The notes beneath the pieces are model-generated. The model was not told where the DNA came from. It saw only the letters and a program-made list of their open reading frames with translations, and searched no databases. Positions 1-64,000 of a DNA stretch of 64,000 bases are shown here, piece after piece. The translations under genes were made by a program, and so were the position numbers. The stretch comes from Streptomyces tsukubensis (GTDB taxonomy: Bacteria > Actinomycetota > Actinomycetes > Streptomycetales > Streptomycetaceae): the NCBI RefSeq assembly GCF_009296025.1, contig NZ_CP045178.1, positions 4,650,001 to 4,714,000 on the forward strand, given 5' to 3'. The stretch's first letter is position 1. Every line of letters starts with the position of its first letter.

Positions 1-2
1 TC

Positions 3-968
3 GCCAAGGCCAACAAGGCGACGATGACGTACTTCCTCAGCGGTGTGTACATGCTTCCCGAGGAGGAGCGGAATCTCTACCACGCGCCACAGCACTCATC
101 CGGCCGTTCCGACATCGGCTTCAACGACCGCACGGGCATCGCGAACACCGTGGCGCAGCTGCGAGGCGCCTGGCTTGAGGGCAACGAGATCGGCACCCAC
201 TTCAACGGCCACTTCTGCGGGAAGGACGGAGGGGTCGGGCAGTGGTCCGTGGATGAGTGGAAGAGCGAGATCCGCCAGGCCAAGAGCTTCGTGAAGGCGT
301 GGAAGTCGCACACGGGGCTGAAGGGCGAGGCGCCGCTCCCGTTCGACTACGAGAAGGAGCTCATCGGGGGCAGGACCCCGTGTCTGGAGGGGCAGAAGAA
401 CTTCATCGAGGCCGGCCGGGACATGGGCTTCCGCTACGACACCAGCGGCGTCAACGACCAGGTGTGGCCGAAGAAGAAGCAGGGCCTCTGGGACCTGTCG
501 ATGCAACTGGTGCCCGTCCCCGGCCGCTCCTTCGAGACCCTGACCATGGACTACAACTTCATGGTCAACCAGTCGGGCACCGCCACCCAGGGCGACCCCG
601 ACAAACACGCCTACTGGGGTGACCAGATGCGTGACGGGCTGCTGCAAGGGTTCGAGCGCGCCTACCGGGGCAACCGCGCTCCTCTCGTCATCGGCAACCA
701 CTTCGAGTCGTGGAACGGCGGCGCCTACATGCGGGCCGTCGAGCAGACCATCGAGCGGGTCTGCACCCGCAGCGAGGTGCGCTGCGTGTCGTTCCGTCAG
801 CTCGCCGACTGGCTCGACGCCCAGGACCCGAAGCTGCTCGCCCGTCTGAGCGGCCTCGGCGTCGGAAAGGCCCCGAAGGAAGGCTGGGCGTCGTTCCTCT
901 CCGCCCGGCCCGCACCGGCTCCCAAGGGCGTGCCCGGCGCCCCGGCGGTCAAGCCGGCTGAGCGGTAG
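3..968 (+). CDS. secreted polysaccharide deacetylase-like protein, 5' truncated by window edge
   Basis: The frame is open from base 3, with codons before the first internal ATG at 24, so the true N-terminus (probably including a signal peptide) lies outside the window. The visible protein has features of the NodB/CE4-like deacetylase fold: an EGNEIGTHFNGHF segment matching the metal-binding histidine motif, a GGRTPCLEGQ segment in the position of the RxP motif, and a late IGNHFESWNGGAYM segment. It ends in an Ala/Pro-rich tail. It would act on cell-wall or exopolysaccharide N-acetyl groups outside the cell; substrate unknown. It is convergent with the ATPase gene and the two coding regions overlap by about 20 bp. 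The family assignment is moderate because the full-length protein is not visible. Confidence 0.7.
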   Translation, partial: AKANKATMTYFLSGVYMLPEEERNLYHAPQHSSGRSDIGFNDRTGIANTVAQLRGAWLEGNEIGTHFNGHFCGKDGGVGQWSVDEWKSEIRQAKSFVKAWKSHTGLKGEAPLPFDYEKELIGGRTPCLEGQKNFIEAGRDMGFRYDTSGVNDQVWPKKKQGLWDLSMQLVPVPGRSFETLTMDYNFMVNQSGTATQGDPDKHAYWGDQMRDGLLQGFERAYRGNRAPLVIGNHFESWNGGAYMRAVEQTIERVCTRSEVRCVSFRQLADWLDAQDPKLLARLSGLGVGKAPKEGWASFLSARPAPAPKGVPGAPAVKPAER

Positions 969-1971
969 CGGCGGAGGCCTCCCGACTTCCTCTCAGGGTG
1001 GCCGTCCCGCCCTCCCGCAGGACGAAAGCGGGGTCGACCTGTGCGGCCAGGTCGGCCCCGGTCCGCTCGTTGCCCCAGCTCTTCGCGTTCTTCAGATGGA
1101 AGTGCACGGTCTGCCGGGTGAAGCGCTCCCAGTCGCGCCGCCCGTACGACGCGTCCACCGTGGCCCTGAGGGTGCGCAGCGCGGCCCTGTTGGGCTCTTC
1201 CAGGGTGTCGAAACGGGCGGGCCGCCCCTTCTCCATGGCCCGTACCCAATCGGACTGGCCGAAGGGGACGAGGAAGTCCTCGCCGGTCTCCTCCCGCAGG
1301 AAGTCGATGTCGTCCTGACCCTGCACCTTGTTGCCGACGACCTTGAGCGCGACCCCGAAGTCCCGTGCGTACTCCTTGTACTGCCGGTAGACCGATACGC
1401 CCTTGCGGGTCGGCTCCGCCACCAGGAACGTCATGTCGAAACGGGTGAACATGCCGGAGGCGAAGGAGTCGGAACCCGCGGTCATGTCGACGACGACGTA
1501 CTCGTCACGCCCGTCGGCGAGATGGTTCAGGCACAGCTCGACCGCTCCGACCTTGGAGTGGTAGCAGGCCACACCGAGGTCGGCCTCGGTGAACGGGCCC
1601 GTGGCCATCAGCCGGACCTCACCGTCGTCCAGCGCGACGCGGCGGGCACACGCGTCGTACACCGGATTGTCCTCGCGCAGCCGGAGCAGCCGTGAACCCT
1701 CGCCCGGCGGGGTGGTCTTGATCATCGTCTCCGCGCCGGTGATCCTGGGGTTGCTGCCGCGCAGATAGTTCTTGATCAGCGAAAGCCTGGCACCCATCGC
1801 GGGAAGCGAGGCGGCCTCCTCCTCGTCGAGGCCGAGGGCCGCTCCCAGGTGCTGGTTGATATCGGCGTCCACAGCCATGACGGGGGACGTGGTGGTGGCG
1901 AGGTGGCGGATGAAGAGCGACGACAGCGTGGTCTTGCCGCTGCCGCCCTTCCCGACGAAAGCGATCTTCAT
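949..1971 (-). CDS. CooC/ParA-like P-loop ATPase
   Basis: Cytoplasmic SIMIBI-class ATPase. The N-terminus carries a deviant Walker A of the CooC/MinD type (FVGKGGSGKTTLSSLF), followed by the switch-like MAVDADINQHLG segment and a VVVDMTAGSDSF segment as Walker B. A later LKVVGNKVQ resembles the guanine/adenine-recognition loop of this class. CooC-type proteins usually help insert metal or assemble a partner protein, but no partner is encoded nearby, so the client is unknown. The ATG at 1971 (MKIAF) is preferred over an in-frame TTG nine bases upstream. It is divergent from the Fic-like gene, with about 100 bp between the two starts. Confidence 0.8.
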   Translation of the reverse strand: MKIAFVGKGGSGKTTLSSLFIRHLATTTSPVMAVDADINQHLGAALGLDEEEAASLPAMGARLSLIKNYLRGSNPRITGAETMIKTTPPGEGSRLLRLREDNPVYDACARRVALDDGEVRLMATGPFTEADLGVACYHSKVGAVELCLNHLADGRDEYVVVDMTAGSDSFASGMFTRFDMTFLVAEPTRKGVSVYRQYKEYARDFGVALKVVGNKVQGQDDIDFLREETGEDFLVPFGQSDWVRAMEKGRPARFDTLEEPNRAALRTLRATVDASYGRRDWERFTRQTVHFHLKNAKSWGNERTGADLAAQVDPAFVLREGGTATLRGSREASAATAQPA

Positions 1972-2063
1972 GTTCACCAAGGGTAATGGCTGGATAGCAC
2001 CGCGTGCCCGCCGATCGTGAAGAAGACCACTCCTTCGAGGGGCTGGGACCCTGGGTGCGTAGG

Positions 2064-2083
2064 GTCGTACTCATGAGTACGAC
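2064..2083. promoter_or_regulatory. perfect 20-bp palindrome over a start codon
   Basis: GTCGTACTCATGAGTACGAC is a perfect palindrome whose centre overlaps the ATG (2073) of the Fic-like gene. In DNA it could be a repressor operator. In the transcript it would form a hairpin hiding the start codon. That it is functional is an inference; the symmetry is exact. Confidence 0.45.
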
Positions 2084-2912
2084 AGGCTCGACCGCCGATC
2101 CGCTCGCCGTCCTCGGGGACCTGCCGGGCGTGGCCGAATCCGTGGACTCCGTACGCAAGGCCGTGGACCGCGTGTACGGCCACCGGGTCATGCGGCGGCG
2201 CTCCCACGAGATCACCTCCGAGGCGGCGCTGCGCGGAGCGCGTGGTTCCGCCGCGCTCTCCGGCGCCGACTGGGCGCTGGAGGAAGTGCGCAGGCGCACC
2301 GACTTCGGAGCGGGCGCCGGTGTCGAGGCGTTGACGGTGGGCGCGGCGCTGCGGCTGTCGGCCGAGGCCGGGCAACTGCTGTCGATCTGGCAGCAGTCGC
2401 CGCTTCGGGTCCTCGCGCGGCTGCACCTGGTCGCGGGTGCGGGAGCGGACGCGGCGGGGGAGCGGGTGGGCAGGCCGAGACTGGCGGGCGAGCCCGTGGA
2501 CGAACCGCTGGTCGAACTGGAGCTGCCGGGTGCGGACGAAGTGGCCGGCCGGCTCGAAGGGCTCGCCGCCCTGGTCACGGCGGGCAGCTCCGCTCCCGCG
2601 CTGGTCATGGCCGCCGTGGTGCATGGCGAACTTCTCGCGCTGCGGCCGTTCGGCTCCTGCAACGGCCCGGTCGCGCGCGCCGCCGAGCGGATCATCCTGG
2701 TGGGCAGCGGCCTCGACCCGAAGTCGGTCTGCCCGGCCGAGGTGGGCCACGCCGAGCTGGGCAGGGCCGCCTATGTGGCCGCGCTCGAAGGGTATGTCTC
2801 GGGTACGCCGGAGGGGATGGCCGCGTGGATCACGCACTGCGGCAGGGCGGTGGAACTCGGCGCGCGGGAGTCGACGGCGGTGTGTGAGGCGATGCAGCGC
2901 GGAGCCGCCTGA
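2073..2912 (+). CDS. Fic/DOC-like protein with degenerate Fic motif
   Basis: About 279 residues, alpha-helical and Ala/Arg-rich. Near residue 190 it has HGELLALRPFGSCNGPVARA, which aligns with the Fic core HPFxxGNGRxxR but lacks the canonical spacing and several catalytic positions. True Fic proteins transfer AMP to target proteins; this one may have lost that activity and the function is unknown. The ATG at 2073 is chosen because the reading frame upstream has no family-like content and the promoter lies between it and the divergent ATPase. A GTACGCC-based hairpin follows it at 2971-2996. Confidence 0.65.
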   Translation: MSTTGSTADPLAVLGDLPGVAESVDSVRKAVDRVYGHRVMRRRSHEITSEAALRGARGSAALSGADWALEEVRRRTDFGAGAGVEALTVGAALRLSAEAGQLLSIWQQSPLRVLARLHLVAGAGADAAGERVGRPRLAGEPVDEPLVELELPGADEVAGRLEGLAALVTAGSSAPALVMAAVVHGELLALRPFGSCNGPVARAAERIILVGSGLDPKSVCPAEVGHAELGRAAYVAALEGYVSGTPEGMAAWITHCGRAVELGARESTAVCEAMQRGAA

Positions 2913-2970
2913 ACCAGCCGTGAGCGGAACCAGCCGTGAGCGGCAGGCCGCCGCCGGGCTGACGCGAACA

Positions 2971-2996
2971 CGGCGGTACGCCAAGGCGTACCGCCG
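2971..2996 (+). terminator. GC-rich hairpin downstream of the Fic-like gene
   Basis: Perfect 12-bp inverted repeat (CGGCGGTACGCC, 2-nt loop, GGCGTACCGCCG), 60 bases after the stop. There is no T-run, as is common for streptomycete terminators. Confidence 0.6.
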
Positions 2997-3379
2997 CCGC
3001 CCATGTCCGCCGGGTTACCAAGCGTCCTCGTGTATTGCCCATCAGGTCGGGACTTCGCCCGTCGCCTGGTGCGGCTGGCCCGTAATCGACGGGTCGACGT
3101 CGCGTGGGTGCTCGGCGGCCATGGTTGGTCCGTGGGGCCTTGCTGCGTGCAGGTCATCCTCGCGGATGTCCCTGGTCTCGCGGGCCGTTGATTCCTTTGT
3201 ACTCCCGGGCGCAGCGATACGGAACCCCCGCTCGTATTTCTTTGCCTTCGACGTCAAACCAGCATGAATCGGGCGGGGATGTGCGGACGGCGAGCGGAGG
3301 GAGGGGCCCTCCGTGTGCGTCCTCCGCGTGAGCTTTCCGTGGGCGGTTGCCGGCGTCGTGGCTCCCGTGCGGCCGTGTG
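2997..3379. other. intergenic region without a supported gene
   Basis: About 380 bp between the Fic-like gene and the 3' end of the HAD gene. Open frames here are short, overlap on several strands and lack family content or ribosome sites. A short less GC-rich patch around 3180-3260 (tgattcctttgtact, cgtatttctttgcc) is the only compositional feature. Confidence 0.5.
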
Positions 3380-4216
3380 TCAGCTCGCCCCGGCGGATGT
3401 GCGCCGACGACTCGTGTACCAGACGAACCCCGCCGCCGCTGCCGCGCCGACGGCCGCGGCCGCCATCAGGGCCGGTCGGGGCGGCACCGAGAACGTGGGC
3501 AGCCGTTGCTTCAGCCGCACCGGACGGTGGAAGTCGAGAACCGGCCACCCGCGCGTGGCGGCTTCTTTGCGCAGTGTCCGGTCGGGGTTGACCGCGAACG
3601 GATGCCCGACCGCCTCAAGCATCGGGATGTCCGTGGCCGAATCGCTGTACGCGTAGCAGCGCGTCAGGTCGTAACCCTCGGACTCCGCCAAGTCCCTGAC
3701 GGCCTGCGCCTTGGTCGGGCCGTACGCGTAGTACTCCACCTCGCCGGTGAAACAGCCGTCGTCGCCCACCACCATGCGGGTCGCCACCACACGGTCGGCG
3801 CCCAGTAGCTCACCGATCGGTTCGACCACCTCCGCGCCGGAGGTGGAGACGATCACCACATCACGGCCCGCGGTGTGGTGCTCCTCGATGAGGGAGGCGG
3901 CCTCGTCGTAGATGATCGGGTCGATGAGGTCGTGCAGCGTCTCCGCCACGATCTCCTGGACCTGTCGTACATTCCATCCCCGGCACAAGGCCGAGAGATA
4001 GGAACGCATACGTTCCATCTGGTCGTGGTCGGCGCCGCCCACGAGGAAGACGAACTGGGTGTACGCGGTCCGCAGTGCGGCCCTGCGGTTGATCAGTCCG
4101 CCTTGGTAGAACGACTTGCTGAAGGTGAGCGTGCTCGACTTCGCAATGACCGTCTTGTCCAGGTCAAAGAAGGCCGCTGTCCGGGGCGAGGAGTGGTTTT
4201 CCACATGCCCGAGCAT
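3380..4216 (-). CDS. HAD-IB family phosphatase with C-terminal membrane anchor
   Basis: 278 residues with the full HAD set: motif I FFDLDKTVI (DxDxT, near residue 18), motif II VIVSTSG, the lysine of motif III in GPTKAQAV, and motif IV YSDSATDIPML. This is the SerB-like IB subclass, acting on small phosphorylated molecules; substrate unknown. The last 40 residues form an Ala-rich transmembrane helix followed by an Arg cluster, suggesting the catalytic domain is held on the inner face of the membrane. From memory the S. coelicolor counterpart next to the ssd/tad locus is SCO3558, annotated as morphological-differentiation associated. It is divergent from the tad operon. Confidence 0.85.
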   Translation of the reverse strand: MLGHVENHSSPRTAAFFDLDKTVIAKSSTLTFSKSFYQGGLINRRAALRTAYTQFVFLVGGADHDQMERMRSYLSALCRGWNVRQVQEIVAETLHDLIDPIIYDEAASLIEEHHTAGRDVVIVSTSGAEVVEPIGELLGADRVVATRMVVGDDGCFTGEVEYYAYGPTKAQAVRDLAESEGYDLTRCYAYSDSATDIPMLEAVGHPFAVNPDRTLRKEAATRGWPVLDFHRPVRLKQRLPTFSVPPRPALMAAAAVGAAAAAGFVWYTSRRRTSAGAS

Positions 4217-4320
4217 AGGCGCCCACCATTCGGCGTAAGCTCCCGCGTGTGGGTTTGCCTGAGAAGGCTCTCGGGTACACCATGGAAGTCACGGATCGTT
4301 CGCGACCGTGTCTACCCGGC

Positions 4321-4388
4321 CCGACTCCTCCCCCCCCCCGAGTCGGCCGTGGAGACGACCCCCGCTCTCCCCCCCGGCGGGGGTCGTC
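4321..4388. terminator. two adjacent hairpins in the HAD/tad divergent region
   Basis: CCGACTC/GAGTCGG encloses a run of C (4321-4346), followed by a 12-bp hairpin GACGACCCCCGC/GCGGGGGTCGTC (4354-4388). They sit between two divergent genes, so they may attenuate or insulate transcription rather than end a gene. Confidence 0.4.
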
Positions 4389-4555
4389 GCATGTCCGGAC
4401 CCGTTTCGGTCCCACATCCCCCTCCTCGTCCGCTCGGCCGCCCGCGTGGCTTCGCGCTCCGACTGTCTGCACGCGAGGCCTAATCCGTCACTGTACGTAA
4501 CTGACGGGCTGCGCTGCGGGAAAATGCAGGGTTGTCACCGGTATGGGTGAGCGAG

Positions 4556-4604
4556 TTATTCACAACCGCCGAGTTGTCCACAGTTCTTTACCAAGATCCA
4601 CACG
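4556..4604 (+). promoter_or_regulatory. cluster of DnaA-box-like nonamers upstream of tad operon
   Basis: TTATTCACA at 4556-4564 fits the general DnaA box TTATNCACA exactly. TTGTCCACA at 4574-4582 is the preferred streptomycete DnaA box. A weaker AGATCCACA follows at about 4596. The first two centres are 18 bp apart in the same orientation. DnaA binding is inferred from the motif only. Confidence 0.5.
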
Positions 4605-4758
4605 ATTTCCCGAGTCAGTGCACGGTGATTCCTGACCGCGAAGAACTCGGCCCTCCCGCGAAGTGCGGGAGAGGGCCAAGACGAGTGCATTCGCGGAGTT
4701 CAGGAAGTTCACCGGGGGCTCGCACGGGCCCCTTGAAGATGAAGGGGGCGTGGAGATC

Positions 4759-5952
4759 ATGACGGGGGACAGCGCATTCGAGCCACCGTTCGCGGCGAGC
4801 ACGGCACGCGGCGGACCATTGATCGTCACAGAGGATCCTGACCTGCTCGACGACCTGCTCCGGCTCTGCGCCGCGGCGGGCACCCGGCCGGAAGTGCACC
4901 ACGGGGTGCCACGGGAGCGCGGCCGTTGGGAAGCCGCCCCACTCGTTCTCGTGGGCGACGACGCGACGGCGCGCGTGAGTGGTGCGGCCCGCAGGCGAGG
5001 AGTGCTCCTCGTGGGGCGCGACCAGGACGACCCGGAGGTGTGGCGGCGCGCGGTGGGGATCGGCGCCGAGCATGTCCTTCTCCTGCCCGACGCGGAGGAG
5101 TGGCTGGTCGACCGCATCGCGGACCTGGCGGAGGGGACGGGTGCGCCCGCTCTCACGGTCGGTGTCATGGGCGGCAGCGGAGGGGTCGGCGCCTCGACAC
5201 TGTCCTGTGCCCTTGCCATCACGGCCGCCGCGGCCGGTCGCCGGAGTCTGCTGGTCGACGCGGACCCGCTCGGCGGGGGGCTCGATGTCCTTCTGGGCGG
5301 CGAAGGCGCGGAAGGGCTGCGGTGGCCCGCGTTCGCGCGGTCGAGAGGGCGCGTGGGCGGAACGGCGCTGGAGGAATCGCTGCCCGAGCTCCACGGGCTG
5401 CGCCTGCTGAGCTGGGACAGGGGCGACAGTGTGCACCTCCCGCCCCAGGCCGTGAGGGCGGTGCTCGCCGCGGCGCGAAGGCGGGGTGGAGTGGTCGTCG
5501 TGGATCTGCCACGCCGTATCGACGAGAGCGCCACAGAGGCTCTGGCTCAGTTGGATCTTCTGCTGCTGACCGTTCAGGGAGAGCTGCGAGCGGTCGCCGC
5601 CGCCCGGCGCGTCGCCTCGTTGCTGAGCATGGTGGTGCGTGATGTGCGCGCCGTGGTGGCGCCGAGTCCCGCGGGAGTGCGCCCGGGACTCGAAGCCGCC
5701 ACGGTGGCGGACCTGCTCGACATGCCCCTGGCAGGAGAACTCCCCCATGAGCCGGGCCTCCTGGCCGCGCAGACCGAGGGAGCCCCGCCGGGTTCCGTCA
5801 GGCGTGGACCGCTCGCCGGGTTCTGCGAGGCGTTCTGGGAGCGCCTCCCCGAGGCAGCCACCCCAGGTGCTCCGGCGGGGCAGGGCGGATCACCGCGGAT
5901 GTCGGGGCCTGGCGGACGGTCCGACTCCTTCGAGCGCGGGACGGCGCCGTGA
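4759..5952 (+). CDS. tadZ: TadZ/Ssd-like pilus-localisation ATPase
   Basis: MinD/ParA-type protein of about 397 residues. An N-terminal receiver-like half (LIVTEDPDLLDDLL onward) precedes an ATPase half that opens with the deviant Walker A MGGSGGVGASTLS near residue 136, then LLVDADPLGGGLD and VVVDLPRRID. TadZ/CpaE proteins position the Flp pilus machine at the membrane; the actinobacterial homologue Ssd is also linked to septum-site control. It is the first gene of the tad operon. The ATG at 4759 is preferred, with a GTG at 4750 and an open frame back to 4663 as alternatives. Its stop overlaps the GTG of the next small frame by the GTGA arrangement. Confidence 0.85.
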   Translation: MTGDSAFEPPFAASTARGGPLIVTEDPDLLDDLLRLCAAAGTRPEVHHGVPRERGRWEAAPLVLVGDDATARVSGAARRRGVLLVGRDQDDPEVWRRAVGIGAEHVLLLPDAEEWLVDRIADLAEGTGAPALTVGVMGGSGGVGASTLSCALAITAAAAGRRSLLVDADPLGGGLDVLLGGEGAEGLRWPAFARSRGRVGGTALEESLPELHGLRLLSWDRGDSVHLPPQAVRAVLAAARRRGGVVVVDLPRRIDESATEALAQLDLLLLTVQGELRAVAAARRVASLLSMVVRDVRAVVAPSPAGVRPGLEAATVADLLDMPLAGELPHEPGLLAAQTEGAPPGSVRRGPLAGFCEAFWERLPEAATPGAPAGQGGSPRMSGPGGRSDSFERGTAP

Positions 5953-6425
5953 ACAGGCACGGGCGACGACGGCCACCGGCGCCCAGGACCCTCGGGTTCC
6001 TCGGCCTCGGGTGGGTACCGGCCCGGTTGTTGACCGCCCTTTCCGAAGCGGGGCTCGTCGGCGACCGGCCGAAAGAAGGAGGAAGGCGAACAGGCGACGG
6101 TCGGCCGAAAGGCGTGCCAGGTGGCGGTCCGAAAGGAGGGACAGGTGGAGGCGCGACGGCGGCCGGTGGGAAACGGCGAGGACGCCAGGGGCTCCGGTGC
6201 CCGAAATGTAGAGGCGGGGCCACGCGGCGGGCACGTCTCGCGATCCTTTCGCAGGACGGCGATGGCGTGACCGGCTCCAGGGCCGAGGCCGATGGGCAGA
6301 GGTGGCGGAGTGGCCGAGACGTGACCGGCTCCAGGCCCGCCGAACGGGGATCGCGGGGCGACGGAGACGTGCCCGTGCCCCGAACCGGCGGGGGCGAGCG
6401 GCGGGACGGAGGAGGGGGCGTATGA
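5949..6425 (+). CDS. possible small ORF filling the tadZ-tadA gap
   Basis: This 158-codon frame begins with a GTG overlapping the tadZ stop (GTGA) and ends with a TGA overlapping the tadA ATG (ATGA), the same coupling seen between other genes of the operon. The first 35 residues (LGFLGLGWVPARLLTALSEAGL) look protein-like. The rest is Gly/Arg-rich low complexity with one CPKC motif and a repeated VTGSR segment. Third-position GC is only moderate. It is not recognised as any family. It may be a real repeat-bloated gene or spacer DNA that happens to stay open. Confidence 0.3.
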   Translation: MNRHGRRRPPAPRTLGFLGLGWVPARLLTALSEAGLVGDRPKEGGRRTGDGRPKGVPGGGPKGGTGGGATAAGGKRRGRQGLRCPKCRGGATRRARLAILSQDGDGVTGSRAEADGQRWRSGRDVTGSRPAERGSRGDGDVPVPRTGGGERRDGGGGV

Positions 6426-7627
6426 GCACGGTGGTGGCGGACGGGCTGCTCGACGGCGTGCGGCAGTGGCTAGCGGAACGCGGAGCGGAGCCGACACCCG
6501 CACGCGTGGCACAGGCCCTGCGGGAACAGGGCCGGGTGCTGGGCGATTCGGAAGTGCTGCGCGCGGCCGGGCGGCTGCGCTCCGAACTGGTCGGCGCGGG
6601 CCCTCTTGAGCCGCTGCTCGCCGACCCGGACGTCACCGACGTCCTGGTGGCCGGGCCCGACCGGGTCTGGGTGGAGCGCGGCGGCGGACTGGAGCTGACA
6701 TCCGTGCGGTTCACCGACGCCACGGCGGTGCGCCGACTCGCGCAGCGGCTCGCGGCGGTCGCGGGCAGGCGACTGGACGATGCCAGGCCCTGGGTGGACG
6801 CCCGGCTTCCCGACGGCACCCGGCTGCACGCCGTGCTGCCGCCCGTCGCCGTCGAATCCACCTGCCTCTCCCCGCGGGTGGTCAGGCCCAGAGCCTTCAC
6901 ACTCGCGGAACTCATCGAGGCGGGCACCGTCCCGCCCGGAGGGGACACCGTGCTGCGGGCCCTGATCGACGCCCGACTGTCCTTCCTGGTCAGCGGTGGT
7001 ACAGGCTCGGGCAAGACGACCCTGCTCAGCGCACTGCTCGGGCTGGCGGGCCCCGGTGAACGGATCGTCCTCGCCGAGGACTCCGCGGAGCTTCGCCCGG
7101 AACACCCGCACGTCGTACGTCTGGAGACCCGTCCGGCCAACCAGGAGGGAGCGGGCCTCGTCACCCTTCGGGACCTCGTCAGACAGACGCTGCGGATGCG
7201 TCCCGACAGGCTCGTCGTCGGCGAGGTGCGTGGTGCGGAGGTCGTGCATCTCCTCGCCGCCCTCAACACCGGCCACGCCGGCTGCGGCACGGTGCACGCC
7301 AACACGGCCTCCGACGTACCCGCCCGTCTGGAAGCCCTGGGCACTGCGGCCGGGCTCGACCGGGCGGCCCTCCACAGCCAACTGGCCGCAGCGCTCGCGG
7401 TTGTACTGCATCTCGTACGGGACGGTGCGGGCCGCCGTCGCATCGCTGAGCTGAGGGTGCTTGACCGGGACCCCTCCGGGCTCGTGGTGACGGTTCCCGC
7501 GCTGCGCGGAGGAGGCGGCGGGTTCGTGCGCGAGAGGGGCTGGGAACGGCTCAGGGGGTTGCTCACGGGCTCTGCGGCGTGCGGCAGGGCGTCGGGCGCG
7601 GGTGAGTTGGAAAGGGCGGTCCTGTGA
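6422..7627 (+). CDS. tadA: TadA/CpaF-type secretion ATPase
   Basis: Hexameric ATPase powering assembly of Flp pili (type IVc, related to type II secretion ATPases). 401 residues from the ATG at 6422, which follows GGAGGGGG. Visible landmarks are the N-terminal VTDVLVAGPDRVWVE domain, Walker A SGGTGSGKTT near residue 195, the Asp box VLAEDSAEL, Walker B RPDRLVVGEVRG and the His box LNTGHAGCGTVHAN. An upstream open stretch (6302-6421) is Arg-rich spacer and is not counted. The stop overlaps the tadB GTG. Confidence 0.93.
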   Translation: MSTVVADGLLDGVRQWLAERGAEPTPARVAQALREQGRVLGDSEVLRAAGRLRSELVGAGPLEPLLADPDVTDVLVAGPDRVWVERGGGLELTSVRFTDATAVRRLAQRLAAVAGRRLDDARPWVDARLPDGTRLHAVLPPVAVESTCLSPRVVRPRAFTLAELIEAGTVPPGGDTVLRALIDARLSFLVSGGTGSGKTTLLSALLGLAGPGERIVLAEDSAELRPEHPHVVRLETRPANQEGAGLVTLRDLVRQTLRMRPDRLVVGEVRGAEVVHLLAALNTGHAGCGTVHANTASDVPARLEALGTAAGLDRAALHSQLAAALAVVLHLVRDGAGRRRIAELRVLDRDPSGLVVTVPALRGGGGGFVRERGWERLRGLLTGSAACGRASGAGELERAVL

Positions 7628-8910
7628 TCCGGGGAGCGGCGACGCTCGGGTCGTTCGCCGACGGGGGAGGGAGGGGCTTCGGCCTCGGAGGGATGGACAT
7701 CGGCCGTGGTGGGACGGGCTTCGGCCTCGGACTAGGCGGGACGGGTTCCGGCCTCGGAGGGATGAACATCGGCCGTGGTGGGACGGGTTCCGGCCTCGGT
7801 GGGCCCGTTGCGGTGGGCGAGGCCGTCGGAGGACATGCCGTGCCGGGGACGGGACTGTCGGACGCGCTGGTGACGGCTGCCATGGCCGGGACGCCCCACG
7901 GGGGACCGCTGGCGGCTCTGACCGTGACCGCGGCCCTGCTCTTCGCCGGTGCGGCGGCCTGGACGTGGGACACGGGAGACAGCAGGCGCACGCGGCACGC
8001 CCTGCTGGTCCTGGAGGGCCGGTCCCTCCCCGCGCCGGGGCTGGCGATCCTGACGCGGTGGTACGCGTGGCTGCGGTGCCACCTGCGGCGTGAATGGTCG
8101 TGCGTGGCGGTCGGAGCGGTCGTCGCCGTGCTCGGCGCCTCACCACTGCCGCTGCTCCTGGGCGGCGCGGCGGTCGTACCGGTACGCGGGGCACTGCGGG
8201 CGCGGGAGGAGAAAAGGTTGCGCGATATCCGCGCAGACGCCGTGATCACGCTGTGCGGGGTACTCGCGGGCGAGGTCAGAGCAGGCGGGCAGCCGGGACA
8301 GGCGCTCCTGATCGCGGCGCGCGAATCCGGCGGTCTTGGGGACGCCGAGCCCGCGGTGCTGGCGGCGGCACGCTTCGGCGGCGACGTTCCGGAGATGTTG
8401 CGGCACGCGTCGGACCAGCCGGGCGCGGAGGGACTGCTCGGCCTGGCCGCGTGCTGGCGGGTGGCCGTCGACCGGGGCGCGGGCCTGGCGAACGGCCTGG
8501 AACGGCTTGAGGCGGTGCTCCGCTCCGACCGTGACCAAAGGGCTGACCTGAGAGCGCAGTTGGCGGGCGCCCGATCCACAGCGGTACTGCTCGCCTTCCT
8601 GCCCGTGATGGGGCTGGCGCTTGGTACCGCGCTCGGCGCGGAGCCCTTGCGGGTGCTGTTGCACACCCCGGCGGGGCTCGGCTGCGTGGCGGTCGGTGGC
8701 CTGCTCGAAGCCACCGGTCTCTGGTGGGCGCTGGCGATCGTCGGAAGGGCGGAAGGCGGCGGGAACGCGGAAGCGCGGAAGAGGAGGCCGTCGGCCGGAC
8801 AGGGGGAGGTACGGCGACGCACGGTGGGCGGGCGCGAGCGGGGCGCGTATGGCGGGCATCGCGAGTGGGGCGCGCGGGGCGCACTGGCGAAGGCGGGGAC
8901 AGAACGATGA
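7624..8910 (+). CDS. tadB: TadB-like inner-membrane platform protein with Gly-rich N-terminal repeats
   Basis: Membrane platform of the Flp pilus machine. The C-terminal two thirds carry the T2SSF-type domain (around AVITLCGVLAGEVRAGGQPGQAL) with hydrophobic segments before and after it. The first 85 residues are unusual: a 23-residue unit, rich in Gly and containing FGLGGMDIGRGGTG, is repeated twice in frame. An ATG at 7882 would skip these repeats and give a normal-length protein. The GTG at 7624 is favoured only because it overlaps the tadA stop (GTGA). The last 60 residues are Arg/Gly-rich. Confidence 0.8.
   Translation: MIRGAATLGSFADGGGRGFGLGGMDIGRGGTGFGLGLGGTGSGLGGMNIGRGGTGSGLGGPVAVGEAVGGHAVPGTGLSDALVTAAMAGTPHGGPLAALTVTAALLFAGAAAWTWDTGDSRRTRHALLVLEGRSLPAPGLAILTRWYAWLRCHLRREWSCVAVGAVVAVLGASPLPLLLGGAAVVPVRGALRAREEKRLRDIRADAVITLCGVLAGEVRAGGQPGQALLIAARESGGLGDAEPAVLAAARFGGDVPEMLRHASDQPGAEGLLGLAACWRVAVDRGAGLANGLERLEAVLRSDRDQRADLRAQLAGARSTAVLLAFLPVMGLALGTALGAEPLRVLLHTPAGLGCVAVGGLLEATGLWWALAIVGRAEGGGNAEARKRRPSAGQGEVRRRTVGGRERGAYGGHREWGARGALAKAGTER
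7677..7799 (+). repeat. in-frame 69-nt period repeat within tadB
   Basis: Two near-identical 54-nt copies (7677-7730 and 7746-7799) start 69 nt apart and differ at only a few positions. They encode the Gly-rich N-terminus of TadB. High identity and preserved frame suggest a recent duplication. Confidence 0.85.
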
Positions 8911-8923
8911 CAGGGAGGCGGTT

Positions 8924-9742
8924 GTGGAATTGAGACTCGGCGCGGAAGTTGTCCACAGGCTGGGGGTGGCGCTGTGGGCCGGTATGGCCGTGGCCTTCCT
9001 GGCGACGGTACTGAGCGTGCGGCGAGAGGAACGCGTGACAGGACGGCGGCTCGATCGGATCCGGATGAGGGGCGTCTCGGGCGGTTCCGGCCGAAGATGG
9101 CCGGCGAGTGGCGCGGGCGCGGCCCGGAAATACCTACCGGTGGTGGGCGTGGTGGCAGGCGGTTACGCGCTTGTGGGCGGCTTCGTGGGGCTGTTGGTCG
9201 GATTGGTGGCCGCTGGGGGCGTGGAGTGGCAGCGGAGGCGGGTGGCGGTCCGTGACCCTGGTGATCGGGAGGCGGACAACGACTTGGCCGCTGCGAGAGC
9301 GCAACTGCCCCTGGCCGCAGACCTGTTGAGTGCATGCATCGCGGCCGGCGCCGGTCCGGTGGCCGCCGCCCGAGCGGTGGGGGAGTCCCTGGACGGGCCG
9401 GTCGGCGTACGGCTGGCCCAGGCGGCGGCCGAGGTCAGACTCGGTGGCGAGCCCGCTGAGGCGTGGCGGCGCGTCGGCGCGCTGCCCGGCGCCGCCGCGC
9501 TGGCCCGGTTGCTCGAACGCTCCGGTGAGTCCGGAGCGCCCGCCGCCGAGCCCGTCGCCCGCCTCGCGGCCGAGTGCCGGGCGGAGTGGGCGCGGGACTC
9601 CACGGCACGGGTGCGGAGGGCGGCGGTCCTCGTCACCGCACCGGTGGGGCTGTGCTTCCTGCCCGCCTTTCTCACGGTGGGGGTGGTGCCCGTGCTGATC
9701 GGGCTGACGGGGGATCTGCTGCAAGCGGGCATCGGCAAATGA
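8924..9742 (+). CDS. tadC: TadC-like inner-membrane platform protein
   Basis: 272 residues from the GTG at 8924, preceded by AGGGAGG at 8912, in the 13-bp gap after tadB. There is one N-terminal membrane helix (VALWAGMAVAFLATVLSV), a second hydrophobic pair after residue 60 (VVGVVAGGYALVGGFVGLLVGLVAAG, split here by Gly), a T2SSF-like core (LPLAADLLSACIAAGAGPVAAARAVG) and a final hydrophobic segment. It is the partner of TadB in the pilus platform. A TTGTCCACA DnaA-type nonamer lies inside the coding start (8949-8957). The long frame opening at 8621 is tadB read out of frame and is ignored. Confidence 0.85.
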   Translation: MELRLGAEVVHRLGVALWAGMAVAFLATVLSVRREERVTGRRLDRIRMRGVSGGSGRRWPASGAGAARKYLPVVGVVAGGYALVGGFVGLLVGLVAAGGVEWQRRRVAVRDPGDREADNDLAAARAQLPLAADLLSACIAAGAGPVAAARAVGESLDGPVGVRLAQAAAEVRLGGEPAEAWRRVGALPGAAALARLLERSGESGAPAAEPVARLAAECRAEWARDSTARVRRAAVLVTAPVGLCFLPAFLTVGVVPVLIGLTGDLLQAGIGK

Positions 9743-9810
9743 AGCTGTGGCCCGGGGCGTACGGCCTGTGGAGGCGCGCGCCCCGGACGAACCACTACAA
9801 CGCATCGAGC

Positions 9811-9892
9811 GACAGACGGGTCGGCCGACAGACAGGTCGACGGACAGACGGGTCGACGGACAGACGGGCCGACCGACCAACGGATCGGCCAG
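9811..9892 (+). repeat. short tandem repeats between tadC and the pilin gene
   Basis: Several degenerate 12-16 bp units of the GACAGACGGGTCG(A/G)CG type run without interruption. They fill most of the 170-bp gap between tadC and the next start. Confidence 0.8.
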
Positions 9893-9915
9893 CAATCAGT
9901 AGGGGGTTGTCTCAC

Positions 9916-10380
9916 ATGGGGGATGTCGAAATGAAGGTGTGCGTGCAGGTGCGCCGGACGGGGCGCCCGACTGTTCGGCGGTCCGTGCGGTCCGTGCGGT
10001 CCGGGCGAACCGTGCGGTCCGTGCGGTCCGTGCGATTCGGGCGAACCGTGCGATTCGGTGGGCGAGTGGCGGGTGTCGGGGTCAATCAGCCGGCGGGTTC
10101 GGCGCCTGATGACGTGGCGGTGCTGGACGGGGACTCCCCGTTGGGACGGCGGACCCGTTCGTGGACGTGGGCGTGGACGTGGGTGTGGTCGCGTTCGTGG
10201 TTGGGCGCGCGGGTGGCGAAGGGCTCGGGAGCGGCGAGGGACGCGGGGGTGGTGACATCGGAGTATGCGATGGCGCTGTTGGCCGCGGTGGGCTTCGCGG
10301 CGGTGCTCTACAAGATCGTGACCGGTGGGGCGGTACGAGCCGCTCTGGAGTCGCTGGTCGGGCGGGCCCTCGGTGGCTAG
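9916..10380 (+). CDS. DUF4244 Flp-pilin-like protein with expanded Arg-rich N-terminus
   Basis: The last 45 residues match the DUF4244/Flp pilin type: AGVVTSEYAMALLAAVGFAAVLYK, containing a prepilin-like Glu after the processing region and a single hydrophobic helix, then a short tail. This would be the pilus subunit made membrane-bound and processed by a prepilin peptidase not present in the window. Before it lie about 100 residues of Arg/Ser/Val repeats (VRSVRSGRTVRS and similar) and a Trp/Arg-rich stretch, far longer than the 10-30 residue leader usual here. Starts at 9916 or 9931 (both ATG) are possible. The tandem DNA repeats behind the leader make this region look recently expanded. Confidence 0.7.
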   Translation: MGDVEMKVCVQVRRTGRPTVRRSVRSVRSGRTVRSVRSVRFGRTVRFGGRVAGVGVNQPAGSAPDDVAVLDGDSPLGRRTRSWTWAWTWVWSRSWLGARVAKGSGAARDAGVVTSEYAMALLAAVGFAAVLYKIVTGGAVRAALESLVGRALGG

Positions 10381-11284
10381 GGCCTTGTCGGACCGGGGAG
10401 CCGTGACAGCGGAGGCGGCCGTTGTCCTGCCCGCGCTCGCGCTGTTCGTGATGGCGTTGCTCTGGGCGCTGATGGCCGCTGCGGCCCAGATCCAATGTGT
10501 GGACGCGGCGAGGGCGGGCGCGCGTTCAGCGGCCAGACAGGATCCGGCGGAGGTCGTGACGGAGACTGCCCGTGGGGCCGCGCCCCGGGCGGCGGAGGTG
10601 ACGGTGCGGCGGGCAGACGGACTGGTACGGGTGGCAGTGCGGGCCCATGCGCCAGGGCCGGGGCCGCTCGCCCTGGAACTCAGGTCAGAGGCGGTGGCAC
10701 AGGTGGAGGAGACGGTCGGCGCGGGCACCGGGGGCGGCGGATACCGAGGCTCCGGCACGGGGGCCGGCTCCGGCACCGGCACCGGCCCCGGACCCGGACC
10801 CGGGAACGGCACCGGACCCGGAGCAGAGAACGGTACTGGCGGCGATGTCGAAGCTGAACCCGGTGTCGTAATCGGCCCAGGTGTCGGTGGTCGGTCCGGG
10901 ACCGGTGCGGGTCTTGGCGCCGGTATGAAGCCGGGGGCAGTGGACGGTCGGCCGGTCGGCACGGATGGTCTGACGTCGCGAGAACCGAGGGTGAGCCGAG
11001 CCGCGAGGTCACGAATGTCGGAAGGGCGCAGCGGATCGGCGAAGGGCCGAAGTGGCGCGTCGGGAGGTCGGCAAGGCCCGGTGGAGGTCCGAAGTGGCGC
11101 GCCTGGGTGCCGACATGGCGTTGCGGAGGGCCGCAGCTGCGCGTGGGGAGGTCGGCATGGCGCCGTGGAAGGCCGAAGAGGAGGGCCGGATGGTCGTCGT
11201 GGTGCGACGGACAGCCGATGGAGCTTGTCGGAAGGCCGACGCGGCACGGACGCATCGGCGTTCGGGACGGAGGCGGCCAAGTGA
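10373..11284 (+). CDS. tadE: TadE-like pseudopilin with long low-complexity C-terminus
   Basis: The first 110 residues are a normal TadE: DRGAVTAEAAVVLPALALFVMAL with the pseudopilin Glu and one membrane helix, then AAAAQIQCVDAARAGARSAAR and a beta-rich domain. TadE proteins are minor components of the Flp pilus. After about residue 115 the frame continues for roughly 190 residues of Gly/Thr/Pro repeats (GTGTGPGPGPGNGTGPG) and then Arg/Ser/Gly repeats. Family members usually end near 130 residues. The GTG at 10373 overlaps the stop of the pilin-like gene. Whether the extension is translated as protein or is degenerate DNA that stayed open cannot be told here. Confidence 0.75.
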   Translation: MARALSDRGAVTAEAAVVLPALALFVMALLWALMAAAAQIQCVDAARAGARSAARQDPAEVVTETARGAAPRAAEVTVRRADGLVRVAVRAHAPGPGPLALELRSEAVAQVEETVGAGTGGGGYRGSGTGAGSGTGTGPGPGPGNGTGPGAENGTGGDVEAEPGVVIGPGVGGRSGTGAGLGAGMKPGAVDGRPVGTDGLTSREPRVSRAARSRMSEGRSGSAKGRSGASGGRQGPVEVRSGAPGCRHGVAEGRSCAWGGRHGAVEGRRGGPDGRRGATDSRWSLSEGRRGTDASAFGTEAAK

Positions 11285-12381
11285 CGATCAAGCCCGTACG
11301 CGGGAGAAGCGGGACAGGCGGGGTGCCCGGGGCAAGCGGGGTACACGGGGTACGTGGGAAACGAGGGGTGCCCGGGGCACTCAGGGCACGCGGGACACTC
11401 GGGACACTCGGGACACGCGGAGCACCCGGAACATCCGAAACAGGGTGGGTCGAAGGGGCGAGGACAGCCCGAGCCGTATGTGCTCACTCACTCCAACCTC
11501 TCCAACCCCTCCAACCCCTCCCACCCCGCCAACCTCTCCAATACCTCTGTCCTCTCCACTCCCTCCACACCCCCCGCCCTTTCGGAGTGTTGTCGGGACA
11601 GCGATCGAGTCGGTCGTGCGGACGGTTGCTGCCGGGCAGGGGCCGGGGGGTCGGGAGAGCAACTGAGGCAGGCCGGGGGCTCAAGCGATCGGCTGAGGCA
11701 GGTCGGGAGACGTTGGTAGGCAAAAGGCTGCGAAGAGACGGGAGATGGTTGAGGGGCCAGGGGTGGAGAGAGGCCGGAAGGTGGCAAAGGTCGGGGCGGT
11801 GGCATCGAGCCGGATGGCCGCTGTGGGGCCGAGAGGTGGAGTGGGGTGAGGGGCTGTCACGAGGCGGAAAGGTGTCGTGGGTCGGAAGGGGACCAGCGGC
11901 TGGAAGGGGACCAGCGACTGGGAGGGGACCAGGGGACGGGAGGGGACCAGGGGACGGAAGATCGTGGCGGGGCGGCAAGGGACTCTGGGACAGGAGGGAG
12001 TTGAGAGGCGCACAGGCTTCGAGGGGCGGAAGGGGGAAGGCGGGCTGTGGTGATCGTGGGGCCGCCACCGTGTGGGGCGTCGTGGTGATGGCCGTGGTGG
12101 GAATCGTGTTCGCGGCGGCTCTGGGGATGGGGCAGGCCGTCGTGGCCAAACATCGGGCAGGCGCAGCGGCGGACATGGGCGCACTGGCCGCGGCGGGGCG
12201 TTGGGCGGACGGAGCGGAGGAGGCGTGCGCCGGGGCGCGGCGGGTGGCGGAGGCGCAGGGAGGCCGGATCGCGCGGTGCGCGGTGCGCGGGGAGGTCTCG
12301 GATGTGACGGCGGTGGTCGAGTTCGGGCCGTGGGCCGCGCGGGTCAGGGCGCGGGCGGGGCCCCCTGGAGCAGCACCGTGA
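11281..12381 (+). CDS. TadE-like/Rv3654c-type secreted protein with large collagen-like N-terminal extension
   Basis: The C-terminal 105 residues are the recognised part: DRGAATVWGVVVMAVVGIVFAAAL (membrane helix), AVVAKHRAGAAADMGALAAAGRW and a Cys-containing small domain. This is the TadE-like protein commonly encoded between tadE and the DEAD helicase in actinobacteria. The frame is open back to a GTG at 11281 that overlaps the tadE stop (GTGA). That adds about 255 residues, first with collagen-like G-x-y triplets (GVPGASGVHGVRGKRG), then Leu/Pro repeats, then Trp/Gly/Arg repeats. A start close to 12050 would give a normal protein. The 3' end overlaps the convergent helicase gene by 38 bp. 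Confidence 0.6.
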   Translation: MTIKPVRGRSGTGGVPGASGVHGVRGKRGVPGALRARGTLGTLGTRGAPGTSETGWVEGARTARAVCAHSLQPLQPLQPLPPRQPLQYLCPLHSLHTPRPFGVLSGQRSSRSCGRLLPGRGRGVGRATEAGRGLKRSAEAGRETLVGKRLRRDGRWLRGQGWREAGRWQRSGRWHRAGWPLWGREVEWGEGLSRGGKVSWVGRGPAAGRGPATGRGPGDGRGPGDGRSWRGGKGLWDRRELRGAQASRGGRGKAGCGDRGAATVWGVVVMAVVGIVFAAALGMGQAVVAKHRAGAAADMGALAAAGRWADGAEEACAGARRVAEAQGGRIARCAVRGEVSDVTAVVEFGPWAARVRARAGPPGAAP

Positions 12382-14800
12382 GGAGGCGTACGGCGGCGCG
12401 TTTGTGCAGGGGCTCGTTGCCGTTGCCGCACTTGGGGGACTGGACGCAGGACGGGCAGCCGGCGTCGCACTCGCAGGACGCGATGGCCTCGCGGGTGGCG
12501 GTGAGCCACTCGCGGGCGGTGTGGAAGGCCCGTTCGGAGAAGCCGGCGCCACCCGGGTGGCCGTCGTACACGAAGACGGTCGGTAGGAGGGTGTCGGGGT
12601 GCAGCGGTATGGAGACGCCGCCGATGTCCCAGCGGTCGCAGGTGGCGAAGAGCGGGAGCATGCCGATGGACGCGTGTTCCGCCGCGTGCAGGGCGCCTCC
12701 TAGCTGCTCGGGATTGACGCGGGCCGCGTCCAGTTGGTCCTCGGTGACGGTCCACCAGACGGCCCGGGTGCGCAGGGTGCGCGGTGGCAGGTCGAGTTTG
12801 GTCTCGCCCAGCACCTCGCCGGTGATGAGACGGCGGCGCAGGAAGGCGACGACCTGGTTGGTGACTTCGACCGATCCGTAGCAGAGGCGGCCCTCTCCCC
12901 ACGGGATCTCGATGTCGGTCTCCAGTACGGAGATGGCGGTCGTGTCCCTGGCGGTCGTCGAATACGGCGGGTTCGCCTCCTCGACCAGGGCGACGGAGTC
13001 GTCGATGTCGAAGTGTTTCACCTGGTAGGTGCGGCCCTGGTGGAGGTGGACGGCGCCGTCGTGGACGGTGGTGTGGGCCGCGGACGCGTCGACGGTGCCG
13101 AGCAGCCGGCCGGTGCCCTTCTCGACGACCTGCACGGGTGTGCCGCCCTCGCCTCGGATGTCGGTGAGGTCGGCGGCGCGCTCCCTGCGGGTCCAGTGCC
13201 AGGCCTTGGTACGGCGCCTGAGGAGTTTCGCGCTCTCCAACTGTGGCAGCAGCTCAACGGTGGCGGGGCCGAAAAGGGGCAGGTCTTCCTCGGTCAGTGG
13301 CAGTTCCGCCGCGGCGGCGCACAGGTGAGGGGCGAGGACGTAGGGATTGTCCGGGTCCAGCACGGTGGACTCCACCGGCTGGTCGAAGATGGCCTCGGGA
13401 TGGTGGACGAGGAAGGTGTCCAACGGGTCGTCCCTGGCGACCAGCACGGCGAGCGCGCCCTGGCCCGATCGTCCCGCGCGGCCGGCCTGCTGCCACAGCG
13501 AGGCACGGGTGCCCGGATATCCGGCGATGACGACGGCGTCCAGGCCGGACACGTCGACGCCGAGTTCCAGGGCGGTGGTGGCGGCGAGGCCGAGGAGTTC
13601 ACCGGTGTGGAGGGCGCGTTCCAGAGCGCGGCGTTCCTCGGGGAGATATCCGCCACGGTAGGCGGCGACCCGGCCCGGGAGGGCCCGGTCGAACTCGCCG
13701 AGACGTTCCTTGGCGATCACGGAGATGAGTTCGGCGGCTCTGCGTGACCGTACGAAGGCGACCGACCGTACGCCCTGGAGCGTGAGATCGGTGAGGAGGT
13801 CGGCGCTCTCCGCCGTGGCCGTACGGCGGACGGGGGCGCCCTTCTCGCCGTGCAGTTCGGTGAGGGGAGGCTCCCAAAGGGCGAAGACGACCTCGCCGCG
13901 CGGGGAGGCGTCGTCGGCGACCTCCACGACGGGCACCCCGGTGAGCCGTTCCGCCGCGACGGACGGCTCCGCCGCGGTGGCGGAGGCCAGAAGGAACACC
14001 GGGTTCGCGCCGTAGCGGGCACACAACCGTCGCAGTCGGCGCAAAACCTGGGCGACATGGGAGCCGAAGACGCCCCGGTAGGTGTGGCACTCGTCGATGA
14101 CGACATAGCGCAGGGCGCGCAGGAAGGAGGCCCAGCGGGGGTGCGAAGGGAGGATGGAGCGGTGCAGCATGTCGGGGTTGGTGAGGACGTAGTTCGCGTA
14201 CTGGCGGACCCATTCCCGTTCCTCGACGGGGGTGTCGCCGTCGTACACGGCGGGCCGTACGGCGCGGCCGAGCGGATCGGCCAGCTCCCGCACCGCGCGG
14301 CGCTGGTCGGCCGCCAGCGCCTTGGTGGGGGCGAGATAGAGCGAAGTGGTGCCCCGGCCGTTGGGCGCCTCGGACCCGTCGAGGAGCGTCGAGAGCACGG
14401 GCACGAGATAACCGAGGGACTTGCCCGACGCGGTGCCGGTCGACACGACCACGGACTCACCGTCGAGGGCATGCTCGGCGGCGCGGGCCTGATGGGCCCA
14501 CGGATGTTCGATACCGGCGGCCTGGACAGCGGCGATGACCTCGGAGCGAACTCGATCAGGCCAGACCGCATACCGTGCCGCCCGCGGGGGCAGGTGCTCC
14601 GTATGAGTGATGCGCGCAGCACGGCCCGGCCCTGCGGAGAGACGGTCAAGAACCGCCCGCGGAGAGGGCTGCGCCGCCGTACCCGCACGGGGGCGGCCAG
14701 GAGTGAAAAAGTCGGCCATCGGCATCGAGTGTGTCACTGGCGTGACCCACAATGGTCCGAAGGCGTCGTGCACGACTGCTGGTAAGTGATTGAATGCCAT
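12344..14800 (-). CDS. DEAD/DEAH helicase with DUF1998 zinc-binding C-terminus
   Basis: About 818 residues, SF2 helicase of the YprA/Hrq1 type. Motifs in order: Q-like HPWAHQARAAEHAL, Walker A VSTGTASGKSLGY near residue 107, APTKALAADQ, TNPDMLH, VIDECHTYRG (DECH box), LASATAAEP, and C-terminal VIAGYPGTRASLWQQAGRAGR. The end carries the Cys cluster CECDAGCPSCVQSPKCGNGN of DUF1998, a metal-binding module. It is likely a 3'-5' DNA helicase in repair. The ATG at 14800 (MAFNHLPA) is chosen. The frame stays open to 16012 but that part is the antisense of bldG and its neighbour. Confidence 0.9.
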   Translation of the reverse strand: MAFNHLPAVVHDAFGPLWVTPVTHSMPMADFFTPGRPRAGTAAQPSPRAVLDRLSAGPGRAARITHTEHLPPRAARYAVWPDRVRSEVIAAVQAAGIEHPWAHQARAAEHALDGESVVVSTGTASGKSLGYLVPVLSTLLDGSEAPNGRGTTSLYLAPTKALAADQRRAVRELADPLGRAVRPAVYDGDTPVEEREWVRQYANYVLTNPDMLHRSILPSHPRWASFLRALRYVVIDECHTYRGVFGSHVAQVLRRLRRLCARYGANPVFLLASATAAEPSVAAERLTGVPVVEVADDASPRGEVVFALWEPPLTELHGEKGAPVRRTATAESADLLTDLTLQGVRSVAFVRSRRAAELISVIAKERLGEFDRALPGRVAAYRGGYLPEERRALERALHTGELLGLAATTALELGVDVSGLDAVVIAGYPGTRASLWQQAGRAGRSGQGALAVLVARDDPLDTFLVHHPEAIFDQPVESTVLDPDNPYVLAPHLCAAAAELPLTEEDLPLFGPATVELLPQLESAKLLRRRTKAWHWTRRERAADLTDIRGEGGTPVQVVEKGTGRLLGTVDASAAHTTVHDGAVHLHQGRTYQVKHFDIDDSVALVEEANPPYSTTARDTTAISVLETDIEIPWGEGRLCYGSVEVTNQVVAFLRRRLITGEVLGETKLDLPPRTLRTRAVWWTVTEDQLDAARVNPEQLGGALHAAEHASIGMLPLFATCDRWDIGGVSIPLHPDTLLPTVFVYDGHPGGAGFSERAFHTAREWLTATREAIASCECDAGCPSCVQSPKCGNGNEPLHKRAAVRLLTVLLQGAPPAP

Positions 14801-14881
14801 CGCGGCTGGCGATCCGTCCCGGGGGCTCAAGCCGAGGTGTCCCGAGGGACGACCGCTCGATAGCAAGGTGCTGGAGGATCC

Positions 14882-15223
14882 GTGGACCTGTCCCTGTCGA
14901 CCCGTACTGTCGGCGATCGTACGGTCGTCGAGGTCGGTGGAGAAATCGACGTATATACCGCCCCGAAGCTGCGTGAGCAGCTGGTTGAGCTTGTGAACGA
15001 CGGCAGTTTTCATCTTGTCGTCGACATGGAGGGAGTCGACTTCCTCGACTCCACAGGGCTCGGCGTGCTGGTGGGCGGCTTGAAGAGGGTGCGTGCCCAT
15101 GAGGGCTCCCTGCGCCTGGTCTGCAACCAGGAGCGCATCCTCAAGATCTTCCGTATTACTGGTCTGACGAAGGTCTTCCCCATCCATAACTCGGTCGAGG
15201 AAGCTGTCGAGGCGACTGACTGA
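14882..15223 (+). CDS. bldG: BldG anti-sigma factor antagonist
   Basis: 113 residues, the length of S. coelicolor BldG. It is a STAS-domain protein of the SpoIIAA/RsbV class that controls aerial mycelium formation and antibiotic production by binding anti-sigma factors. The phosphorylated serine lies in [15 protein letters not shown], at Ser57 by my count. The GTG start follows a strong GGAGGATCC site. It is followed after 114 bp by its cytoplasmic anti-sigma partner. The 80 bp between it and the divergent helicase must hold the promoters; published work on bldG describes two start points about 80 and 110 bp upstream, but I cannot mark the boxes with confidence. Confidence 0.97.
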
Positions 15224-15337
15224 GTGTGCTTGTGACCCCGGGCCCCCCTGGCCCGGGGCCCTCGCACGGGTGGCGGCGGGTTTCTGGGCCGTCCGCCACC
15301 TGTGCGGAGCACGTCCGTACGTTCTAGGGGGGACTGC

Positions 15338-15772
15338 ATGGCCACCGTTGAGCTCCGTTTCAGCGCGCTGCCCGAGCACGTCAGGACCGCCCGACTCGTG
15401 GCGGCCGCCGTGGCGCGCAGGGCCGGGGTCGACGAAGCCGTTCTCGACGAGGTCAGGCTCGCCGTGGGTGAGGCCTGTACACGTGCTGTGGGGCTGCACC
15501 AGAGCAACGGCGTGACCGCGCCTGTGAGCGTGTCGCTGATCGAGGAGGAGAAGCAGTTCTCCATCGAGGTCGCCGACGAAGCGCCGCACGCCTCTTCCGC
15601 CGACGCCACTCCCGAAGACCTGTTGGGCTCGGACAACCTCGACACCGAGGGTGAGGACGAGATGGGTCTCGCCGTCATCAGCGGGCTCGTGGACGACGTG
15701 GAGGTCGTCACGGGGGAGTCCGGTGGCCGAATCCGTATGACCTGGCCCGCAGCGCCCGCCGTTCTCGCCTGA
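15338..15772 (+). CDS. HATPase-type anti-sigma factor, BldG partner (SCO3548-like)
   Basis: 144 residues from an ATG preceded by GGGGGGACTGC. It has an RsbW/SpoIIAB-like histidine-kinase ATPase fold: VLDEVRLAVGEACTRAV (N box), FSIEVADEAP, and EDEMGLAVISGLVDDVEV. The G-loop region is reduced compared with SpoIIAB. It works with BldG in the partner-switch pathway, in the cytoplasm, releasing a sigma factor when unphosphorylated BldG binds. It is read in the same direction as bldG, so co-transcription is likely. Confidence 0.9.
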   Translation: MATVELRFSALPEHVRTARLVAAAVARRAGVDEAVLDEVRLAVGEACTRAVGLHQSNGVTAPVSVSLIEEEKQFSIEVADEAPHASSADATPEDLLGSDNLDTEGEDEMGLAVISGLVDDVEVVTGESGGRIRMTWPAAPAVLA

Positions 15773-16617
15773 GCCGAGGGCCGAGGGCCGAGGCACGATG
15801 CACGAGGAAGACGCCCACTGCGGCCGAGTCCCTTCCGGCCGCCGACGGACGTCCAGTGCAGCCCTGCGTTCTTTCCGGACGCCCGAGGACCGCTCCTGTC
15901 GCTCTGGCCGGCTCACTCCCGAGGGCTCTTCAAATTTGTTGCCTCGCGGTTCCGCTGTAGTTGCTGCGGCAGCTGCCTCTGTGCGGCCTCCCCGGGGTCC
16001 CGGTGCCCTCAAGGACGCCTGTAGCCGGTAACCCGGTCGTGGTGGCTCAGTAGCGGCTCCCGTGACGTTCGCGACCCCACTGGCCGGTCGGTCCTACCCG
16101 CGCCCTCACACGCGTTGGCTTGTCTTCGGCCCTCGCCTGCCGCCCCCGCCTGTCGTACGCCCGACGGATCGATGTCCCTGTGGGGTGATTAGTCACCCGT
16201 ACGGGTGGTTCTGGGGTATCGGTCTGCCGGCTCCCACCCGTCGCTCGGCCAGCCGGCCGATCGTTCGGGTCGACCGGCCGGGTCGATCCGGTTGAGTCGG
16301 TCCGTCGGGTCGATCCGTCGGGTCGATTGGCGAGACGCTGAGCGAGGTCGATGGGTCGGCTCGATCCGGTGGCGCTATTGATGATCGATTTACCTCGTTG
16401 CTCTCTCCTGTTCCGTTGTGTCATCTGCTTGTGTCGTCTGCTTTCGAGATCATTAATCTTGATCATTCGCAGAGATCGTTTGTTCGTGGAATGCCTCGGA
16501 GGCATTAGCCTCTAGTTCCTCTTGCGTCGCATTGTGTCCCGCGCACTGTTTTGATGCCGTTTAGCTCCCTACAATCCGTCCACGTCTTGAGCTCAGTTCA
16601 AGCGTCAAGGAGGACGA
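15773..16617. other. long gene-free leader region upstream of hppA with AT-rich segment
   Basis: 845 bp with no supported gene; a 152-codon minus frame lacks any family content. From about 16370 to 16560 the base composition drops well below the surroundings (atgatcgatttacctcg, gatcattaatcttgatc). Short tandem units of GGTCGATC(C/T) type lie at 16255-16330. ATGCCTCGGAGGCAT is a hairpin near 16490, and CTTGA/TCAAG forms a small stem at 16586-16602 just before the hppA ribosome site. This looks like a promoter and long leader for hppA. Confidence 0.5.
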
Positions 16618-19107
16618 ATGGCGGAGCTTTCTGTACTTCAGCAGTTGGAGCAGCCCTCGACGACATTCGCAGCCGCTGTACTCACCGACGACAACCGGCT
16701 CATCGTGGTCGTGATCGCTGTGGTGGCCGTACTGGCACTGGTTCTGGCCGGCGTGCTCGTACGGCAGGTGCTGGCTGCCGACGAGGGCACGGCCCGTATG
16801 AAAGAGATCGCGGCGGCCGTCCAGGAAGGCGCGAACGCCTATCTGGCCAGGCAGTTGCGGACCCTGGCGATATTCGCCGCGGTCGTGTTCTTCCTGCTTC
16901 TGCTGCTGCCCGCCGACGATTGGAATCAGCGTATCGGGCGATCGATCTTCTTTCTGGTCGGGGCGGGGTTCTCTGCGGCCACCGGGTATATGGGCATGGG
17001 GCTCGCGGTACGGAGCAATGTCCGAGTGGCCGCAGCGGCGCGAGAGGCGACTCCGGCTTCAGGAGGGAAATCCGGAGCCGGTGGCGCGGGTGAAACCGGA
17101 GAGGTGGTGGAGCGGCGAAAGGCCGAACTCACGACCGTCTCGCACAAGGCGATGAAGATCGCTTTCCGTACGGGTGGCGTGGTCGGGATGTTCACCGTGG
17201 GGCTCGGGCTGCTCGGCGCCTCCTGCGTCGTGCTCGTCTACGCGGCGGACGCGCCCAAGGTCCTTGAGGGGTTCGGCCTCGGCGCCGCGCTGATCGCGAT
17301 GTTCATGAGGGTCGGTGGTGGCATCTTCACCAAGGCCGCGGATGTCGGCGCCGACCTGGTCGGCAAGGTCGAGAAGGGCATCCCTGAGGACGACCCCCGC
17401 AACGCCGCGACCATCGCGGACAACGTCGGCGACAACGTGGGCGACTGCGCGGGCATGGCCGCCGACCTCTTCGAGTCGTACGCGGTGACCCTTGTCGCCG
17501 CGCTCATCCTCGGCAAGGTGGCCTTCGGTGACGCGGGTCTCGCCCTGCCCCTCATGATTCCCGCGATCGGCGTGGTCACGGCCATGATCGGCATCTTCGC
17601 CGTGTCGCCGAGGCGACGCGACCGCAGCGGGATGTCCGCGATCAACCGCGGTTTCTTCATCTCCGCCGTCATCTCGCTCGTCCTGGTGGCGGTCGCGGTC
17701 TACGTCTATCTGCCCGCCACCTACGCCGAACTCGACGGCGTGACGGACGCGGCCATCAGGGGCGACGGCGGCGACCCGCGCGTCCTCGCCCTCGTCGCAG
17801 TCGCCATCGGCATCGTCATGGCCGCGCTGATCCAGCAGCTCACCGGATACTTCACGGAGACCAGCAGGCGCCCCGTCAGGGACATCGGCAAATCGTCCCT
17901 GACCGGGCCCGCGACGGTGGTGCTCGCCGGTATCTCGGTGGGGCTGGAATCGGCGGTGTACACGGCGCTGCTCATCGGCCTGGGCGTCTACGGGGCGTTC
18001 CTGCTCGGCGGGACCTCCATCATGCTGGCGCTCTTCGCGGTGGCCCTGGCGGGTACGGGGCTGCTGACCACCGTCGGCGTCATCGTCGCCATGGACACCT
18101 TCGGGCCGGTCTCCGACAACGCCCAGGGCATCGCCGAGATGTCCGGTGACGTCGAGGGCGCGGGGGCGCAGGTCCTCACCGACCTGGACGCCGTGGGCAA
18201 CACCACGAAGGCCATCACCAAGGGCATCGCCATCGCCACAGCCGTACTCGCGGCCTCGGCGCTCTTCGGCTCCTACCGCGACGCCATCACCACGGCCGCC
18301 AAGGACGTGGGCGAGAAGGTCGGCGAAGGCGGACCTCTGAACCTCGTCATGGACATCTCGCAGCCGAACAACCTCGTCGGGCTCGTCCTCGGTGCCGCGG
18401 TCGTCTTCCTCTTCTCAGGACTCGCGATCAACGCCGTGTCCCGCTCGGCCGGAGCCGTCGTCTACGAGGTGCGCAGGCAGTTCCGTGAGCGGCCGGGGAT
18501 CATGGATTACACGGAGAAGCCCGAGTACGGAAGGGTCGTCGACATCTGCACCAAGGACGCCCTGCGCGAACTGGCCACGCCGGGGCTGCTCGCCGTGATG
18601 GCCCCCATCGCCGTCGGCTTCACGCTCGGCGTCGGCGCGCTCGGCGCGTACCTCGCGGGCGCCATCGGAACCGGCACCCTGATGGCGGTGTTCCTGGCCA
18701 ACTCGGGCGGCGCCTGGGACAACGCGAAGAAACTCGTCGAGGACGGGCACCACGGAGGCAAGGGCAGTGAGGCCCACGCGGCGACCGTCATCGGGGACAC
18801 CGTGGGTGACCCGTTCAAGGACACCGCGGGCCCCGCCATCAACCCCCTGCTGAAGGTCATGAACCTGGTGGCGCTGCTCATCGCGCCGGCCATCGTCCGG
18901 TTCGGATACGGCGAGGACGCGAACGCGTGGCTGCGGGCGCTCATCGCGGTCATCGCCATCGTGGTCATCGTGGTGGCGGTGTACGTCTCCAAGAGGCGCG
19001 GAATCGCGGTGGACGACAACGTGGGTACAGGCGACCCCGCATCCGGCGGGGGCGGCGGCAACCCGGGGCGCGGCGAACCGCACTCCGACCCCGCCGTGCT
19101 TTCCTAG
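16618..19107 (+). CDS. hppA: membrane-bound proton-pumping pyrophosphatase, K+-independent type
   Basis: 829 residues, about 16 membrane helices. It splits pyrophosphate and moves protons across the cytoplasmic membrane. The substrate loop DVGADLVGKVE lies at residues 242-252, followed by DNVGDNVGDCAGMAADLFESY. The ion-type determinant is GNTTKA (527-532): a Lys here marks the K+-independent class, where K+-dependent enzymes have Ala. The C-terminal GDTVGDPFKDTAGP motif is intact. A Ser/Gly-rich insert (about 148-165) and a Gly-rich tail are variable parts. The ATG follows AAGGAGG. It is monocistronic, ending in a hairpin at 19141. Confidence 0.97.
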   Translation: MAELSVLQQLEQPSTTFAAAVLTDDNRLIVVVIAVVAVLALVLAGVLVRQVLAADEGTARMKEIAAAVQEGANAYLARQLRTLAIFAAVVFFLLLLLPADDWNQRIGRSIFFLVGAGFSAATGYMGMGLAVRSNVRVAAAAREATPASGGKSGAGGAGETGEVVERRKAELTTVSHKAMKIAFRTGGVVGMFTVGLGLLGASCVVLVYAADAPKVLEGFGLGAALIAMFMRVGGGIFTKAADVGADLVGKVEKGIPEDDPRNAATIADNVGDNVGDCAGMAADLFESYAVTLVAALILGKVAFGDAGLALPLMIPAIGVVTAMIGIFAVSPRRRDRSGMSAINRGFFISAVISLVLVAVAVYVYLPATYAELDGVTDAAIRGDGGDPRVLALVAVAIGIVMAALIQQLTGYFTETSRRPVRDIGKSSLTGPATVVLAGISVGLESAVYTALLIGLGVYGAFLLGGTSIMLALFAVALAGTGLLTTVGVIVAMDTFGPVSDNAQGIAEMSGDVEGAGAQVLTDLDAVGNTTKAITKGIAIATAVLAASALFGSYRDAITTAAKDVGEKVGEGGPLNLVMDISQPNNLVGLVLGAAVVFLFSGLAINAVSRSAGAVVYEVRRQFRERPGIMDYTEKPEYGRVVDICTKDALRELATPGLLAVMAPIAVGFTLGVGALGAYLAGAIGTGTLMAVFLANSGGAWDNAKKLVEDGHHGGKGSEAHAATVIGDTVGDPFKDTAGPAINPLLKVMNLVALLIAPAIVRFGYGEDANAWLRALIAVIAIVVIVVAVYVSKRRGIAVDDNVGTGDPASGGGGGNPGRGEPHSDPAVLS

Positions 19108-19140
19108 GGCCCACACAGGCCCTAGGAGGCACGGCCGTTC

Positions 19141-19173
19141 GGCCGGGGCCGCTGTGAGGCGGTGGCCCCGGCC
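19141..19173 (+). terminator. hairpin terminator after hppA
   Basis: GGCCGGGGCC and GGCCCCGGCC are perfect 10-bp arms with a 13-nt loop, 33 bp after the hppA stop. No T-run follows. Confidence 0.65.
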
Positions 19174-19405
19174 GTTCTGGTGTATGGGTTCTGCTACGCG
19201 GGTTCCGCTGTGACGGCCCGTCCGTGACAGGGCCCGGCCGAACGCGGAAGGGCGGATTTCGGCATCCGCCCCAAGGGTTGTGGTGAGCCTTATCTCCCTT
19301 GGTGCAAATGGCTTCAATAGTGGCTGTAACGGACGCACGACACGCGGTTGTCGCCCACTTGGCGTGTAAGTTCCGGGGCCGGAAGCCATGGAAGGGACCA
19401 ATCCG

Positions 19406-19987
19406 GTGAACAAGAAGCTTGCTGCCGTGCTGTCCAGCGGTGCGGTACTGGGACTGGCGCTGACTCTGACGGGATGCGGCGACGACAGCGACGACAAGCT
19501 CAATTCCTGGGCCAAGACGGTCTGTGACGATGTGCAGCCGCAGGCGAAGAAGATCGAGAGCGCCAACGCGGCGATCCAGCAGCAGACGTCCGACAACAGC
19601 AAGCCCGAGGACGTCCAGAAGACCGACTCCAAGGCATTCCAGGACATGTCCGACGCCTACAAGGCGATGGGCAACGCCGTCCAGAAGGCGGGCAATCCGC
19701 CGGTCGACGGCGGCGACAAGACCAAGAGCGACGCCGTACGGGAGCTCAAGAGCATCTCCGCGTCGTACGGCGACCTCAAGAAGCAGGTCGACGCGCTCGA
19801 CACCAAGGACCAGTCGAAGTTCGCGGACGGCCTCAAGGGTGTCGCGGGCGAGCTGTCCAAGCTCAGCAAGAGCGGCAACAACGCCCTGGACAAGCTCCAG
19901 TCGGGCGATGTGGGCAAGGCCATGAAGAAGCAGAAGAGCTGCCAGAGCTCCTCCGCCTCGGCATCCCCGGCTCCCTCGAACGCCTGA
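19406..19987 (+). CDS. small secreted lipoprotein
   Basis: 193 residues. The N-terminus is a lipoprotein signal: NKKLAAVLSSG, a hydrophobic stretch, then lipobox LTGC. The mature part is hydrophilic and helical, with Lys/Asp/Ser repeats (KKQVDALDTKDQSKF), no further motif I recognise, and one late Cys (SCQSSSAS). The GTG at 19406 is preferred to the ATG at 19388 because GGAAGGGA lies nine bases before it and the signal peptide then has normal length. It would be anchored to the outer face of the membrane. Function unknown. Confidence 0.85.
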   Translation: MNKKLAAVLSSGAVLGLALTLTGCGDDSDDKLNSWAKTVCDDVQPQAKKIESANAAIQQQTSDNSKPEDVQKTDSKAFQDMSDAYKAMGNAVQKAGNPPVDGGDKTKSDAVRELKSISASYGDLKKQVDALDTKDQSKFADGLKGVAGELSKLSKSGNNALDKLQSGDVGKAMKKQKSCQSSSASASPAPSNA

Positions 19988-20125
19988 GAGCCGCGGGGCG
20001 TCGCCCCCGGCCCCCGCTGATACGGCGTCGGATCGGCCCCCGCCGCCACTCGGGCCCGGCACCCCGCGAAAGGGGCGCCGGGCCTCGGCGTGCCCGATGT
20101 CAGTGGGTACGGACACAATGGACGG

Positions 20126-21895
20126 GTGAGCAACAGTCGCCTGAGCCCAGCAAGCCCTTCGCCGTCCGACGACCCGCCCTCGTCCGCCGGTCCCTCGTCG
20201 TCCGTGGCGCCGTCCTCGACCTCCCCCGCGCTCCCCTCGGCCGGGCGACCCGAGGTCGTACGGAGGCTCAGGGAAGGACTCCTGGCCGCCGAGTTCACCG
20301 CCGACGGGCTGCTCGACCTTCTCGGAGCGCCCGCCTACACCGCGCTCGCCCGGGGCGAGACGGTGCCCGCGCTGCGCGCCACCCGCGGCGGCACCGCCCC
20401 GGCGACGCTCGTACGTCTCTTCCTGCTCCAGCGGTCACTGCCGTACGCCCAGGTGGCTGCGGCCCTGGGGGACGTGCTCGTCCGTGACTGCCTGGAAGCG
20501 GGATGGCTCGTGGGCGACGAGAGCGCGCACGGCGGCGGTGAAAGCGGCGGTACCGATACAGGTGCCGGCCGTGACACCGACACCGGCCGTGATGCCGGTG
20601 CCGACGGCGGCACCGACGCCGGCCGCGACACCGATGTGTCCCACGACTCCGACGCACCCCATGACACCGACGGTCCGGAAGGCGTCGGTGCCCGCCTCCG
20701 GGCCGCCGTGGACGTGCGTCCCTACTCCGGGCCCGACGGTGAGGACTGGTTCATCACCTCCGACCTCGGCTGCGCCGTCGGCGGAGCCGGTGGCATCGCC
20801 AGCCGGGACGAGGGCGTGGTCCTCGGTGTGGGTGGAGCCTCCACCACCCTCGCGGGGCTCACCGTGCGCACCGCGGTGGGCCGCGCCCTCGACGTGGGTA
20901 CGGGCTCCGGCATCCAGGCGCTGCACGCCTCGCCGCACGCGAGCCGGGTCACCGCCACCGACCTCAACCCCCGGGCCCTGGAGTTCGCCCGGCTGACGCT
21001 CGCGCTCTCCGGTGCACCCGAGGCCGATCTGCGCGAGGGTTCACTCTTCGATCCTGTCGGGGACGAGACCTTCGACCTCATCGTGTCGAACCCGCCCTTC
21101 GTGATCTCCCCCGGCGCCCGGCTGACCTACCGCGACGGCGGCATGGGCGGGGACGATCTGTGCCGCGCCCTTGTTACCCGGGCGGGCGAGCGGCTCGCTG
21201 AGGGCGGTTACGCCCACTTCCTCGCCAACTGGCAGCACGTCGAGGGTGAGGAGTGGACCGAACGGCTGCGTTCCTGGGTGCCGGCCGGGTGCGACGCCTG
21301 GATCGTGCAGCGCGAGGTCCAGGACGCCACGCAGTACGCCGAGCTGTGGCTGCGCGACGCGGGGGACCACCGCTCCGACCCCGAGGAGTACGCACGGCGG
21401 TACGACGCGTGGCTCGACGAGTTCGAGGCGCGCAAGACCACGGCGGTCGGCTTCGGCTGGATCACCCTGCGCAGGACCGATGCCGCTGAGCCCTCCGTCA
21501 CGGTGGAGGAGTGGCCGCACCCGGTGGAGCAGCCGCTCGGCGATGTCGTACGCGAACACTTCGAGCGCCAGGACTATCTGCGGTCCCACGACGACGCCGC
21601 GCTGCTCGCCGGGCACTTCACCCTCGCCGCGGAAGTGGTGCAGGAGCAGATCGGGGCGCCCGGCGCCGAGGACCCGGAGTACGTGGTGCTGCGTCAGCAC
21701 CGCGGTATGCGCAGGGCGACGACGGTGGACACGATCGGCGCCGGATTCGCGGGGGTGTGCGACGGCACGCTGAGCGCGGGGGCCATCCTCGACGCGATCG
21801 CCCAGCTCGTCGGGGAGGACCCGGTGGCGCTGCGTGACCGCACGCCCGCCCAGATCAGGCTCCTGGTGGAGCAGGGCTTCCTGGAACCGGCGTAG
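20126..21895 (+). CDS. SAM-dependent methyltransferase with N-terminal DUF7059-type region
   Basis: 589 residues. The N-terminal helical region (LREGLLAAEFTADGLLDLLG) is followed by a class I methyltransferase domain: motif I ALDVGTGSGIQALHA, TATDLNPRALEFARL (acidic loop), and motif IV LIVSNPPFV, the NPPF/Y signature of N-methyltransferases acting on Gln, adenine or rRNA bases. The target is unknown. Between the two parts (about residues 135-185) lies an Asp/Thr/Gly-rich insert of GRDTD-type repeats. The GTG at 20126 is chosen from the start of the Ser/Pro-rich leader. The gene stands alone between the lipoprotein and the kinase. Confidence 0.85.
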   Translation: MSNSRLSPASPSPSDDPPSSAGPSSSVAPSSTSPALPSAGRPEVVRRLREGLLAAEFTADGLLDLLGAPAYTALARGETVPALRATRGGTAPATLVRLFLLQRSLPYAQVAAALGDVLVRDCLEAGWLVGDESAHGGGESGGTDTGAGRDTDTGRDAGADGGTDAGRDTDVSHDSDAPHDTDGPEGVGARLRAAVDVRPYSGPDGEDWFITSDLGCAVGGAGGIASRDEGVVLGVGGASTTLAGLTVRTAVGRALDVGTGSGIQALHASPHASRVTATDLNPRALEFARLTLALSGAPEADLREGSLFDPVGDETFDLIVSNPPFVISPGARLTYRDGGMGGDDLCRALVTRAGERLAEGGYAHFLANWQHVEGEEWTERLRSWVPAGCDAWIVQREVQDATQYAELWLRDAGDHRSDPEEYARRYDAWLDEFEARKTTAVGFGWITLRRTDAAEPSVTVEEWPHPVEQPLGDVVREHFERQDYLRSHDDAALLAGHFTLAAEVVQEQIGAPGAEDPEYVVLRQHRGMRRATTVDTIGAGFAGVCDGTLSAGAILDAIAQLVGEDPVALRDRTPAQIRLLVEQGFLEPA

Positions 21896-22172
21896 CCCCT
21901 CCGCGGGACTTCGGCGATCGTGGCCCGCGCGGTACCTTGCAATGTCCCTCGCTGTACCTTGCGACCCATTGGGCATGAGCGGAGAAGTAACGGGCCGCAA
22001 GGCGGGACGCGTCGGGTAAGGACCGGCCGCGGAACGTCGGCGCCGCGGTGTTGTTGGGGTGTGCGGCGCCACCCCGCGTCACGCGGGGGAGGCACGCGGG
22101 TGGACAGTACGCGGACGAGAGGGTGCGCGGAAGGGCGCTGTTACACCCCGGTCGGTGTGTGAGGGGAAGGCC

Positions 22173-24662
22173 TTGTCGGAGCAGAACGGGATCGGCGGTA
22201 CGGACGAGGCGGCGGGCCGTGTGGTCGCCGGGCGGTACCGGCTGCGGAAGCGGCTCGGCGCGGGTGGCATGGGCCGTGTCTGGCTCGCGCACGACGAGAA
22301 GCTGGGCGCGGACGTCGCGGTCAAGGAGATCGCCGTACCGCCGGGCGTCGCCGAGGACTCACTCTCGAACAAGGTCGCCCGCGCCATCAGCGAGGCCAAG
22401 AACGCCGCTCTGCTGCGCGGGCACCCCCATGTCGTCACCGTCTACGACGTGTTCGAACTGGACGGTCTGCCCTGGATCGTCATGGCGTACGTGCCGGGCG
22501 CCGTCGACCTGGACGTCATGGTGCGGGCGTCCGGAACCCTCTCGTCGGCGCAGGTCGCCAGGGTCGGCCGGGCGGTGCTCGGGGCCCTCAGCGAGGGGCA
22601 CGCGGCCGATGTCCTGCACCGGGACGTGAAACCGGCCAATCTGCTGCTCGCCCCCGACCCTTCGGGTGACCCTTTCGGCCGGGTCCTGCTCACCGACTAC
22701 GGCATCTCGCTGCGTCCGGGCTCCGGCGACCCACGGCTCACCGCGGCCGCCGACCTGATCGGCACCCCGGGATACATGGCGCCGGAACGGGCTCGCGGCG
22801 CCGCTCCCTCACCGGCCGCCGACCTCTTCTCGCTGGGCGCCACGCTGTACTTCGCCGCTGAGGGGGTGGGGCCGTTCGCACGGGAGGGCGAGATCAACAC
22901 GTTCTCCGCGCTGCTCCTCGACCCTCCGCCTCCGATGACCAGGGTGTCCCCGCTGCTCGCCCACGCCGTGCTCGGGCTCCTCGCAAAGACGCCCGAGCAG
23001 CGCACCGGCGCGGAAGAGACGGACGCGCGCCTCGCGGCGGTCCTCGACGAGGAGGGCACGCGGGCGGCCGGAGCCCCGCCCTTCGGAAGACCCGGCCGCC
23101 CGGCCCGCACGGTCAGCCTCCGTAAGCGGAAGCAGGACATGTTCGGGGCGGATGTCCCTGTCCCGGGTGACCACGCGCCGGAGTGGACGTCGGCTCGGGC
23201 ACCGGGCACTCCCGGGCCTGACGCGGACACCGGCCCTTCTCCCGTGACCGGCTCACACCCCGCGACCGGCTCACACCCCGAGACCGGCCCCTACCGGGCG
23301 ACCGCCCTGGGCTTCGACACCGCCGCGCGCCCGGCGGCCGCCTCGCCCCCGGCCGCCGCTCCGGGGCCCACCGCAACTCCCGGCCCCAGCGCCGCACCGG
23401 GTCCTGCCGCAGTTCCGCACCCCGCCACCCCCGGAACCGGAAGCTCCGCAACAGGTCACCCGGGGACGCCCGGTGACCCGCCGCCCGACCGGGCCACCCC
23501 GCCTACCTCCGCCATGCCGCCCGACCGGGCCACCCCGCCCATCTCCGCCACCCCGCCCGTCCGTGCCTGCGCCGGGCCGGCCACGCCCGCCTCCGCCACC
23601 CCCGTCGGCCCGTTCGCCTCTCCTGGGTCGTCCATAGCGGGGCGGCCCGTTCCCGCCGCGCCGTCCGGCGTGGACGTGACCAGTACGCTCGGCGGGAAGA
23701 GGGGCTCCGAAGCGGGGCGGCGGCCCGGATCCTCCTCGTCAGGACGTCGTCGGTGGCGCCCGTCCAGACCGGTGACCGCCATCGTCGCGCTGACGCTGCT
23801 CGTCGCGGGTGTCGCCCTCTGGGGCGCGCATCAGCTCACCGGTGACGGTGGCCGGAACGAGGCGGGACGCTCCTCGGGCAGCGGGAGCGGCACCGGTCGA
23901 TCCGAGGGGCGGACCGATGGTTCGGGCGGCGGCAGCTCCGGCGACTCGGGTGCCTATCCGTACGGCGAGAACGTGGGCCTGATCAGCGCGCTCAAGCCGG
24001 GGCAGTGCGTGCAAGTGAGCTGGCCCAGGGAGAAGTACGAGGGGGTCGCCGCCCTCGCCGACGGCGGATGCGACGACAACCCCGACGGCCAGGTGACATC
24101 CGAGTACGAGGTGACCAACGCCAGTCAGGCCGCCAAGAACGGTACGAAGCGCTGCGCCGACCGTTCGAAGGCGCTCACCGACAAGTTGCCTGGCGCGTTC
24201 TCGTACGCGGTGGTCCCCACCAAGGCCGCCATCGAGGCCGGTGACGGGAGAGCGGCCGTCGCCTGCGTGCTGCTGGTCCGCGACTTGACCCTCGGTGGCC
24301 GCGCGGGCGACTACCGGAGCATGGGCGAGGAAGTGAACATCGGCAACACGAGCGTCGGGGACTGCGTCGACATCACCAAGAAGACCACCTGGCTGTTGGC
24401 CCGTTGCGCGGCGCCCCACTCGGAGCAGATCGTGGGCTGGGTCAGGCAGTCCGCCACGATGTCCGACAAGGAGTTCGCGGAGAACATCTCCGTGCTGTGC
24501 GACAAGCGCTACGCGGCCGCCTGGGTGCGCGACCAGAATCACATGATCACCGGCTGGCACATCGACGAGGAGCCTGACTATCCGTACGGGCTCTGCATGC
24601 TCGCGCAGTCGGACGGCGGGACGTTGCCCGGGGGTAAAGCGGAGCCCATCAACGGCCGGTGA
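22173..24662 (+). CDS. transmembrane PknB-type Ser/Thr protein kinase
   Basis: 829 residues from the TTG at 22173, chosen for the GAGGGGAAG site. Kinase domain at 20-290: glycine loop GAGGMGRVW, ATP lysine in VAVKEI (Lys51), catalytic HRDVKPANLL (Asp151), DYG in place of DFG (175-177) and GTPGYMAPE. A Pro/Ala/Thr-rich linker with internal repeats (PPDRATPP, SHPATG) runs to about residue 530. One membrane helix (VTAIVALTLLVAGVALWG) follows, then an external Cys-containing region with two similar halves (KPGQCVQVSW, VGDCVDITKK) resembling septum-formation-type domains. It probably senses an envelope signal. No phosphatase neighbour is present. Confidence 0.92.
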   Translation: MSEQNGIGGTDEAAGRVVAGRYRLRKRLGAGGMGRVWLAHDEKLGADVAVKEIAVPPGVAEDSLSNKVARAISEAKNAALLRGHPHVVTVYDVFELDGLPWIVMAYVPGAVDLDVMVRASGTLSSAQVARVGRAVLGALSEGHAADVLHRDVKPANLLLAPDPSGDPFGRVLLTDYGISLRPGSGDPRLTAAADLIGTPGYMAPERARGAAPSPAADLFSLGATLYFAAEGVGPFAREGEINTFSALLLDPPPPMTRVSPLLAHAVLGLLAKTPEQRTGAEETDARLAAVLDEEGTRAAGAPPFGRPGRPARTVSLRKRKQDMFGADVPVPGDHAPEWTSARAPGTPGPDADTGPSPVTGSHPATGSHPETGPYRATALGFDTAARPAAASPPAAAPGPTATPGPSAAPGPAAVPHPATPGTGSSATGHPGTPGDPPPDRATPPTSAMPPDRATPPISATPPVRACAGPATPASATPVGPFASPGSSIAGRPVPAAPSGVDVTSTLGGKRGSEAGRRPGSSSSGRRRWRPSRPVTAIVALTLLVAGVALWGAHQLTGDGGRNEAGRSSGSGSGTGRSEGRTDGSGGGSSGDSGAYPYGENVGLISALKPGQCVQVSWPREKYEGVAALADGGCDDNPDGQVTSEYEVTNASQAAKNGTKRCADRSKALTDKLPGAFSYAVVPTKAAIEAGDGRAAVACVLLVRDLTLGGRAGDYRSMGEEVNIGNTSVGDCVDITKKTTWLLARCAAPHSEQIVGWVRQSATMSDKEFAENISVLCDKRYAAAWVRDQNHMITGWHIDEEPDYPYGLCMLAQSDGGTLPGGKAEPINGR

Positions 24663-25077
24663 CGTGGCCTCTTCCCGCTGGACCGGCCGGGGCAGCGGGC
24701 CACGCACGGGTGACAGAACCGGAGCGGACGCGGAGTGCGCGACGAGCGCCTGACCGGTGGGCGTACGCGGCTTCCGAGCGGTAGTTGTACGAGGTTCCCG
24801 CTCGGTGACGCTTACGTGGTTTCCGCTGGGGCCTACGTGGCTCCCGGGTGACGGGTCGTACGGGGCTCCCGATCGGTAGGGCGTGCGCGGCTCCCGATCG
24901 GGAGGGCGTACGCGCCTGTCGGGCGACCGGCGCGCGCGGGCGGCCCATCCGGCCTACGGACCGCGCCGGCAGTGCGGCGGCTCCGTTCACCCTGGGTTCG
25001 CGCCGACGTCTTTGGCAGGTCCCGGCCTGCACCTCCGAGGTGGCCGGACCTGGGGCGGTGACCGGGAGCGGTCGGGC
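24663..25077. other. gene-free stretch with degenerate tandem repeats
   Basis: No supported gene. Between about 24757 and 24918 a unit of roughly 27-35 bp, of the form TACG-x-GGCTCCCGATCGGTAGGG, recurs about five times with substitutions. The reading frames through it are not consistent with a protein. Confidence 0.55.
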
Positions 25078-25288
25078 GTGGAGGCGGTTGTGGAGAGCGG
25101 GCCGGCGATATTCGCGGGGACGGTGTTCGTCCTCTTCGGAGGGGCGCTGCCCGGCGTGGACGGGGGTCCGGGTGGTTCAGCGCGCGCCGGTGGCGCTGGG
25201 GGTGCGCCCCGGACTCTCCGCGGTGGCCGGGGCGGTCGTGGGCGTGGCGGCGCTCCTGATCGGTGTGTGGTGTTTCACGCGTTTGTAG
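25078..25288 (+). pseudogene. possible small two-helix membrane protein gene, frameshifted
   Basis: A GTG at 25078 with GGGAGCG upstream opens ESGPAIFAGTVFVLFGGAL, a hydrophobic helix. That frame is then lost. In another frame the sequence resumes as WTGVRVVQRAPVALGVRPG, then AVAGAVVGVAALLIGVWCF and a TAG at 25288. Joined, these give about 70 residues with two membrane helices. The 211-nt length fits a single extra base near 25145-25160. This is either decay or a sequence error; I do not know the family. Confidence 0.45.
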
Positions 25289-25684
25289 AGCGTTCCACAG
25301 CGTTTGGGACGGTACCGCGCCGGGAAACGGCCGGTGATCGCGGGGGAGGCGGAACGGGGAGGCGGGAGGCGCTCCTGGCCGACTCGGTGCACGGCTCCCC
25401 GACGACTCGTTCAACGGTTTCCTGCGGGAATCCCGAACCAGGGGCCGCCGACCGGCCCCTACGGGGCCCCTGCCCCGGCAGCCGGTGGTGGGAAGGCCGG
25501 GCGGCTACTCCGGGCGGCAGGAATGACGGTAGTCGGGTTACCGTTCGAGTGGCCGTTGCGGGCTTTTCCCGTTTGACACGGGGGCGGGATGTACCGTCAC
25601 ACTCCGCAGCGTCAGCAGTTGCCCACGTCACCGACGCGGGCCGCGACACCAGCACCCCAACGCCGACCGGAGAGAAGAGCCACG
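25289..25684. other. leader region of topA
   Basis: About 395 bp with no supported gene. TTGACA at 25573 is a candidate -35 element, but I see no matching -10 at proper spacing. A ribosome site GGAGAGAAG lies directly before the topA start. Confidence 0.4.
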
Positions 25685-28552
25685 TTGTCCCCGACCAGCG
25701 AGACCGCGCACGGCGGCCGCCGACTCGTCATCGTCGAGTCGCCTGCCAAGGCGAAGACGATCAAGGGTTACCTCGGCCCCGACTACACCGTCGAGGCGAG
25801 CGTCGGGCACATCCGTGACCTTCCCAGCGGTGCCGCTGAGGTCCCGGAGAAGTACACCGGCGAGGTGCGCCGGCTCGGAGTCGACGTCGAGAATGACTTC
25901 CAGCCGATCTACGTCGTCAACGCGGACAAGAAGTCGCAGGTCAAGAAACTCAAGGACCTGCTGCGCGACTCGGACGAACTCTTCCTCGCCACCGATGAGG
26001 ACCGCGAGGGCGAAGCCATCGCGTGGCACCTCCAGGAAGTGCTCAAGCCCAAGATCCCCGTCCACCGGATGGTCTTCCACGAGATCACCAAGGACGCGAT
26101 CCGCGCCGCCGTCGCCAGCCCGCGCGAGCTGAACAAGAAGCTGGTCGACGCCCAGGAGACCCGCAGGATCCTCGACCGCCTCTACGGCTACGAGGTCTCG
26201 CCCGTCCTGTGGAAGAAGGTCATGCCGCGCCTGTCGGCCGGCCGTGTCCAGTCGGTGGCGACCCGGCTCGTCGTCGAGCGGGAGCGCGAGCGCATCGCCT
26301 TCCGCTCCGCCGAGTACTGGGACCTGACCGGCACCTTCGGCCCGGCGGCAGGCGGCCCCGCGGACGGTGCCGGGGACCCGTCGACGTTCGCCGCCCGGCT
26401 CAGCGCCGTGGACGGGAAGCGCGTCGCGCAGGGCCGTGACTTCGACTCCGTCGGGCGGCTCAAGTCCGACACCCTCCAGCTCGACGAGGCCTCCGCCCGC
26501 GCCCTCGCGGCAGCCCTGGCGGACAGCAGCTTCTCCGTGCGGTCGGTCGAGTCCAAGCCGTACCGGCGCTCGCCGTACGCGCCGTTCCGTACGACCACCC
26601 TCCAGCAGGAGGCCTCCCGCAAGCTGGGATTCGGCGCCAAGTCGACCATGCAGGTGGCGCAGAAGCTGTACGAGAACGGCTACATCACCTACATGCGTAC
26701 GGACTCCACGACGCTCTCCGACACCGCGGTGTCGGCCGCTCGTGCGCAGGTCACGCAGCTCTACGGGGCGAACTACCTGCCCGAGAAGCCGCGCACCTAC
26801 GCGGGCAAGGTCAAGAACGCGCAGGAGGCGCACGAGGCGATCCGTCCCTCGGGCGACCGCTTCCGCACCCCCGCGGAGACCCCCCTCACCGGCGACCAGC
26901 GCAGGCTCTACGAGCTGATCTGGAAGCGGACCGTCGCCTCTCAGATGAAGGACGCCGTCGGGAACAGCGTCACCGTCAAGATCGCGGGCACCGCCAGTGA
27001 CGGCAGGGACGCCGAGTTCTCGGCCTCGGGCAAGACGATCACCTTCCACGGCTTCCTCAAGGCGTACGTAGAGGGCGCGGACGACCCCAACGCCGAGCTG
27101 GACGACCGTGAGCGCAGGCTGCCGCAGGTCGAGCAGGGCGACGCGCTCACCGCGCAGGAGATCACAGCCGACGGCCACTCGACCAAGCCGCCCGCCCGTT
27201 ACACCGAGGCGTCGCTGGTCAAGGAGTTGGAGGAGCGCGAGATCGGGCGCCCCTCGACGTACGCGTCGATCCTCGGCACCATCCTCGACCGGGGTTACGT
27301 CTTCAAGAAGGGGACGGCCCTCGTGCCGTCCTTCCTCTCCTTCGCCGTCGTCAACCTGCTGGAGAAGCACTTCGGCAGGCTCGTCGACTACGACTTCACG
27401 GCCCGTATGGAGGACGACCTCGACCGCATCGCGCGCGGCGAGGCGCAGTCCGTGCCGTGGCTGAAGCACTTCTACTTCGGTGAGGGCGACGGCGCGGGGG
27501 TGGCGGCCGAGGCGGGCAACGGCGACGGCGACCACCTCGGCGGCCTCAAGGAACTCGTCACCGACCTGGGCGCGATCGACGCCCGCGAGGTGTCGTCCTT
27601 CCCCGTCGGCGACGGCATCATGCTGCGCGTGGGGCGCTACGGCCCCTACATCGAGCGCGGCGAGAAGGACGCGGAGAACCACCAGCGCGCCGACGTCCCC
27701 GAGGACCTGGCCCCCGATGAGCTGTCCGTGGAGTACGCGGAGGAGCTGCTGGCCAAGCCGAGCGGCGACTTCGAGCTGGGCGCCGAGCCGGAGACCGGAC
27801 GGCAGATCATCGCCAAGGACGGCCGGTACGGCCCGTACGTCACCGAGGTGCTGCCCGAGGGCACCCCGAAGACCGGCAAGAACGCGGTCAAGCCGCGGAC
27901 GGCGTCACTCTTCAAGTCGATGTCACTCGACACGGTGACATTGGCGGACGCGCTGAAGCTCATGTCGCTCCCCCGCGTGGTCGGTGTGGACGCCGACGGC
28001 GTGGAGATCACCGCGCAGAACGGCCGCTACGGCCCGTATCTGAAGAAGGGGACCGACTCGCGTTCCCTCCAGACCGAGGACCAGCTCTTCACCATCACGG
28101 TTGATGAGGCCCTGGCGATCTACGCGCAGCCCAAGCAGCGGGGCCGCGCCGCGGCCAAGCCGCCGCTGAAGGAGCTGGGCGAGGACCCGGTCAGCGGAAA
28201 GCCCGTCGTGGTGAAGGACGGCCGTTTCGGCGCGTACGTCACCGACGGCGAGACCAACGCGACACTGCGCGCCTCCGACAGCGTGGAGGAGATCACGGCC
28301 GAGCGCGGCTTCGAGCTGCTGGAGGAGAAGCGCGCCAAGGGTCCCGCCAAGAAGACGGCGAAGAAGGCCGTGAAGAAGACGGCGGCCAAGAAGGCGCCCG
28401 CCAAGAAGACGGCAGCCGCGACGAAGACCGCCGCCAAGAAGACCTCGGCGGCGGCCAAGAAGACATCGACGAAGACGTCGACGGCGGCCAAGAAGGCGAC
28501 GACGGCGGCCAAGAAGGCGACCTCGTCCGCGTCCACCTCCTCCGAGGACTGA
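25685..28552 (+). CDS. topA: DNA topoisomerase I
   Basis: 955 residues, type IA topoisomerase relaxing negative supercoils. The Toprim domain opens with LVIVESPAKAKTIKGYL (14-30) and carries the TDEDREGEAIAWHL acidic triad (103-116). The active-site Tyr336 lies in GYITYMRTDS. The C-terminus has a series of GRYGPYV-type repeats, with no Cys zinc fingers, then a 70-residue Lys/Ala tail (PAKKTAKKAVKK) like that of histone H1, typical of actinobacterial TopA and used for processivity. The TTG at 25685 is chosen because the family starts SPTSETA and a good ribosome site precedes it. Confidence 0.97.
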   Translation: MSPTSETAHGGRRLVIVESPAKAKTIKGYLGPDYTVEASVGHIRDLPSGAAEVPEKYTGEVRRLGVDVENDFQPIYVVNADKKSQVKKLKDLLRDSDELFLATDEDREGEAIAWHLQEVLKPKIPVHRMVFHEITKDAIRAAVASPRELNKKLVDAQETRRILDRLYGYEVSPVLWKKVMPRLSAGRVQSVATRLVVERERERIAFRSAEYWDLTGTFGPAAGGPADGAGDPSTFAARLSAVDGKRVAQGRDFDSVGRLKSDTLQLDEASARALAAALADSSFSVRSVESKPYRRSPYAPFRTTTLQQEASRKLGFGAKSTMQVAQKLYENGYITYMRTDSTTLSDTAVSAARAQVTQLYGANYLPEKPRTYAGKVKNAQEAHEAIRPSGDRFRTPAETPLTGDQRRLYELIWKRTVASQMKDAVGNSVTVKIAGTASDGRDAEFSASGKTITFHGFLKAYVEGADDPNAELDDRERRLPQVEQGDALTAQEITADGHSTKPPARYTEASLVKELEEREIGRPSTYASILGTILDRGYVFKKGTALVPSFLSFAVVNLLEKHFGRLVDYDFTARMEDDLDRIARGEAQSVPWLKHFYFGEGDGAGVAAEAGNGDGDHLGGLKELVTDLGAIDAREVSSFPVGDGIMLRVGRYGPYIERGEKDAENHQRADVPEDLAPDELSVEYAEELLAKPSGDFELGAEPETGRQIIAKDGRYGPYVTEVLPEGTPKTGKNAVKPRTASLFKSMSLDTVTLADALKLMSLPRVVGVDADGVEITAQNGRYGPYLKKGTDSRSLQTEDQLFTITVDEALAIYAQPKQRGRAAAKPPLKELGEDPVSGKPVVVKDGRFGAYVTDGETNATLRASDSVEEITAERGFELLEEKRAKGPAKKTAKKAVKKTAAKKAPAKKTAAATKTAAKKTSAAAKKTSTKTSTAAKKATTAAKKATSSASTSSED

Positions 28553-28654
28553 CGCGGGCACGCGGTGGCACGCGTGCTCCCGCGCGGGCAGGTGGCGATG
28601 GTGGGCAGTGGCAGGTAGTAGGCGGCAGTAGGCGGCGGGCGGTACGCAGCTCGC

Positions 28655-28718
28655 AGTGGACGGTGACGGGCCGCCACCGGTTTCGACGAGGACCGGTGGC
28701 GGCCCGTCACCGTCCACT
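28655..28718. terminator. perfect 27-bp inverted repeat downstream of topA
   Basis: Left arm 28655-28681 and right arm 28692-28718 are exact reverse complements with a 10-nt loop (TTCGACGAGG). The arm contains GACGGTGACGGGCCGCCACC. It lies about 100 bp after the topA stop and 167 bp before tmk, so it can end topA transcription. The length and perfect pairing are unusual. Confidence 0.7.
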
Positions 28719-28884
28719 CCCGGTGCCGACCAGGGGTGCCCGGACGGGGGAGAAACGGAAGGGGACGCGCATGGTCCGGCCCGGCCCGGGTACGTGCGCG
28801 GAGCACTCCCTCGCCTACACCACGGTGTAAACGTTTGTTCGGACGGGTCTTCGGGGAGCTGAAGCGTCCGGATAGGCTGTCGGG

Positions 28885-31800
28885 ATGACGCGAGCCGAGC
28901 AGCCAAAGGCCGTGAAAACGGCCCCCGACAACGCCCTGGTCGCAGATTCCCGGGAGCGTGCCGTCCGCGCCCTGCTGCGCTTCCAGCCCCTGAAACGGCT
29001 CTGGAGCGCCCAGTTCACAGGGGGTATCGGCGACAGCCTGGCACTGCTGGTGCTGGTGGTGCTCTCCCTCCAGGCCGCCCTCTCGCAGGGCTCCTTCGGG
29101 GGCGGCTACCGGGGTGCGGCGTTCGCGGTCGCCACTGTCCTCGCCGTACGGGTCGTCGCGACCCTGCTCTTCGGCGCGGTACTGCTGGGACCGCTGGCCT
29201 CACTCACCGGCCCCGAGGGACCCCTCGACCGCAGGTGGACCATGATCGGCGCGGACGGGGCGCGTGTGGCGCTGCTGATCGTCGCGCCCCTGTGGATCGA
29301 CTGGACCCCCGGCAACGCCCTGGCTCTCCTGTTGGTCACGGGCTTCGTGTCCGGACTCGCGGAACGCCTGTGGACCGTGTGCCGGGAGAGCGCGGCGCCC
29401 GCGCTGCTGCCCGCGCCCCCCATCGAGGGCGCCGCCGTACGGCCGCTGCCCGACCACATGGCGGCGCTGCGGCGGCTCTCGCTGCGCACCAACTTCCTGT
29501 CGCTGCCCCTCGCCGCCCTCGGCCTTGTCGTCGTCACGCTGGTCAGCAACCTGCTCGGGGCGGGGCTCGACTGGTTCCACACGCATCAGGCGGCGCTCGC
29601 CTCGTATGTCGCCGCCGGTCTCTTCGCGGCCTCCCTCTCGGTGCTCGCCGCCCTTGAACTGCCCGACGCGCGCACGCCCCGCGCACGCTCCCCGCTCGAA
29701 GGGTTGCGCCGCCCGAGCACCGGCACCGGCGTCGACAACGGCCGCAGCGGATCCGTCCCCGTACTGGTCGCCGCCTGCGGCGCGGTCGCGGGCGCCATCG
29801 CCTCCGCCGTCGCCGTCGCCGTGCTGCACGGCAGTGACCTCGGCGGTGGCCCCGTCTCCTACGGCCTGTTCGTCCTCGTGCTGACCGGCGGCACCGCCAT
29901 CGGAATCCGCACGGCCCACGCGGTGCTGCCCGCGCTCTCACGGCGCAGGCTGCTGGCGTTCGCGGTCGCCGCCACGGGTGTCGCACTGCTCGCCGCCGGT
30001 CTCGTACCTGACATCACGACGGTGACGCTGCTCCTGCTCGGCGCCGGATTCTTCGCGGGAATCGCCGCCAATACCGGCCATGTCCTCCTCGAACAGGAGA
30101 CCGAGTACTACCGGCAGGCCCGTACGACGGAACACCTCCAGGCCGTCGCGCGCGTCTGTGTCGCACTCGGCGCCATCGTCGCGCCCGTGGTCGCGGCTGC
30201 CATAGGCAGGCACCGGCTGGTCGGCGGCAAGTTCGTCTTCGACCACGGCGGCGCCTCCTTCACCCTGATGCTGGTCGGCGCGCTGCTGCTGCCCGTGGCC
30301 GCTGTCGTGCTCGCCAAGACCGACGACCGGCAGGGCGTACCGCTCCGCCGCGACCTGCGCGAGGCCCTGCGCGGTGGGGAACCCGCCCAGGCACCGGCCG
30401 CCACCGGCTTCTTCATCGCCCTGGAGGGCGGCGACGGAGCGGGCAAGTCGACCCAGGCCGAAGCGCTCGCGACATGGATCCGCGCCAAGGGCCACGAGGT
30501 CGTCGTCACCCGCGAACCGGGCGCCACCCCGGTCGGCAAGCGGCTGCGCTCGATCCTCCTCGACGTCTCCAGCTCGGGACTCTCGCACCGCGCGGAGGCC
30601 CTGCTGTACGCGGCGGACCGCGCGGAGCACGTCGACACCGTGGTGCGCCCCGCGCTGGAACGCGGCGCCATCGTCATCTCCGACCGTTACATCGACTCGT
30701 CCGTCGCCTACCAGGGCGCGGGCCGTGACCTCTCCTCCACCGAGGTCGCCAGGATCTCTCGCTGGGCGACGGACGGCCTCGTACCGCATCTGACGGTGCT
30801 GCTCGACGTATCCCCGGAGGCGGCCCGCGAACGCTTCACCGAGGCGCCCGACCGGCTCGAATCGGAGCCCGCCGAGTTCCACGCCCGCGTACGCTCCGGC
30901 TTCCTGACACTCGCGGCCGCCGACCCGGGGCGTTACCTCGTCGTGGACGCCGGCCAGGAGGCCGAGTCCGTGACGACCGTCGTCCGCCACCGGCTCGATC
31001 AGTTGCTGCCCCTCTCCGAAGCCGAGGTCAAGGCGCGGGAGGAGGCCAGGAAGGCGGCCGAGGAGGAGGCCAGGCGCAAGGCCGAGGAAGAGGCCGCGCG
31101 CAAGGCCGAGGAGGAGCGCAAGGAGCGCGAACGCCAGGAGCAGATCGCCAAGCTCCGCGCCGAGGAGGAAGAGCGCAAGCGGCAGGAGATCGAGGAGGCC
31201 CGCCGCCGCGAGGAGGAGCGCAAGGCCGAGGAGGCCAGGCAGCGCGAGGAGGAGGCCAAGGCCCTCGCCGAGCAGCAGCGGAAGCGTGAGGAGGCCGAGC
31301 AGGCCGCCCACGAGGCCGAGCAGGCGCGGCTGCGCAAGCAGGCCGAGGAGGAGAAGCGGCTGCGGCAGGAGGCGGAGGAACGCCGTCTCGAAAAGCAGCG
31401 CAAGGCCGAGGAGGCTCTCATCAGGGCCGAGGAGGCCCGCAAACTCGCCGCCGAGCAGGCACGCGTCACCCAGGAGCGCGCCGCCGCGGAGACCCGCGCG
31501 CGGGAGGCCAGGGAGGCGGAGGCCAGGCAGCGCCAGGTCCGCGAGCGTGAGACGCGTGAGCGTGAGGCCCGTGAGCGCGCGGAGCGGGAGCACGCCGAGG
31601 CCAAGGCCCGCTCCGAGGTGGCGTACGCGGCTGAGAGCTCCGCGCCCGATCGGGACGGCGGCTCCGGCGACCCCGCCGACAGCGAGACGACGCTCTCGAC
31701 GCCGATGGTGAAGCTGCCGGACGAGACGACCGTCTCGACGCCGATGGTGAAGCTGCCGCAGGACGCGGCCGGAGACGGGGGCGCGAACGGGGGCGCGAGG

Positions 31801-32313
31801 AAGGACTCGCACTCCGACGGGCCGGACGGCGCGGCCGACGAGACGACCGTTCTTCCCGCGGTACCCCACGAGGGCTCCTCCGACGCCGAGGAGACCGCCG
31901 TGCTGCCGCAGGTGACCGAGGACGAGACGGCGGTACTGCCGCGGGTCCAGGACGACGGTGCCCAGGGGTACCGGGCGCGGGCCCGGATGCGGAAGGAGGA
32001 CTCCGCGGCGGACCGTATTCCGCCCGGCTACTTCAGGGACGAGCGGCCCGGCGAGAGCCGGGGCCAGGACGCGGGCACCGGAGACCGGGGGGAGAGCCCG
32101 AACGAGCGCACCCGCGAACTCCCGCAGGTCGAGGAGGACGGGACGCCCGCCGCGCCCGCCCGCAGGCGGCGCTCCGACTGGGCCGAGGAGACCCCGCTCG
32201 ACGATCTGCCCACCCTGGCCGACGAGCTGCTCGGCCCGCGCGACGACGAGAAGCGGCGCGGCAAGGGCGGCAAAGGCGGCAAGGGCGGCAGGGGCGGACG
32301 CGGGAAGGGCTGA
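28885..32313 (+). CDS. tmk: MFS-like membrane domain fused to thymidylate kinase and coiled coil
   Basis: 1,142 residues. Residues 1-490 are an MFS-like membrane region with about 10-12 helices (GGIGDSLALLVLVVLSLQAAL is the first). The dTMP kinase follows: P-loop LEGGDGAGKSTQ near 513, TREPGATPVG, DRYIDSSVAYQGAGR and DRLESEPAEFHARV, ending near 710. Then comes about 195 residues of uninterrupted Glu/Ala/Arg/Lys coiled coil, and a low-complexity acidic tail with a duplicated STPMVKLP unit. The kinase makes dTDP for DNA synthesis; the fusion would hold it at the membrane. From memory this architecture is standard in Streptomyces. It sits between topA and holB. Confidence 0.93.
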   Translation: MTRAEQPKAVKTAPDNALVADSRERAVRALLRFQPLKRLWSAQFTGGIGDSLALLVLVVLSLQAALSQGSFGGGYRGAAFAVATVLAVRVVATLLFGAVLLGPLASLTGPEGPLDRRWTMIGADGARVALLIVAPLWIDWTPGNALALLLVTGFVSGLAERLWTVCRESAAPALLPAPPIEGAAVRPLPDHMAALRRLSLRTNFLSLPLAALGLVVVTLVSNLLGAGLDWFHTHQAALASYVAAGLFAASLSVLAALELPDARTPRARSPLEGLRRPSTGTGVDNGRSGSVPVLVAACGAVAGAIASAVAVAVLHGSDLGGGPVSYGLFVLVLTGGTAIGIRTAHAVLPALSRRRLLAFAVAATGVALLAAGLVPDITTVTLLLLGAGFFAGIAANTGHVLLEQETEYYRQARTTEHLQAVARVCVALGAIVAPVVAAAIGRHRLVGGKFVFDHGGASFTLMLVGALLLPVAAVVLAKTDDRQGVPLRRDLREALRGGEPAQAPAATGFFIALEGGDGAGKSTQAEALATWIRAKGHEVVVTREPGATPVGKRLRSILLDVSSSGLSHRAEALLYAADRAEHVDTVVRPALERGAIVISDRYIDSSVAYQGAGRDLSSTEVARISRWATDGLVPHLTVLLDVSPEAARERFTEAPDRLESEPAEFHARVRSGFLTLAAADPGRYLVVDAGQEAESVTTVVRHRLDQLLPLSEAEVKAREEARKAAEEEARRKAEEEAARKAEEERKERERQEQIAKLRAEEEERKRQEIEEARRREEERKAEEARQREEEAKALAEQQRKREEAEQAAHEAEQARLRKQAEEEKRLRQEAEERRLEKQRKAEEALIRAEEARKLAAEQARVTQERAAAETRAREAREAEARQRQVRERETREREARERAEREHAEAKARSEVAYAAESSAPDRDGGSGDPADSETTLSTPMVKLPDETTVSTPMVKLPQDAAGDGGANGGARKDSHSDGPDGAADETTVLPAVPHEGSSDAEETAVLPQVTEDETAVLPRVQDDGAQGYRARARMRKEDSAADRIPPGYFRDERPGESRGQDAGTGDRGESPNERTRELPQVEEDGTPAAPARRRRSDWAEETPLDDLPTLADELLGPRDDEKRRGKGGKGGKGGRGGRGKG

Positions 32314-32339
32314 GCAGAGGCGGGGGCACCCTCTCCGGC

Positions 32340-32457
32340 GGGTCGCCTTCGGCGTGGCCACTTTCGGCGGGGGCGCTTCCGGCGGGGGCGACCTTCGGCG
32401 GGGCGACCTTCGGCGGGGCGACCTTCGGCGGGGCCACCTTCGGCGGGGGCGCCCGGC
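32340..32457 (+). repeat. 15-bp tandem repeats after tmk
   Basis: At least six copies of a unit close to GGGGCGACCTTCGGC run in succession. The central three are identical. The region holds no gene; the plus frame reads as LRRGD-like units only because of the 15-bp period. Confidence 0.85.
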
Positions 32458-32633
32458 CGTCTTTCGCCGGCTCCCTTGCCTCCGGTAGGCCTCCCGTTGC
32501 CTCCGGTAGGCCTCCCGTGCTCCCCGGCGGACGGGATTGTCAGAGCCGTCCACCACAATGGGGTGCGCAAGGGAGCGCGCGGCGGACGACCGGGGGCCGA
32601 CCGGGTGACGAGACGTGAGGCGGTGACCGACCC

Positions 32634-33839
32634 ATGACCGTGTGGGACGACCTGGTGGGCCAGGATCGGGTGAGCCGGCAGCTCGCGGCCGCGGCCAGGG
32701 ACGCCGACGCGCTGGTGTCGGCCAACGCGGCGCGGACCGCGCCCCCTGACGCGTCGAGGATGACGCACGCCTGGCTGTTCACCGGGCCCCCGGGCTCGGG
32801 CCGGGCCACAGCGGCCCGCGCTTTCGCGGCGGCACTCCAGTGCACGAGCCCGGACCGCGCACTGGGCGGCGAGCCCGGCTGCGGATTCTGCGACGGCTGT
32901 CATACGACGATGATCGGGACGCACGCGGATGTGGAGATCGTCCGCACGGATCTCCTCTCGATCGGCGTGAAGGAGACACGCGAACTGGTACGCAGGGCGC
33001 AGCTCTCACCGGCGGTGGGCCGCTGGCAGGTCATCGTGCTTGAGGACGCGGACCGTCTCACCGAGGGCGCGGGCAACGTACTGCTGAAGGGCGTCGAGGA
33101 GCCGGCGCCCCGCACGGTCTGGCTGCTGTGCTCCCCGTCCCTTGAGGACGTGCTGCCCACCATCCGCTCCCGCTGCCGCCACCTCACCCTGCGTACACCG
33201 ACCGTGGACGCGGTGACCGACGTACTGACGCGCAGGGACGGCATCGAGCCGGGGCTCGCGGCTTCGGTGGCCCGCGCCACCCAGGGGCACATCGGCAGGG
33301 CGAGACGGCTCGCGACCGACGAGCGGGCACGGGAGCGCAGGGCCACCGTGCTGAAGATGCCGTTGCGGGTCGCCGACATCGGCGGATGTCTGCGGGCCGC
33401 CCAGGAGATGGTCGACGCGGCGGCCGAGGACGCCAAGCAGGTCGCGGAGGAAGTCGACGTCAAGGAGACGGAGGACATGCGGGCCGCGCTCGGCGGGCAG
33501 AGCGGCGGGCGGATGCCGCGCGGCACGGCGGGTGCGATGAAGGAACTCCAGGACAGGCAGAAGCGCCGCTCGACGCGTACGCAGCGCGACAGCCTCGACC
33601 TGGCACTGGTCGACCTGACAGGTTTCTACCGCGATGTACTCGCCCTGCAACTGCGCTCCCGTGTACCCCTCGCCAACACGGAGCTGAGGGACGCGCTCGA
33701 CAGGATCGCGGGAGACAGCTCACCGGAGTCGACCCTGCGCCGCATCGAGGCGATCGGCGCGTGCCGGACGGCGCTGGACCGCAATGTCGCGCCGCTGCTC
33801 GCGGTGGAGGCGATGGCGGTGGCGTTGCGGGCGGGGTGA
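32634..33839 (+). CDS. holB: DNA polymerase III delta' subunit (clamp loader)
   Basis: 401 residues. The AAA+ domain starts VWDDLVGQDRVSRQL. A modified Walker A FTGPPGSGRATAA (Arg in place of the catalytic Lys) is typical of the non-hydrolysing delta' subunit. The zinc module CGFCDGC lies near residue 85, then VIVLEDADRLTEGAGNVLLKGVEEP and the sensor region LPTIRSRCRHL. The C-terminal third is the helical collar. It loads the sliding clamp together with the gamma/tau and delta subunits. Gene order tmk-holB is widely conserved. The ATG at 32634 begins the family's usual N-terminus. Confidence 0.95.
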   Translation: MTVWDDLVGQDRVSRQLAAAARDADALVSANAARTAPPDASRMTHAWLFTGPPGSGRATAARAFAAALQCTSPDRALGGEPGCGFCDGCHTTMIGTHADVEIVRTDLLSIGVKETRELVRRAQLSPAVGRWQVIVLEDADRLTEGAGNVLLKGVEEPAPRTVWLLCSPSLEDVLPTIRSRCRHLTLRTPTVDAVTDVLTRRDGIEPGLAASVARATQGHIGRARRLATDERARERRATVLKMPLRVADIGGCLRAAQEMVDAAAEDAKQVAEEVDVKETEDMRAALGGQSGGRMPRGTAGAMKELQDRQKRRSTRTQRDSLDLALVDLTGFYRDVLALQLRSRVPLANTELRDALDRIAGDSSPESTLRRIEAIGACRTALDRNVAPLLAVEAMAVALRAG

Positions 33840-34106
33840 CGGGGTGACGGGGTGACGGGGTGACGGGGTGACGGCGTGAGCCCGTGGGACGGGCTGAGAC
33901 CGTGACGGGGTGAGTCCGGGTGTCACCCGGTGGTGCCGGTGGTGCCAGTGGTGCCGGCAACCCGGCGTCGGCATGGCAAGGCATGGCAAAGCAAGGCACG
34001 GCAAGGCCTGACGTGACGTGGTGTGGCGCGACGGCGCGGTTCACTCGATGGTGGGGCGATGGCGACAGTACGCGTACGGGTGGTTTCAGACGGTTAGTCT
34101 CGCTCG
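33840..34106. repeat. simple repeats between holB and the peptidase gene
   Basis: Five or so 10-bp units GTGACGGGGT directly follow the holB stop (33838-33880). They are followed by GGTGCCGGT-type units (33930-33960) and GGCAAGGCAT-type units (33972-34010). No gene is supported. Confidence 0.75.
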
Positions 34107-35741
34107 ATGGACACACGGCACCCGAGGCAGCTCGAAGGAAGTGGAACCGACGGCGGGCGAGAGCCGGGCGGGAACGGCGGGCGCAGAACGCGCGGCGGCC
34201 GGGGCCCGCGTCCTGCCGGACGTCTGCTGGTGTCCCTTCTCGCGGCGGCCGGACTGCTGCTCGTACCGGCGTGCTCAGCGGGTCCCGCGCCGACGGCGGC
34301 CTCGCTACGGGTGCTGCCCGAGCCCACACCGAGGACACTCTCCGGGTACTACGGCCAGGATTTGCGCTGGCACAAGTGCGGATCGAGCGGTTTCCAGTGC
34401 GCGACGATGAAGGCGCCGCTGGACTACGCCCACCCGGCGTCGGGCGATGTGAAACTCGCCGTGTCGAGGAAGAAGGCGACGGGTTCCGCCAAGAAACTGG
34501 GTTCGCTGCTGGTCAACCCGGGTGGCCCAGGTGGCTCCGCGGTCGGCTACCTCCAGTCCTACGCGGGCCTCGCCTACCCGAAACAGGTCCGTGAGCGCTA
34601 CGACATGGTGGCCGCGGACCCGCGCGGGGTGGCGGGCAGTGAGCCGGTGGAGTGCCTGAGCGGCAAGCAGATGGACCGCTTCACCGAGACGGACACCACC
34701 CCTGACGACCCGGCCGAGGTCGGCGGCCTGGTGGGGGCGTACAAGGTCTTCGCCAAGGGTTGCCAGGGCCGTTCGGGCAGGGTGCTCGGTCATGTGTCGA
34801 CGGTCGAGTCGGCGCGGGACATGGACCTCCTGAGGTCGGCGCTCGGCGACAGAAGGCTGACGTATGTGGGCGCCTCGTACGGGACCTTCCTGGGCGCCAC
34901 CTACGCTGACCTCTTCCCGAAGCGCGTGGGCAGGCTGGTGCTGGACGGCGCGATGGATCCGTCGCTGGCGGCGCGCAGGATGAACCTGGACCAGACGGCG
35001 GGGTTCGAGACGGCGTTCCGGGCGTTCGCGCGGGACTGCGTGAAAAGGTCGCACTGCCCGCTGGGCACGGAGAGTGTGAGCGACGCGAGCAGCCGCCTGA
35101 AGGCGTTCTTCGCGAAGCTGGACAAGGAACCGCTGCCCACCAGTACGGGCCGGCAGCTGGGGGAGTCCCTGGCCACCTCGGGTGTGATCGCCACGATGTA
35201 CGACCAGGGTGCCTGGCCACAGCTGCGGAGGGCCCTCGACGCGGCGCGGACCAAGGGCGAGGGATCGAAGCTGCTCGCCCTGTCGGACACGTACTACGAG
35301 CGGGGCAGGGACGGCTCGTACGCCAACCTGATGTTCGCCAATGCCGCCGTGAACTGCCTCGACCTGCCCCCCGCCTTCAAAAACCCCGCAGAGGTGAAGG
35401 CGGCGCTGCCGGAGTTCGAGAAGGCGAGCCCGGTCTTCGGCAAGGGCTTCGCGTGGGCCTCCCTCAACTGCACGTACTGGCCGGTCCGGGCCACGGGCGA
35501 GCCGCACCGCAGCACCGCGAAGGGCGCACCTCCGATCCTGGTGGTCGGCACCACGCGTGACCCGGCCACCCCGTACCGCTGGGCGAAGGCACTCGCCTCC
35601 CAGCTGGACTCGGGCACGCTGCTGACCCACGAGGGAGACGGTCACACGGCGTACGGCAGGGGCAGCGCGTGCGTCGACGCGGCCATCAACCGCTACCTCC
35701 TCCGGGGCACCCCACCGACCCACGACAAACGCTGCACCTGA
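34107..35741 (+). CDS. secreted lipoprotein alpha/beta hydrolase, tripeptidyl aminopeptidase family
   Basis: 544 residues. The N-terminus is a basic leader followed by a hydrophobic segment and lipobox LVPACSAG, so the protein is exported and lipid-anchored. The fold is that of the TAP/Slp serine peptidases: oxyanion GGPGGS, nucleophile Ser257 in VGASYGTFLG, acid in GTTRDPATPY and His in GDGHTAYG, with the C-terminal TAP-like domain (CTYWP). It would release short peptides from protein N-termini outside the cell. From memory the S. coelicolor copy downstream of holB belongs to the slp protease family. Confidence 0.92.
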   Translation: MDTRHPRQLEGSGTDGGREPGGNGGRRTRGGRGPRPAGRLLVSLLAAAGLLLVPACSAGPAPTAASLRVLPEPTPRTLSGYYGQDLRWHKCGSSGFQCATMKAPLDYAHPASGDVKLAVSRKKATGSAKKLGSLLVNPGGPGGSAVGYLQSYAGLAYPKQVRERYDMVAADPRGVAGSEPVECLSGKQMDRFTETDTTPDDPAEVGGLVGAYKVFAKGCQGRSGRVLGHVSTVESARDMDLLRSALGDRRLTYVGASYGTFLGATYADLFPKRVGRLVLDGAMDPSLAARRMNLDQTAGFETAFRAFARDCVKRSHCPLGTESVSDASSRLKAFFAKLDKEPLPTSTGRQLGESLATSGVIATMYDQGAWPQLRRALDAARTKGEGSKLLALSDTYYERGRDGSYANLMFANAAVNCLDLPPAFKNPAEVKAALPEFEKASPVFGKGFAWASLNCTYWPVRATGEPHRSTAKGAPPILVVGTTRDPATPYRWAKALASQLDSGTLLTHEGDGHTAYGRGSACVDAAINRYLLRGTPPTHDKRCT

Positions 35742-35856
35742 CGGCTCCCCGCGGGCGCCCGGCCCTCGCCTCGGGCGCCCATGGGCTGGTCAGGACCACC
35801 CCGCAATACTGTGTAGACTTGGCGAGGCCGCTGACGCACCATGGTCAGCAGGCCAA

Positions 35857-35930
35857 GCCGCCTTAGCTCAGTTGGCCAGAGCAACGCACTCGTAATGCGT
35901 AGGTCTCGGGTTCGAATCCCGAAGGCGGCT
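35857..35930 (+). tRNA. tRNA-Thr (anticodon CGT)
   Basis: 74 nt. The acceptor stem GCCGCCT pairs with AGGCGGC. The D-arm is GCTCAGTTGGCCAGAGC, the anticodon arm ACGCA-CTCGTAA-TGCGT with CGT in positions 34-36, and the T-arm TCGGG-TTCGAAT-CCCGA. CCA is not encoded. It is followed directly by a CCCCAGG/CCTGGGG terminator with TTTTT. Its 3' half is the insertion site of the island that follows. Confidence 0.97.
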
Positions 35931-35972
35931 CCGGAGAACCCCAGGACTCACTCGCCGTGACCTGGGGTTTTT
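35889..35972 (+). repeat. attL: 84-bp direct repeat, left copy
   Basis: Runs from the anticodon loop of tRNA-Thr through its terminator. It is identical over all 84 bases to 49,751-49,834. A core covering a tRNA 3' end is typical of tyrosine-recombinase islands and lets the tRNA be rebuilt after insertion. Confidence 0.93.
35939..35972 (+). terminator. Rho-independent terminator of tRNA-Thr
   Basis: 7-bp stem CCCCAGG/CCTGGGG followed by TTTTT. It lies inside the duplicated attachment core, so a second copy exists at 49,801-49,834. Confidence 0.85.
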
Positions 35973-36034
35973 GCTTTGCCCGGGGCGAAATCGGGCAGGG
36001 GGAGCCGCACGGCGCGGAACGCCGTGACGGGGCT

Positions 36035-36056
36035 TGCGTGAGCGATGCGTGAGCGG
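36035..36056 (+). repeat. 22-bp repeat, left copy
   Basis: The unit GCGTGAGCGAT is followed by GCGTGAGCGG, 62 bp inside attL. Identical copy at 49,613-49,634 and one-mismatch copy at 49,884-49,905. A candidate integrase arm site. Confidence 0.75.
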
Positions 36057-36070
36057 AGCGGCTCGGCGAT

Positions 36071-36279
36071 CTACTTCTTGGGCCGTTTGGTCTTGCCCTT
36101 TTTCTTGCTCCGACCGTCGGGGCCTGGGCTTTCGCCTTGGTCTTCGCCTTGGCCTTCGCCTTCTCGGTGGCCTTCGCGGCTTTGCGGGCAGCCCCCTCGG
36201 CCTCGGTACGCCGCCGAAGCGGCACCAGTTGGGCCGTGGCCTCTGCGGCGCTCTTGCCGACGTGGGGGAGGACGCTTAA
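36071..36279 (-). pseudogene. remnant of a Lys/Ala-rich protein gene
   Basis: The minus frames encode GKSAAEATAQLVPLRRRTEAEG, split here only by a missing start, then KATEKAKAKAKTKAKAQ. After one frame change the sequence continues as DGRSKKKGKTKRPKK and a stop at 36071. This looks like the basic C-terminal tail of a larger gene cut off at the left of the island and then frameshifted. I do not recognise the family. Confidence 0.4.
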
Positions 36280-36406
36280 TGGTGACGTCGGGTATTGGAA
36301 CTGTCTGAATGGGTGTTGTCGCAGTCCACGGGGTGAGAAGGCTGGGCCCTCTTGGCGGCGGAAAGTCGGTCGCTTCTTGCCGACGAGTGCGTGAGAATCC
36401 GGCACC

Positions 36407-36937
36407 ATGACGATCTTGGCGCGTGATCTTCTGCTGGAGCGGTTCCGGTGGGTTGATGGCCACGCAGACATGTGGCCGCTCTTTCGGGATGGCGATGCTT
36501 TTCGCACGGTTGTTCGGGCATTGGTGGCACCGTTCCGCGACGCTGGGGTGACGGGCGTGTGCGGGATCGAGTCGCGAGGGTTCCTGCTTGGAGGGGCAGC
36601 GGCGCTGGAGCTGGGCGTGGGCTTTGTCGCCGTGCGGAAGGCCGGTGGCATGTTCCCCGGCGAGAAGCTCGTCCGGGAAACGAAGCCGGACTATCGGGGG
36701 ATCCGGCACTCGCTGCGGATCCAGCGCGCGTCGCTGGGGGCAGCAGACCAGGTTCTGTTCGTGGATGACTGGATCGAGACTGGGAACCAGGCCCTAGCCG
36801 TTCGGGATCTGGTGAGCTCTGCGGGTGCGGAACTGGCTGGATGCGCCGTCGTCGTCGACCAGATGCAGTCGAACTCCAAGGAGACGCTGGGACGTTTTCA
36901 TGCGCTCGTGACCAGCGACGAACTTCCGGACGCTTGA
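36407..36937 (+). CDS. adenine-phosphoribosyltransferase-like type I PRTase
   Basis: 176 residues with the type I PRTase fold: GVCGIESRGFLLGGAAAL (the APRT-like hood and nucleobase side), VAVRKAGGMFPGEKLV, and the PRPP loop FVDDWIETGNQAL, where DDxxxTG is kept. Such enzymes join or split a base and PRPP; the base is not certain. It is the first intact gene of the island, convergent with the broken recombinase gene (19-bp gap). I see no clear ribosome site before the ATG. It may be a cargo gene with a role in nucleotide salvage or signalling. Confidence 0.8.
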   Translation: MTILARDLLLERFRWVDGHADMWPLFRDGDAFRTVVRALVAPFRDAGVTGVCGIESRGFLLGGAAALELGVGFVAVRKAGGMFPGEKLVRETKPDYRGIRHSLRIQRASLGAADQVLFVDDWIETGNQALAVRDLVSSAGAELAGCAVVVDQMQSNSKETLGRFHALVTSDELPDA

Positions 36938-36956
36938 TCGCATTGTGCTGTGGCGT

Positions 36957-39203
36957 TCATCGACTGCGTCGGCTGACTTCGGCCACGTAGGTGGCCCAGT
37001 CGCCCGCTGAGAGACGTTGCCAGGCGACAGCGATGTCGGTGTGGATGCCGAGTGTGCGGGCGAGGATCCCGGCCGGGATCTCGGTGGCGAGTTGGAAGAG
37101 CGCGGTGCTGCGAGCCTGGTTGGGCCGGATCCCGAGCTGGTTCAGCCGTTGGGTCGGCTGGGTGGTGCTGATCGGCCGTCCGGGCTGGCCGCCGAGGAAG
37201 AGCCATGGAGACGGAGCCAAGGCCCCGATGGTCGCGTGACCCTTGCGGTTCGCGGCAACCACGCGGGCCAGTGCGGCGACGGGCTCAGGCAGCTGGACGG
37301 GGGCCTCGCCGAGATGGAGACGTACTTCCTGGGCGCCGGCCTCGACGTCCTCGATGGGCAACCGGCTGATCGCTGAGGGTCCTTGGGCATAAAGGAGGAG
37401 AAGGAGTCCTGCGAGGCGGTCTTCTGCTTTGAGGGTGTCGTCGTGCAGGAGTCGGCGTGCGACGTTCCACCGGTGCTCGTCATCGAGTGGCTGGGTGGGG
37501 CCGTGCCAGCGGGCAGCGGGGACGTGGACGGTGGTGAGCTTGTTGGCGCGAGCCCAGCGGACGAAGTGCCCGGCTGTGTGGCGGTAGGTCGCGGAGTCGT
37601 CGGACCAGGTGCCATATCGCCTACTGGTGAAGGACTTTGCGCTGTTCGGGGTCTTCCTGTGATGCGAGAAGGCCGGTGAGGAAACGTTCGATGCGGACCA
37701 TGTACTCGTCCCGCTCGGGCAGGGCACCGACGCCGACAAGGACTTGGCGGAGGTGGGCGAGGGGCGGGCTGTCGGGCAGCTCGTCGAGGGCCTCGTGAGT
37801 CAGGGCTCGTCTGCCGGCCGCGAGGTCGGCCAGGACCGGAGACACGGACGGCTTGTTCAGCCACCGATTGGCGGTGAGTGGATGCTCGGTGGTGGCGATG
37901 CTGTTCCGCAGCGCTTCGAGACCGGGGTGGAGGGCATCGGACGGAGGCCCCAGGAGCTCGTTGAGGCGCCGATTGATGAGGCAACGAGCGCACTGACCGG
38001 GGTGCGGGTAATCGGGATCGCTGCAGGTAGGGCAGGTGTGCCAGACCTCAGGCGCGGTGCAGCCCAGGCAAAGGGGCTGGTCGGGAGTGCCGGAGACGAC
38101 CGCCGCGACGCCGCCGCGAGGCCGAGCACGGCGCGGAGTGACGCCGGCAGTCCAGGCACCATGGCCGACCCGTAGTCCGGGAAGTGCCGCAGCGTTTCTC
38201 CGCGTCGCAGATACTGCAAGTCGCGGTGGAAAAGGAGGGGCAGCCTTGGCAGAGCGGGCCATCCGGTGTGCGGGTGTTCACGACCCTTCATCGGCCGCAG
38301 TTGATGCAGGTCTCCAGGGTCGCCGGGTCGCTGACCAGACAGTTCGGACACACTGGCCGGCCCTGGTCGTCGCGGCTGGCGGGCTCTCGGCGGGCTCCGC
38401 ATCCCGAGCACTCCTCAATGCGGGAGTGGGAGATGCACATGCGGCAGACCCGCTTTCCGTCCAGAGGCTTGTCGATGCGTACGCCCCTGTGGCAGCCGGG
38501 GCAGGACGGCCGGACGATCCCGGCGACGCCGGCCTCGTGCAGCAGGTCGATCAGTTTGAGGATCGCGCGGTGGGGTGCGAGGTGACCGTCGCCGGTCAAC
38601 AGAGCTGGGTGAGATTCCAGGGTCCAGACAAGTTTCCGCTGGTAGGAGGGACGAGGTGCCGATCGACGGACCGCGTCGGAGACCGTCTCCCGTTCGGCCT
38701 GCGGATCCAGTTCAGCGATCAGGGCGCCGATCACTGCGATGGGGTCACGTCCGTCGTCGTCCGGGCACTTGCCGCATCGCGGCCGCCCGGTCCTGTCGCG
38801 TGAAGCGACCCGGCGGGTGTTTCCGCGGGCAGCACACGGCTCGTGCTGTGGCCGCCCGCAGTTCCAGCAGTACCAGTCCTGGCCGCGGCGCTGGAGCGTT
38901 CGTATCTGCCTGCCGCATTCGGCGCAACACGGCGGCGAGACCGTCTGGGCCCCGGCCTCACGCAGAGCGATGAGCAGGTCGCCGACCGGCCCTGGGCGCC
39001 GGCGAGCGACCGTCGTTCAGCACGCGAGGATGCTCAGTGAGATGTGCCGCGAGGAGACGTGACTTCGAGCGTCCGCCCGCGACGCTGGCGACCACGGCAC
39101 GGATCCGGTCCGGCTCCAGCTGATGTTCGATGGCCGCGACCAGGTCCGCAATGAGCCCGATCGGGTCGGAGACGGCCCGCTCGGAGTGCCCGGGTGCGGT
39201 CAC
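36957..39203 (-). pseudogene. large zinc-ribbon tyrosine-recombinase-like protein, multiply disrupted
   Basis: Third gene of a coupled trio: its GTG at 39203 overlaps the stop of the HTH gene (GTGA). Read across frames it would give about 740 residues. The N-terminal helical part (IGLIADLVAAIEHQLEPD) is followed by at least five CxxC pairs (CCAECG, CWNCG, CPGCH, CMCISH, CPNC, CINCG, CLGC, CPTC), then a recombinase-like C-terminus (LLLLLYAQGPSAISRL, GIRPNQARSTALFQLATEIPA). The breaks are: frameshift near 38,990; TGA at 38288-38290; frameshift near 38,100; TAG at 37621-37623; frameshift near 37,600. So many lesions make sequencing error unlikely. Confidence 0.8.
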
Positions 39204-39541
39204 GGCCGCTCGAAACTACTGATGCGGGCTCGCTTGGGTCGCAGGTCACCGACGCCTGCCTCGGCACCGACAGCCTTCTTTGTTCGGGTAGCGGTTCCGG
39301 CACTCGCCGCGGCGGTCGGCTCGATGAGGTCGTCCATGGTGCAGCTGAGGATGTCGAGCAGGGCCATGAGGATCTTCAGGCTGAGCCGCTCGGGGCGCTC
39401 GACGACGAGCCGGTAGACCTGGCTGGACGACAGGGTGATGCCCCGTTTGTCCAGGAGCGGGATGAGGTCGGTGGTGGAGAAGAGCCCACGGTCGGCCATG
39501 ACCTTGCGCAAGTGCCAGTGGTAGTCGAGCTTCGCGGCCAT
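39200..39541 (-). CDS. small HTH (Cro/CI-like) protein of the recombinase trio
   Basis: 113 residues. The core LIPLLDKRGITLSSSQVYRLV, split at a short loop, followed by LSLKILMALLDILSCTMDDLIEP, is the Cro/CI-type helix-turn-helix of small XRE proteins. The Ala-rich, Lys/Arg-rich tail has no motif. It is encoded between the integrase and the zinc recombinase with overlapping stop and start codons on both sides (TGATG and GTGA), so the three were translated as a unit. It likely controls or assists recombination, as an excisionase- or TnpC-like partner; that role is inferred. Confidence 0.82.
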   Translation of the reverse strand: MAAKLDYHWHLRKVMADRGLFSTTDLIPLLDKRGITLSSSQVYRLVVERPERLSLKILMALLDILSCTMDDLIEPTAAASAGTATRTKKAVGAEAGVGDLRPKRARISSFERP

Positions 39542-40668
39542 CAGCGGTCCTTGTCTGCGGGGATCGGGGCGAGCGCGGGCGCGAGTGCCTTGTGGAGCAT
39601 GGTGTTCATGAAGTCGTCACTGACGTGGGTGTAGATGGCGGTGGAGCTGTCGTTCTCGTGAACGACTTGCTGCTGGAGAAACCGCCGGTCAACCCCGTCC
39701 TCGGTGGGGTGGGTGACGTAGGAGTGCCGAGCGGAGTGAACGGTCAGCGCCTGCGGGAGATTCAGCGCGTCGCGGTAGACGACGAACCGGGCGTTGATCT
39801 CGGCCGGCTTGACCCGACCGCCCCGCTCGGTCACCCACAAGGCGGGGTGATCCGCGCAGCCGAACCGCGGCCGTACGTTCTCCACGTAATCGGCGACCGC
39901 GTCCACCGCCCAGTCCATCACCGACAGCACGTTCCGACGACGCGGCGGCTGCCACTTCTTCGCTTTGACGTAGCGGACGTTGAGGGTGCCGTACCGGCCG
40001 AACTGCGGTGCCTTCGCGTTCCGCCCGAAGTCGACCACATCCAGCTTCGACGTCTCCGTCCGGCGCAGGCCCCACCCATAGATGACCTTGAAGAGGGTGG
40101 CATCTCGGCAGGCGGCGAGGGCTCCCTTGCGCTTGGCCCGTACCGCTCGATCGACCTGATCGTCGGCGTAGTCAAGGAAGCGCTGGGCCTCCTCGCGGGT
40201 GAACGGCCTGGCCTCGGGGCGCCCCTCGTGGTCGTTGAGGTGGGCGATGGTGTTCCACTCGTGGCAGATGGCCACGGGGTGAGTGCCGAAGGCGTCCTCG
40301 CAGGCCATCGACCAGCCGTAGCGGCCGTCGATCAAGAACCCGCTGAACAGGCGCAGGCTGCCCTGATAGCTGCGGATCGTGGAAGGCGCGAGGTGCTTCT
40401 CGCTGGTCAGCCAAAGGGACCACTCGTCCACGTGGCCAGCCGTCCAGGCCCACGGGTATTCGTTGGTGTGCTCCAGAAACCGCCGTACGAGCCGTTCCCG
40501 GGCGGTGACCGTGTCCTCACGGAGCCCACGAGCGGCCTGCTTGGCCCGCCAGCCCCGCACCATCGCTTCGACCATCGCGTCCTGCGGACGCAACTGGGCC
40601 ACTCCGGAGACCAGTTCCCGGTGAGCTGCCCCCGCCAGGTCGGCGCGTCGCTGTAGACCCACTTTCAC
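39541..40668 (-). CDS. tyrosine recombinase/integrase
   Basis: 375 residues, apparently intact. The N-terminal SAM-like DNA-binding domain (LREDTVTARERLVRRFLEHT) is followed by the catalytic domain with Arg I in YGWGLRRTETSKL, the HxxR box HSARHSYVTH, the second His in QVVHENDSST and the nucleophile Tyr in AIYTHVSDDF. It belongs to the family found in actinobacterial three-gene modules with a small HTH protein and a large zinc-ribbon recombinase, comparable in layout to Tn554 tnpA-tnpB-tnpC. It would cut and join attachment sites by a covalent 3'-phosphotyrosine. It is the only intact recombinase in the island. Confidence 0.9.
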   Translation of the reverse strand: MKVGLQRRADLAGAAHRELVSGVAQLRPQDAMVEAMVRGWRAKQAARGLREDTVTARERLVRRFLEHTNEYPWAWTAGHVDEWSLWLTSEKHLAPSTIRSYQGSLRLFSGFLIDGRYGWSMACEDAFGTHPVAICHEWNTIAHLNDHEGRPEARPFTREEAQRFLDYADDQVDRAVRAKRKGALAACRDATLFKVIYGWGLRRTETSKLDVVDFGRNAKAPQFGRYGTLNVRYVKAKKWQPPRRRNVLSVMDWAVDAVADYVENVRPRFGCADHPALWVTERGGRVKPAEINARFVVYRDALNLPQALTVHSARHSYVTHPTEDGVDRRFLQQQVVHENDSSTAIYTHVSDDFMNTMLHKALAPALAPIPADKDR

Positions 40669-40726
40669 CCTCCCCTTCAGAGGGCAAATCCTGCATCAAA
40701 CGGGATCTGATCGCCAAACTCCCAGC

Positions 40727-41541
40727 TCAAGCCGCCAAGTTGCAGGAGGGTAGAGTCATCGTCGGACCCTGCCCTGACCTCGCAACCTGCGATTTCTCGC
40801 CCGTCTGATGCAATTCCTGGGGGTTCTGGTAGATGTCCCGGGTGATCCGGGTGTCACTGTGCCCGAGCGCGTCCGACACGATCTTGATGTCGATGCCGGC
40901 GGCGAGCATGAGGGTGGCCGCGCCGTGCCGGAGGTCGTGCAGCCGGATCGGCGGGAGGCCGGAGGCGGCGACCATGCGCTCGAAGAGGTCGTTGACCTTG
41001 CCGGGGTGGAGCCAGGAGCCGCCTTCCTGGGTGAAGACGTGACCGGTGTCGACCCAGGCCGTACCCCACTTCTCGCGGGCTTTGTCCTGACGCTCGCGGT
41101 GGCGCTTCAGGATGTCGACAGTGTCGTCGTCGAGCGCGATCACGCGATAGCCGCTGTCCGTCTTGGGATCAGACGCCTCTATCTCCCAGCCGTCCTGGAC
41201 GAGTTGGGAGGAGACGGTGAGGGAGCAGGGCGTCGAGGTTCGTCTCCGACCACGGCTGCCCGCACGCCTCGCCTCGGCGCAGGCCGCGGACGGCAATCAG
41301 GTGCCACATCGCGTACAGCCGGTCCTCGGCGACGACATCGAGGAAAGTTCCGGTCTGTTGGGGCGTCCAGACCGTCACGGGCGAGAGCTTCTCGCCCGTC
41401 TGCTCCCACTTGGCGACCCGCTCGTCCGTCCACACGAGCGCCTTCGCCTTGCGCACGGGGTCGATCTCGACGTGGGCGGCCGGGTTGAACGTGATGATCT
41501 GCTGCCCGATCGCATCGTTCAGGGCCGCGCGGAGGGTGCCT
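40727..41541 (-). pseudogene. 3' half of a pSAM2/AICE-type integrase, frameshifted
   Basis: The coding signal begins abruptly at TLRAALNDAIGQQIITFNP with no N-terminal domain. It continues through TVWTPQQTGTFLDVVAEDRLYAMW and the Arg I box AVRGLRRGEACG, then shifts frame near 41,230 and goes on as DPKTDSGYRVIALDD, LHDLRHGAATLML, ALGHSDTRITRDIYQ. So the catalytic residues are present but split over two frames and the arm-binding half is lost. The cut point at about 41,541 lies next to the nested inverted repeat at 41,547-41,596. It is a relic of an earlier integrative element. Confidence 0.85.
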
Positions 41542-41546
41542 TAACG

Positions 41547-41596
41547 CGGTATTGCGCCCCGGCCCACAGAACAAGCGTGGGCTCGGCGCAATACCG
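41547..41596. terminator. nested inverted repeat at the endonuclease 3' end
   Basis: Outer arms CGGTATTGCGCC (41547-41558) and GGCGCAATACCG (41585-41596) are exact. Within the loop GCCCAC/GTGGGC forms a second 6-bp stem. It lies 11 bp after the stop of the restriction endonuclease and directly at the break of the dead integrase. It can act as a terminator. Its place at a junction also allows a recombination-site origin. Confidence 0.6.
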
Positions 41597-41607
41597 GTTC
41601 AGCGAGG

Positions 41608-42492
41608 TCATTCGTCTGAGTCGTCGCCCTCATCCTCGTCGTCCATGTCGTTCTTGCCAGGCTTCTTCGTCTCCGGGGTCTGATCTGAGACCCCTTCGGG
41701 ACGGTAGTAGCGTCGTGCGCTGGGGTAGGGCGAAGGGCTGTCGTCGTACATGATCACCCATCCGAGCAAGCCACAGATCTGCCACTTGCCATGCAGATGT
41801 TGTGCGATGAATCGAAACGCCTCGTCTGCTGTCATGTCTGCATGGGGGACAGTGACCATCTGCGTCTTGAAAACAGCTGACTGTTTGAAGCGGAAGAGAA
41901 ACGGTAGGCCGCGCTTGATATCCCAAAGTACCGAATGCAGCGACTGAACCCCAGGAGAGAGACCCTGTACTTTGCGGGATAGGTCGATGGGGAAAGCTAG
42001 ATCGAAATGAGTGTTCTTGATCTTTGTTCGGTCGCGATTTCGACCGGTGTCGTTGTTTCCGAATCCGCGATTATTCCATACGACCTTTCCGTTCTTCAGG
42101 TGCTCTTTGATGAGCATTTTTTCGGGAGAAACCGAGGAAAGGTCTTCTTCGACGAATAGGCACTTAAAGGACATCTCATCAATGGAGATATTTTCTCGCC
42201 CGGACAATTTGTAAAGGTGGTTTCCGAGGCGCTTCGGGAGTGGCTCGTCAGCTTTCCCGACGTAGGCGAGTTGACGTTCTTTTCCGGGTTCCTGGCGGAA
42301 GAGTTGGTACACCCCAGCCATGCTGGGGAGGCCGAGCTTCTCGGCTTGCGGGGCGAGTGCCTCCAGGTTCGGCCGCGTGAGGGGCGCGGGCTCTAGGCGG
42401 GACAGGGCGGCGTACAGCTGTTTGCTAAGTGCCTCCGTGATGCTAAGGCGGAATTGATCGCTGAACTGGTCGGCCATGTGAACACCCGTCAT
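41608..42492 (-). CDS. Eco29kI-family GIY-YIG restriction endonuclease
   Basis: 294 residues. The GIY-YIG core is clear: GVY (60-62) and YVG (77-79), Arg88 and His92 in KRLGNH, catalytic Glu130 in LIKEHL, and the Asn-rich WNNRGFGNN (139-147), the pattern of Eco29kI-type enzymes, which cut CCGCGG. The C-terminal 30 residues are acidic (DDEDEGDDSDE). Site specificity here is inferred from the family only. It is divergent from its methyltransferase across 108 bp. An ATG at 42477 is an alternative start. GC content is lower than the core genome, especially 41,900-42,250, pointing to transfer. Confidence 0.87.
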   Translation of the reverse strand: MTGVHMADQFSDQFRLSITEALSKQLYAALSRLEPAPLTRPNLEALAPQAEKLGLPSMAGVYQLFRQEPGKERQLAYVGKADEPLPKRLGNHLYKLSGRENISIDEMSFKCLFVEEDLSSVSPEKMLIKEHLKNGKVVWNNRGFGNNDTGRNRDRTKIKNTHFDLAFPIDLSRKVQGLSPGVQSLHSVLWDIKRGLPFLFRFKQSAVFKTQMVTVPHADMTADEAFRFIAQHLHGKWQICGLLGWVIMYDDSPSPYPSARRYYRPEGVSDQTPETKKPGKNDMDDEDEGDDSDE

Positions 42493-42600
42493 CCATAAAA
42501 CGCCTGATGGCGGTCACCTTATCGGGTGGACCTGGGGGACACGCGACGCAAGTTTCGGGATGTGTCACGATGATCACTAACTCCGCGGTACGCTTCCCTC
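42493..42600. promoter_or_regulatory. divergent promoter region of the R-M genes with a CCGCGG site
   Basis: This 108-bp gap must hold both promoters. CCGCGG at 42583-42588 ends 12 bp before the methyltransferase ATG. If the enzyme recognises CCGCGG as its relatives do, methylation of this site could tune its own expression. No separate C-protein gene is present. Confidence 0.45.
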
Positions 42601-43917
42601 ATGTCTGAGCTGCGGCAAGAATGTCAAGAGGTGGGTACATGTGTCGAGCTGTTTGCCGGCGGCGGGGGGCTCGCGATGGCTGTGCACACCGCGGGCTTCC
42701 GTCCGCTCCTGGTGAATGAATACGCCAAGCGGGCCTGTGAGTCTCTGCGGATCAATCCGCCCGACCCAAACAGGCCCGATGAGCGTTGGCCTCTGGTGCC
42801 GGGGGATGTGCGTGATGTCGACTACGGGAAGCACATCACCGGCGAGGTTGATGTCCTCGCGGGCGGGCCGCCCTGTCAGCCGTTCAGCCTTGGCGGTGCC
42901 CACAAGGGCGTGGAAGACGAGCGGAACATGTTTCCGGAGATGTTCCGTGCCATTCGGGAGTTGAGTCCGAAGGCAGTAATTTGCGAGAACGTACGTGGTC
43001 TTCTCCGTCCCTCTTTTAAGCCATACTTTAAATATATCCTGAACGAGATGCGTCTGCCATTCGAGAAGCGGAGTGAGGAGGCATCGTGGGAAGACCATAA
43101 CGAAATTCTTGAAAAGCTGATCGCCAATGAAGACGTTGAGCCGTCGAAGCGGTACTTCGTGCGGGAAATGGAAGTAAACGCAGCTGACTATGGTGTACCG
43201 CAGATCCGGAATCGAGTGATCATAGTCGCGTTCCGGGCCGACCTAAATGTCAACTGGGGTGCCTTCATGCCCAAGGAGACGCACTCCGAGGAATCAATGA
43301 TCCACTCCATGCGGGAAGGTGGATCCTACTGGACGGAGCGACACAAGGAGGTGCCCCCAGAAGTCCGAAAGCGTGTGATCGCCAATCTTCCTAAACTCAA
43401 CTATGAGGATCCGAAGGTAAAGCAAAAGCTGACGCTTACGCCGTGGCGCACTCTGCGCGACGCCATCGTGGGAATTGACGAGAATGAGGGAAGGCCGCTT
43501 CCGTATGTTACGGCGGAAGCTGTCAAAAACAAGTTTGAAATCGGTGGCATTCGCGATCACATTGGGTGGCCCGGGGCCCGTACGTACGCCGGGCACACTC
43601 CGAATGTGCTGGATCGGCCGGCGAAGACCGTGAAGGCCGGTGTGCATGGCGTGCCGGGCGGCGAATCAGTCATGCAGCTCGACGACGTCGACTTCGTCAA
43701 CGATGGTGGCGGAACCGGATACCGATACATGACCGTTCGGGAGGCCGCGCGGGTCATGACCTTCCCTGACCACGTGGTCCTCGACGGACCTCGGGGCGAG
43801 AAGATGCGGCAGTTGGGCAACGCTGTACCGGTGAAGCTCGGTGCCGTCTTCTCTCAGGCCGTCGCCGAAGCGCTCAAGTCCGTAGGGGCTCTGAAGGACC
43901 CGGAGAAGCGGAAGTGA
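42601..43917 (+). CDS. DNA (cytosine-5) methyltransferase
   Basis: 438 residues with the ordered C5 motifs: I CVELFAGGGGLAMAV (14-28), IV LAGGPPCQPFSL with nucleophile Cys92, VI VICENVRGLL (ENV, 129-131), VIII QIRNRVIIVAF, a recognition domain, IX RPAKTVKAGVHGVPGG and X GNAVPVKLGAVF. It protects the host from the divergent Eco29kI-like nuclease. Its TGA overlaps the GTG of the Vsr gene, so these are coupled. Third-position bias is weaker than in core genes. Confidence 0.95.
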   Translation: MSELRQECQEVGTCVELFAGGGGLAMAVHTAGFRPLLVNEYAKRACESLRINPPDPNRPDERWPLVPGDVRDVDYGKHITGEVDVLAGGPPCQPFSLGGAHKGVEDERNMFPEMFRAIRELSPKAVICENVRGLLRPSFKPYFKYILNEMRLPFEKRSEEASWEDHNEILEKLIANEDVEPSKRYFVREMEVNAADYGVPQIRNRVIIVAFRADLNVNWGAFMPKETHSEESMIHSMREGGSYWTERHKEVPPEVRKRVIANLPKLNYEDPKVKQKLTLTPWRTLRDAIVGIDENEGRPLPYVTAEAVKNKFEIGGIRDHIGWPGARTYAGHTPNVLDRPAKTVKAGVHGVPGGESVMQLDDVDFVNDGGGTGYRYMTVREAARVMTFPDHVVLDGPRGEKMRQLGNAVPVKLGAVFSQAVAEALKSVGALKDPEKRK

Positions 43918-44696
43918 CCGAAGCCGCCCACGATAGGCAGAGGCGTTGGAAGGACCGAATGCCTCCCGAACGGGTGTGGAAGCCCCGAGCGGGCATGACC
44001 AAGGCATCCCGAGTGGCTGAGCAGGACCGAGCCGCTGGTGGCCGCCACTCGCGGGCGGTCGATGTCGGTGAGGGGAGGTACGCCCGCGCGTCGGTCGCGC
44101 TGCGCCTCTACCGCAGCACTCGTCGCATCCGCGCCTATCTGCGGTGGTCACAGGAGGGCCAGACGCGGGAACGCTATGTCGGTGAAGTGAACGCGGCGAC
44201 GCGCGCCGCGAACTTGGCGCAAGCCTGGGCGATGGCGCGGGCCGCCGGGTACGTATCCGTTGAGACCGTCCCACCCAACTCGTGGGCATCATCACCGGCG
44301 TCTCGTGCGGTCATGTCCGCCAACAAGGGACGGGATACGAAGCCGGAACGTCTCCTACGGTCCGCTCTTCACCGCAAAGGGCTTCGCTATCGGGTCTCAG
44401 CGAGGCCGATCGCAGACCTTCGGCGTACGGCCGATGTCGTGTTCACCAAGACCCGTGTGGCCGTGTTCGTTGATGGCTGTTTTTGGCACGGTTGCCCCGA
44501 GCATCATCGGCCCGCCACCAAGCGGGCCGAATTTTGGCAAGAGAAGGTCGAGGGGAACCGAGCCCGCGACGCCGACACGAACGCGGCGCTGAACGCGCAG
44601 GGTTGGACCGTCGTACGGGTCTGGGAACACGAGGATGCCGAGGTGGCGGCCGAGCGGATCAACCTAGTTGTGAGAGAGCGGGCGGGCGGCGCCTAA
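43914..44696 (+). CDS. vsr: Vsr-type very-short-patch repair endonuclease with N-terminal extension
   Basis: 260 residues. The last 125 are Vsr: MSANKGRDTKPERLLRSALH, ADVVFTKTRVAVFVDGCFWHG with the metal-binding Asp and the His, CPEHH, and GWTVVRVWEHE. Vsr nicks beside T:G mismatches produced when 5-methylcytosine deaminates, so it repairs the mutations caused by the linked C5 methyltransferase. The first 135 residues form an added domain with RRIRAYLRWSQEG and TRERYVGEVNAATRAANLA, a segment I have no firm family for. Translational coupling to the methyltransferase (GTGA) supports joint function. Confidence 0.9.
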   Translation: MTEAAHDRQRRWKDRMPPERVWKPRAGMTKASRVAEQDRAAGGRHSRAVDVGEGRYARASVALRLYRSTRRIRAYLRWSQEGQTRERYVGEVNAATRAANLAQAWAMARAAGYVSVETVPPNSWASSPASRAVMSANKGRDTKPERLLRSALHRKGLRYRVSARPIADLRRTADVVFTKTRVAVFVDGCFWHGCPEHHRPATKRAEFWQEKVEGNRARDADTNAALNAQGWTVVRVWEHEDAEVAAERINLVVRERAGGA

Positions 44697-44857
44697 CGTT
44701 CTCCCCTTGGCCATCCCAAGGCGGGCTGTAGAGGAGCCTGCCTGAGTGGTCGCGTGCTGACCGGACTTGACCCCTGATGTCAGTGCTGTGCGGTATCTCT
44801 TAGTGGAGCTGGATGAACTGGGGTCCTTTCAGCAACACTTCAGAAGGGAGCAGCGCT
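44697..44857. promoter_or_regulatory. gap before the MORC gene
   Basis: 161 bp between vsr and the MORC gene. It includes CCCCTTGGCCATCCCAAGG, a weak hairpin. The spacing suggests a separate promoter for the last three genes, but no clear -10/-35 pair is seen. Confidence 0.3.
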
Positions 44858-47266
44858 TTGTCGACTGACACCACAGGGGACCTGTTCGAGGAGATCGACC
44901 TCACGCCATCTCCGCAACTGCTGGAGGCATTGGGAGACATCCCCTACAAGCCGTGGCAGTGTCTGGCGGAGCTGATCGACAACTCCTTCGACGACTTCCT
45001 GACGGACCCGGACCGGAGCGAGGCGCAGGAGGTCTGGATCACTCTGCCGAAGCCCACTGACGACGACCCGATCGTCGGTCTGCTCGATAACGGGCGGGGT
45101 ATGAGCCCAGAGATGCTGCAGAGCGCGCTGAAGGCTGGCTATAGCGGCAAAAGGCGATATGGCAGTCTAGGGCTGTTTGGCATGGGCTTCAACATCGCCA
45201 CGGCCCGTCTGGGCCACCACACTGAGGTGCGGACCACAAGGGCAGGCGACCCAGACTGGCTTATCGTGGAGATCGACCTGCGCCGCCTCGCACAGAACGA
45301 CAGTTTCAGGACACCTCTCCGGCGGGAGCCCAAGCGAGACGTCTCCGATCATGGCACCGAAGTGATCGTCCGCCGTCTGCGCACCGAGATCGCCGAGGAC
45401 CTCAAGAAGGCCAATCGGCATGCTTCGGTCCGAGCTGATCTCGGTCGCGTCTACTCGTACCTGTTGCGCGGCGAGAACCCGATTCCCGGTGTTCCGGACG
45501 GCCCGATGGCGGGGCGCGGCTTTCGGCTGAAGGTGAACGGAAAGACCGTCTCGCCCAGGCTGCCCTGCGTCTGGTCGGCGTCGCGCACGGTGACCAAGGA
45601 GGGGAGGGAGATCGCCGCTGTCCGGTCCGTCGACATTGCGCTGGCGTCGGCGCTGGCGTGCATGAAGTGTGGCCACTGGCAGAGCCCGGACCTTGCCCTG
45701 GACCGGTGTGCGGAGTGCGACGGCGACGACATGCAGCTGCGCGAGCGGCGCATCCACGGCTGGTTCGGGGTTCAGCGTTACCTGGACGAGAGTGACTACG
45801 GAATCGACTTCCTGCGCAATGGCAGGAAGATCCGGATTGGAGACCGCTCCCTGTTCTCCTGGGAGAACCCGAACGACGGGACTCAAGTCCCGGAATACCC
45901 AGTGGATATCCCCGCCACTCAGGGCCGCATCGTAGGCGAGGTTCACCTCGATCACGTCCCGGTGGGTTACCAGAAGACCGACTTCAACCGGGAGAGTCGC
46001 GACTGGCGTCACGCTGTTTTCGCGTTGCGTGGCGAGGGGCCGATGCGCCCAAAGAAAGCCAAGACGCTGGGGTACGCGTTGAACGCCTCGCCCCTCGGAG
46101 AGATTTTCAAGGGATACCAGGAAAACCGCCCGGGTGCTGGTTGCCTGATTCCCGGAAATGGCAGCACGGCCATCCACGAGACGGCTCGGGATTGGGGCGC
46201 GAAGTTCCACTCTGGAAAGCATCCGGAGTTCCTCTCGGATGAGATCTGGTACCAGGCGGTGCTGGCTCACGATGACAACCGAGGCAATGGAGGGGCAACT
46301 ACGCGGCCGACTGGCAATGGTGGAGCCGACGGGCCTTCGTTGACCGGGCGGACCGGACTGACACCTCTGGGGGGCGCGCCGGCCGGCAGCTCCGACCAGA
46401 CCGGCACGGCGCCCACACCGACACCCATCTCGACACCTGAGCCCGAGCCGGTGGAGACAGAGGAGCAACGCTTCGAGCGTTACCGCACTGACGCCCGTCA
46501 GATCTTTGACCTGACGGGTGAGGTGACGTTGCCGCGACTTGGCCGTAAAGCCGTGACGGTCTACGAGACGAGCGCGCCCTTGCTGGACGATCGCGAACGG
46601 CCGGTCCCCTCGCTGGCCCGTCTGGGGAAGGGCGTAAATCTGGAGGTGTTCGTCTACGGTGAGCACCTCGTATTCCGCGAGTATGGACGCGATCCGCGCG
46701 ATTACGCGTTGATGGAGATCGCACAGACCTTGCACGCTTTCGAACCGGACGGGCAGAAGGTGACAGCGGTCGCGGCTGAGGTCACACGACAGTTTCCTGA
46801 CCAACGGGTCACTGAGTCAGCGCTAAGGGACCGGGCTGGCTCAGTGTTGGGCCGAGTACGCGAGCTGATGACGCCCATCGTCGTGCCAATGGCCAACGAA
46901 CTCTGGGAGGCCGTGCCAGAGGTTGTCAGGCTGCGTGCTGAGCGCGATGCAGGGCGAGCCGACGCGTCTCTGGACTGGCCCACCGTCGTCAAGGACGGGG
47001 CTTTCGTGGCTCACTTGGACGCTGCCGGGATCGCGGCTGTTGTCCGGATGCGTCCGGCCGCCTTCCTGGACGGAGCGGTGTTCACGACGTCCTGGAGTGG
47101 CTGGTCGGACACTGCGGTCAAGGACAGGCAGGTGGCGCAGACCGTGCGTCCCCTGGAGGTTGTCAGTGAATTCCTGACCGACCCGGGTGCGAAGACTCGA
47201 CTGGAGCTCTCCTTGGCACGGATCACCTTCGACATGCTCGAACAGAGCGTTGCCGGACCGGTGTGA
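44858..47266 (+). CDS. MORC/MutL-like GHKL ATPase with Cys4 insert
   Basis: 802 residues from the TTG at 44858 (site AGAAGGGAG eight bases before; an ATG at 44813 is open too). GHKL ATPase: N box LAELIDNSFDDF (37-47, Glu38 and Asn42), G1 VGLLDNGRGMS (73-83), G2 SLGLFGMGFN (103-112). An S5-like domain follows. It is interrupted by a Cys4 module, CMKCGHW and CAEC (Cys268, 271, 284, 287). The C-terminal part past residue 465 is a separate region after a Pro/Thr linker. Iyer, Abhiman and Aravind (2008) described such MORC relatives in R-M operons. It probably clamps DNA by ATP-driven dimerisation. Confidence 0.88.
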   Translation: MSTDTTGDLFEEIDLTPSPQLLEALGDIPYKPWQCLAELIDNSFDDFLTDPDRSEAQEVWITLPKPTDDDPIVGLLDNGRGMSPEMLQSALKAGYSGKRRYGSLGLFGMGFNIATARLGHHTEVRTTRAGDPDWLIVEIDLRRLAQNDSFRTPLRREPKRDVSDHGTEVIVRRLRTEIAEDLKKANRHASVRADLGRVYSYLLRGENPIPGVPDGPMAGRGFRLKVNGKTVSPRLPCVWSASRTVTKEGREIAAVRSVDIALASALACMKCGHWQSPDLALDRCAECDGDDMQLRERRIHGWFGVQRYLDESDYGIDFLRNGRKIRIGDRSLFSWENPNDGTQVPEYPVDIPATQGRIVGEVHLDHVPVGYQKTDFNRESRDWRHAVFALRGEGPMRPKKAKTLGYALNASPLGEIFKGYQENRPGAGCLIPGNGSTAIHETARDWGAKFHSGKHPEFLSDEIWYQAVLAHDDNRGNGGATTRPTGNGGADGPSLTGRTGLTPLGGAPAGSSDQTGTAPTPTPISTPEPEPVETEEQRFERYRTDARQIFDLTGEVTLPRLGRKAVTVYETSAPLLDDRERPVPSLARLGKGVNLEVFVYGEHLVFREYGRDPRDYALMEIAQTLHAFEPDGQKVTAVAAEVTRQFPDQRVTESALRDRAGSVLGRVRELMTPIVVPMANELWEAVPEVVRLRAERDAGRADASLDWPTVVKDGAFVAHLDAAGIAAVVRMRPAAFLDGAVFTTSWSGWSDTAVKDRQVAQTVRPLEVVSEFLTDPGAKTRLELSLARITFDMLEQSVAGPV

Positions 47267-47269
47267 GCG

Positions 47270-48943
47270 ATGACTGCCAAGTTCATGGCGCTGGACTTCC
47301 TGCGCAGGGTAGGACCGTTCGGTTTCACTCGCCAGCTGGAGCGGCTAGCACTTCACCTGGGCTTCACCGACGTCGTCAACATTGACGGTGCGAACGATCA
47401 GGGTGGCGACATTCTCGCCACTCGCGAGGGCCGTTTGTGGGTGTTCCAAGCCAAGTGGAAAGAGGGAGCGGCGGTCCCACCCAGTGCCATCGACGAGGTC
47501 TTGGAGGCCAAAGCCCACTATGGCGCCGACCACGCCGTAGTGGTCACTAACAGCCGCTTCGGTCCGCTTACCCACAAGCGCCGCGACAGCCTCGCGGCGG
47601 TCGGCATGCGGGTGGAACTTTGGGCGGACCAGGAACTGGCTGACCTCTACTCGGACGACCGATTCGCAGCCGAGCGGCTGCCGTCGCGCAGGCTACGCCC
47701 CTACCAGGGCGAGGCTTTGCGGGCGGTGATTGGCGACTTGGAGAGCGCCGACCGTGCCTTGTTGATCCTCGCAACCGGCCTGGGGAAGACAGTGGTTGGC
47801 GGGGAGGTCATCGATCGCCACCTGCGCCAGAGCCCTCAGGACAAAGTCCTGATCGTCGCCCCGGCAAAGGATCTGGTGGAGCAGCTTGAGCGAGCACTGT
47901 GGCACCACCTGCCCAAGAGCGTGCGCACTCAGCTTTTGACCGGCGACCACCGTCCTGACGACCTGCGAGGCGTTACTTGCGCAACCCCAGCGAGTGCTCT
48001 CAGCTACGCTCGCGCTGGCTACCGACCTGCGCTGGTCATGGTCGACGAAGCACATCACGTCTCCGAGGATGGGCAACTGGCTGAGCTTCTTGATGTCCTC
48101 CACGCGAGTCAGATTTTTGGGGTCACGGCTACGCCCTGGCGCGGTGATCGCTTCGATATTCGCACGCGCTTCGGCGAACCCAGCTACACGCTGGGTATCG
48201 AGGACGGCATGCGGCTGGGTTACCTGTCCGAAGTCCGCTACCGGCTCTACTCGGACAACATCGACTGGGACTTCGTCCGTGGTGTCAGCGACCACAGCTA
48301 CTCGATCAAGGATCTCAACGCTCGCCTTTTCCTCCCTGAACGGGACGAAGGAGTGCGCGAGAAGCTGATGGAGGTATGGGGGCGCACCCAGCACCCCCGC
48401 GTGGTCGTCTTCTGCCGCACCATCGAACACGCCGAACGATTGGCGGCGCTGCTCGCCGAGGTGCCGCAGTGGCGCGGGGCGCTCGCCGTTCATGCGGATC
48501 TCAGCAAGCGGGAACGCCAGTCCCGACTGATGAGCTTCCGGAGCGGCGAGGTCCCGATCCTGACCGCCGTAGACATCCTCAACGAGGGTGTGGACATCCC
48601 GGACGTGAACATCCTCTGCTTCGCCCGAGTCACGCACAGCCGCCGGATCTTCGTCCAGCAACTCGGCCGCGGCCTGCGCCTGCGCCCGGGAAAGTCGCAC
48701 GTGGAGGTCCTGGACTTCGTCAGCGACATCCGCCGCATCGCCGCTATCTTGAACATCCGCCGGCAGATCGCCGAAGACGAAGTCGAGACCCTGCGTCTGC
48801 GGGAGCGCGGTACGAGCTTCGACTTCGCTGACAAGCGCGCGGAGAGCCTGATGCGTGAATGGATCGAGGACGCGGCCAGTCTGGAGACCTCGTTGGACAA
48901 GAGCCGTCTTCAGTTTCCCGACCCGGCTGCCTTTGGGGGGTGA
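47270..48943 (+). CDS. Mrr-like nuclease fused to SF2 helicase
   Basis: 557 residues. Residues 15-130 form a Mrr-type restriction-endonuclease domain: Glu24, GANDQGGDI (Asp47) and VFQAKWK (Gln60-x-Lys62). The helicase follows: LRPYQGEAL, Walker A ATGLGKT (168-174), DEAHH (259-263), GVTATPWRGD (284-293), VVVFCRTIEHAERL, and QQLGRGLRLRPGK with the arginine finger near 467. All catalytic residues look intact. It is a candidate DNA translocase that cuts. It starts three bases after the MORC stop, so the pair is certainly one operon. Confidence 0.9.
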   Translation: MTAKFMALDFLRRVGPFGFTRQLERLALHLGFTDVVNIDGANDQGGDILATREGRLWVFQAKWKEGAAVPPSAIDEVLEAKAHYGADHAVVVTNSRFGPLTHKRRDSLAAVGMRVELWADQELADLYSDDRFAAERLPSRRLRPYQGEALRAVIGDLESADRALLILATGLGKTVVGGEVIDRHLRQSPQDKVLIVAPAKDLVEQLERALWHHLPKSVRTQLLTGDHRPDDLRGVTCATPASALSYARAGYRPALVMVDEAHHVSEDGQLAELLDVLHASQIFGVTATPWRGDRFDIRTRFGEPSYTLGIEDGMRLGYLSEVRYRLYSDNIDWDFVRGVSDHSYSIKDLNARLFLPERDEGVREKLMEVWGRTQHPRVVVFCRTIEHAERLAALLAEVPQWRGALAVHADLSKRERQSRLMSFRSGEVPILTAVDILNEGVDIPDVNILCFARVTHSRRIFVQQLGRGLRLRPGKSHVEVLDFVSDIRRIAAILNIRRQIAEDEVETLRLRERGTSFDFADKRAESLMREWIEDAASLETSLDKSRLQFPDPAAFGG

Positions 48944-48950
48944 AGGATCG

Positions 48951-49541
48951 ATGAGTGACATCGACGAGGAGATCCGCCGCGAGGTGATCGCCGAAGTCTA
49001 CCGACAGGTCGACGAACTCGACTGGGACGGTATGACCCCGCGTGAGCGCTCTCAGTGGTATGTGCGTTGGATCGACGACCCACGCATTGGGGGCAAGCTC
49101 ACACGCTTCATCGAGCGCGATCGCGTCCGGGTGTGGATCAAGGATGGACCGATCAAAGAACTACCCAGGGCTCGCTACGGCATCGGCCCTTACGCGCAGT
49201 TCGCGGTCAGCCGCTACCCCGGGGTGGAGCAGATCGCACACCAGGCGATTGGGCCGGCCTGGGTTGCTGACCCTGAGACTGTTGACATCAAGCCCAACCG
49301 CTGCCTGGTCCGAGGGCCGGAATCGGACGTCCTGATGATCTGGGGGCCGGCGGCCAAGCTCGCCGATCTTGTGTGGGCCGGCATCAACGCTCGTGTTGAT
49401 GGCAGTGCTGAACCGCTCATCGTCGTTACCTCCCCTCAGGGAACGCGTCTCAGCGGAGGCGAGATGCTCCGGCAGAGGGTTCTCGCCAAGCAGGCAAGCA
49501 TCGAGCTGCGCCACATCACCCTGCGACTCGCCCGTGTGTGA
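48951..49541 (+). CDS. conserved-context small protein of unknown function
   Basis: 196 residues from the ATG at 48951 (GAAGGA site), seven bases after the helicase stop. No family is recognised. The first 60 residues are acidic and helical (DIDEEIRREVIAEVYRQVDE). The centre has a RYGIGPYAQFAVSRYPGVEQ segment and the C-terminus alternates short strands and helices (LMIWGPAAKLADLVW). No catalytic motif, membrane helix or zinc site is visible. By position it is the third member of the MORC/helicase unit, possibly an adaptor or the recognition part. The longer open frame back to 48855 overlaps the helicase and is not used. Confidence 0.75.
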   Translation: MSDIDEEIRREVIAEVYRQVDELDWDGMTPRERSQWYVRWIDDPRIGGKLTRFIERDRVRVWIKDGPIKELPRARYGIGPYAQFAVSRYPGVEQIAHQAIGPAWVADPETVDIKPNRCLVRGPESDVLMIWGPAAKLADLVWAGINARVDGSAEPLIVVTSPQGTRLSGGEMLRQRVLAKQASIELRHITLRLARV

Positions 49542-49750
49542 CGGCGACGCGCTCCAAGGCGCCGCCAGGTTCTCCGGAACGTGTACGCCAGCGATCGATG
49601 CCTGCACCAGTGTGCGTGAGCGATGCGTGAGCGGATGGGGTGGCACGAGATGGATTGAGTGGCACGCGGACTGAGTGGCATAGCCCGCTGGCCTGCAGAA
49701 ACGAGACTCTGCCGCATTCCTCAGCGCCACCCGTCACGATCTTGCAGGCC
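49542..49750. other. island right end: gene-free arm with repeats
   Basis: About 210 bp between the last cargo gene and attR. It holds the 22-bp repeat at 49,613-49,634 and three GTGGCA copies at 49,640, 49,659 and 49,675, two within TGAGTGGCA. Such repeats beside an attachment core are the usual form of integrase arm sites. No gene seen. Confidence 0.55.
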
Positions 49751-49834
49751 CTCGTAATGCGTAGGTCTCGGGTTCGAATCCCGAAGGCGGCTCCGGAGAA
49801 CCCCAGGACTCACTCGCCGTGACCTGGGGTTTTT
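49751..49834 (+). repeat. attR: 84-bp direct repeat, right copy
   Basis: Exact copy of 35,889-35,972, giving only the 3' part of tRNA-Thr (anticodon loop onward) plus the terminator. It cannot itself make a tRNA. Confidence 0.93.
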
Positions 49835-50137
49835 CCTTGTCCGGGCAAGCTAGGCCGCACGACGGGGACGCCGTGAAAGTGCTTGCATGAGCGATGCGTG
49901 AGCGGCGGGTTGACCAAGCCTGCCGCCATCCGTCGTCGGCACGCCCAACATGGCCAGGTGGGATCTCCCGACTGTTACATGCGCACCCCCTACCGGGCTC
50001 CGGGGTTTGGCGGGGGCATAGGAGGCGTGCCAAGCGCGTGCTGTACGGCAGCTGTGAAGCTCAGTCGTGTTCCCGCGTGTCGCTTCGAGCGGCCGCTGGC
50101 GGCGCGTCCAACGGTGCGGGTGCGACCGTCCTGCGGG
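49835..50137. other. sequence beyond attR resembling the island's left end, no gene
   Basis: The first 70 bp resemble the sequence after attL: both have GCCGCACG, then GACGCCGTGA-like text, then the TGAGCGATGCGTGAGCGG repeat (49,884-49,905, one mismatch in 22). The rest to 50,137 holds no supported gene. Confidence 0.55.
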
Positions 50138-50638
50138 TCACTCTCCGGCGAGGCGCGCGTAGTCACCCTGGAAGAAGACCAGGGGGCGGGGGGCGCGGGC
50201 GACCGCCAGGTCGAGTACGCGGCCCAGGACGAACAGGTGGTCGCCGGCCGGAACGACGTCCGCCACCTCGCACTCGATCCACGCGGCGACGTTGTCGAGT
50301 ATCGGGGCCCCCGTGGCCGACCGTTGCCAGGTGAGCCGGCCGAACTTGTCGCCCCCGCTGGTCGCGAACACCGAGGACAGGTCCGCCTGGTGCTCCGCGA
50401 GAACGTTGGCCACGAAGGTGTCGGCTCGTTCGATACGGGGCCAGCTGGTGGAGGTCACACTGGGGAAGAAGCCGATCATGGGTGGGTCCAGGGACACCGA
50501 CGCGAAGGAGCCCACGGTCAGGCCGACCGGCTCGTCCCCGTCCATGGCCGAGACGGCCACCACACCGGTAGGAAAGTGTCCCAGCACCCGGCGGAAGTGC
50601 GCCGAGTCGAAGGCGGGGGCATCCAGACGAGTCGCCAT
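50138..50638 (-). CDS. flavin reductase (HpaC-like)
   Basis: 166 residues from the ATG at 50638 after GAGGAGAACG. The flavin-reductase-like split barrel is shown by FRRVLGHFPTGVVAVSA, PVGLTVGSFASVSLDPPMIGF, FVANVLAEHQADLSSVFA, KFGRLTW, and the C-terminal DHLFVLGRVLDL plus PLVFFQGDYARL. It uses NAD(P)H to make free reduced FMN or FAD for two-component monooxygenases. The two luciferase-like monooxygenases 5-6 kb away could be its partners, though those may use F420 or bound FMN. Confidence 0.9.
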   Translation of the reverse strand: MATRLDAPAFDSAHFRRVLGHFPTGVVAVSAMDGDEPVGLTVGSFASVSLDPPMIGFFPSVTSTSWPRIERADTFVANVLAEHQADLSSVFATSGGDKFGRLTWQRSATGAPILDNVAAWIECEVADVVPAGDHLFVLGRVLDLAVARAPRPLVFFQGDYARLAGE

Positions 50639-51060
50639 CGTTCTCCTCATGAGAAGGTGACCACCGCACAGACGCACGGCAGTTGATCGCTCCTGTGGAA
50701 AGCGTAGGAGCTGATTCGGTCGGTGGAGAGGGCGAGTCTGTGCCGGTAATCGTTCACCTGGGAGCGGCACCACCACGCAGCCGTGGCGTACGTGTTGGTG
50801 CCAGTCATATGACGTTTGCGAACTGGTTGGGCTCCTCCCCCCGGTGAAACACTGCGGTCATGTCAGGAATGACCAGGCCCGGTTCGGGTTTCCGGCGTCC
50901 GATCGGGACGCGGCTCTCCTCTTCCACTCCGTTCCTGGGCGCACAGGGGCCACGCCTCCGCCCCGTCGCCGCGTCCGTGCCGCGGTCTCCGGTTCTCCGT
51001 CCGGACATCCCCTTGTGACGACCGACCCCTTGAATCGATTCGTGGAAGGACCCCCCCACC

Positions 51061-52005
51061 ATGCGCGCACTCGGCATCGAAGAGTTCGGCGGGCCCGAAG
51101 TACTGAAGGTCATCGACCGCCCGTTGCCCGTACCCGGCCCGGAGCAGGTCCGCGTCCGGGTCACCGCCGCCGGGGTCAACCCCACCGACCTGCTGCTGCG
51201 TGCGGGGGACCTGGCCACCGCCGTGGCCGGGCAGGAGCCCCCCTACGTCCCCGGTATGGACGCCTCCGGAGTGGTCGACGCCGTCGGTGACGGGGTCGAC
51301 CTCGCGGTCGGCGAACCGGTCATGGCGTTCGTGAACCCCTTCCATCCCACCGGCGGGGCCCAGGCGGAGTACGTCGTGGTGCCTCGCGAGCAGGTCGTCG
51401 CCGCGCCCAGGGGCCTCGACCTCCGTGACGTCGCCGGCCTGCCCATGAACGGTCTCACCGCACACCTTGCCCTCTCCCTCCTCGGCCTGCCCGAAGGGGC
51501 GACCTTGGCCGTCACCGGGGCGGCGGGTGCGCTGGGCGGATACGTGGTGCAACTCGCCAAGTACCGCGGGCTCCGGGTCGTCGCCGACGCCGCCGACCGT
51601 GACCGCGAGCTGATCCAGGGGCTCGGCGCCGACGTGGTCGTACCGCGCGCCGCCGACGCCTCCGATCTCGCCGCCGCCTACCGTGCCGCGGTCCCTGAGG
51701 GGGCCGACGGAGTCGTCGACGCCGCGATCGTCGGGGCCGACGCCCTGGGCGTGGTGAAGGACGGTGGCGGCTTCGTCAAGTGCCGTCCCTTCGAGCTGGC
51801 CTCCGAGCGCGACATCGTCGTCCAGGGGGTGGTGGTGATGACGCATCCCGCCAAGCGCTCGGCCCTGGAGGAAATCTCCGCCCTGGCGGAGAAGGGGGTG
51901 CTGACCCTGCGCACCGCCGACGTACTCGCTCCCGAGCACGCCGCCGAAGCGCATCGGCGCCTGGAGGCGGGTGGCGTACGGGGGCGTCTGATCCTCGCCT
52001 TCTGA
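51061..52005 (+). CDS. quinone-oxidoreductase-like MDR enzyme
   Basis: 314 residues of the medium-chain reductase family, zinc-free type. It has a GroES-like N-terminal domain (VRVTAAGVNPTDLLLRAGD, PYVPGMDASGVVDAVGDGV), a nucleotide-binding fold with LAVTGAAGALGGYVVQLAK, and a C-terminal VRGRLILAF typical of QOR proteins. It reduces double bonds or quinones with NADPH. Substrate unknown. It stands alone, divergent from the flavin reductase, and just before a regulator gene. Confidence 0.88.
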   Translation: MRALGIEEFGGPEVLKVIDRPLPVPGPEQVRVRVTAAGVNPTDLLLRAGDLATAVAGQEPPYVPGMDASGVVDAVGDGVDLAVGEPVMAFVNPFHPTGGAQAEYVVVPREQVVAAPRGLDLRDVAGLPMNGLTAHLALSLLGLPEGATLAVTGAAGALGGYVVQLAKYRGLRVVADAADRDRELIQGLGADVVVPRAADASDLAAAYRAAVPEGADGVVDAAIVGADALGVVKDGGGFVKCRPFELASERDIVVQGVVVMTHPAKRSALEEISALAEKGVLTLRTADVLAPEHAAEAHRRLEAGGVRGRLILAF

Positions 52006-52057
52006 CAGCCGATCCCGGTGACCCGGAGTGGTTCTTCGCGCGTGGAGGGTGGATTTC

Positions 52058-52903
52058 GTGAGTAGCTGTGTCGCATGGGGTCAGGAGGAGACCCGGAACG
52101 TCAGAGACGCCGACAGGGAGCGACGGGCCGCGCTGCGCCACTTCCTCAGATCCCGCCGCGCCCGGCTCTCGCCCGGTGACGTCGGGCTGAGGGTGGGCGG
52201 GCGGCGGAACACGCCGGGCCTGCGGCGCGAAGAGGTCGCCGTGCTGGCCGGGGTGAGCGCCTCCTGGTACACGTGGCTCGAACAGGGCAGGGAGATCAAG
52301 GTCTCCGAGGACGTGCTCGAAGCGGTCAGCAAGGCGCTCAACCTGGACCGCACCGAGCATGCCCACCTGTATCTGCTGGCCGGGATGAATCCGCCGGCCG
52401 CCCGGCAGGAGATGTCCCCGGAGGAGCTGTGCCGGCTTCGGCTCGCCGTCGAGGTGTGGCAGCCGGCTCCGGCCTTCGTGGTCGACCGGTACTGGAACGT
52501 CCTGGCGAGCAACGCACCCGCGCGCGCACTCCTCGGCGTGCAGGAAGCGGGCTCCAACTACCTCTGGTCGTTCTTCACCGATGGCCGCAACAGGAACCGC
52601 TACCCCCACTGGCTGGACGTGGCGAGCCGTCTGGTCGGCCAGTTCCGGGTCCAGGCGGTGCGGTTCCTCGACGATCCGAACTTCGAACACCTGGCGCGGA
52701 GGCTGTGTTCGGCGAGCAAGGACTTCGACCGGCTGTGGGCGGGCCACGAGACCCGGGGCAGCGGGATCGCGACCGTCGAGGTACGGCCCGCGCCCGGCCG
52801 CCGGGGCGCCTTCCACCACGTGGTCATGGGACTTCATCAGAGGTCGGAACCGCTGCTCATGCTCTACCTGCCGGCCCAGATCGCCGGTGACCGGGTCGGC
52901 TGA
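52058..52903 (+). CDS. XRE-family regulator with MmyB-like ligand-binding domain
   Basis: 281 residues from the GTG at 52058, with GGAGGG eight bases upstream. The N-terminal helix-turn-helix LRREEVAVLAGVSASWYTWLE follows the RRNTPG lead-in. The C-terminal MmyB-like domain has AFVVDRYWNVLASNAPARAL, PNFEHLARRLCSASKDF and FHHVVMGL. MmyB-type domains bind small hydrophobic ligands such as fatty acids. It starts about 50 bp after the MDR gene on the same strand and probably controls it. It is a paralogue of the regulator at 63360. Confidence 0.88.
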   Translation: MSSCVAWGQEETRNVRDADRERRAALRHFLRSRRARLSPGDVGLRVGGRRNTPGLRREEVAVLAGVSASWYTWLEQGREIKVSEDVLEAVSKALNLDRTEHAHLYLLAGMNPPAARQEMSPEELCRLRLAVEVWQPAPAFVVDRYWNVLASNAPARALLGVQEAGSNYLWSFFTDGRNRNRYPHWLDVASRLVGQFRVQAVRFLDDPNFEHLARRLCSASKDFDRLWAGHETRGSGIATVEVRPAPGRRGAFHHVVMGLHQRSEPLLMLYLPAQIAGDRVG

Positions 52904-53015
52904 CCGGACCGGGTGGAACGACCGGGCCGGGTGGCACCGACCGGACCGGGTGGAACCGGCAGGGCCGGGTGGAACCGGCAGGGCCGGGTGGAACCGGCCG
53001 GGCCGGGGGACCCGC
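52904..53015 (+). repeat. 17-18 bp tandem repeats after the XRE gene
   Basis: About six degenerate copies of CCGGGTGGAACCGGCAGGG fill the gap between the convergent regulator genes. The middle two are identical. Confidence 0.8.
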
Positions 53016-53058
53016 GCGGGACGCCGCCGGGCGGCCGGGGCGGGGCCGGTCGTGCCCG

Positions 53059-53394
53059 CTACCGGTCCGCCTCGTGGCGGGCCGCGGCGATGATCGCGTC
53101 GAGCAGGCCGGGACAGGCGCGGTCCAGGTCGGCCCTGCGCAGGGAGTTCGTCTTCACCGTGCCCTCGTACTCCTGTCGGAGGATGCCGGCCCGTCGCAGC
53201 ACCTTGAAGTGGTGGGTGCTGGTGGAGCGCGTGACGTTGATGTCGAAGGTCCCGCACGCCATACCGCCCTCGGCATCGGCGAGTTGGCACACGATTTTGC
53301 GCCGTACCGGGTCGGTCAGCGCGTCCAGTACGGCCTGGAGCGCGATGTCCTCGGCTGCGAGGTGATCGGTGATGCGTTCGGTCTGCGCGGTCAC
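53059..53394 (-). CDS. ArsR-family repressor
   Basis: 111 residues with the winged helix of ArsR/SmtB regulators: LDALTDPVRRKIVCQLADAEG, STSTHHFKVLRRAGIL (recognition helix) and VKTNSLRRADLD (wing). No metal-binding CxC in the usual helix is seen; a Cys at MACGTF and CPG later are isolated. It is divergent from the MFS exporter, with an inverted repeat between them, so it most likely represses the exporter and itself and is released by the exported compound. The GTG start at 53394 is the only good one. Confidence 0.87.
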   Translation of the reverse strand: MTAQTERITDHLAAEDIALQAVLDALTDPVRRKIVCQLADAEGGMACGTFDINVTRSTSTHHFKVLRRAGILRQEYEGTVKTNSLRRADLDRACPGLLDAIIAAARHEADR

Positions 53395-53449
53395 GTGAAT
53401 TCGGCCTCCTTGCGTTCCGGCGCGGCACCTTCATCGTACGGCAGCGGTC

Positions 53450-53487
53450 GTATGATGATGGCTATCAAATTTGACCGTCATCGTCAT
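53450..53487. promoter_or_regulatory. putative ArsR operator in the arsR-MFS divergent region
   Basis: TATGATGATGG and CCGTCATCGTCATA are imperfect inverted arms about an AT-rich centre (CTATCAAATTTGA), in an otherwise GC-rich region. The place and form fit a dimeric winged-helix repressor site. Confidence 0.5.
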
Positions 53488-53580
53488 AGTGGTTTCAATG
53501 GACACGGGGAGAGATCCCTGACCGCGGTCGTCGGTGGTGCGGTCGTTCAGCGCTCAGCGAGCCTCCCGGAGGAGACAACG

Positions 53581-55008
53581 ATGCCCAGTGCCGAGCCCCA
53601 AACAGTGCCGCTGACAGGTGAGGCGGCGCCGCCCCCACGGGAAGCGTCCCCCGGTCTACGGCTCACCGCCCTGGCCACCGGTTTCGTCATGGCCGCCCTG
53701 GACGTGACCGTCATCAACGTCGCGGGCTCGGCGATCCAGGAGCAGCTGAACGCCTCGCTGCCGGAACTCACCTGGATCGTCGACAGCTACGTCCTGGTGT
53801 TCAGTTCGCTGCTGCTGCTGGCCGGTGGCCTGGCGAACCGCCTCGGGGCGAAGAACGTCTACCTGTGGGGCATGGCGGTCTTCTTCGTCGCCTCCCTCGG
53901 CTGCGCGCTGGCACCGGACGCGGGCCTGCTCATCGCCGCGCGCCTCCTCCAGGGCGTGGGGGCGGCACTCTTCATGCCGAGTTCGCTGTCCCTGCTGGTG
54001 TTCTCGTTCCCGGAGAAGCGGCAGCGCACCCGCATGCTGGGCCTGTGGTCGGCGATCGTGGCCACCTCCGCCGGTCTCGGCCCGACCGTCGGCGGCCTGC
54101 TGGTCAGCGCGTTCGGCTGGCAGAGCATCTTCATCCTCAACCTGCCCATCGGCATCGTCGGGATGCTGCTGACCATGCGCTACATCGTGGCGACCGAGGT
54201 GCGCCCCACCAAGCTGGCCGTGCCCGGCCACGTCCTGTGGATCGTGGCGCTGGCCGCCCTGAGCTTCGCGCTGATCGAGGGGCCTCGGCTCGGCTGGGGA
54301 GCCGGCGAGATGCTGGTGGCGTACGCCGTGCTGGTGGTCGCCGCTTCGCTGCTGGTGGTGCGCGAGCGGCGTGCGGCCAACCTGGTCATGCCGTGGAGCC
54401 TGTTCAAGCGTCCGCGGTTCGCCGGAGCGAACCTGGTCGGCTTCCTGTTCAACCTCGCGCTGTACGGCAGCATGTTCATGCTGAGCCTGTACCTCCAGCA
54501 TGCCCGGGGGTCCAGTCCTTTCCGGGCCGGGCTTGAACTGCTGCCGATGACGATCTGGTTCCCGCTGGCCAACATCGTCTACTCGCGCATCTCCGCGCGG
54601 TTCTCCAACGGGGCGCTGCTGACGGTCTTCCTGCTGGTCGCCGGGATCGCGTCGCTGACCATGGTCACCGTCTCCTCGGAAACGCCCTACTGGGTGCTGG
54701 CGGTGGCCGTGGGACTCGCCAACATCGGCGCGGGCATCATCTCCCCCGGGATGACGGCCGCCCTGGTGGACGCCGCAGGCGCCGAGCACACGAACGTGGC
54801 GGGGTCCGTGCTGAACGCCAACCGTCAGATCGGCACCCTGGTGGGCATCGCCGCGATGGGCGTGGTCCTCGGCGCCGCCTCGGACTGGGAACGCGGGCCG
54901 GCGTTGTGCTTCGCGGTGGTCGGTGTCGCGTACCTCGTCGCCGCCGTCGGAGCCTGGCTGCTGATCGCCCGCGGGGAACACCGTGAGGCCGCCCTCGCCA
55001 CCGCCTGA
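53581..55008 (+). CDS. 14-helix MFS drug exporter (EmrB/QacA type)
   Basis: 475 residues from the ATG at 53581 with GGAGGAGAC before it. About 14 membrane helices. Motif D1/A-like LDVTVINVAGSAI in helix 1, LANRLGAKNVYLWG in loop 2-3, RLLQGVGAALFMPSSLSLL in helix 4, and motif C SAGLGPTVGGLLV in helix 5 mark the DHA2 proton antiporters. It pumps hydrophobic compounds out of the cell and is a plausible self-resistance exporter for the neighbouring cluster. The long open frame upstream of this start carries no such content. Confidence 0.92.
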   Translation: MPSAEPQTVPLTGEAAPPPREASPGLRLTALATGFVMAALDVTVINVAGSAIQEQLNASLPELTWIVDSYVLVFSSLLLLAGGLANRLGAKNVYLWGMAVFFVASLGCALAPDAGLLIAARLLQGVGAALFMPSSLSLLVFSFPEKRQRTRMLGLWSAIVATSAGLGPTVGGLLVSAFGWQSIFILNLPIGIVGMLLTMRYIVATEVRPTKLAVPGHVLWIVALAALSFALIEGPRLGWGAGEMLVAYAVLVVAASLLVVRERRAANLVMPWSLFKRPRFAGANLVGFLFNLALYGSMFMLSLYLQHARGSSPFRAGLELLPMTIWFPLANIVYSRISARFSNGALLTVFLLVAGIASLTMVTVSSETPYWVLAVAVGLANIGAGIISPGMTAALVDAAGAEHTNVAGSVLNANRQIGTLVGIAAMGVVLGAASDWERGPALCFAVVGVAYLVAAVGAWLLIARGEHREAALATA

Positions 55009-55131
55009 GCGTCCGGCCGACCGGGGACGTCCACCCGAAGCCCCACCGTCGGCGGTGTCCGCCGCCGCCGACGCCGCTGCCGCACCGGGCGACGTTCGCC
55101 GGGTGCGGCAGCGGCGTTCACGGACGGCCAC

Positions 55132-56295
55132 TCAGCCGGCGTCGGCGCCGCGCGGCCGTGCTCCGTGGTCGGGCAGCGTGAGCTTGCCGCCGAACAGATC
55201 GCGGTTCTCCTGGTACCACCGCGCGGACTCGGCCAGCGGGCGCGCCGAACCGGTGAAGTGGGGTGCCACGTAGCGGGCGAGCAGGTCGTAACTGCGCTTG
55301 GTCTGCTCAGGACCTGCCCAGTCCTGCAGATACACCAGGAGGGTGCCGAAGCCGCCGGTCTCCTCCTGCATGCGCTGGATGCCCGCCACGCAGTCCTCGA
55401 CCGAGCCCACGATGGCGCTGCCGGCCTCGATGGCCGCCTCGATGGCGTTCCCCGGATCGACGCCGGGGATGGTCACGTCGAGCCCGCGCAGATCGCCCCA
55501 GTACTCGTGGGCCCAGCGCTGGTAGCCGGCCCGTACGTCTTCGATGGCCTGGGCGCGTGTCTCGGCCACGTGGATCGGCAGGGTGATCCGCCAGTTCCGG
55601 CGGTCGACGGTCTTGCCGTGCTCCGCGGCGGCCTCCTCGGCGTAGCGCCACTGCGTCTTCATGTCCGGCGGCCGGTGACCGGGGCGTGAGACCCCGAACG
55701 AGACGGTGCTGATGCCGAGTTGGCCCGACAACCGCACACTGTGGGGCGAGGCGACACTCGCGGCGGCTATCTCCACCTCGCCGCCGCGGTAGGGCTCCAG
55801 CTGGAGCTTGGCGTCCTGCAGGGTGAACCACGGGGTCTTCCTGGTGACCGGCTGGTCGCCGTGGAGGAGTTCCACGACAGCCTCCAGGGACTCACTGAAC
55901 ATGCGGCGCATCTCACCCCACTCCCGGCCGAGCATGTGCGCGTCCACCGGGCTGCTGCCCGCCCCGACCCCGAGGATGAAGCGGCCGCGGGTCAGATGGT
56001 CGAGATGCAGGGCGCGGCCGGCCACCATGAACGGGTGGTGGTAGGGCAGCGTCATCACACCGGTGGCCAGCTTGATCTGGCGTGTACGCGCGGCAGCGGC
56101 GGCCACGAACAGATCGGGGAACCCGATGCTGTTCCAGCCCAGCGAATGGTGTTCGCCGATCCAGAATTCGTCGTAGTTGAGCCGGTCGAACAGCTCGATC
56201 ATTTCGAGGTCCCGCTCGAACTGGAGGGTGGGATCTTCGCCGAGCGGGTGGAACGGTGCCAGAAACGCACCGAATTTGAGCCGTTCCGGATACAT
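55132..56295 (-). CDS. luciferase-like (LLM) flavin monooxygenase
   Basis: 387 residues from the ATG at 56295. The bacterial-luciferase TIM barrel is shown by KFGAFLAPFHPLGEDP, NYDEFWIGEHHSLGW, IKLATGVMTLPYHHPFMVAGR, RGRFILGVGAGSSPVD, and GFGTLLVYLQDWAG near the end. Such enzymes hydroxylate, epoxidise or do Baeyer-Villiger reactions with reduced flavin. An Ala/Gly-rich short tail ends it. It is divergent from the second LLM gene across about 240 bp, so the two share a control region. Confidence 0.9.
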   Translation of the reverse strand: MYPERLKFGAFLAPFHPLGEDPTLQFERDLEMIELFDRLNYDEFWIGEHHSLGWNSIGFPDLFVAAAAARTRQIKLATGVMTLPYHHPFMVAGRALHLDHLTRGRFILGVGAGSSPVDAHMLGREWGEMRRMFSESLEAVVELLHGDQPVTRKTPWFTLQDAKLQLEPYRGGEVEIAAASVASPHSVRLSGQLGISTVSFGVSRPGHRPPDMKTQWRYAEEAAAEHGKTVDRRNWRITLPIHVAETRAQAIEDVRAGYQRWAHEYWGDLRGLDVTIPGVDPGNAIEAAIEAGSAIVGSVEDCVAGIQRMQEETGGFGTLLVYLQDWAGPEQTKRSYDLLARYVAPHFTGSARPLAESARWYQENRDLFGGKLTLPDHGARPRGADAG

Positions 56296-56533
56296 CGCAT
56301 CCCCTGTCTGTCTCGGATGGCTTGACACCTGAACGAATATAGGTGGCGACCGGAGGCCGAGGGGGGAGCCCGTTTCTCCTATGGGCAGTACCACCAGAAC
56401 CATTGATACGGGTACCAGCACACTCTGGAGCACCGCCCTCCGATCCCCTAACGTAGGGGGGATGCCGGAAGGATTCCGGCAGTTTCTCGCACTTTCCTTG
56501 CTGATGGCATTCCATAGTGGGTGGAGTAGACAT

Positions 56534-57436
56534 ATGCGTCTGGGCTTCGGTCTTCCGACATTCGGTCCGGCGGCCAACGAGGTGAACGGAATCGCCCGAT
56601 TCGCCGCCGACGCGGAGAAGGCCGGCGCGACCAGTCTCTGGGTCGGCGACCGGTTGTTGACGCCGGTGGATCCGGTGGTCGGTTATTCACCGGGCTCCAC
56701 GGCCATTCCGGAGGAATTCCGGGTGGCGACGGACCCGTTGACCGCACTGGCCGTCGCGGCGGCGGTCACCGGCGAGGTCCGGCTGGGCAGCAGCGGCATC
56801 AACGCACCGTGGTACCCGCCCGCGTTGCTGGCCCGCGCGCTGGCCAGCATCGACGTGGCCAGCGGCGGCCGGCTCATCGCCGGGTTCGGCAGCGGCTGGT
56901 CACCGGAGGAGTACGAGGCCGCAGGGGTGCCGTTCGAAGGACGCGGCGCGCGGCTCGACGAGCTGCTGGACGTGCTGGTGGCCTGGTGGACGACCAACCC
57001 CGTGAGCCACCGGGGGCCGCTGTTCACGATCCCGGCCGGTCATGTGGAGCTGAAACCGGTGCAGCGGCCGCGTCCTCCGATCTACCTCGGTGCGTTCGGG
57101 CCCCGGGCGCTGCGGCGCGTCGGAGAGCGGGCCGACGGGTGGATGCCGGTGTGGTGGGCGCCCGAGGTCTTTCCCGTGGCGCAGCTCACACAGGGATGGG
57201 CGACCGTCCGGGAGTCGGCCGAGAGAGCGGGGCGCGACCCGGCCACGATCAGCATGATCCTCCGGGTCAACGTGGCCGCAGGTACCCCGGTGGAGGTGGT
57301 CGCCGAGGAAGTGCTGAAGGTGCGTTCGGTGCTGCCGGCGGAGGAGGTCTTCGTCGACTTCACCTTCGTGGCCTCCAGCGTCGGCCACACCCTCGACCTG
57401 GTCGGCAACCTGCTGGACCTCGTCTCGGCGGAGTGA
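56534..57436 (+). CDS. LLM-class F420-dependent oxidoreductase
   Basis: 300 residues from the ATG at 56534. It starts MRLGFGLPTFGPAANEV, then ATSLWVGDRLL, VRLGSSGINAPWYPPALLAR, GRLIAGFGSGWSPEEYEAAG, PIYLGAFGPRALRRVGERADGWMP. These are the marks of the TIGR03619-type subgroup, which usually uses deazaflavin F420. The cofactor is inferred from the family. Together with the other LLM enzyme and the flavin reductase it gives the region a set of redox tailoring genes. Confidence 0.88.
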   Translation: MRLGFGLPTFGPAANEVNGIARFAADAEKAGATSLWVGDRLLTPVDPVVGYSPGSTAIPEEFRVATDPLTALAVAAAVTGEVRLGSSGINAPWYPPALLARALASIDVASGGRLIAGFGSGWSPEEYEAAGVPFEGRGARLDELLDVLVAWWTTNPVSHRGPLFTIPAGHVELKPVQRPRPPIYLGAFGPRALRRVGERADGWMPVWWAPEVFPVAQLTQGWATVRESAERAGRDPATISMILRVNVAAGTPVEVVAEEVLKVRSVLPAEEVFVDFTFVASSVGHTLDLVGNLLDLVSAE

Positions 57437-57526
57437 GGCGGGGAGCGCCGGTGCGCCCGGTGCCGACGGTGGCGCCGGGCGCGGCCGGCCGGTCCCGGGC
57501 CGCGGGGAGACCCGGGTGCCGGCGGT

Positions 57527-58294
57527 TCACGCTGCCGCCGGCACCCGGGATCCGTCGTCGGCCAGGATCCGCTGGTGGAGTTCGTGCAGCGCTCGGCAGG
57601 GCGCGATGCCCAGCTCGCGGTCGAGCAGGGAGCGCACCCGCTGGAAGACCTGGAGGGCGTCGGCCCGCCGGTCGGAGCGGTACAGGGCGAGCATCAGCTG
57701 TCGGTGGAACGCCTCGATCAGCGGGTGCTTGTTCACCAGCGCGTACAGCGGCCCCACCAGTTCGCGGTGGCGTCCGATCATCAGGTCGGCCTCGTTGCCC
57801 CACTCGACGCACTCCAGCCGGGTCTCCTCCGCCCAGGTGGCGAACTCGTCCACGATGGGACCGCCGCGCAGCTCGCCGAGGACCGTGCCGCGCCACAGCG
57901 CGAGCGCCCGGTGGAGGGCCACGGACGCCTCCTGGTACCGGCCGACGCGGAACGCGGACCGGCCCTGCCGGGCGAAGCGCTGGAACTCGTGCGCGTCCAG
58001 GCTTCCGTCGCCGATTTCCAGGACGTAGCCGGGGAACCGGGTGACGATCGGGCTGTGGTCCTGATCCACGCGGCCGAGCAGTTTGCGCAGCTGCGAGATG
58101 TAGACGTGCAGGGTGGCCGCGGCACGGCGGGGTGGCCCGTCCCCCCATATCTCGATGCGCATCTGGTCCATGGAGACGACGTCCTCGGCGCGCACCGCCA
58201 GGGCCGCGAGCAGTGACTCCATTTTCGGTGCCGTGACCGTGAACACGTCTTGGCCGTCGGTGATGCGCAGGCTTCCCAGGATCTCGAATCGCAC
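57527..58294 (-). CDS. SARP-family transcriptional activator
   Basis: 255 residues from the GTG at 58294 (GAGGAAGG upstream). It has an N-terminal OmpR-type winged helix (FEILGSLRITDG, ATLHVYISQLRKLLG, VTRFPGYVLEI) and a C-terminal bacterial transcriptional activation domain with TPR-like helices (ALHRALALWRG, FHRQLMLALYRSDRRADALQVFQRVRSLLDRELG). SARPs bind direct heptamer repeats ahead of antibiotic genes and are the typical cluster-situated activators of streptomycetes, which is good evidence that this region borders a biosynthetic cluster. Confidence 0.93.
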   Translation of the reverse strand: MRFEILGSLRITDGQDVFTVTAPKMESLLAALAVRAEDVVSMDQMRIEIWGDGPPRRAAATLHVYISQLRKLLGRVDQDHSPIVTRFPGYVLEIGDGSLDAHEFQRFARQGRSAFRVGRYQEASVALHRALALWRGTVLGELRGGPIVDEFATWAEETRLECVEWGNEADLMIGRHRELVGPLYALVNKHPLIEAFHRQLMLALYRSDRRADALQVFQRVRSLLDRELGIAPCRALHELHQRILADDGSRVPAAA

Positions 58295-58707
58295 GATGGT
58301 GCCTTCCTCGTGTGGGGGAGATCCGACGAGGCTCGGCACTGCACCGGGCCGGCGCGCTCGTCGGGGCAGTAGGGTGCGGCAGACCTTTGCCTCGGGGCCG
58401 GCCGGTGGTCCTCGGCGGGCACACGGCGAAGGGCCTCCGGCCCTCGCCCGGGTGCCGGAACGCCCGAGTGCGTCCGCTGGGCGCCAGTCCCTCCGTCGCC
58501 CGGAAGTTCTCCCGCCCTAGGGACATCCCTTCGCCGCGCGCCCTACCGCTTCGGACGCCGCGCGCGTCTGCGCCGAGTGCGGCGCTCTGCCTGCCCAATG
58601 CTTCCGGACTGCTTCAGCCTCCGAGGCACCGGCCCTTGCGGGTCGGCCGTCTCGGGGGTGAATCAACGTCGTGTGCCGTGCTGTACCCGTAGAACTCCTT
58701 CAGCCTC
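58295..58707. other. intergenic region between SARP and LAL genes
   Basis: About 410 bp, no supported gene. Both flanking genes are on the minus strand, so it should hold the SARP promoter. Confidence 0.45.
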
Positions 58708-61602
58708 TCAGTAACGCGACCTACGTGCATCAGTAGAAATACGTACGGCCATGAGGCCGGCCAGCTCCGCCCGGGAACCGATCTCCAGCTTCCGGTAGAT
58801 GCGGGCGAGGTGGACCTCGATCGTGCGGGGGCTCACCCGCAGTGTCTCGGCGACCTCCCGGGTGCGCCGCCCGGTGCCGACCAGGCGCGCTACCTCCAAC
58901 TCGCGGCGTGTCAGGGACGTGAGGCCGGCGTCCTGCTCTGCCGGAGAGGCCGGAGTCGAGGTCCGGTCGTCCTCCTGGGGGCCCTCGGGGAAGCCGCCCG
59001 ACGGCGGCTGGGCGAAGAGCGGCATGTGCCAGTGATCGGCCAGTTCCCGTGCGGCGGACCACAGGTCCCGGGCCTCCTCCAGTCTCCGGCCGGAACTCGC
59101 GGCCTCGGCGGTACGTACCGCCGCGCGCAGGCTCTGGAGCCTCAACTGCGTGCTGCCGAAGAGGCGTTCGGCCTGTCGGTAGGCGGTGATCGCGGCGGTC
59201 CAGTCGTGTCGCTGGGAGAGCACGTGGCCGCGGGCGAGGAGGGCGTAGGCCCGGGAATGCGGCAGCGGGCAGTCCTCCATGACCCGGGAAGCGCGCTCGG
59301 CCCAGATCGCGGCACGGGCGCCGCTGGAGGCGGAGGCCAGGGTGAGCAGTTCGTAGGCACGAGCCCGCCGCGGGGGGCTCAGCGTGCCGAAGTCGGGCGC
59401 GCCCTGATCGAGCAGCAGGTCGAGACAGCGTTCCTGGCTGCCCTGGAGCAGGAGGGATTCGGCGATCGTCAGCACGGCCAGGGAATGCCAGGAGTCGTTC
59501 CAGTGGTGCAGGGCCCGCAGCGCTTCCTCCGTACGGGCCGAGGCGCGGCTGCTGCCCGGCGGTTCCCGGTAGGTGACCGCGAGCGCCTCCTGGGCCATCG
59601 CGTACGCCCGCAGCCGGTCCGCGCCGAGGTGTCCGGCCAGGTCCGCGGCTTCGCCGGCCGAGCGCAGCGCGCTCTCCAGCCGTCCCTGCCGCAGCTGAGC
59701 CTCGGCGAGCCCCCCGTACAGTGCGGGGAGCATGGCATCGGGGTGGTGGCCCGCGGAGACGGCGAGGCCACGGGTGTAGCGGGATTCGGCCTCCTGCGGT
59801 CGTCCCAGTGCCAGGGCGCACGTTCCGAGCAGCGCGAAGTACTCGGTGTACAGGCGTAGTTCGCTGTCGGGCAGCTTGTCCAGCTGCCGCACGGCGGCGT
59901 CGTAGGCGGCCAGGGCACCCGCCGTGCGGCCGGCGGTCAGTTCGGCGAGTGCGTGCAGCGACAGCGCGCCGGCCAGCGTGGTCGCCCGGCCACCGGTGCG
60001 GGCCAGCCGGAGCGCCGCGGAGGCGTGGGTGGACAGTTCTCCGTCGTTGCACAGGGAGGACAGGATGCCTCGAAAGACCGTCAACCGGGCGAGCAGATCC
60101 TTGTCCGCGGCGGATCCGACCCGGGCGAGTTCCGTACGCAGCAACGCGTCGGCCTCGGCGAAACGCCCGTGCAGGCACTCCACCAGCACGCAGACGCGTA
60201 TCACGGCGTAACGGGCCTCGTCCGGCCGTACCCCGGCGTCGTGGGCGAGCAGGTGCAGCGACGCCTCGTCGTCGAGGCGGCCGGCGGCCTGGAACGCACG
60301 GGCGAGGGGCGGGATCAGGCCGAGGAGCCGACCCGGTGAGCGGTCGCCCGGGACGAGGCCGCGCAGCGCGAGCAGCAGCCAGCGTATGGCGTCCTCGGGG
60401 GCGCTGAGCGTCGTCTCCTTGCCGGCCAGGGCCAGGGTCTCCAGGTCCTCCGGCGTGAAGGCGCCGGTGGACAGCTCGATGTGCACGGCGCGCTCGGCCG
60501 CGGGTGCGGCGCGGCGGTTGAGGACGGCCAGCGCCCTGCGGTGGGCCTGAAGGCGCCGGCAGCGGTCCGTCCGCTCGTGTGTCAGCGCGCGCAACACCGG
60601 CTGGCGGAAGCCGAACCGGGTGGCGGAGTGCGGCAGTGGGCGCAGGATGTCGAGCCGGACCAGCCCGGAGACCGCCGCGCACACCTGGTCGAAGGGCAGC
60701 TCGCAGACGTCGGCCAGTTCCTCGCGGGTGAAGCGGTCGCCCAGCGCGGCCGCGCACTCGGCCACCAGGCGTTCGACGGGGCCGAGCGACTCCAGCTCCG
60801 CGGCGAGCGGGGCGAGCGGGCCGGTGACCAGATCGGCGGTGAGGGAGGGGCGCAGTGGCGCCGCTTCGCCGAGCACCAGCAGATCCAGGATGTTTCCCTG
60901 GCTCTCCTGGTACGCCGACCGCAGCCAGCCGGTGTCGGGTCGTACGTTCAGGAGGCGTGCAGCCTGTTCCGGGTCGATCGGCCCCAGCGCCACACGGGTC
61001 ACACGCCCCTGTTCGGCACCGTAGGCGAGGGCGCCGAGCAGCGACGGGTCGGCCTGCCGGGACCGCTGGGCGATGACGACGAGGACGGGAGCCCCGAGTG
61101 GTCGGCGCACCAGGTGGTCGGCGAGTTCCAGGGCCTTCGGATCTGCCCGGTGGAAGTCGTCGAGCACCAGCAGCAGCCCCTCACCGGCGGCGTCGGCCAG
61201 CAGCGCGTGCACCGCGCGGGAGAGCGGGAGCGACGGGGGCGGGGGGACCACGCGATCGCGGTGGACGCACAGGTGCGTCCGGAGCAGCTCGGCGTGGACC
61301 GGAGCGAGCCGGGCCAGAGCCTGGGGCGTCATCAGGTCGCCGAGAGCTCTGGTGAAGACCCCGAACGCGTCCTGTTCCGTAGGCTGGCAGCGGCCGTCGA
61401 GCACCCGGACTCCCTGGTCCTCGGCCGCCGCCATCAGGAGGGACAGCAGCCGGGTCTTTCCGGACCCGGGGTCCCCGTGCAACTCGACGCCGCCGCCGCG
61501 GCCTTCGGCGATACCCCGGAGCGCTTGCAGTAGTCGCAGTGATTCACCGCAGCGCACCGATGTCTTCCGTGAGCTATGCGTGGTGGCCAATATTGATTCC
61601 AC
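58708..61602 (-). CDS. LAL-family (large ATP-binding LuxR) regulator
   Basis: 964 residues from the GTG at 61602, preceded by GGGGGAAAGG. The N-terminal ATPase has Walker A GDPGSGKT (43-50) and Walker B LLLVLDDFHRAD. The long middle is helical repeats (TPR-like). The C-terminal LuxR helix-turn-helix is LTRRELEVARLVGTGRRTRE, then RVSPRTIEVHLARIYRKL. LAL proteins are pathway activators of polyketide and other clusters, working as ATP-dependent switches. It lies upstream of the SARP gene on the same strand. The frame stays open to 61776 without family content. Confidence 0.93.
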   Translation of the reverse strand: MESILATTHSSRKTSVRCGESLRLLQALRGIAEGRGGGVELHGDPGSGKTRLLSLLMAAAEDQGVRVLDGRCQPTEQDAFGVFTRALGDLMTPQALARLAPVHAELLRTHLCVHRDRVVPPPPSLPLSRAVHALLADAAGEGLLLVLDDFHRADPKALELADHLVRRPLGAPVLVVIAQRSRQADPSLLGALAYGAEQGRVTRVALGPIDPEQAARLLNVRPDTGWLRSAYQESQGNILDLLVLGEAAPLRPSLTADLVTGPLAPLAAELESLGPVERLVAECAAALGDRFTREELADVCELPFDQVCAAVSGLVRLDILRPLPHSATRFGFRQPVLRALTHERTDRCRRLQAHRRALAVLNRRAAPAAERAVHIELSTGAFTPEDLETLALAGKETTLSAPEDAIRWLLLALRGLVPGDRSPGRLLGLIPPLARAFQAAGRLDDEASLHLLAHDAGVRPDEARYAVIRVCVLVECLHGRFAEADALLRTELARVGSAADKDLLARLTVFRGILSSLCNDGELSTHASAALRLARTGGRATTLAGALSLHALAELTAGRTAGALAAYDAAVRQLDKLPDSELRLYTEYFALLGTCALALGRPQEAESRYTRGLAVSAGHHPDAMLPALYGGLAEAQLRQGRLESALRSAGEAADLAGHLGADRLRAYAMAQEALAVTYREPPGSSRASARTEEALRALHHWNDSWHSLAVLTIAESLLLQGSQERCLDLLLDQGAPDFGTLSPPRRARAYELLTLASASSGARAAIWAERASRVMEDCPLPHSRAYALLARGHVLSQRHDWTAAITAYRQAERLFGSTQLRLQSLRAAVRTAEAASSGRRLEEARDLWSAARELADHWHMPLFAQPPSGGFPEGPQEDDRTSTPASPAEQDAGLTSLTRRELEVARLVGTGRRTREVAETLRVSPRTIEVHLARIYRKLEIGSRAELAGLMAVRISTDARRSRY

Positions 61603-61936
61603 AATGACTGAAACCTTTCCCCCGGACCAGTCGATCTTTTCCAAGACCGTCCCGCAGTTCCTGGTGGATCGGCGTGCGGCGCCGTATGACGTGCGTCGCA
61701 GGGCGAAGGAGCGTCCGCATACTGGATGTATGGGACGTTCGGACGACGTGGCAACGTTCCACTGCTGTCGTCGCACACCCGTCAGAATTTGCGGGACGGT
61801 CTCAAGGTAACCACCGCTGTCCGAATCGTGGAAAAGAATTCAGGGGCACAGACAATCCACAGCGTGCGAAATGGGTATGTCCTGCCCATATTTTTTGACC
61901 AATTCTTGGTTTCTGGCCGGTGCGCGAAGCACCGCT
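61603..61936. other. intergenic region upstream of the LAL gene
   Basis: About 330 bp with lower GC in places (gaaaagaattcagggg, catattttttgaccaattc). It should carry the LAL promoter. No gene supported. An AATCCACAG close to a DnaA-type nonamer at about 61,855 is isolated. Confidence 0.4.
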
Positions 61937-62755
61937 TTACGCTTCCGGAATCCAGGACCGCCCGCCGGCTCCGGAGCGCCCTGCGGCGACCGGGAGCAGC
62001 CGCGAGATCACCCGCAACGTGGCCTCAGGGAACTCCCGGTGGAAGAAGTGGCCGCCCGGCACGGTGTGCACCTCGAAGTCGACCGTGGTGTGCCGTGCCC
62101 ACTCCCGGGCCTGCGCGGGCAGGAGGAGCGGATCGTGTTCGGCCGCCAGCACCCGTATCGGTACGGGCAGCGGAACGACGGGACGACGCGGGTGGCTGTG
62201 CGCCAGGCCCAGGTCGTCCCGCAGCCGGTCGACGCACCGCAGGAACCACCGCGGGTGCCCCGAGGCCTGTGAGGGGACCCCGCCCAGTTCTCCCATCCAC
62301 GAGCCGAGTTCGGAGTCGGAGGCGGTCTGCGGGGCCACGGCGGTGCGCGGCAGGTGCGGTGGTGCGCAGGCCCCCACCATCAGCACTTCCGGTGCGCGCC
62401 GGCCCGTCGTCACCCGTCGTCGGGTCAGCTCGTGCGCGATCAGGCCGCCCAGGCTGTGCCCGTACACCGCGTAGTGCTGGTCCAGCAGGGGGTCGAGCTG
62501 CTCGTCCAGCTCGTCCAGCAGGCGGCCGAAGTCCCGGAACCGAGGCTCACGCACCCGGCGTTCCCGTCCGGGCAGCTGTACGGGTATCACGGTGACGTCC
62601 GGTCCGAGCCCGGCCTGCCAGAAGGCGAAGGAAGACGCGGCGCCGCCCGCGTGGTGGAAGCACAGCAGTCGGATCGACGCGCTGTCGGGCAGCGGTTGGC
62701 TCGGCGACAGGCAGGACGGGACGGTTCCTGAGGCGGAGCCATGGACGGTGGTCAT
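61937..62755 (-). CDS. type II thioesterase
   Basis: 272 residues from the ATG at 62755 (GGAGGG upstream). The alpha/beta hydrolase of the type II editing kind is shown by IRLLCFHHAGGAASSFAFWQ, VIPVQLPGRERR, nucleophile Ser101 in YGHSLGGLIAHEL, RVLAAEHDPLL with the acid and VPGGHFFH with the catalytic His. It removes wrong acyl groups from carrier proteins of polyketide or non-ribosomal peptide synthases. Its presence suggests such a synthase lies just outside the window. Confidence 0.93.
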   Translation of the reverse strand: MTTVHGSASGTVPSCLSPSQPLPDSASIRLLCFHHAGGAASSFAFWQAGLGPDVTVIPVQLPGRERRVREPRFRDFGRLLDELDEQLDPLLDQHYAVYGHSLGGLIAHELTRRRVTTGRRAPEVLMVGACAPPHLPRTAVAPQTASDSELGSWMGELGGVPSQASGHPRWFLRCVDRLRDDLGLAHSHPRRPVVPLPVPIRVLAAEHDPLLLPAQAREWARHTTVDFEVHTVPGGHFFHREFPEATLRVISRLLPVAAGRSGAGGRSWIPEA

Positions 62756-63359
62756 GTGTGCAGCCCTCCCGGGCACTGTGGCCGCCGGACGGATTCAGCG
62801 GGCCCGACGCACTCGACGACTTCCGGCGGATCGGAGAACGGGGATTGAGGAGCGGGGAGCGGAGGACGGAGGGCGAGGAGGTGACACCGAACCGCCGCCG
62901 CGCTGCCCGGCGTCGCGTCGCCGGTCGCGACATCGTCGAGGGGCTGTCTAAAGGACCCCTAATGGCGGCGCGCTCCGTGGTGCTTCGGCGGTGGAACGTC
63001 ACGCGGAATGCACAGGCGGCCCGTCGCGTGGTACTCGCCCGCGGCCTGATCGGACTCCCCTATTGCGAGGACCCCTAAGCCGCACTTTAGCCCGCCGGGT
63101 GAGACTGCGGCGCACTTGCGAGTCATCGCCACCATGATGGCCACCCGCGAGCCGGAGCCTGGCCCGGACCTGGGAGGACGGCGTGGTGCGCTCTACCGCC
63201 GCACGATGGCCGAGCGCCCCAAGTCCCGCTCCGATGAACCGAGTCGGGGCGCGTACGAAGAGGGTGTAACTCCTGACACGTACTGCGCGCGGCCGGGGGC
63301 CAGGTGCGTAAGGTGGCGAATATCTCAGCATCTATGGATGGACAAGGGAGCGGGGGCCC
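62756..63359. other. divergent intergenic region, no supported gene
   Basis: About 600 bp between the thioesterase and the last regulator gene. Short frames exist on both strands but none has ribosome site plus family content. A lower-GC patch (tgtctaaaggacccctaatgg, cttgcgaggacccc) near 62,945-63,075 contains AGGACCCCTAA twice. Confidence 0.45.
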
Positions 63360-64000
63360 ATGCCGACTGGACGTCAGTTAAAGGAAATTGGACAGTTCTT
63401 GAAAGCTCGGCGAGCGGAGGTGAACCCCACCGAGGTGGGTCTGCCGCGAGCGGGTGTGCGCAGGACACCGGGCCTGCGCCGTGAGGAAGTGGCACTCCTG
63501 GCCGGCGTGGGAGTGTCCTGGTACACCTGGATCGAGCAGGGCAGGGCCGAGAACGTGTCCGCCGAGGTGCTCGGCGCGATCTCCCGGGTTCTCAGCCTCG
63601 ACGACACCCAGCGGCAGTACATGTGGCGGCTCGCCGGCCTGGGCTCGTCCCACTTCGCGCTCTCGTCCCAGCCGGACGGGGAGACGTTCACGCCCTTCGT
63701 CGACAACTGGCTGCCCAACCCGGCCTACATCGCCGACCGGATGTGGAACGTGGTGGTGGCGAACTCCGCCGCCTGCGAACTGCTGGCTCTGGGATCCGGT
63801 TGCGGCAACCTGATGGAGGACTTCTTCCTCAACCCGCAGACGCGCAGCCGGTACGCGGAGTGGGAGCAGGACGCCGCGACGATGGTGGCGCGGTTCCGCG
63901 CGCACACCGCGAACCACTCCGGCGACCGGCTGCTGGAGGCGATGGTGGACCGGCTGCTCGCGCGCAGCGACCAGTTCGCGAAGCTGTGGAGTGCGCAGGA
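63360..64000 (+). CDS. XRE-family MmyB-like regulator, 3' truncated by window edge
   Basis: At least 213 residues, running past the end of the window with no stop. It starts at the ATG at 63360 after GGGAGCGGGGG. The helix-turn-helix is LRREEVALLAGVGVSWYTWIE. The MmyB-like part begins AYIADRMWNVVVANSAACEL, then NHSGDRLLEAMVDRLLARSD. It is clearly a paralogue of the regulator at 52058, with the same RRTPGLRREEV lead-in, so the region has two ligand-sensing regulators of one type. Confidence 0.9.
   Translation, partial: MPTGRQLKEIGQFLKARRAEVNPTEVGLPRAGVRRTPGLRREEVALLAGVGVSWYTWIEQGRAENVSAEVLGAISRVLSLDDTQRQYMWRLAGLGSSHFALSSQPDGETFTPFVDNWLPNPAYIADRMWNVVVANSAACELLALGSGCGNLMEDFFLNPQTRSRYAEWEQDAATMVARFRAHTANHSGDRLLEAMVDRLLARSDQFAKLWSAQ

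What the first reader, a model, noticed from the sequence alone, without database searches (positions are those of the whole stretch)
41608..49541. Composite defence cassette: Eco29kI-type R-M, Vsr, MORC ATPase, Mrr-helicase and an unknown protein
Six adjacent genes join a complete type II R-M pair, a mismatch nuclease and a tight MORC/Mrr-SF2/unknown trio with 3-7 bp gaps. MORC ATPases beside R-M genes were noted computationally (Iyer, Abhiman and Aravind 2008), but I know of no worked-out mechanism. The ATPase could clamp DNA while the helicase translocates and the Mrr domain cuts, perhaps as a second line when phage escape restriction through methylation.
Basis: partly seen in the sequence, partly recalled or inferred. 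Interest (0 to 1): 0.85.

Follow-up and report, generated by a model that had tools for sequence, protein, structure and literature searches.

The report
One DNA mark, two restriction effectors
A mobile element in a Streptomyces-like genome carries a DNA-marking enzyme that, in the related genomes examined, is accompanied by a three-gene ATP-powered machine, a simple cutting enzyme, or both, suggesting that the machine is an interchangeable way of attacking unmarked foreign DNA.

Summary
The six genes are real and correctly placed, at one end of a 13.9-kb element inserted in tRNA-Thr. They are not one fixed cassette but exchangeable modules: (1) a trio MORC ATPase, Mrr/SF2 helicase, small protein ("DUF"); (2) a C5-methyltransferase with Vsr; (3) an optional Eco29kI-type nuclease. 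In 80 genome loci the helicase adjoins MORC in 80, DUF is found in 76, the methyltransferase in 77, the nuclease in only 33. Divergence correlates within modules (rho 0.68-0.84; 0.80), little between them (0.06-0.25). In 249 same-family genomes 19 carry this methyltransferase: 11 with trio and nuclease, 5 with trio only, 3 with nuclease only. Trio methyltransferases share a signature with that of Eco29kI (CCGCGG) and with the only C5 enzyme of Deinococcus plasmid pDrdI, which adjoins a trio and is almost certainly M.DrdVII (YCGCGR). I infer an ATP-dependent restriction effector held off self DNA by that mark and interchangeable with the nuclease, not a second line against methylated phages. 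The DUF looks PD-(D/E)xK-like but lacks conserved acids. A distant MORC-helicase pair without detectable DUF uses another methyltransferase. Such neighbourhoods were described computationally in 2008; I found no experiment. Biochemistry is untested.

The parts
35857..35932 (+). tRNA-Thr(CGT), integration target
   Evidence: ARAGORN
35886..35983 (+). attL-like copy of the 98-nt direct repeat (3' end of tRNA-Thr plus downstream)
   Evidence: 95% identical to 49748-49845; a 25-base core is repeated exactly
49748..49845 (+). attR-like copy, downstream end of the 13.86-kb element
39541..40668 (-). tyrosine recombinase (Phage_integrase)
   Evidence: Pfam 5.9e-15
40727..41296 (-). second tyrosine recombinase, only its C-terminal part in this frame
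   Evidence: Pfam 1.3e-14, profile positions 37-169 of 172
39200..39541 (-). Cro/C1-type HTH protein
   Evidence: HTH_26 9.9e-14
41608..42492 (-). Eco29kI-type GIY-YIG restriction endonuclease; optional module
   Evidence: Pfam 24.7 bits (below cut-off); catalytic residues aligned with the pECO29 enzyme; such a nuclease in 33 of 80 related loci
42601..43917 (+). C5-cytosine methyltransferase; family of M.Eco29kI and presumed M.DrdVII; predicted CGCG-core site
   Evidence: Pfam 1.3e-50; 40.5% identity to the pECO29 enzyme; 39% to the pDrdI enzyme; signature
43914..44696 (+). Vsr T:G mismatch endonuclease with a ~125-aa N-terminal extension
   Evidence: TIGR00632 123.7 bits, over cut-off, residues 127-240
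44813..47266 (+). MORC-like GHKL ATPase (start may be TTG 44858); conserved CxxC...CxxC in the middle
   Evidence: HATPase_c_3; nearest solved sequences MORC3/MORC4; best model matches MORC3/4/2; invariant E53, N57, D92, G94, G96, C283, C286, C299, C302 in 36 sequences
47270..48943 (+). Mrr nuclease-SF2 helicase fusion; D47, Q60, K62 and Walker K173 invariant in 80 sequences
   Evidence: numbers one lower
48951..49541 (+). third trio protein, 196 aa; helical N-terminal part, residues 89-194 PD-(D/E)xK-like without conserved acids

Best explanation
The locus is a restriction system built around one m5C mark. The C5-methyltransferase marks host DNA, probably at CCGCGG or the wider YCGCGR; Vsr repairs the T:G mismatches that arise when m5C deaminates. 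Two separate effectors attack DNA without the mark: a simple Eco29kI-type nuclease, and the MORC-Mrr/SF2-DUF trio. SHOWN by sequence comparison: trio order and tight spacing, constant presence of this methyltransferase family in the closely related loci, interchangeability with the Eco29kI-type nuclease, conserved active sites. INFERRED: the DUF (a nuclease-like fold without conserved acids) helps recognise the unmethylated site; MORC closes as an ATP-driven clamp on DNA; the helicase translocates and its Mrr domain cuts. The modules communicate through DNA methylation rather than through co-diverging protein contacts.
For: 80 MORC-anchored loci (best 80 of 267 relatives): helicase 80, DUF 76 (3 of 4 misses, L019, L059, L060, are at contig ends), methyltransferase 77 (L059 and L060 are short contigs; L033 has methyltransferase and Vsr ~13 kb upstream), Vsr 75. 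MORC-helicase gaps -8 to +14 bp in 80 of 80, helicase-DUF within -30 to +150 in 72 of 75 measured; starts chosen by a simple rule. DUF-anchored: 16 of 249 same-family genomes; helicase next to DUF in 16, MORC, methyltransferase and Vsr nearby in 16. Methyltransferase-anchored, same 249: 19 at E 1e-70 or better; 16 are the trio genomes, the other 3 have the Eco29kI-type nuclease; Fisher p 1.5e-22 for 16/0/3/230, relatedness not corrected. Distances over 72 loci: within trio 0.68-0.84, MT-Vsr 0.80, between modules 0.06-0.25. Signature KAGxHGxxGGE in 78 of 78 trio methyltransferases (window included), in pECO29's and pDrdI's; in 1 of 18 methyltransferase frames at 20 other Vsr loci, and that one stands beside Eco29kI-type genes. 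pDrdI has one PF00145 gene, next to the trio; PMC6430315 (whole text) lists one 5mC enzyme there, M.DrdVII, YCGCGR, and no DrdVII endonuclease. Mrr D-QxK and SF2 motifs invariant.
Confidence: 0.57

Rival explanations
1. The trio is a repair aid for m5C deamination: MORC plays the part of MutL, the helicase that of UvrD, and the DUF (EndoMS-like fold) senses mismatches, all working with Vsr. Actinobacteria generally lack MutS/MutL (recalled), which would make such a helper plausible.
For: Vsr found in 75 of 80 loci, and again beside the distant pair in G126; best structural match of DUF is the mismatch endonuclease EndoMS; GHKL kinship with MutL (PMC2292703).
Against: 143 of 249 genomes have Vsr over the cut-off but only 16 have the DUF. 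Of 20 other Vsr loci fetched, 19 show no trio member within their 12-kb stretch; the twentieth has the distant pair. L087's genome (MORC and helicase, no DUF found; a 1.9-Mb metagenome assembly, maybe incomplete) has no Vsr. Close-family trios track one methyltransferase family, not Vsr as such. A double-strand-cutting Mrr domain is an odd repair tool.
Confidence: 0.14
2. Type IV-like back-up: the trio attacks DNA with foreign modifications and the neighbouring methyltransferase is incidental or shared with other defence systems.
For: Mrr_cat domain; helicase half matches PADLOC type IV models (mREase_IV 85.9 bits, after PbeA at 101.4) and the solved helicase 7clg, which I recall as the type IV enzyme SauUSI.
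Against: The same methyltransferase family with the signature is present in 78 of 78 close-family loci not cut off by short contigs. A methylation-independent system would not need it, and an m5C-dependent one would attack its own host.
Confidence: 0.15
3. Safety or addiction module: the trio punishes loss of the methyltransferase (host killing when the mark fades) and thereby holds the mobile element in the genome, with phage defence a by-product.
For: Location on an integrative element and on plasmids typed conjugative; restriction logic makes this likely as a side effect; a Caulobacter study reports DNA damage dependent on a Vsr-like protein when a solitary methyltransferase is lost (PMC12907096, passages).
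Against: Does not by itself explain coexistence with a second effector (11 of 16 trio genomes), which would already do this.
Confidence: 0.1

Closest known systems
Prokaryotic MORC/paraMORC R-M neighbourhoods (Iyer, Abhiman and Aravind 2008, PMC2292703)
   Same: MORC-type GHKL ATPase, SF2 helicase with RE-fold nuclease domain, cytosine methyltransferase and Vsr; the paper's first operon type
   Different: In the parts read (1-3 of 4) no third small partner for this type, no exchange with an Eco29kI-type nuclease and no DNA motif is named; the word Mrr does not occur (count); its mechanism (DNA looping) is a proposal. Figures were not visible
Eco29kI R-M (pECO29)
   Same: C5-methyltransferase with the same signature, GIY-YIG nuclease of the same family
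   Different: pECO29 is a 3.9-kb plasmid with R and M only; no Vsr or trio hit
Presumed M.DrdVII locus, Deinococcus wulumuqiensis NEB 479, plasmid pDrdI
   Same: Methyltransferase directly followed by MORC, helicase and a distant DUF (63 bits); published motif YCGCGR
   Different: No Vsr and no Eco29kI-type hit in the 19.6-kb stretch; CBASS-like genes downstream; methyltransferase 39% identical
DISARM
   Same: C5-methyltransferase plus SF2 helicase in a defence island
   Different: No DrmA, DrmB or DrmC among the six window proteins; such genes occur as separate neighbours in some related loci
VcSduA / GHKL-Shedu (PMC12137116, passages)
   Same: GHKL ATPase coupled to a PD-(D/E)xK nuclease, shown experimentally to be antiphage
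   Different: Single protein with DUF4263, no methyltransferase
SauUSI-type ATP-dependent type IV enzymes (recalled)
   Same: SF2 motor fused to a nuclease
   Different: Modification-dependent, no partner methyltransferase (recalled)

Membership tests
Prokaryotic MORC R-M systems (Iyer 2008) | GHKL ATP-binding motifs, closest to MORC among GHKL proteins | tested here: met
   N-box E53/N57 and D92/G94/G96 invariant in 36 sequences; the only PDB sequences under E 0.01 are MORC3 and MORC4; first four model matches MORC3, MORC4, MORC2, MORC3, with Hsp90 types close behind
Prokaryotic MORC R-M systems (Iyer 2008) | MORC-specific GhXhhpXXRhl motif in the S5 domain | tested here: inconclusive
   GIDFLRNGRKI at 330-340 fits all but the hydrophobic place after R, which is K339 (sequence)
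Prokaryotic MORC R-M systems (Iyer 2008) | Neighbouring SF2 helicase carrying an RE-fold nuclease, with cytosine methylase and Vsr | tested here: met
Eco29kI type II R-M | GIY-YIG nuclease with counterparts of Y49, Y76, R104, H108, E142, N154 | tested here: met
   counterparts seen by eye in the alignment; residue list from PMC1952068 (passages); Pfam score below cut-off
Eco29kI type II R-M | Methyltransferase and nuclease act on the same site CCGCGG | not testable with these tools
   only the methyltransferase signature is shared with pECO29
DISARM | DrmA, DrmB (and DrmC) present | tested here: not met
   among the six proteins only the methyltransferase has Drm hits (DrmMII, 113 bits, against MTase_II 296; best 25 of 62 shown)
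PbeABCD | PbeA helicase with its partner proteins | tested here: inconclusive
   PbeA is the best PADLOC hit of the helicase (101 bits, two stretches); no other Pbe name appears among the hits shown for the six proteins
MZA (MzaB) | MORC protein over the NCBIfam cut-off for MzaB | tested here: not met
   15.6 bits against 850
Shedu with GHKL domain | DUF4263 nuclease domain | tested here: not met
   no such Pfam domain in MORC, helicase or DUF at E 0.01
Type III R-M | N6-adenine Mod subunit paired with a helicase-nuclease Res | tested here: not met
   the only methyltransferase among the six proteins is a C5-cytosine enzyme
PD-(D/E)xK nucleases (for the DUF) | fold | tested here: inconclusive
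PD-(D/E)xK nucleases (for the DUF) | conserved D...(D/E)xK active site | tested here: not met
   in residues 89-194 only one column is acidic in 60% or more of 77 sequences (E171, 65%); K114 and P115 are invariant
Very short patch repair module | Vsr with a cytosine methyltransferase beside it | tested here: met
   the trio is not part of the pathway as I know it

The most novel reading that the evidence does not exclude
The trio is an unrecognised class of ATP-dependent restriction effector: a catalytically dead nuclease-fold subunit reads the unmethylated CGCG-core site, a MORC clamp closes on the DNA, and an Mrr-helicase translocates and cuts. It obeys the same m5C mark as, and is freely interchangeable with, a simple GIY-YIG restriction enzyme, so that one methyltransferase serves two unrelated effectors that see only the mark and not each other. 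The distant pair in G126, with another methyltransferase and no detectable DUF, would fit the DUF being the site-specific part.
Probability: 0.38. Interest if true: 0.8.

Novelty: new variant of a known kind. Interest (0 to 1): 0.62.

Why it matters
Prokaryotic MORC ATPases, proposed ancestors of eukaryotic chromatin MORCs (PMC2292703), have no biochemical role that my searches found. This work supplies a defined three-protein unit, a predicted self mark (YCGCGR/CCGCGG), natural loci with and without a simple nuclease, and a culture-collection strain (D. wulumuqiensis NEB 479) in which the motif is already mapped, so the question becomes directly testable. It would also show that restriction effectors of quite different machinery can be swapped around one methylation mark.

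Tried and rejected
Rejected: 'six-gene fixed cassette'; 'trio only backs up Eco29kI' (5 of 16 genomes without it); 'any Vsr-methyltransferase pair attracts the trio'. Led nowhere: a viral-contig search with the helicase found 10 loci, only distant helicases (21-32%); phage records hold no DUF relative at E 1e-5; a phylum-wide DUF search found only the own genome among 396, which may reflect both rarity and the narrow DUF alignment. A first reading that some loci lack the methyltransferase failed for L033. The strict pattern with PGAR-Y-H before KAG matches 63 of 78, so I report the shorter one (78 of 78). Not done: motif avoidance, structure of the helicase or of complexes (cap), empty-site comparison for the element. 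MORC model confidence is middling (pLDDT 79, pTM 0.55). Literature: ten searches in the open library only; nothing in their listings describes this trio experimentally, but most of these papers were not opened, and subscription papers and REBASE are not covered. Read: PMC2292703 parts 1-3 of 4; PMC6430315 whole; passages of PMC8011034, PMC12137116, PMC1952068, PMC8112702, PMC6789123, PMC12907096, PMC3710099; term counts only (zero for MORC, GHKL, Mrr, Vsr) of PMC10853773 and PMC12839542.

Rows dropped: loci lacking any of the five families, L064, L068 and L082 by hand (partial Vsr; PIN-fused DUF; L082 without a good reason), and rows with DUF of 120 aa or less or Vsr of 80 aa or less; 72 of 81 remained. 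In one search the conservation counts use 77 DUF and 80 helicase rows of the 81 loci.
Full report
WHAT IS THERE. The window lies in an 8.63-Mb genome. Its genus is very probably Streptomyces: nearest proteins are from Streptomyces and Kitasatospora, and two 'same genus' genomes have contigs of the same length as Streptomyces albireticuli and S. griseoaurantiacus loci; I therefore call the family group of the searches Streptomycetaceae. The six genes at 41608-49541 are as described. They occupy the distal end of a 13.86-kb element: the 3' end of tRNA-Thr(CGT) at 35857-35932 and what follows it is repeated over 98 nt with 95% identity at 49748-49845, and tyrosine recombinase genes lie at 39541-41296. 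G+C is 0.58-0.65 in the 2-kb windows between 41 and 50 kb against 0.67-0.71 just outside.

THE TRIO IS A REAL UNIT. A search of genome contigs with a 36-row MORC alignment gave 267 relatives, of which the tool kept the best 80, so what follows describes the closer family. In these 80 loci the Mrr-SF2 helicase is present in 80, with gaps of -8 to +14 bp to MORC in 80 of 80 (starts chosen by a simple rule); the DUF is found in 76 of 80 (L019, L059, L060 end with their contig; in L087 the profile finds none), and 72 of 75 measured helicase-DUF gaps are within -30 to +150 bp. Anchoring on the DUF instead, 16 of 249 Streptomycetaceae genomes have it; the helicase is next to it in 16 of 16, and MORC, methyltransferase and Vsr are within the stretch in 16 of 16 (own locus, the other 15). 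The trio also occurs on four plasmids: Rhodococcus pLW4, Ruegeria, Pseudosulfitobacter and Deinococcus wulumuqiensis pDrdI (the DUF of the last three is distant, 63 to 97 bits); all four have a C5-methyltransferase of this kind, that of Pseudosulfitobacter a few kb away beyond insertion sequences.

THE CONSTANT PARTNER IS ONE METHYLTRANSFERASE FAMILY. Methyltransferase: 77 of 80 loci; two misses are short contigs (3.9 and 6.9 kb), and in the third (L033) methyltransferase and Vsr lie about 13 kb upstream with a short Eco29kI-like remnant. Vsr: 75 of 80. Eco29kI-type nuclease: 33 of 80. By identity the methyltransferases form two classes: class 1 (53 with the window) 32 with and 21 without the nuclease; class 2 (25) 2 with and 23 without. 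Fifteen class-2 loci are single-strand runs MORC>HEL>DUF>Vsr>MT. Among the neighbours of such loci that I scanned (in, one to three proteins for each of ten loci) no type II nuclease appeared, but a DISARM DrmC (L021), a helicase (L034), a GmrSD_N protein (L031) and an FRG protein (L057) did; other neighbours were judged by eye only.

RECIPROCITY. The window methyltransferase was searched in the same 249 genomes: 19 have a relative at E 1e-70 or better. Sixteen are exactly the DUF genomes. The other three (G031, G141, G169) show no trio member within about 20 kb and have the Eco29kI-type nuclease. Of the 16 trio genomes, 11 have the nuclease (window included; one, L122, with a short 138-bit hit) and 5 do not (L114, L115, L116, L118, L124). 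So the methyltransferase is found with trio and nuclease (11), trio alone (5), nuclease alone (3), neither (0). Fisher's test for trio against methyltransferase gives 1.5e-22, without correction for relatedness. For comparison Vsr over its cut-off is in 143 of the 249 genomes. Twenty Vsr loci elsewhere (12 kb each) were scanned: 17 methyltransferase frames score 102-215 bits on my profile, against about 450-650 for trio partners; the eighteenth is L162, the G169 locus just named; three loci show none. Nineteen of the 20 show no trio member. The twentieth, L163, had a MORC relative at its edge; a longer stretch (L211) shows MORC (435 bits) and helicase (472 bits) side by side, Vsr, a methyltransferase of the other kind (170 bits, no signature) and no detectable DUF. 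So more distant MORC-helicase pairs exist that go with other C5-methyltransferases; the link to one mark holds for the close family.

TWO MODULES. Over 72 loci, pairwise distances correlate strongly within the trio (MORC-HEL 0.84, MORC-DUF 0.69, HEL-DUF 0.68) and within MT-Vsr (0.80), but weakly between them (0.06 to 0.25); the largest of 200 permutations is 0.08 to 0.20 by pair, and HEL-MT, HEL-Vsr (0.25 each) and DUF-MT (0.14) exceed theirs, so a weak shared signal remains. Modules that are together yet hardly co-diverge most simply communicate through something other than protein contact, and the methylation mark is the obvious candidate. On a quick MORC tree, presence of the nuclease changes at least 14 times (loci cut by contig ends count as without).

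THE MARK. All 78 trio methyltransferases (77 loci and the window) carry KAGxHGxxGGE in the region before motif IX, as does L033's; so do those of pECO29, pDrdI, the Ruegeria, Rhodococcus and Pseudosulfitobacter plasmids, Paraburkholderia and N. gonorrhoeae. Of 18 methyltransferase frames at the 20 other Vsr loci only L162's has it. A relative in G635 (a 2148-codon frame, 522 bits) does not. Known sites: R.Eco29kI CCGCGG (PMC1952068, passages); M.DrdVII YCGCGR, the only 5mC enzyme listed on pDrdI (PMC6430315, whole text), where only one PF00145 gene exists and adjoins the trio; the equation of the two is mine. An m5C survey also reports YCGCGR for 'Deinococcus radiodurans' at 3,601 of 5,878 sites (PMC8112702, passages; they do not say that it is strain 479). 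CCGCGG is one form of YCGCGR. No DrdVII endonuclease is listed. I predict a CGCG-core site for the window enzyme; this is inference.

HOW IT PROBABLY WORKS. Host sites carry m5C. Incoming DNA does not. The nuclease cuts such sites directly; the trio, using ATP, recognises unmarked DNA, clamps, translocates and cuts. Two unlike effectors on one mark would be hard for a phage inhibitor to block together (speculation). Rival readings, above all a repair role with Vsr and a type IV role, are given separately.

RELATION TO THE LITERATURE. Iyer et al. 2008 (parts 1-3 of 4) described MORC genes beside Rad25-like SF2 helicases fused to RE-fold nucleases, with cytosine methylases and Vsr, and proposed DNA looping; about 70% of their MORC neighbourhoods had an SF2 helicase. 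The present trio fits their first type. The third protein, the exchange with Eco29kI, the module analysis and the motif were not in the parts read. The only wet-lab result on a GHKL-nuclease defence protein that I saw is VcSduA (PMC12137116, passages). Ten full-text searches listed no experiment on this trio.

Noticed in passing
L061, L065, L066, L068, L069, L070, L073, L076, L077, L078, L080-L088, L091: An extra gene with a sigma-70 region 4-like domain follows (in L076 precedes) the trio in 20 of 80 loci; Pfam was run on one member, L078's.
   Followed up: partly
L050, L055, L056, L068, L114, L115; L140 and L141 on plasmids: A DUF copy forms the C-terminal part of a ~500-aa protein with a PIN-like N-terminal part (by eye); in the two alphaproteobacterial plasmids a separate gene annotated PIN-like follows the DUF.
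   Followed up: partly
L021, L026, L037, L039, L041, L043, L046, L048, L053: DISARM-like genes lie near the trio; DrmB confirmed in L039 and DrmC in L021, the rest only by clustering with them.
   Followed up: partly
window 35857-49845; G640, G658, G654, G646, G649, G664, G638: tRNA-Thr looks like an integration hotspot: these relatives have a further partial copy of the tRNA 3' end some kb away on the same contig.
   Followed up: no
window 37621-40668; L087 5543-8583: Recombinase, small HTH protein and a cysteine-rich protein seem to form the same mobile three-gene set in the window and beside MORC in L087 (by eye).
   Followed up: no
window 43914-44290: Many Vsr proteins paired with class-1 methyltransferases match the window's over its ~125-aa N-terminal extension too.
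   Followed up: no
L064 6880-7566: A HhH-GPD base-excision protein (score at the cut-off) lies beside Vsr and the trio in a spirochete symbiont contig.
   Followed up: no
L142 11794-16599: A nucleotidyltransferase, E2-like, JAB-like and SAVED gene set (CBASS-like) follows the trio on pDrdI.
   Followed up: no
L024, L027, L090: Frankia loci carry different versions of the system next to similar two-component regulator genes, as if one site had been used repeatedly.
   Followed up: no
L211 9270-17577 (genome G126): A distant MORC-helicase pair with Vsr, a C5-methyltransferase of another family and a PIN-like protein (by eye) but no detectable DUF.
   Followed up: partly
L131, L134 (genome G635): A 2148-codon frame with a methyltransferase of this family that lacks the signature.
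   Followed up: no
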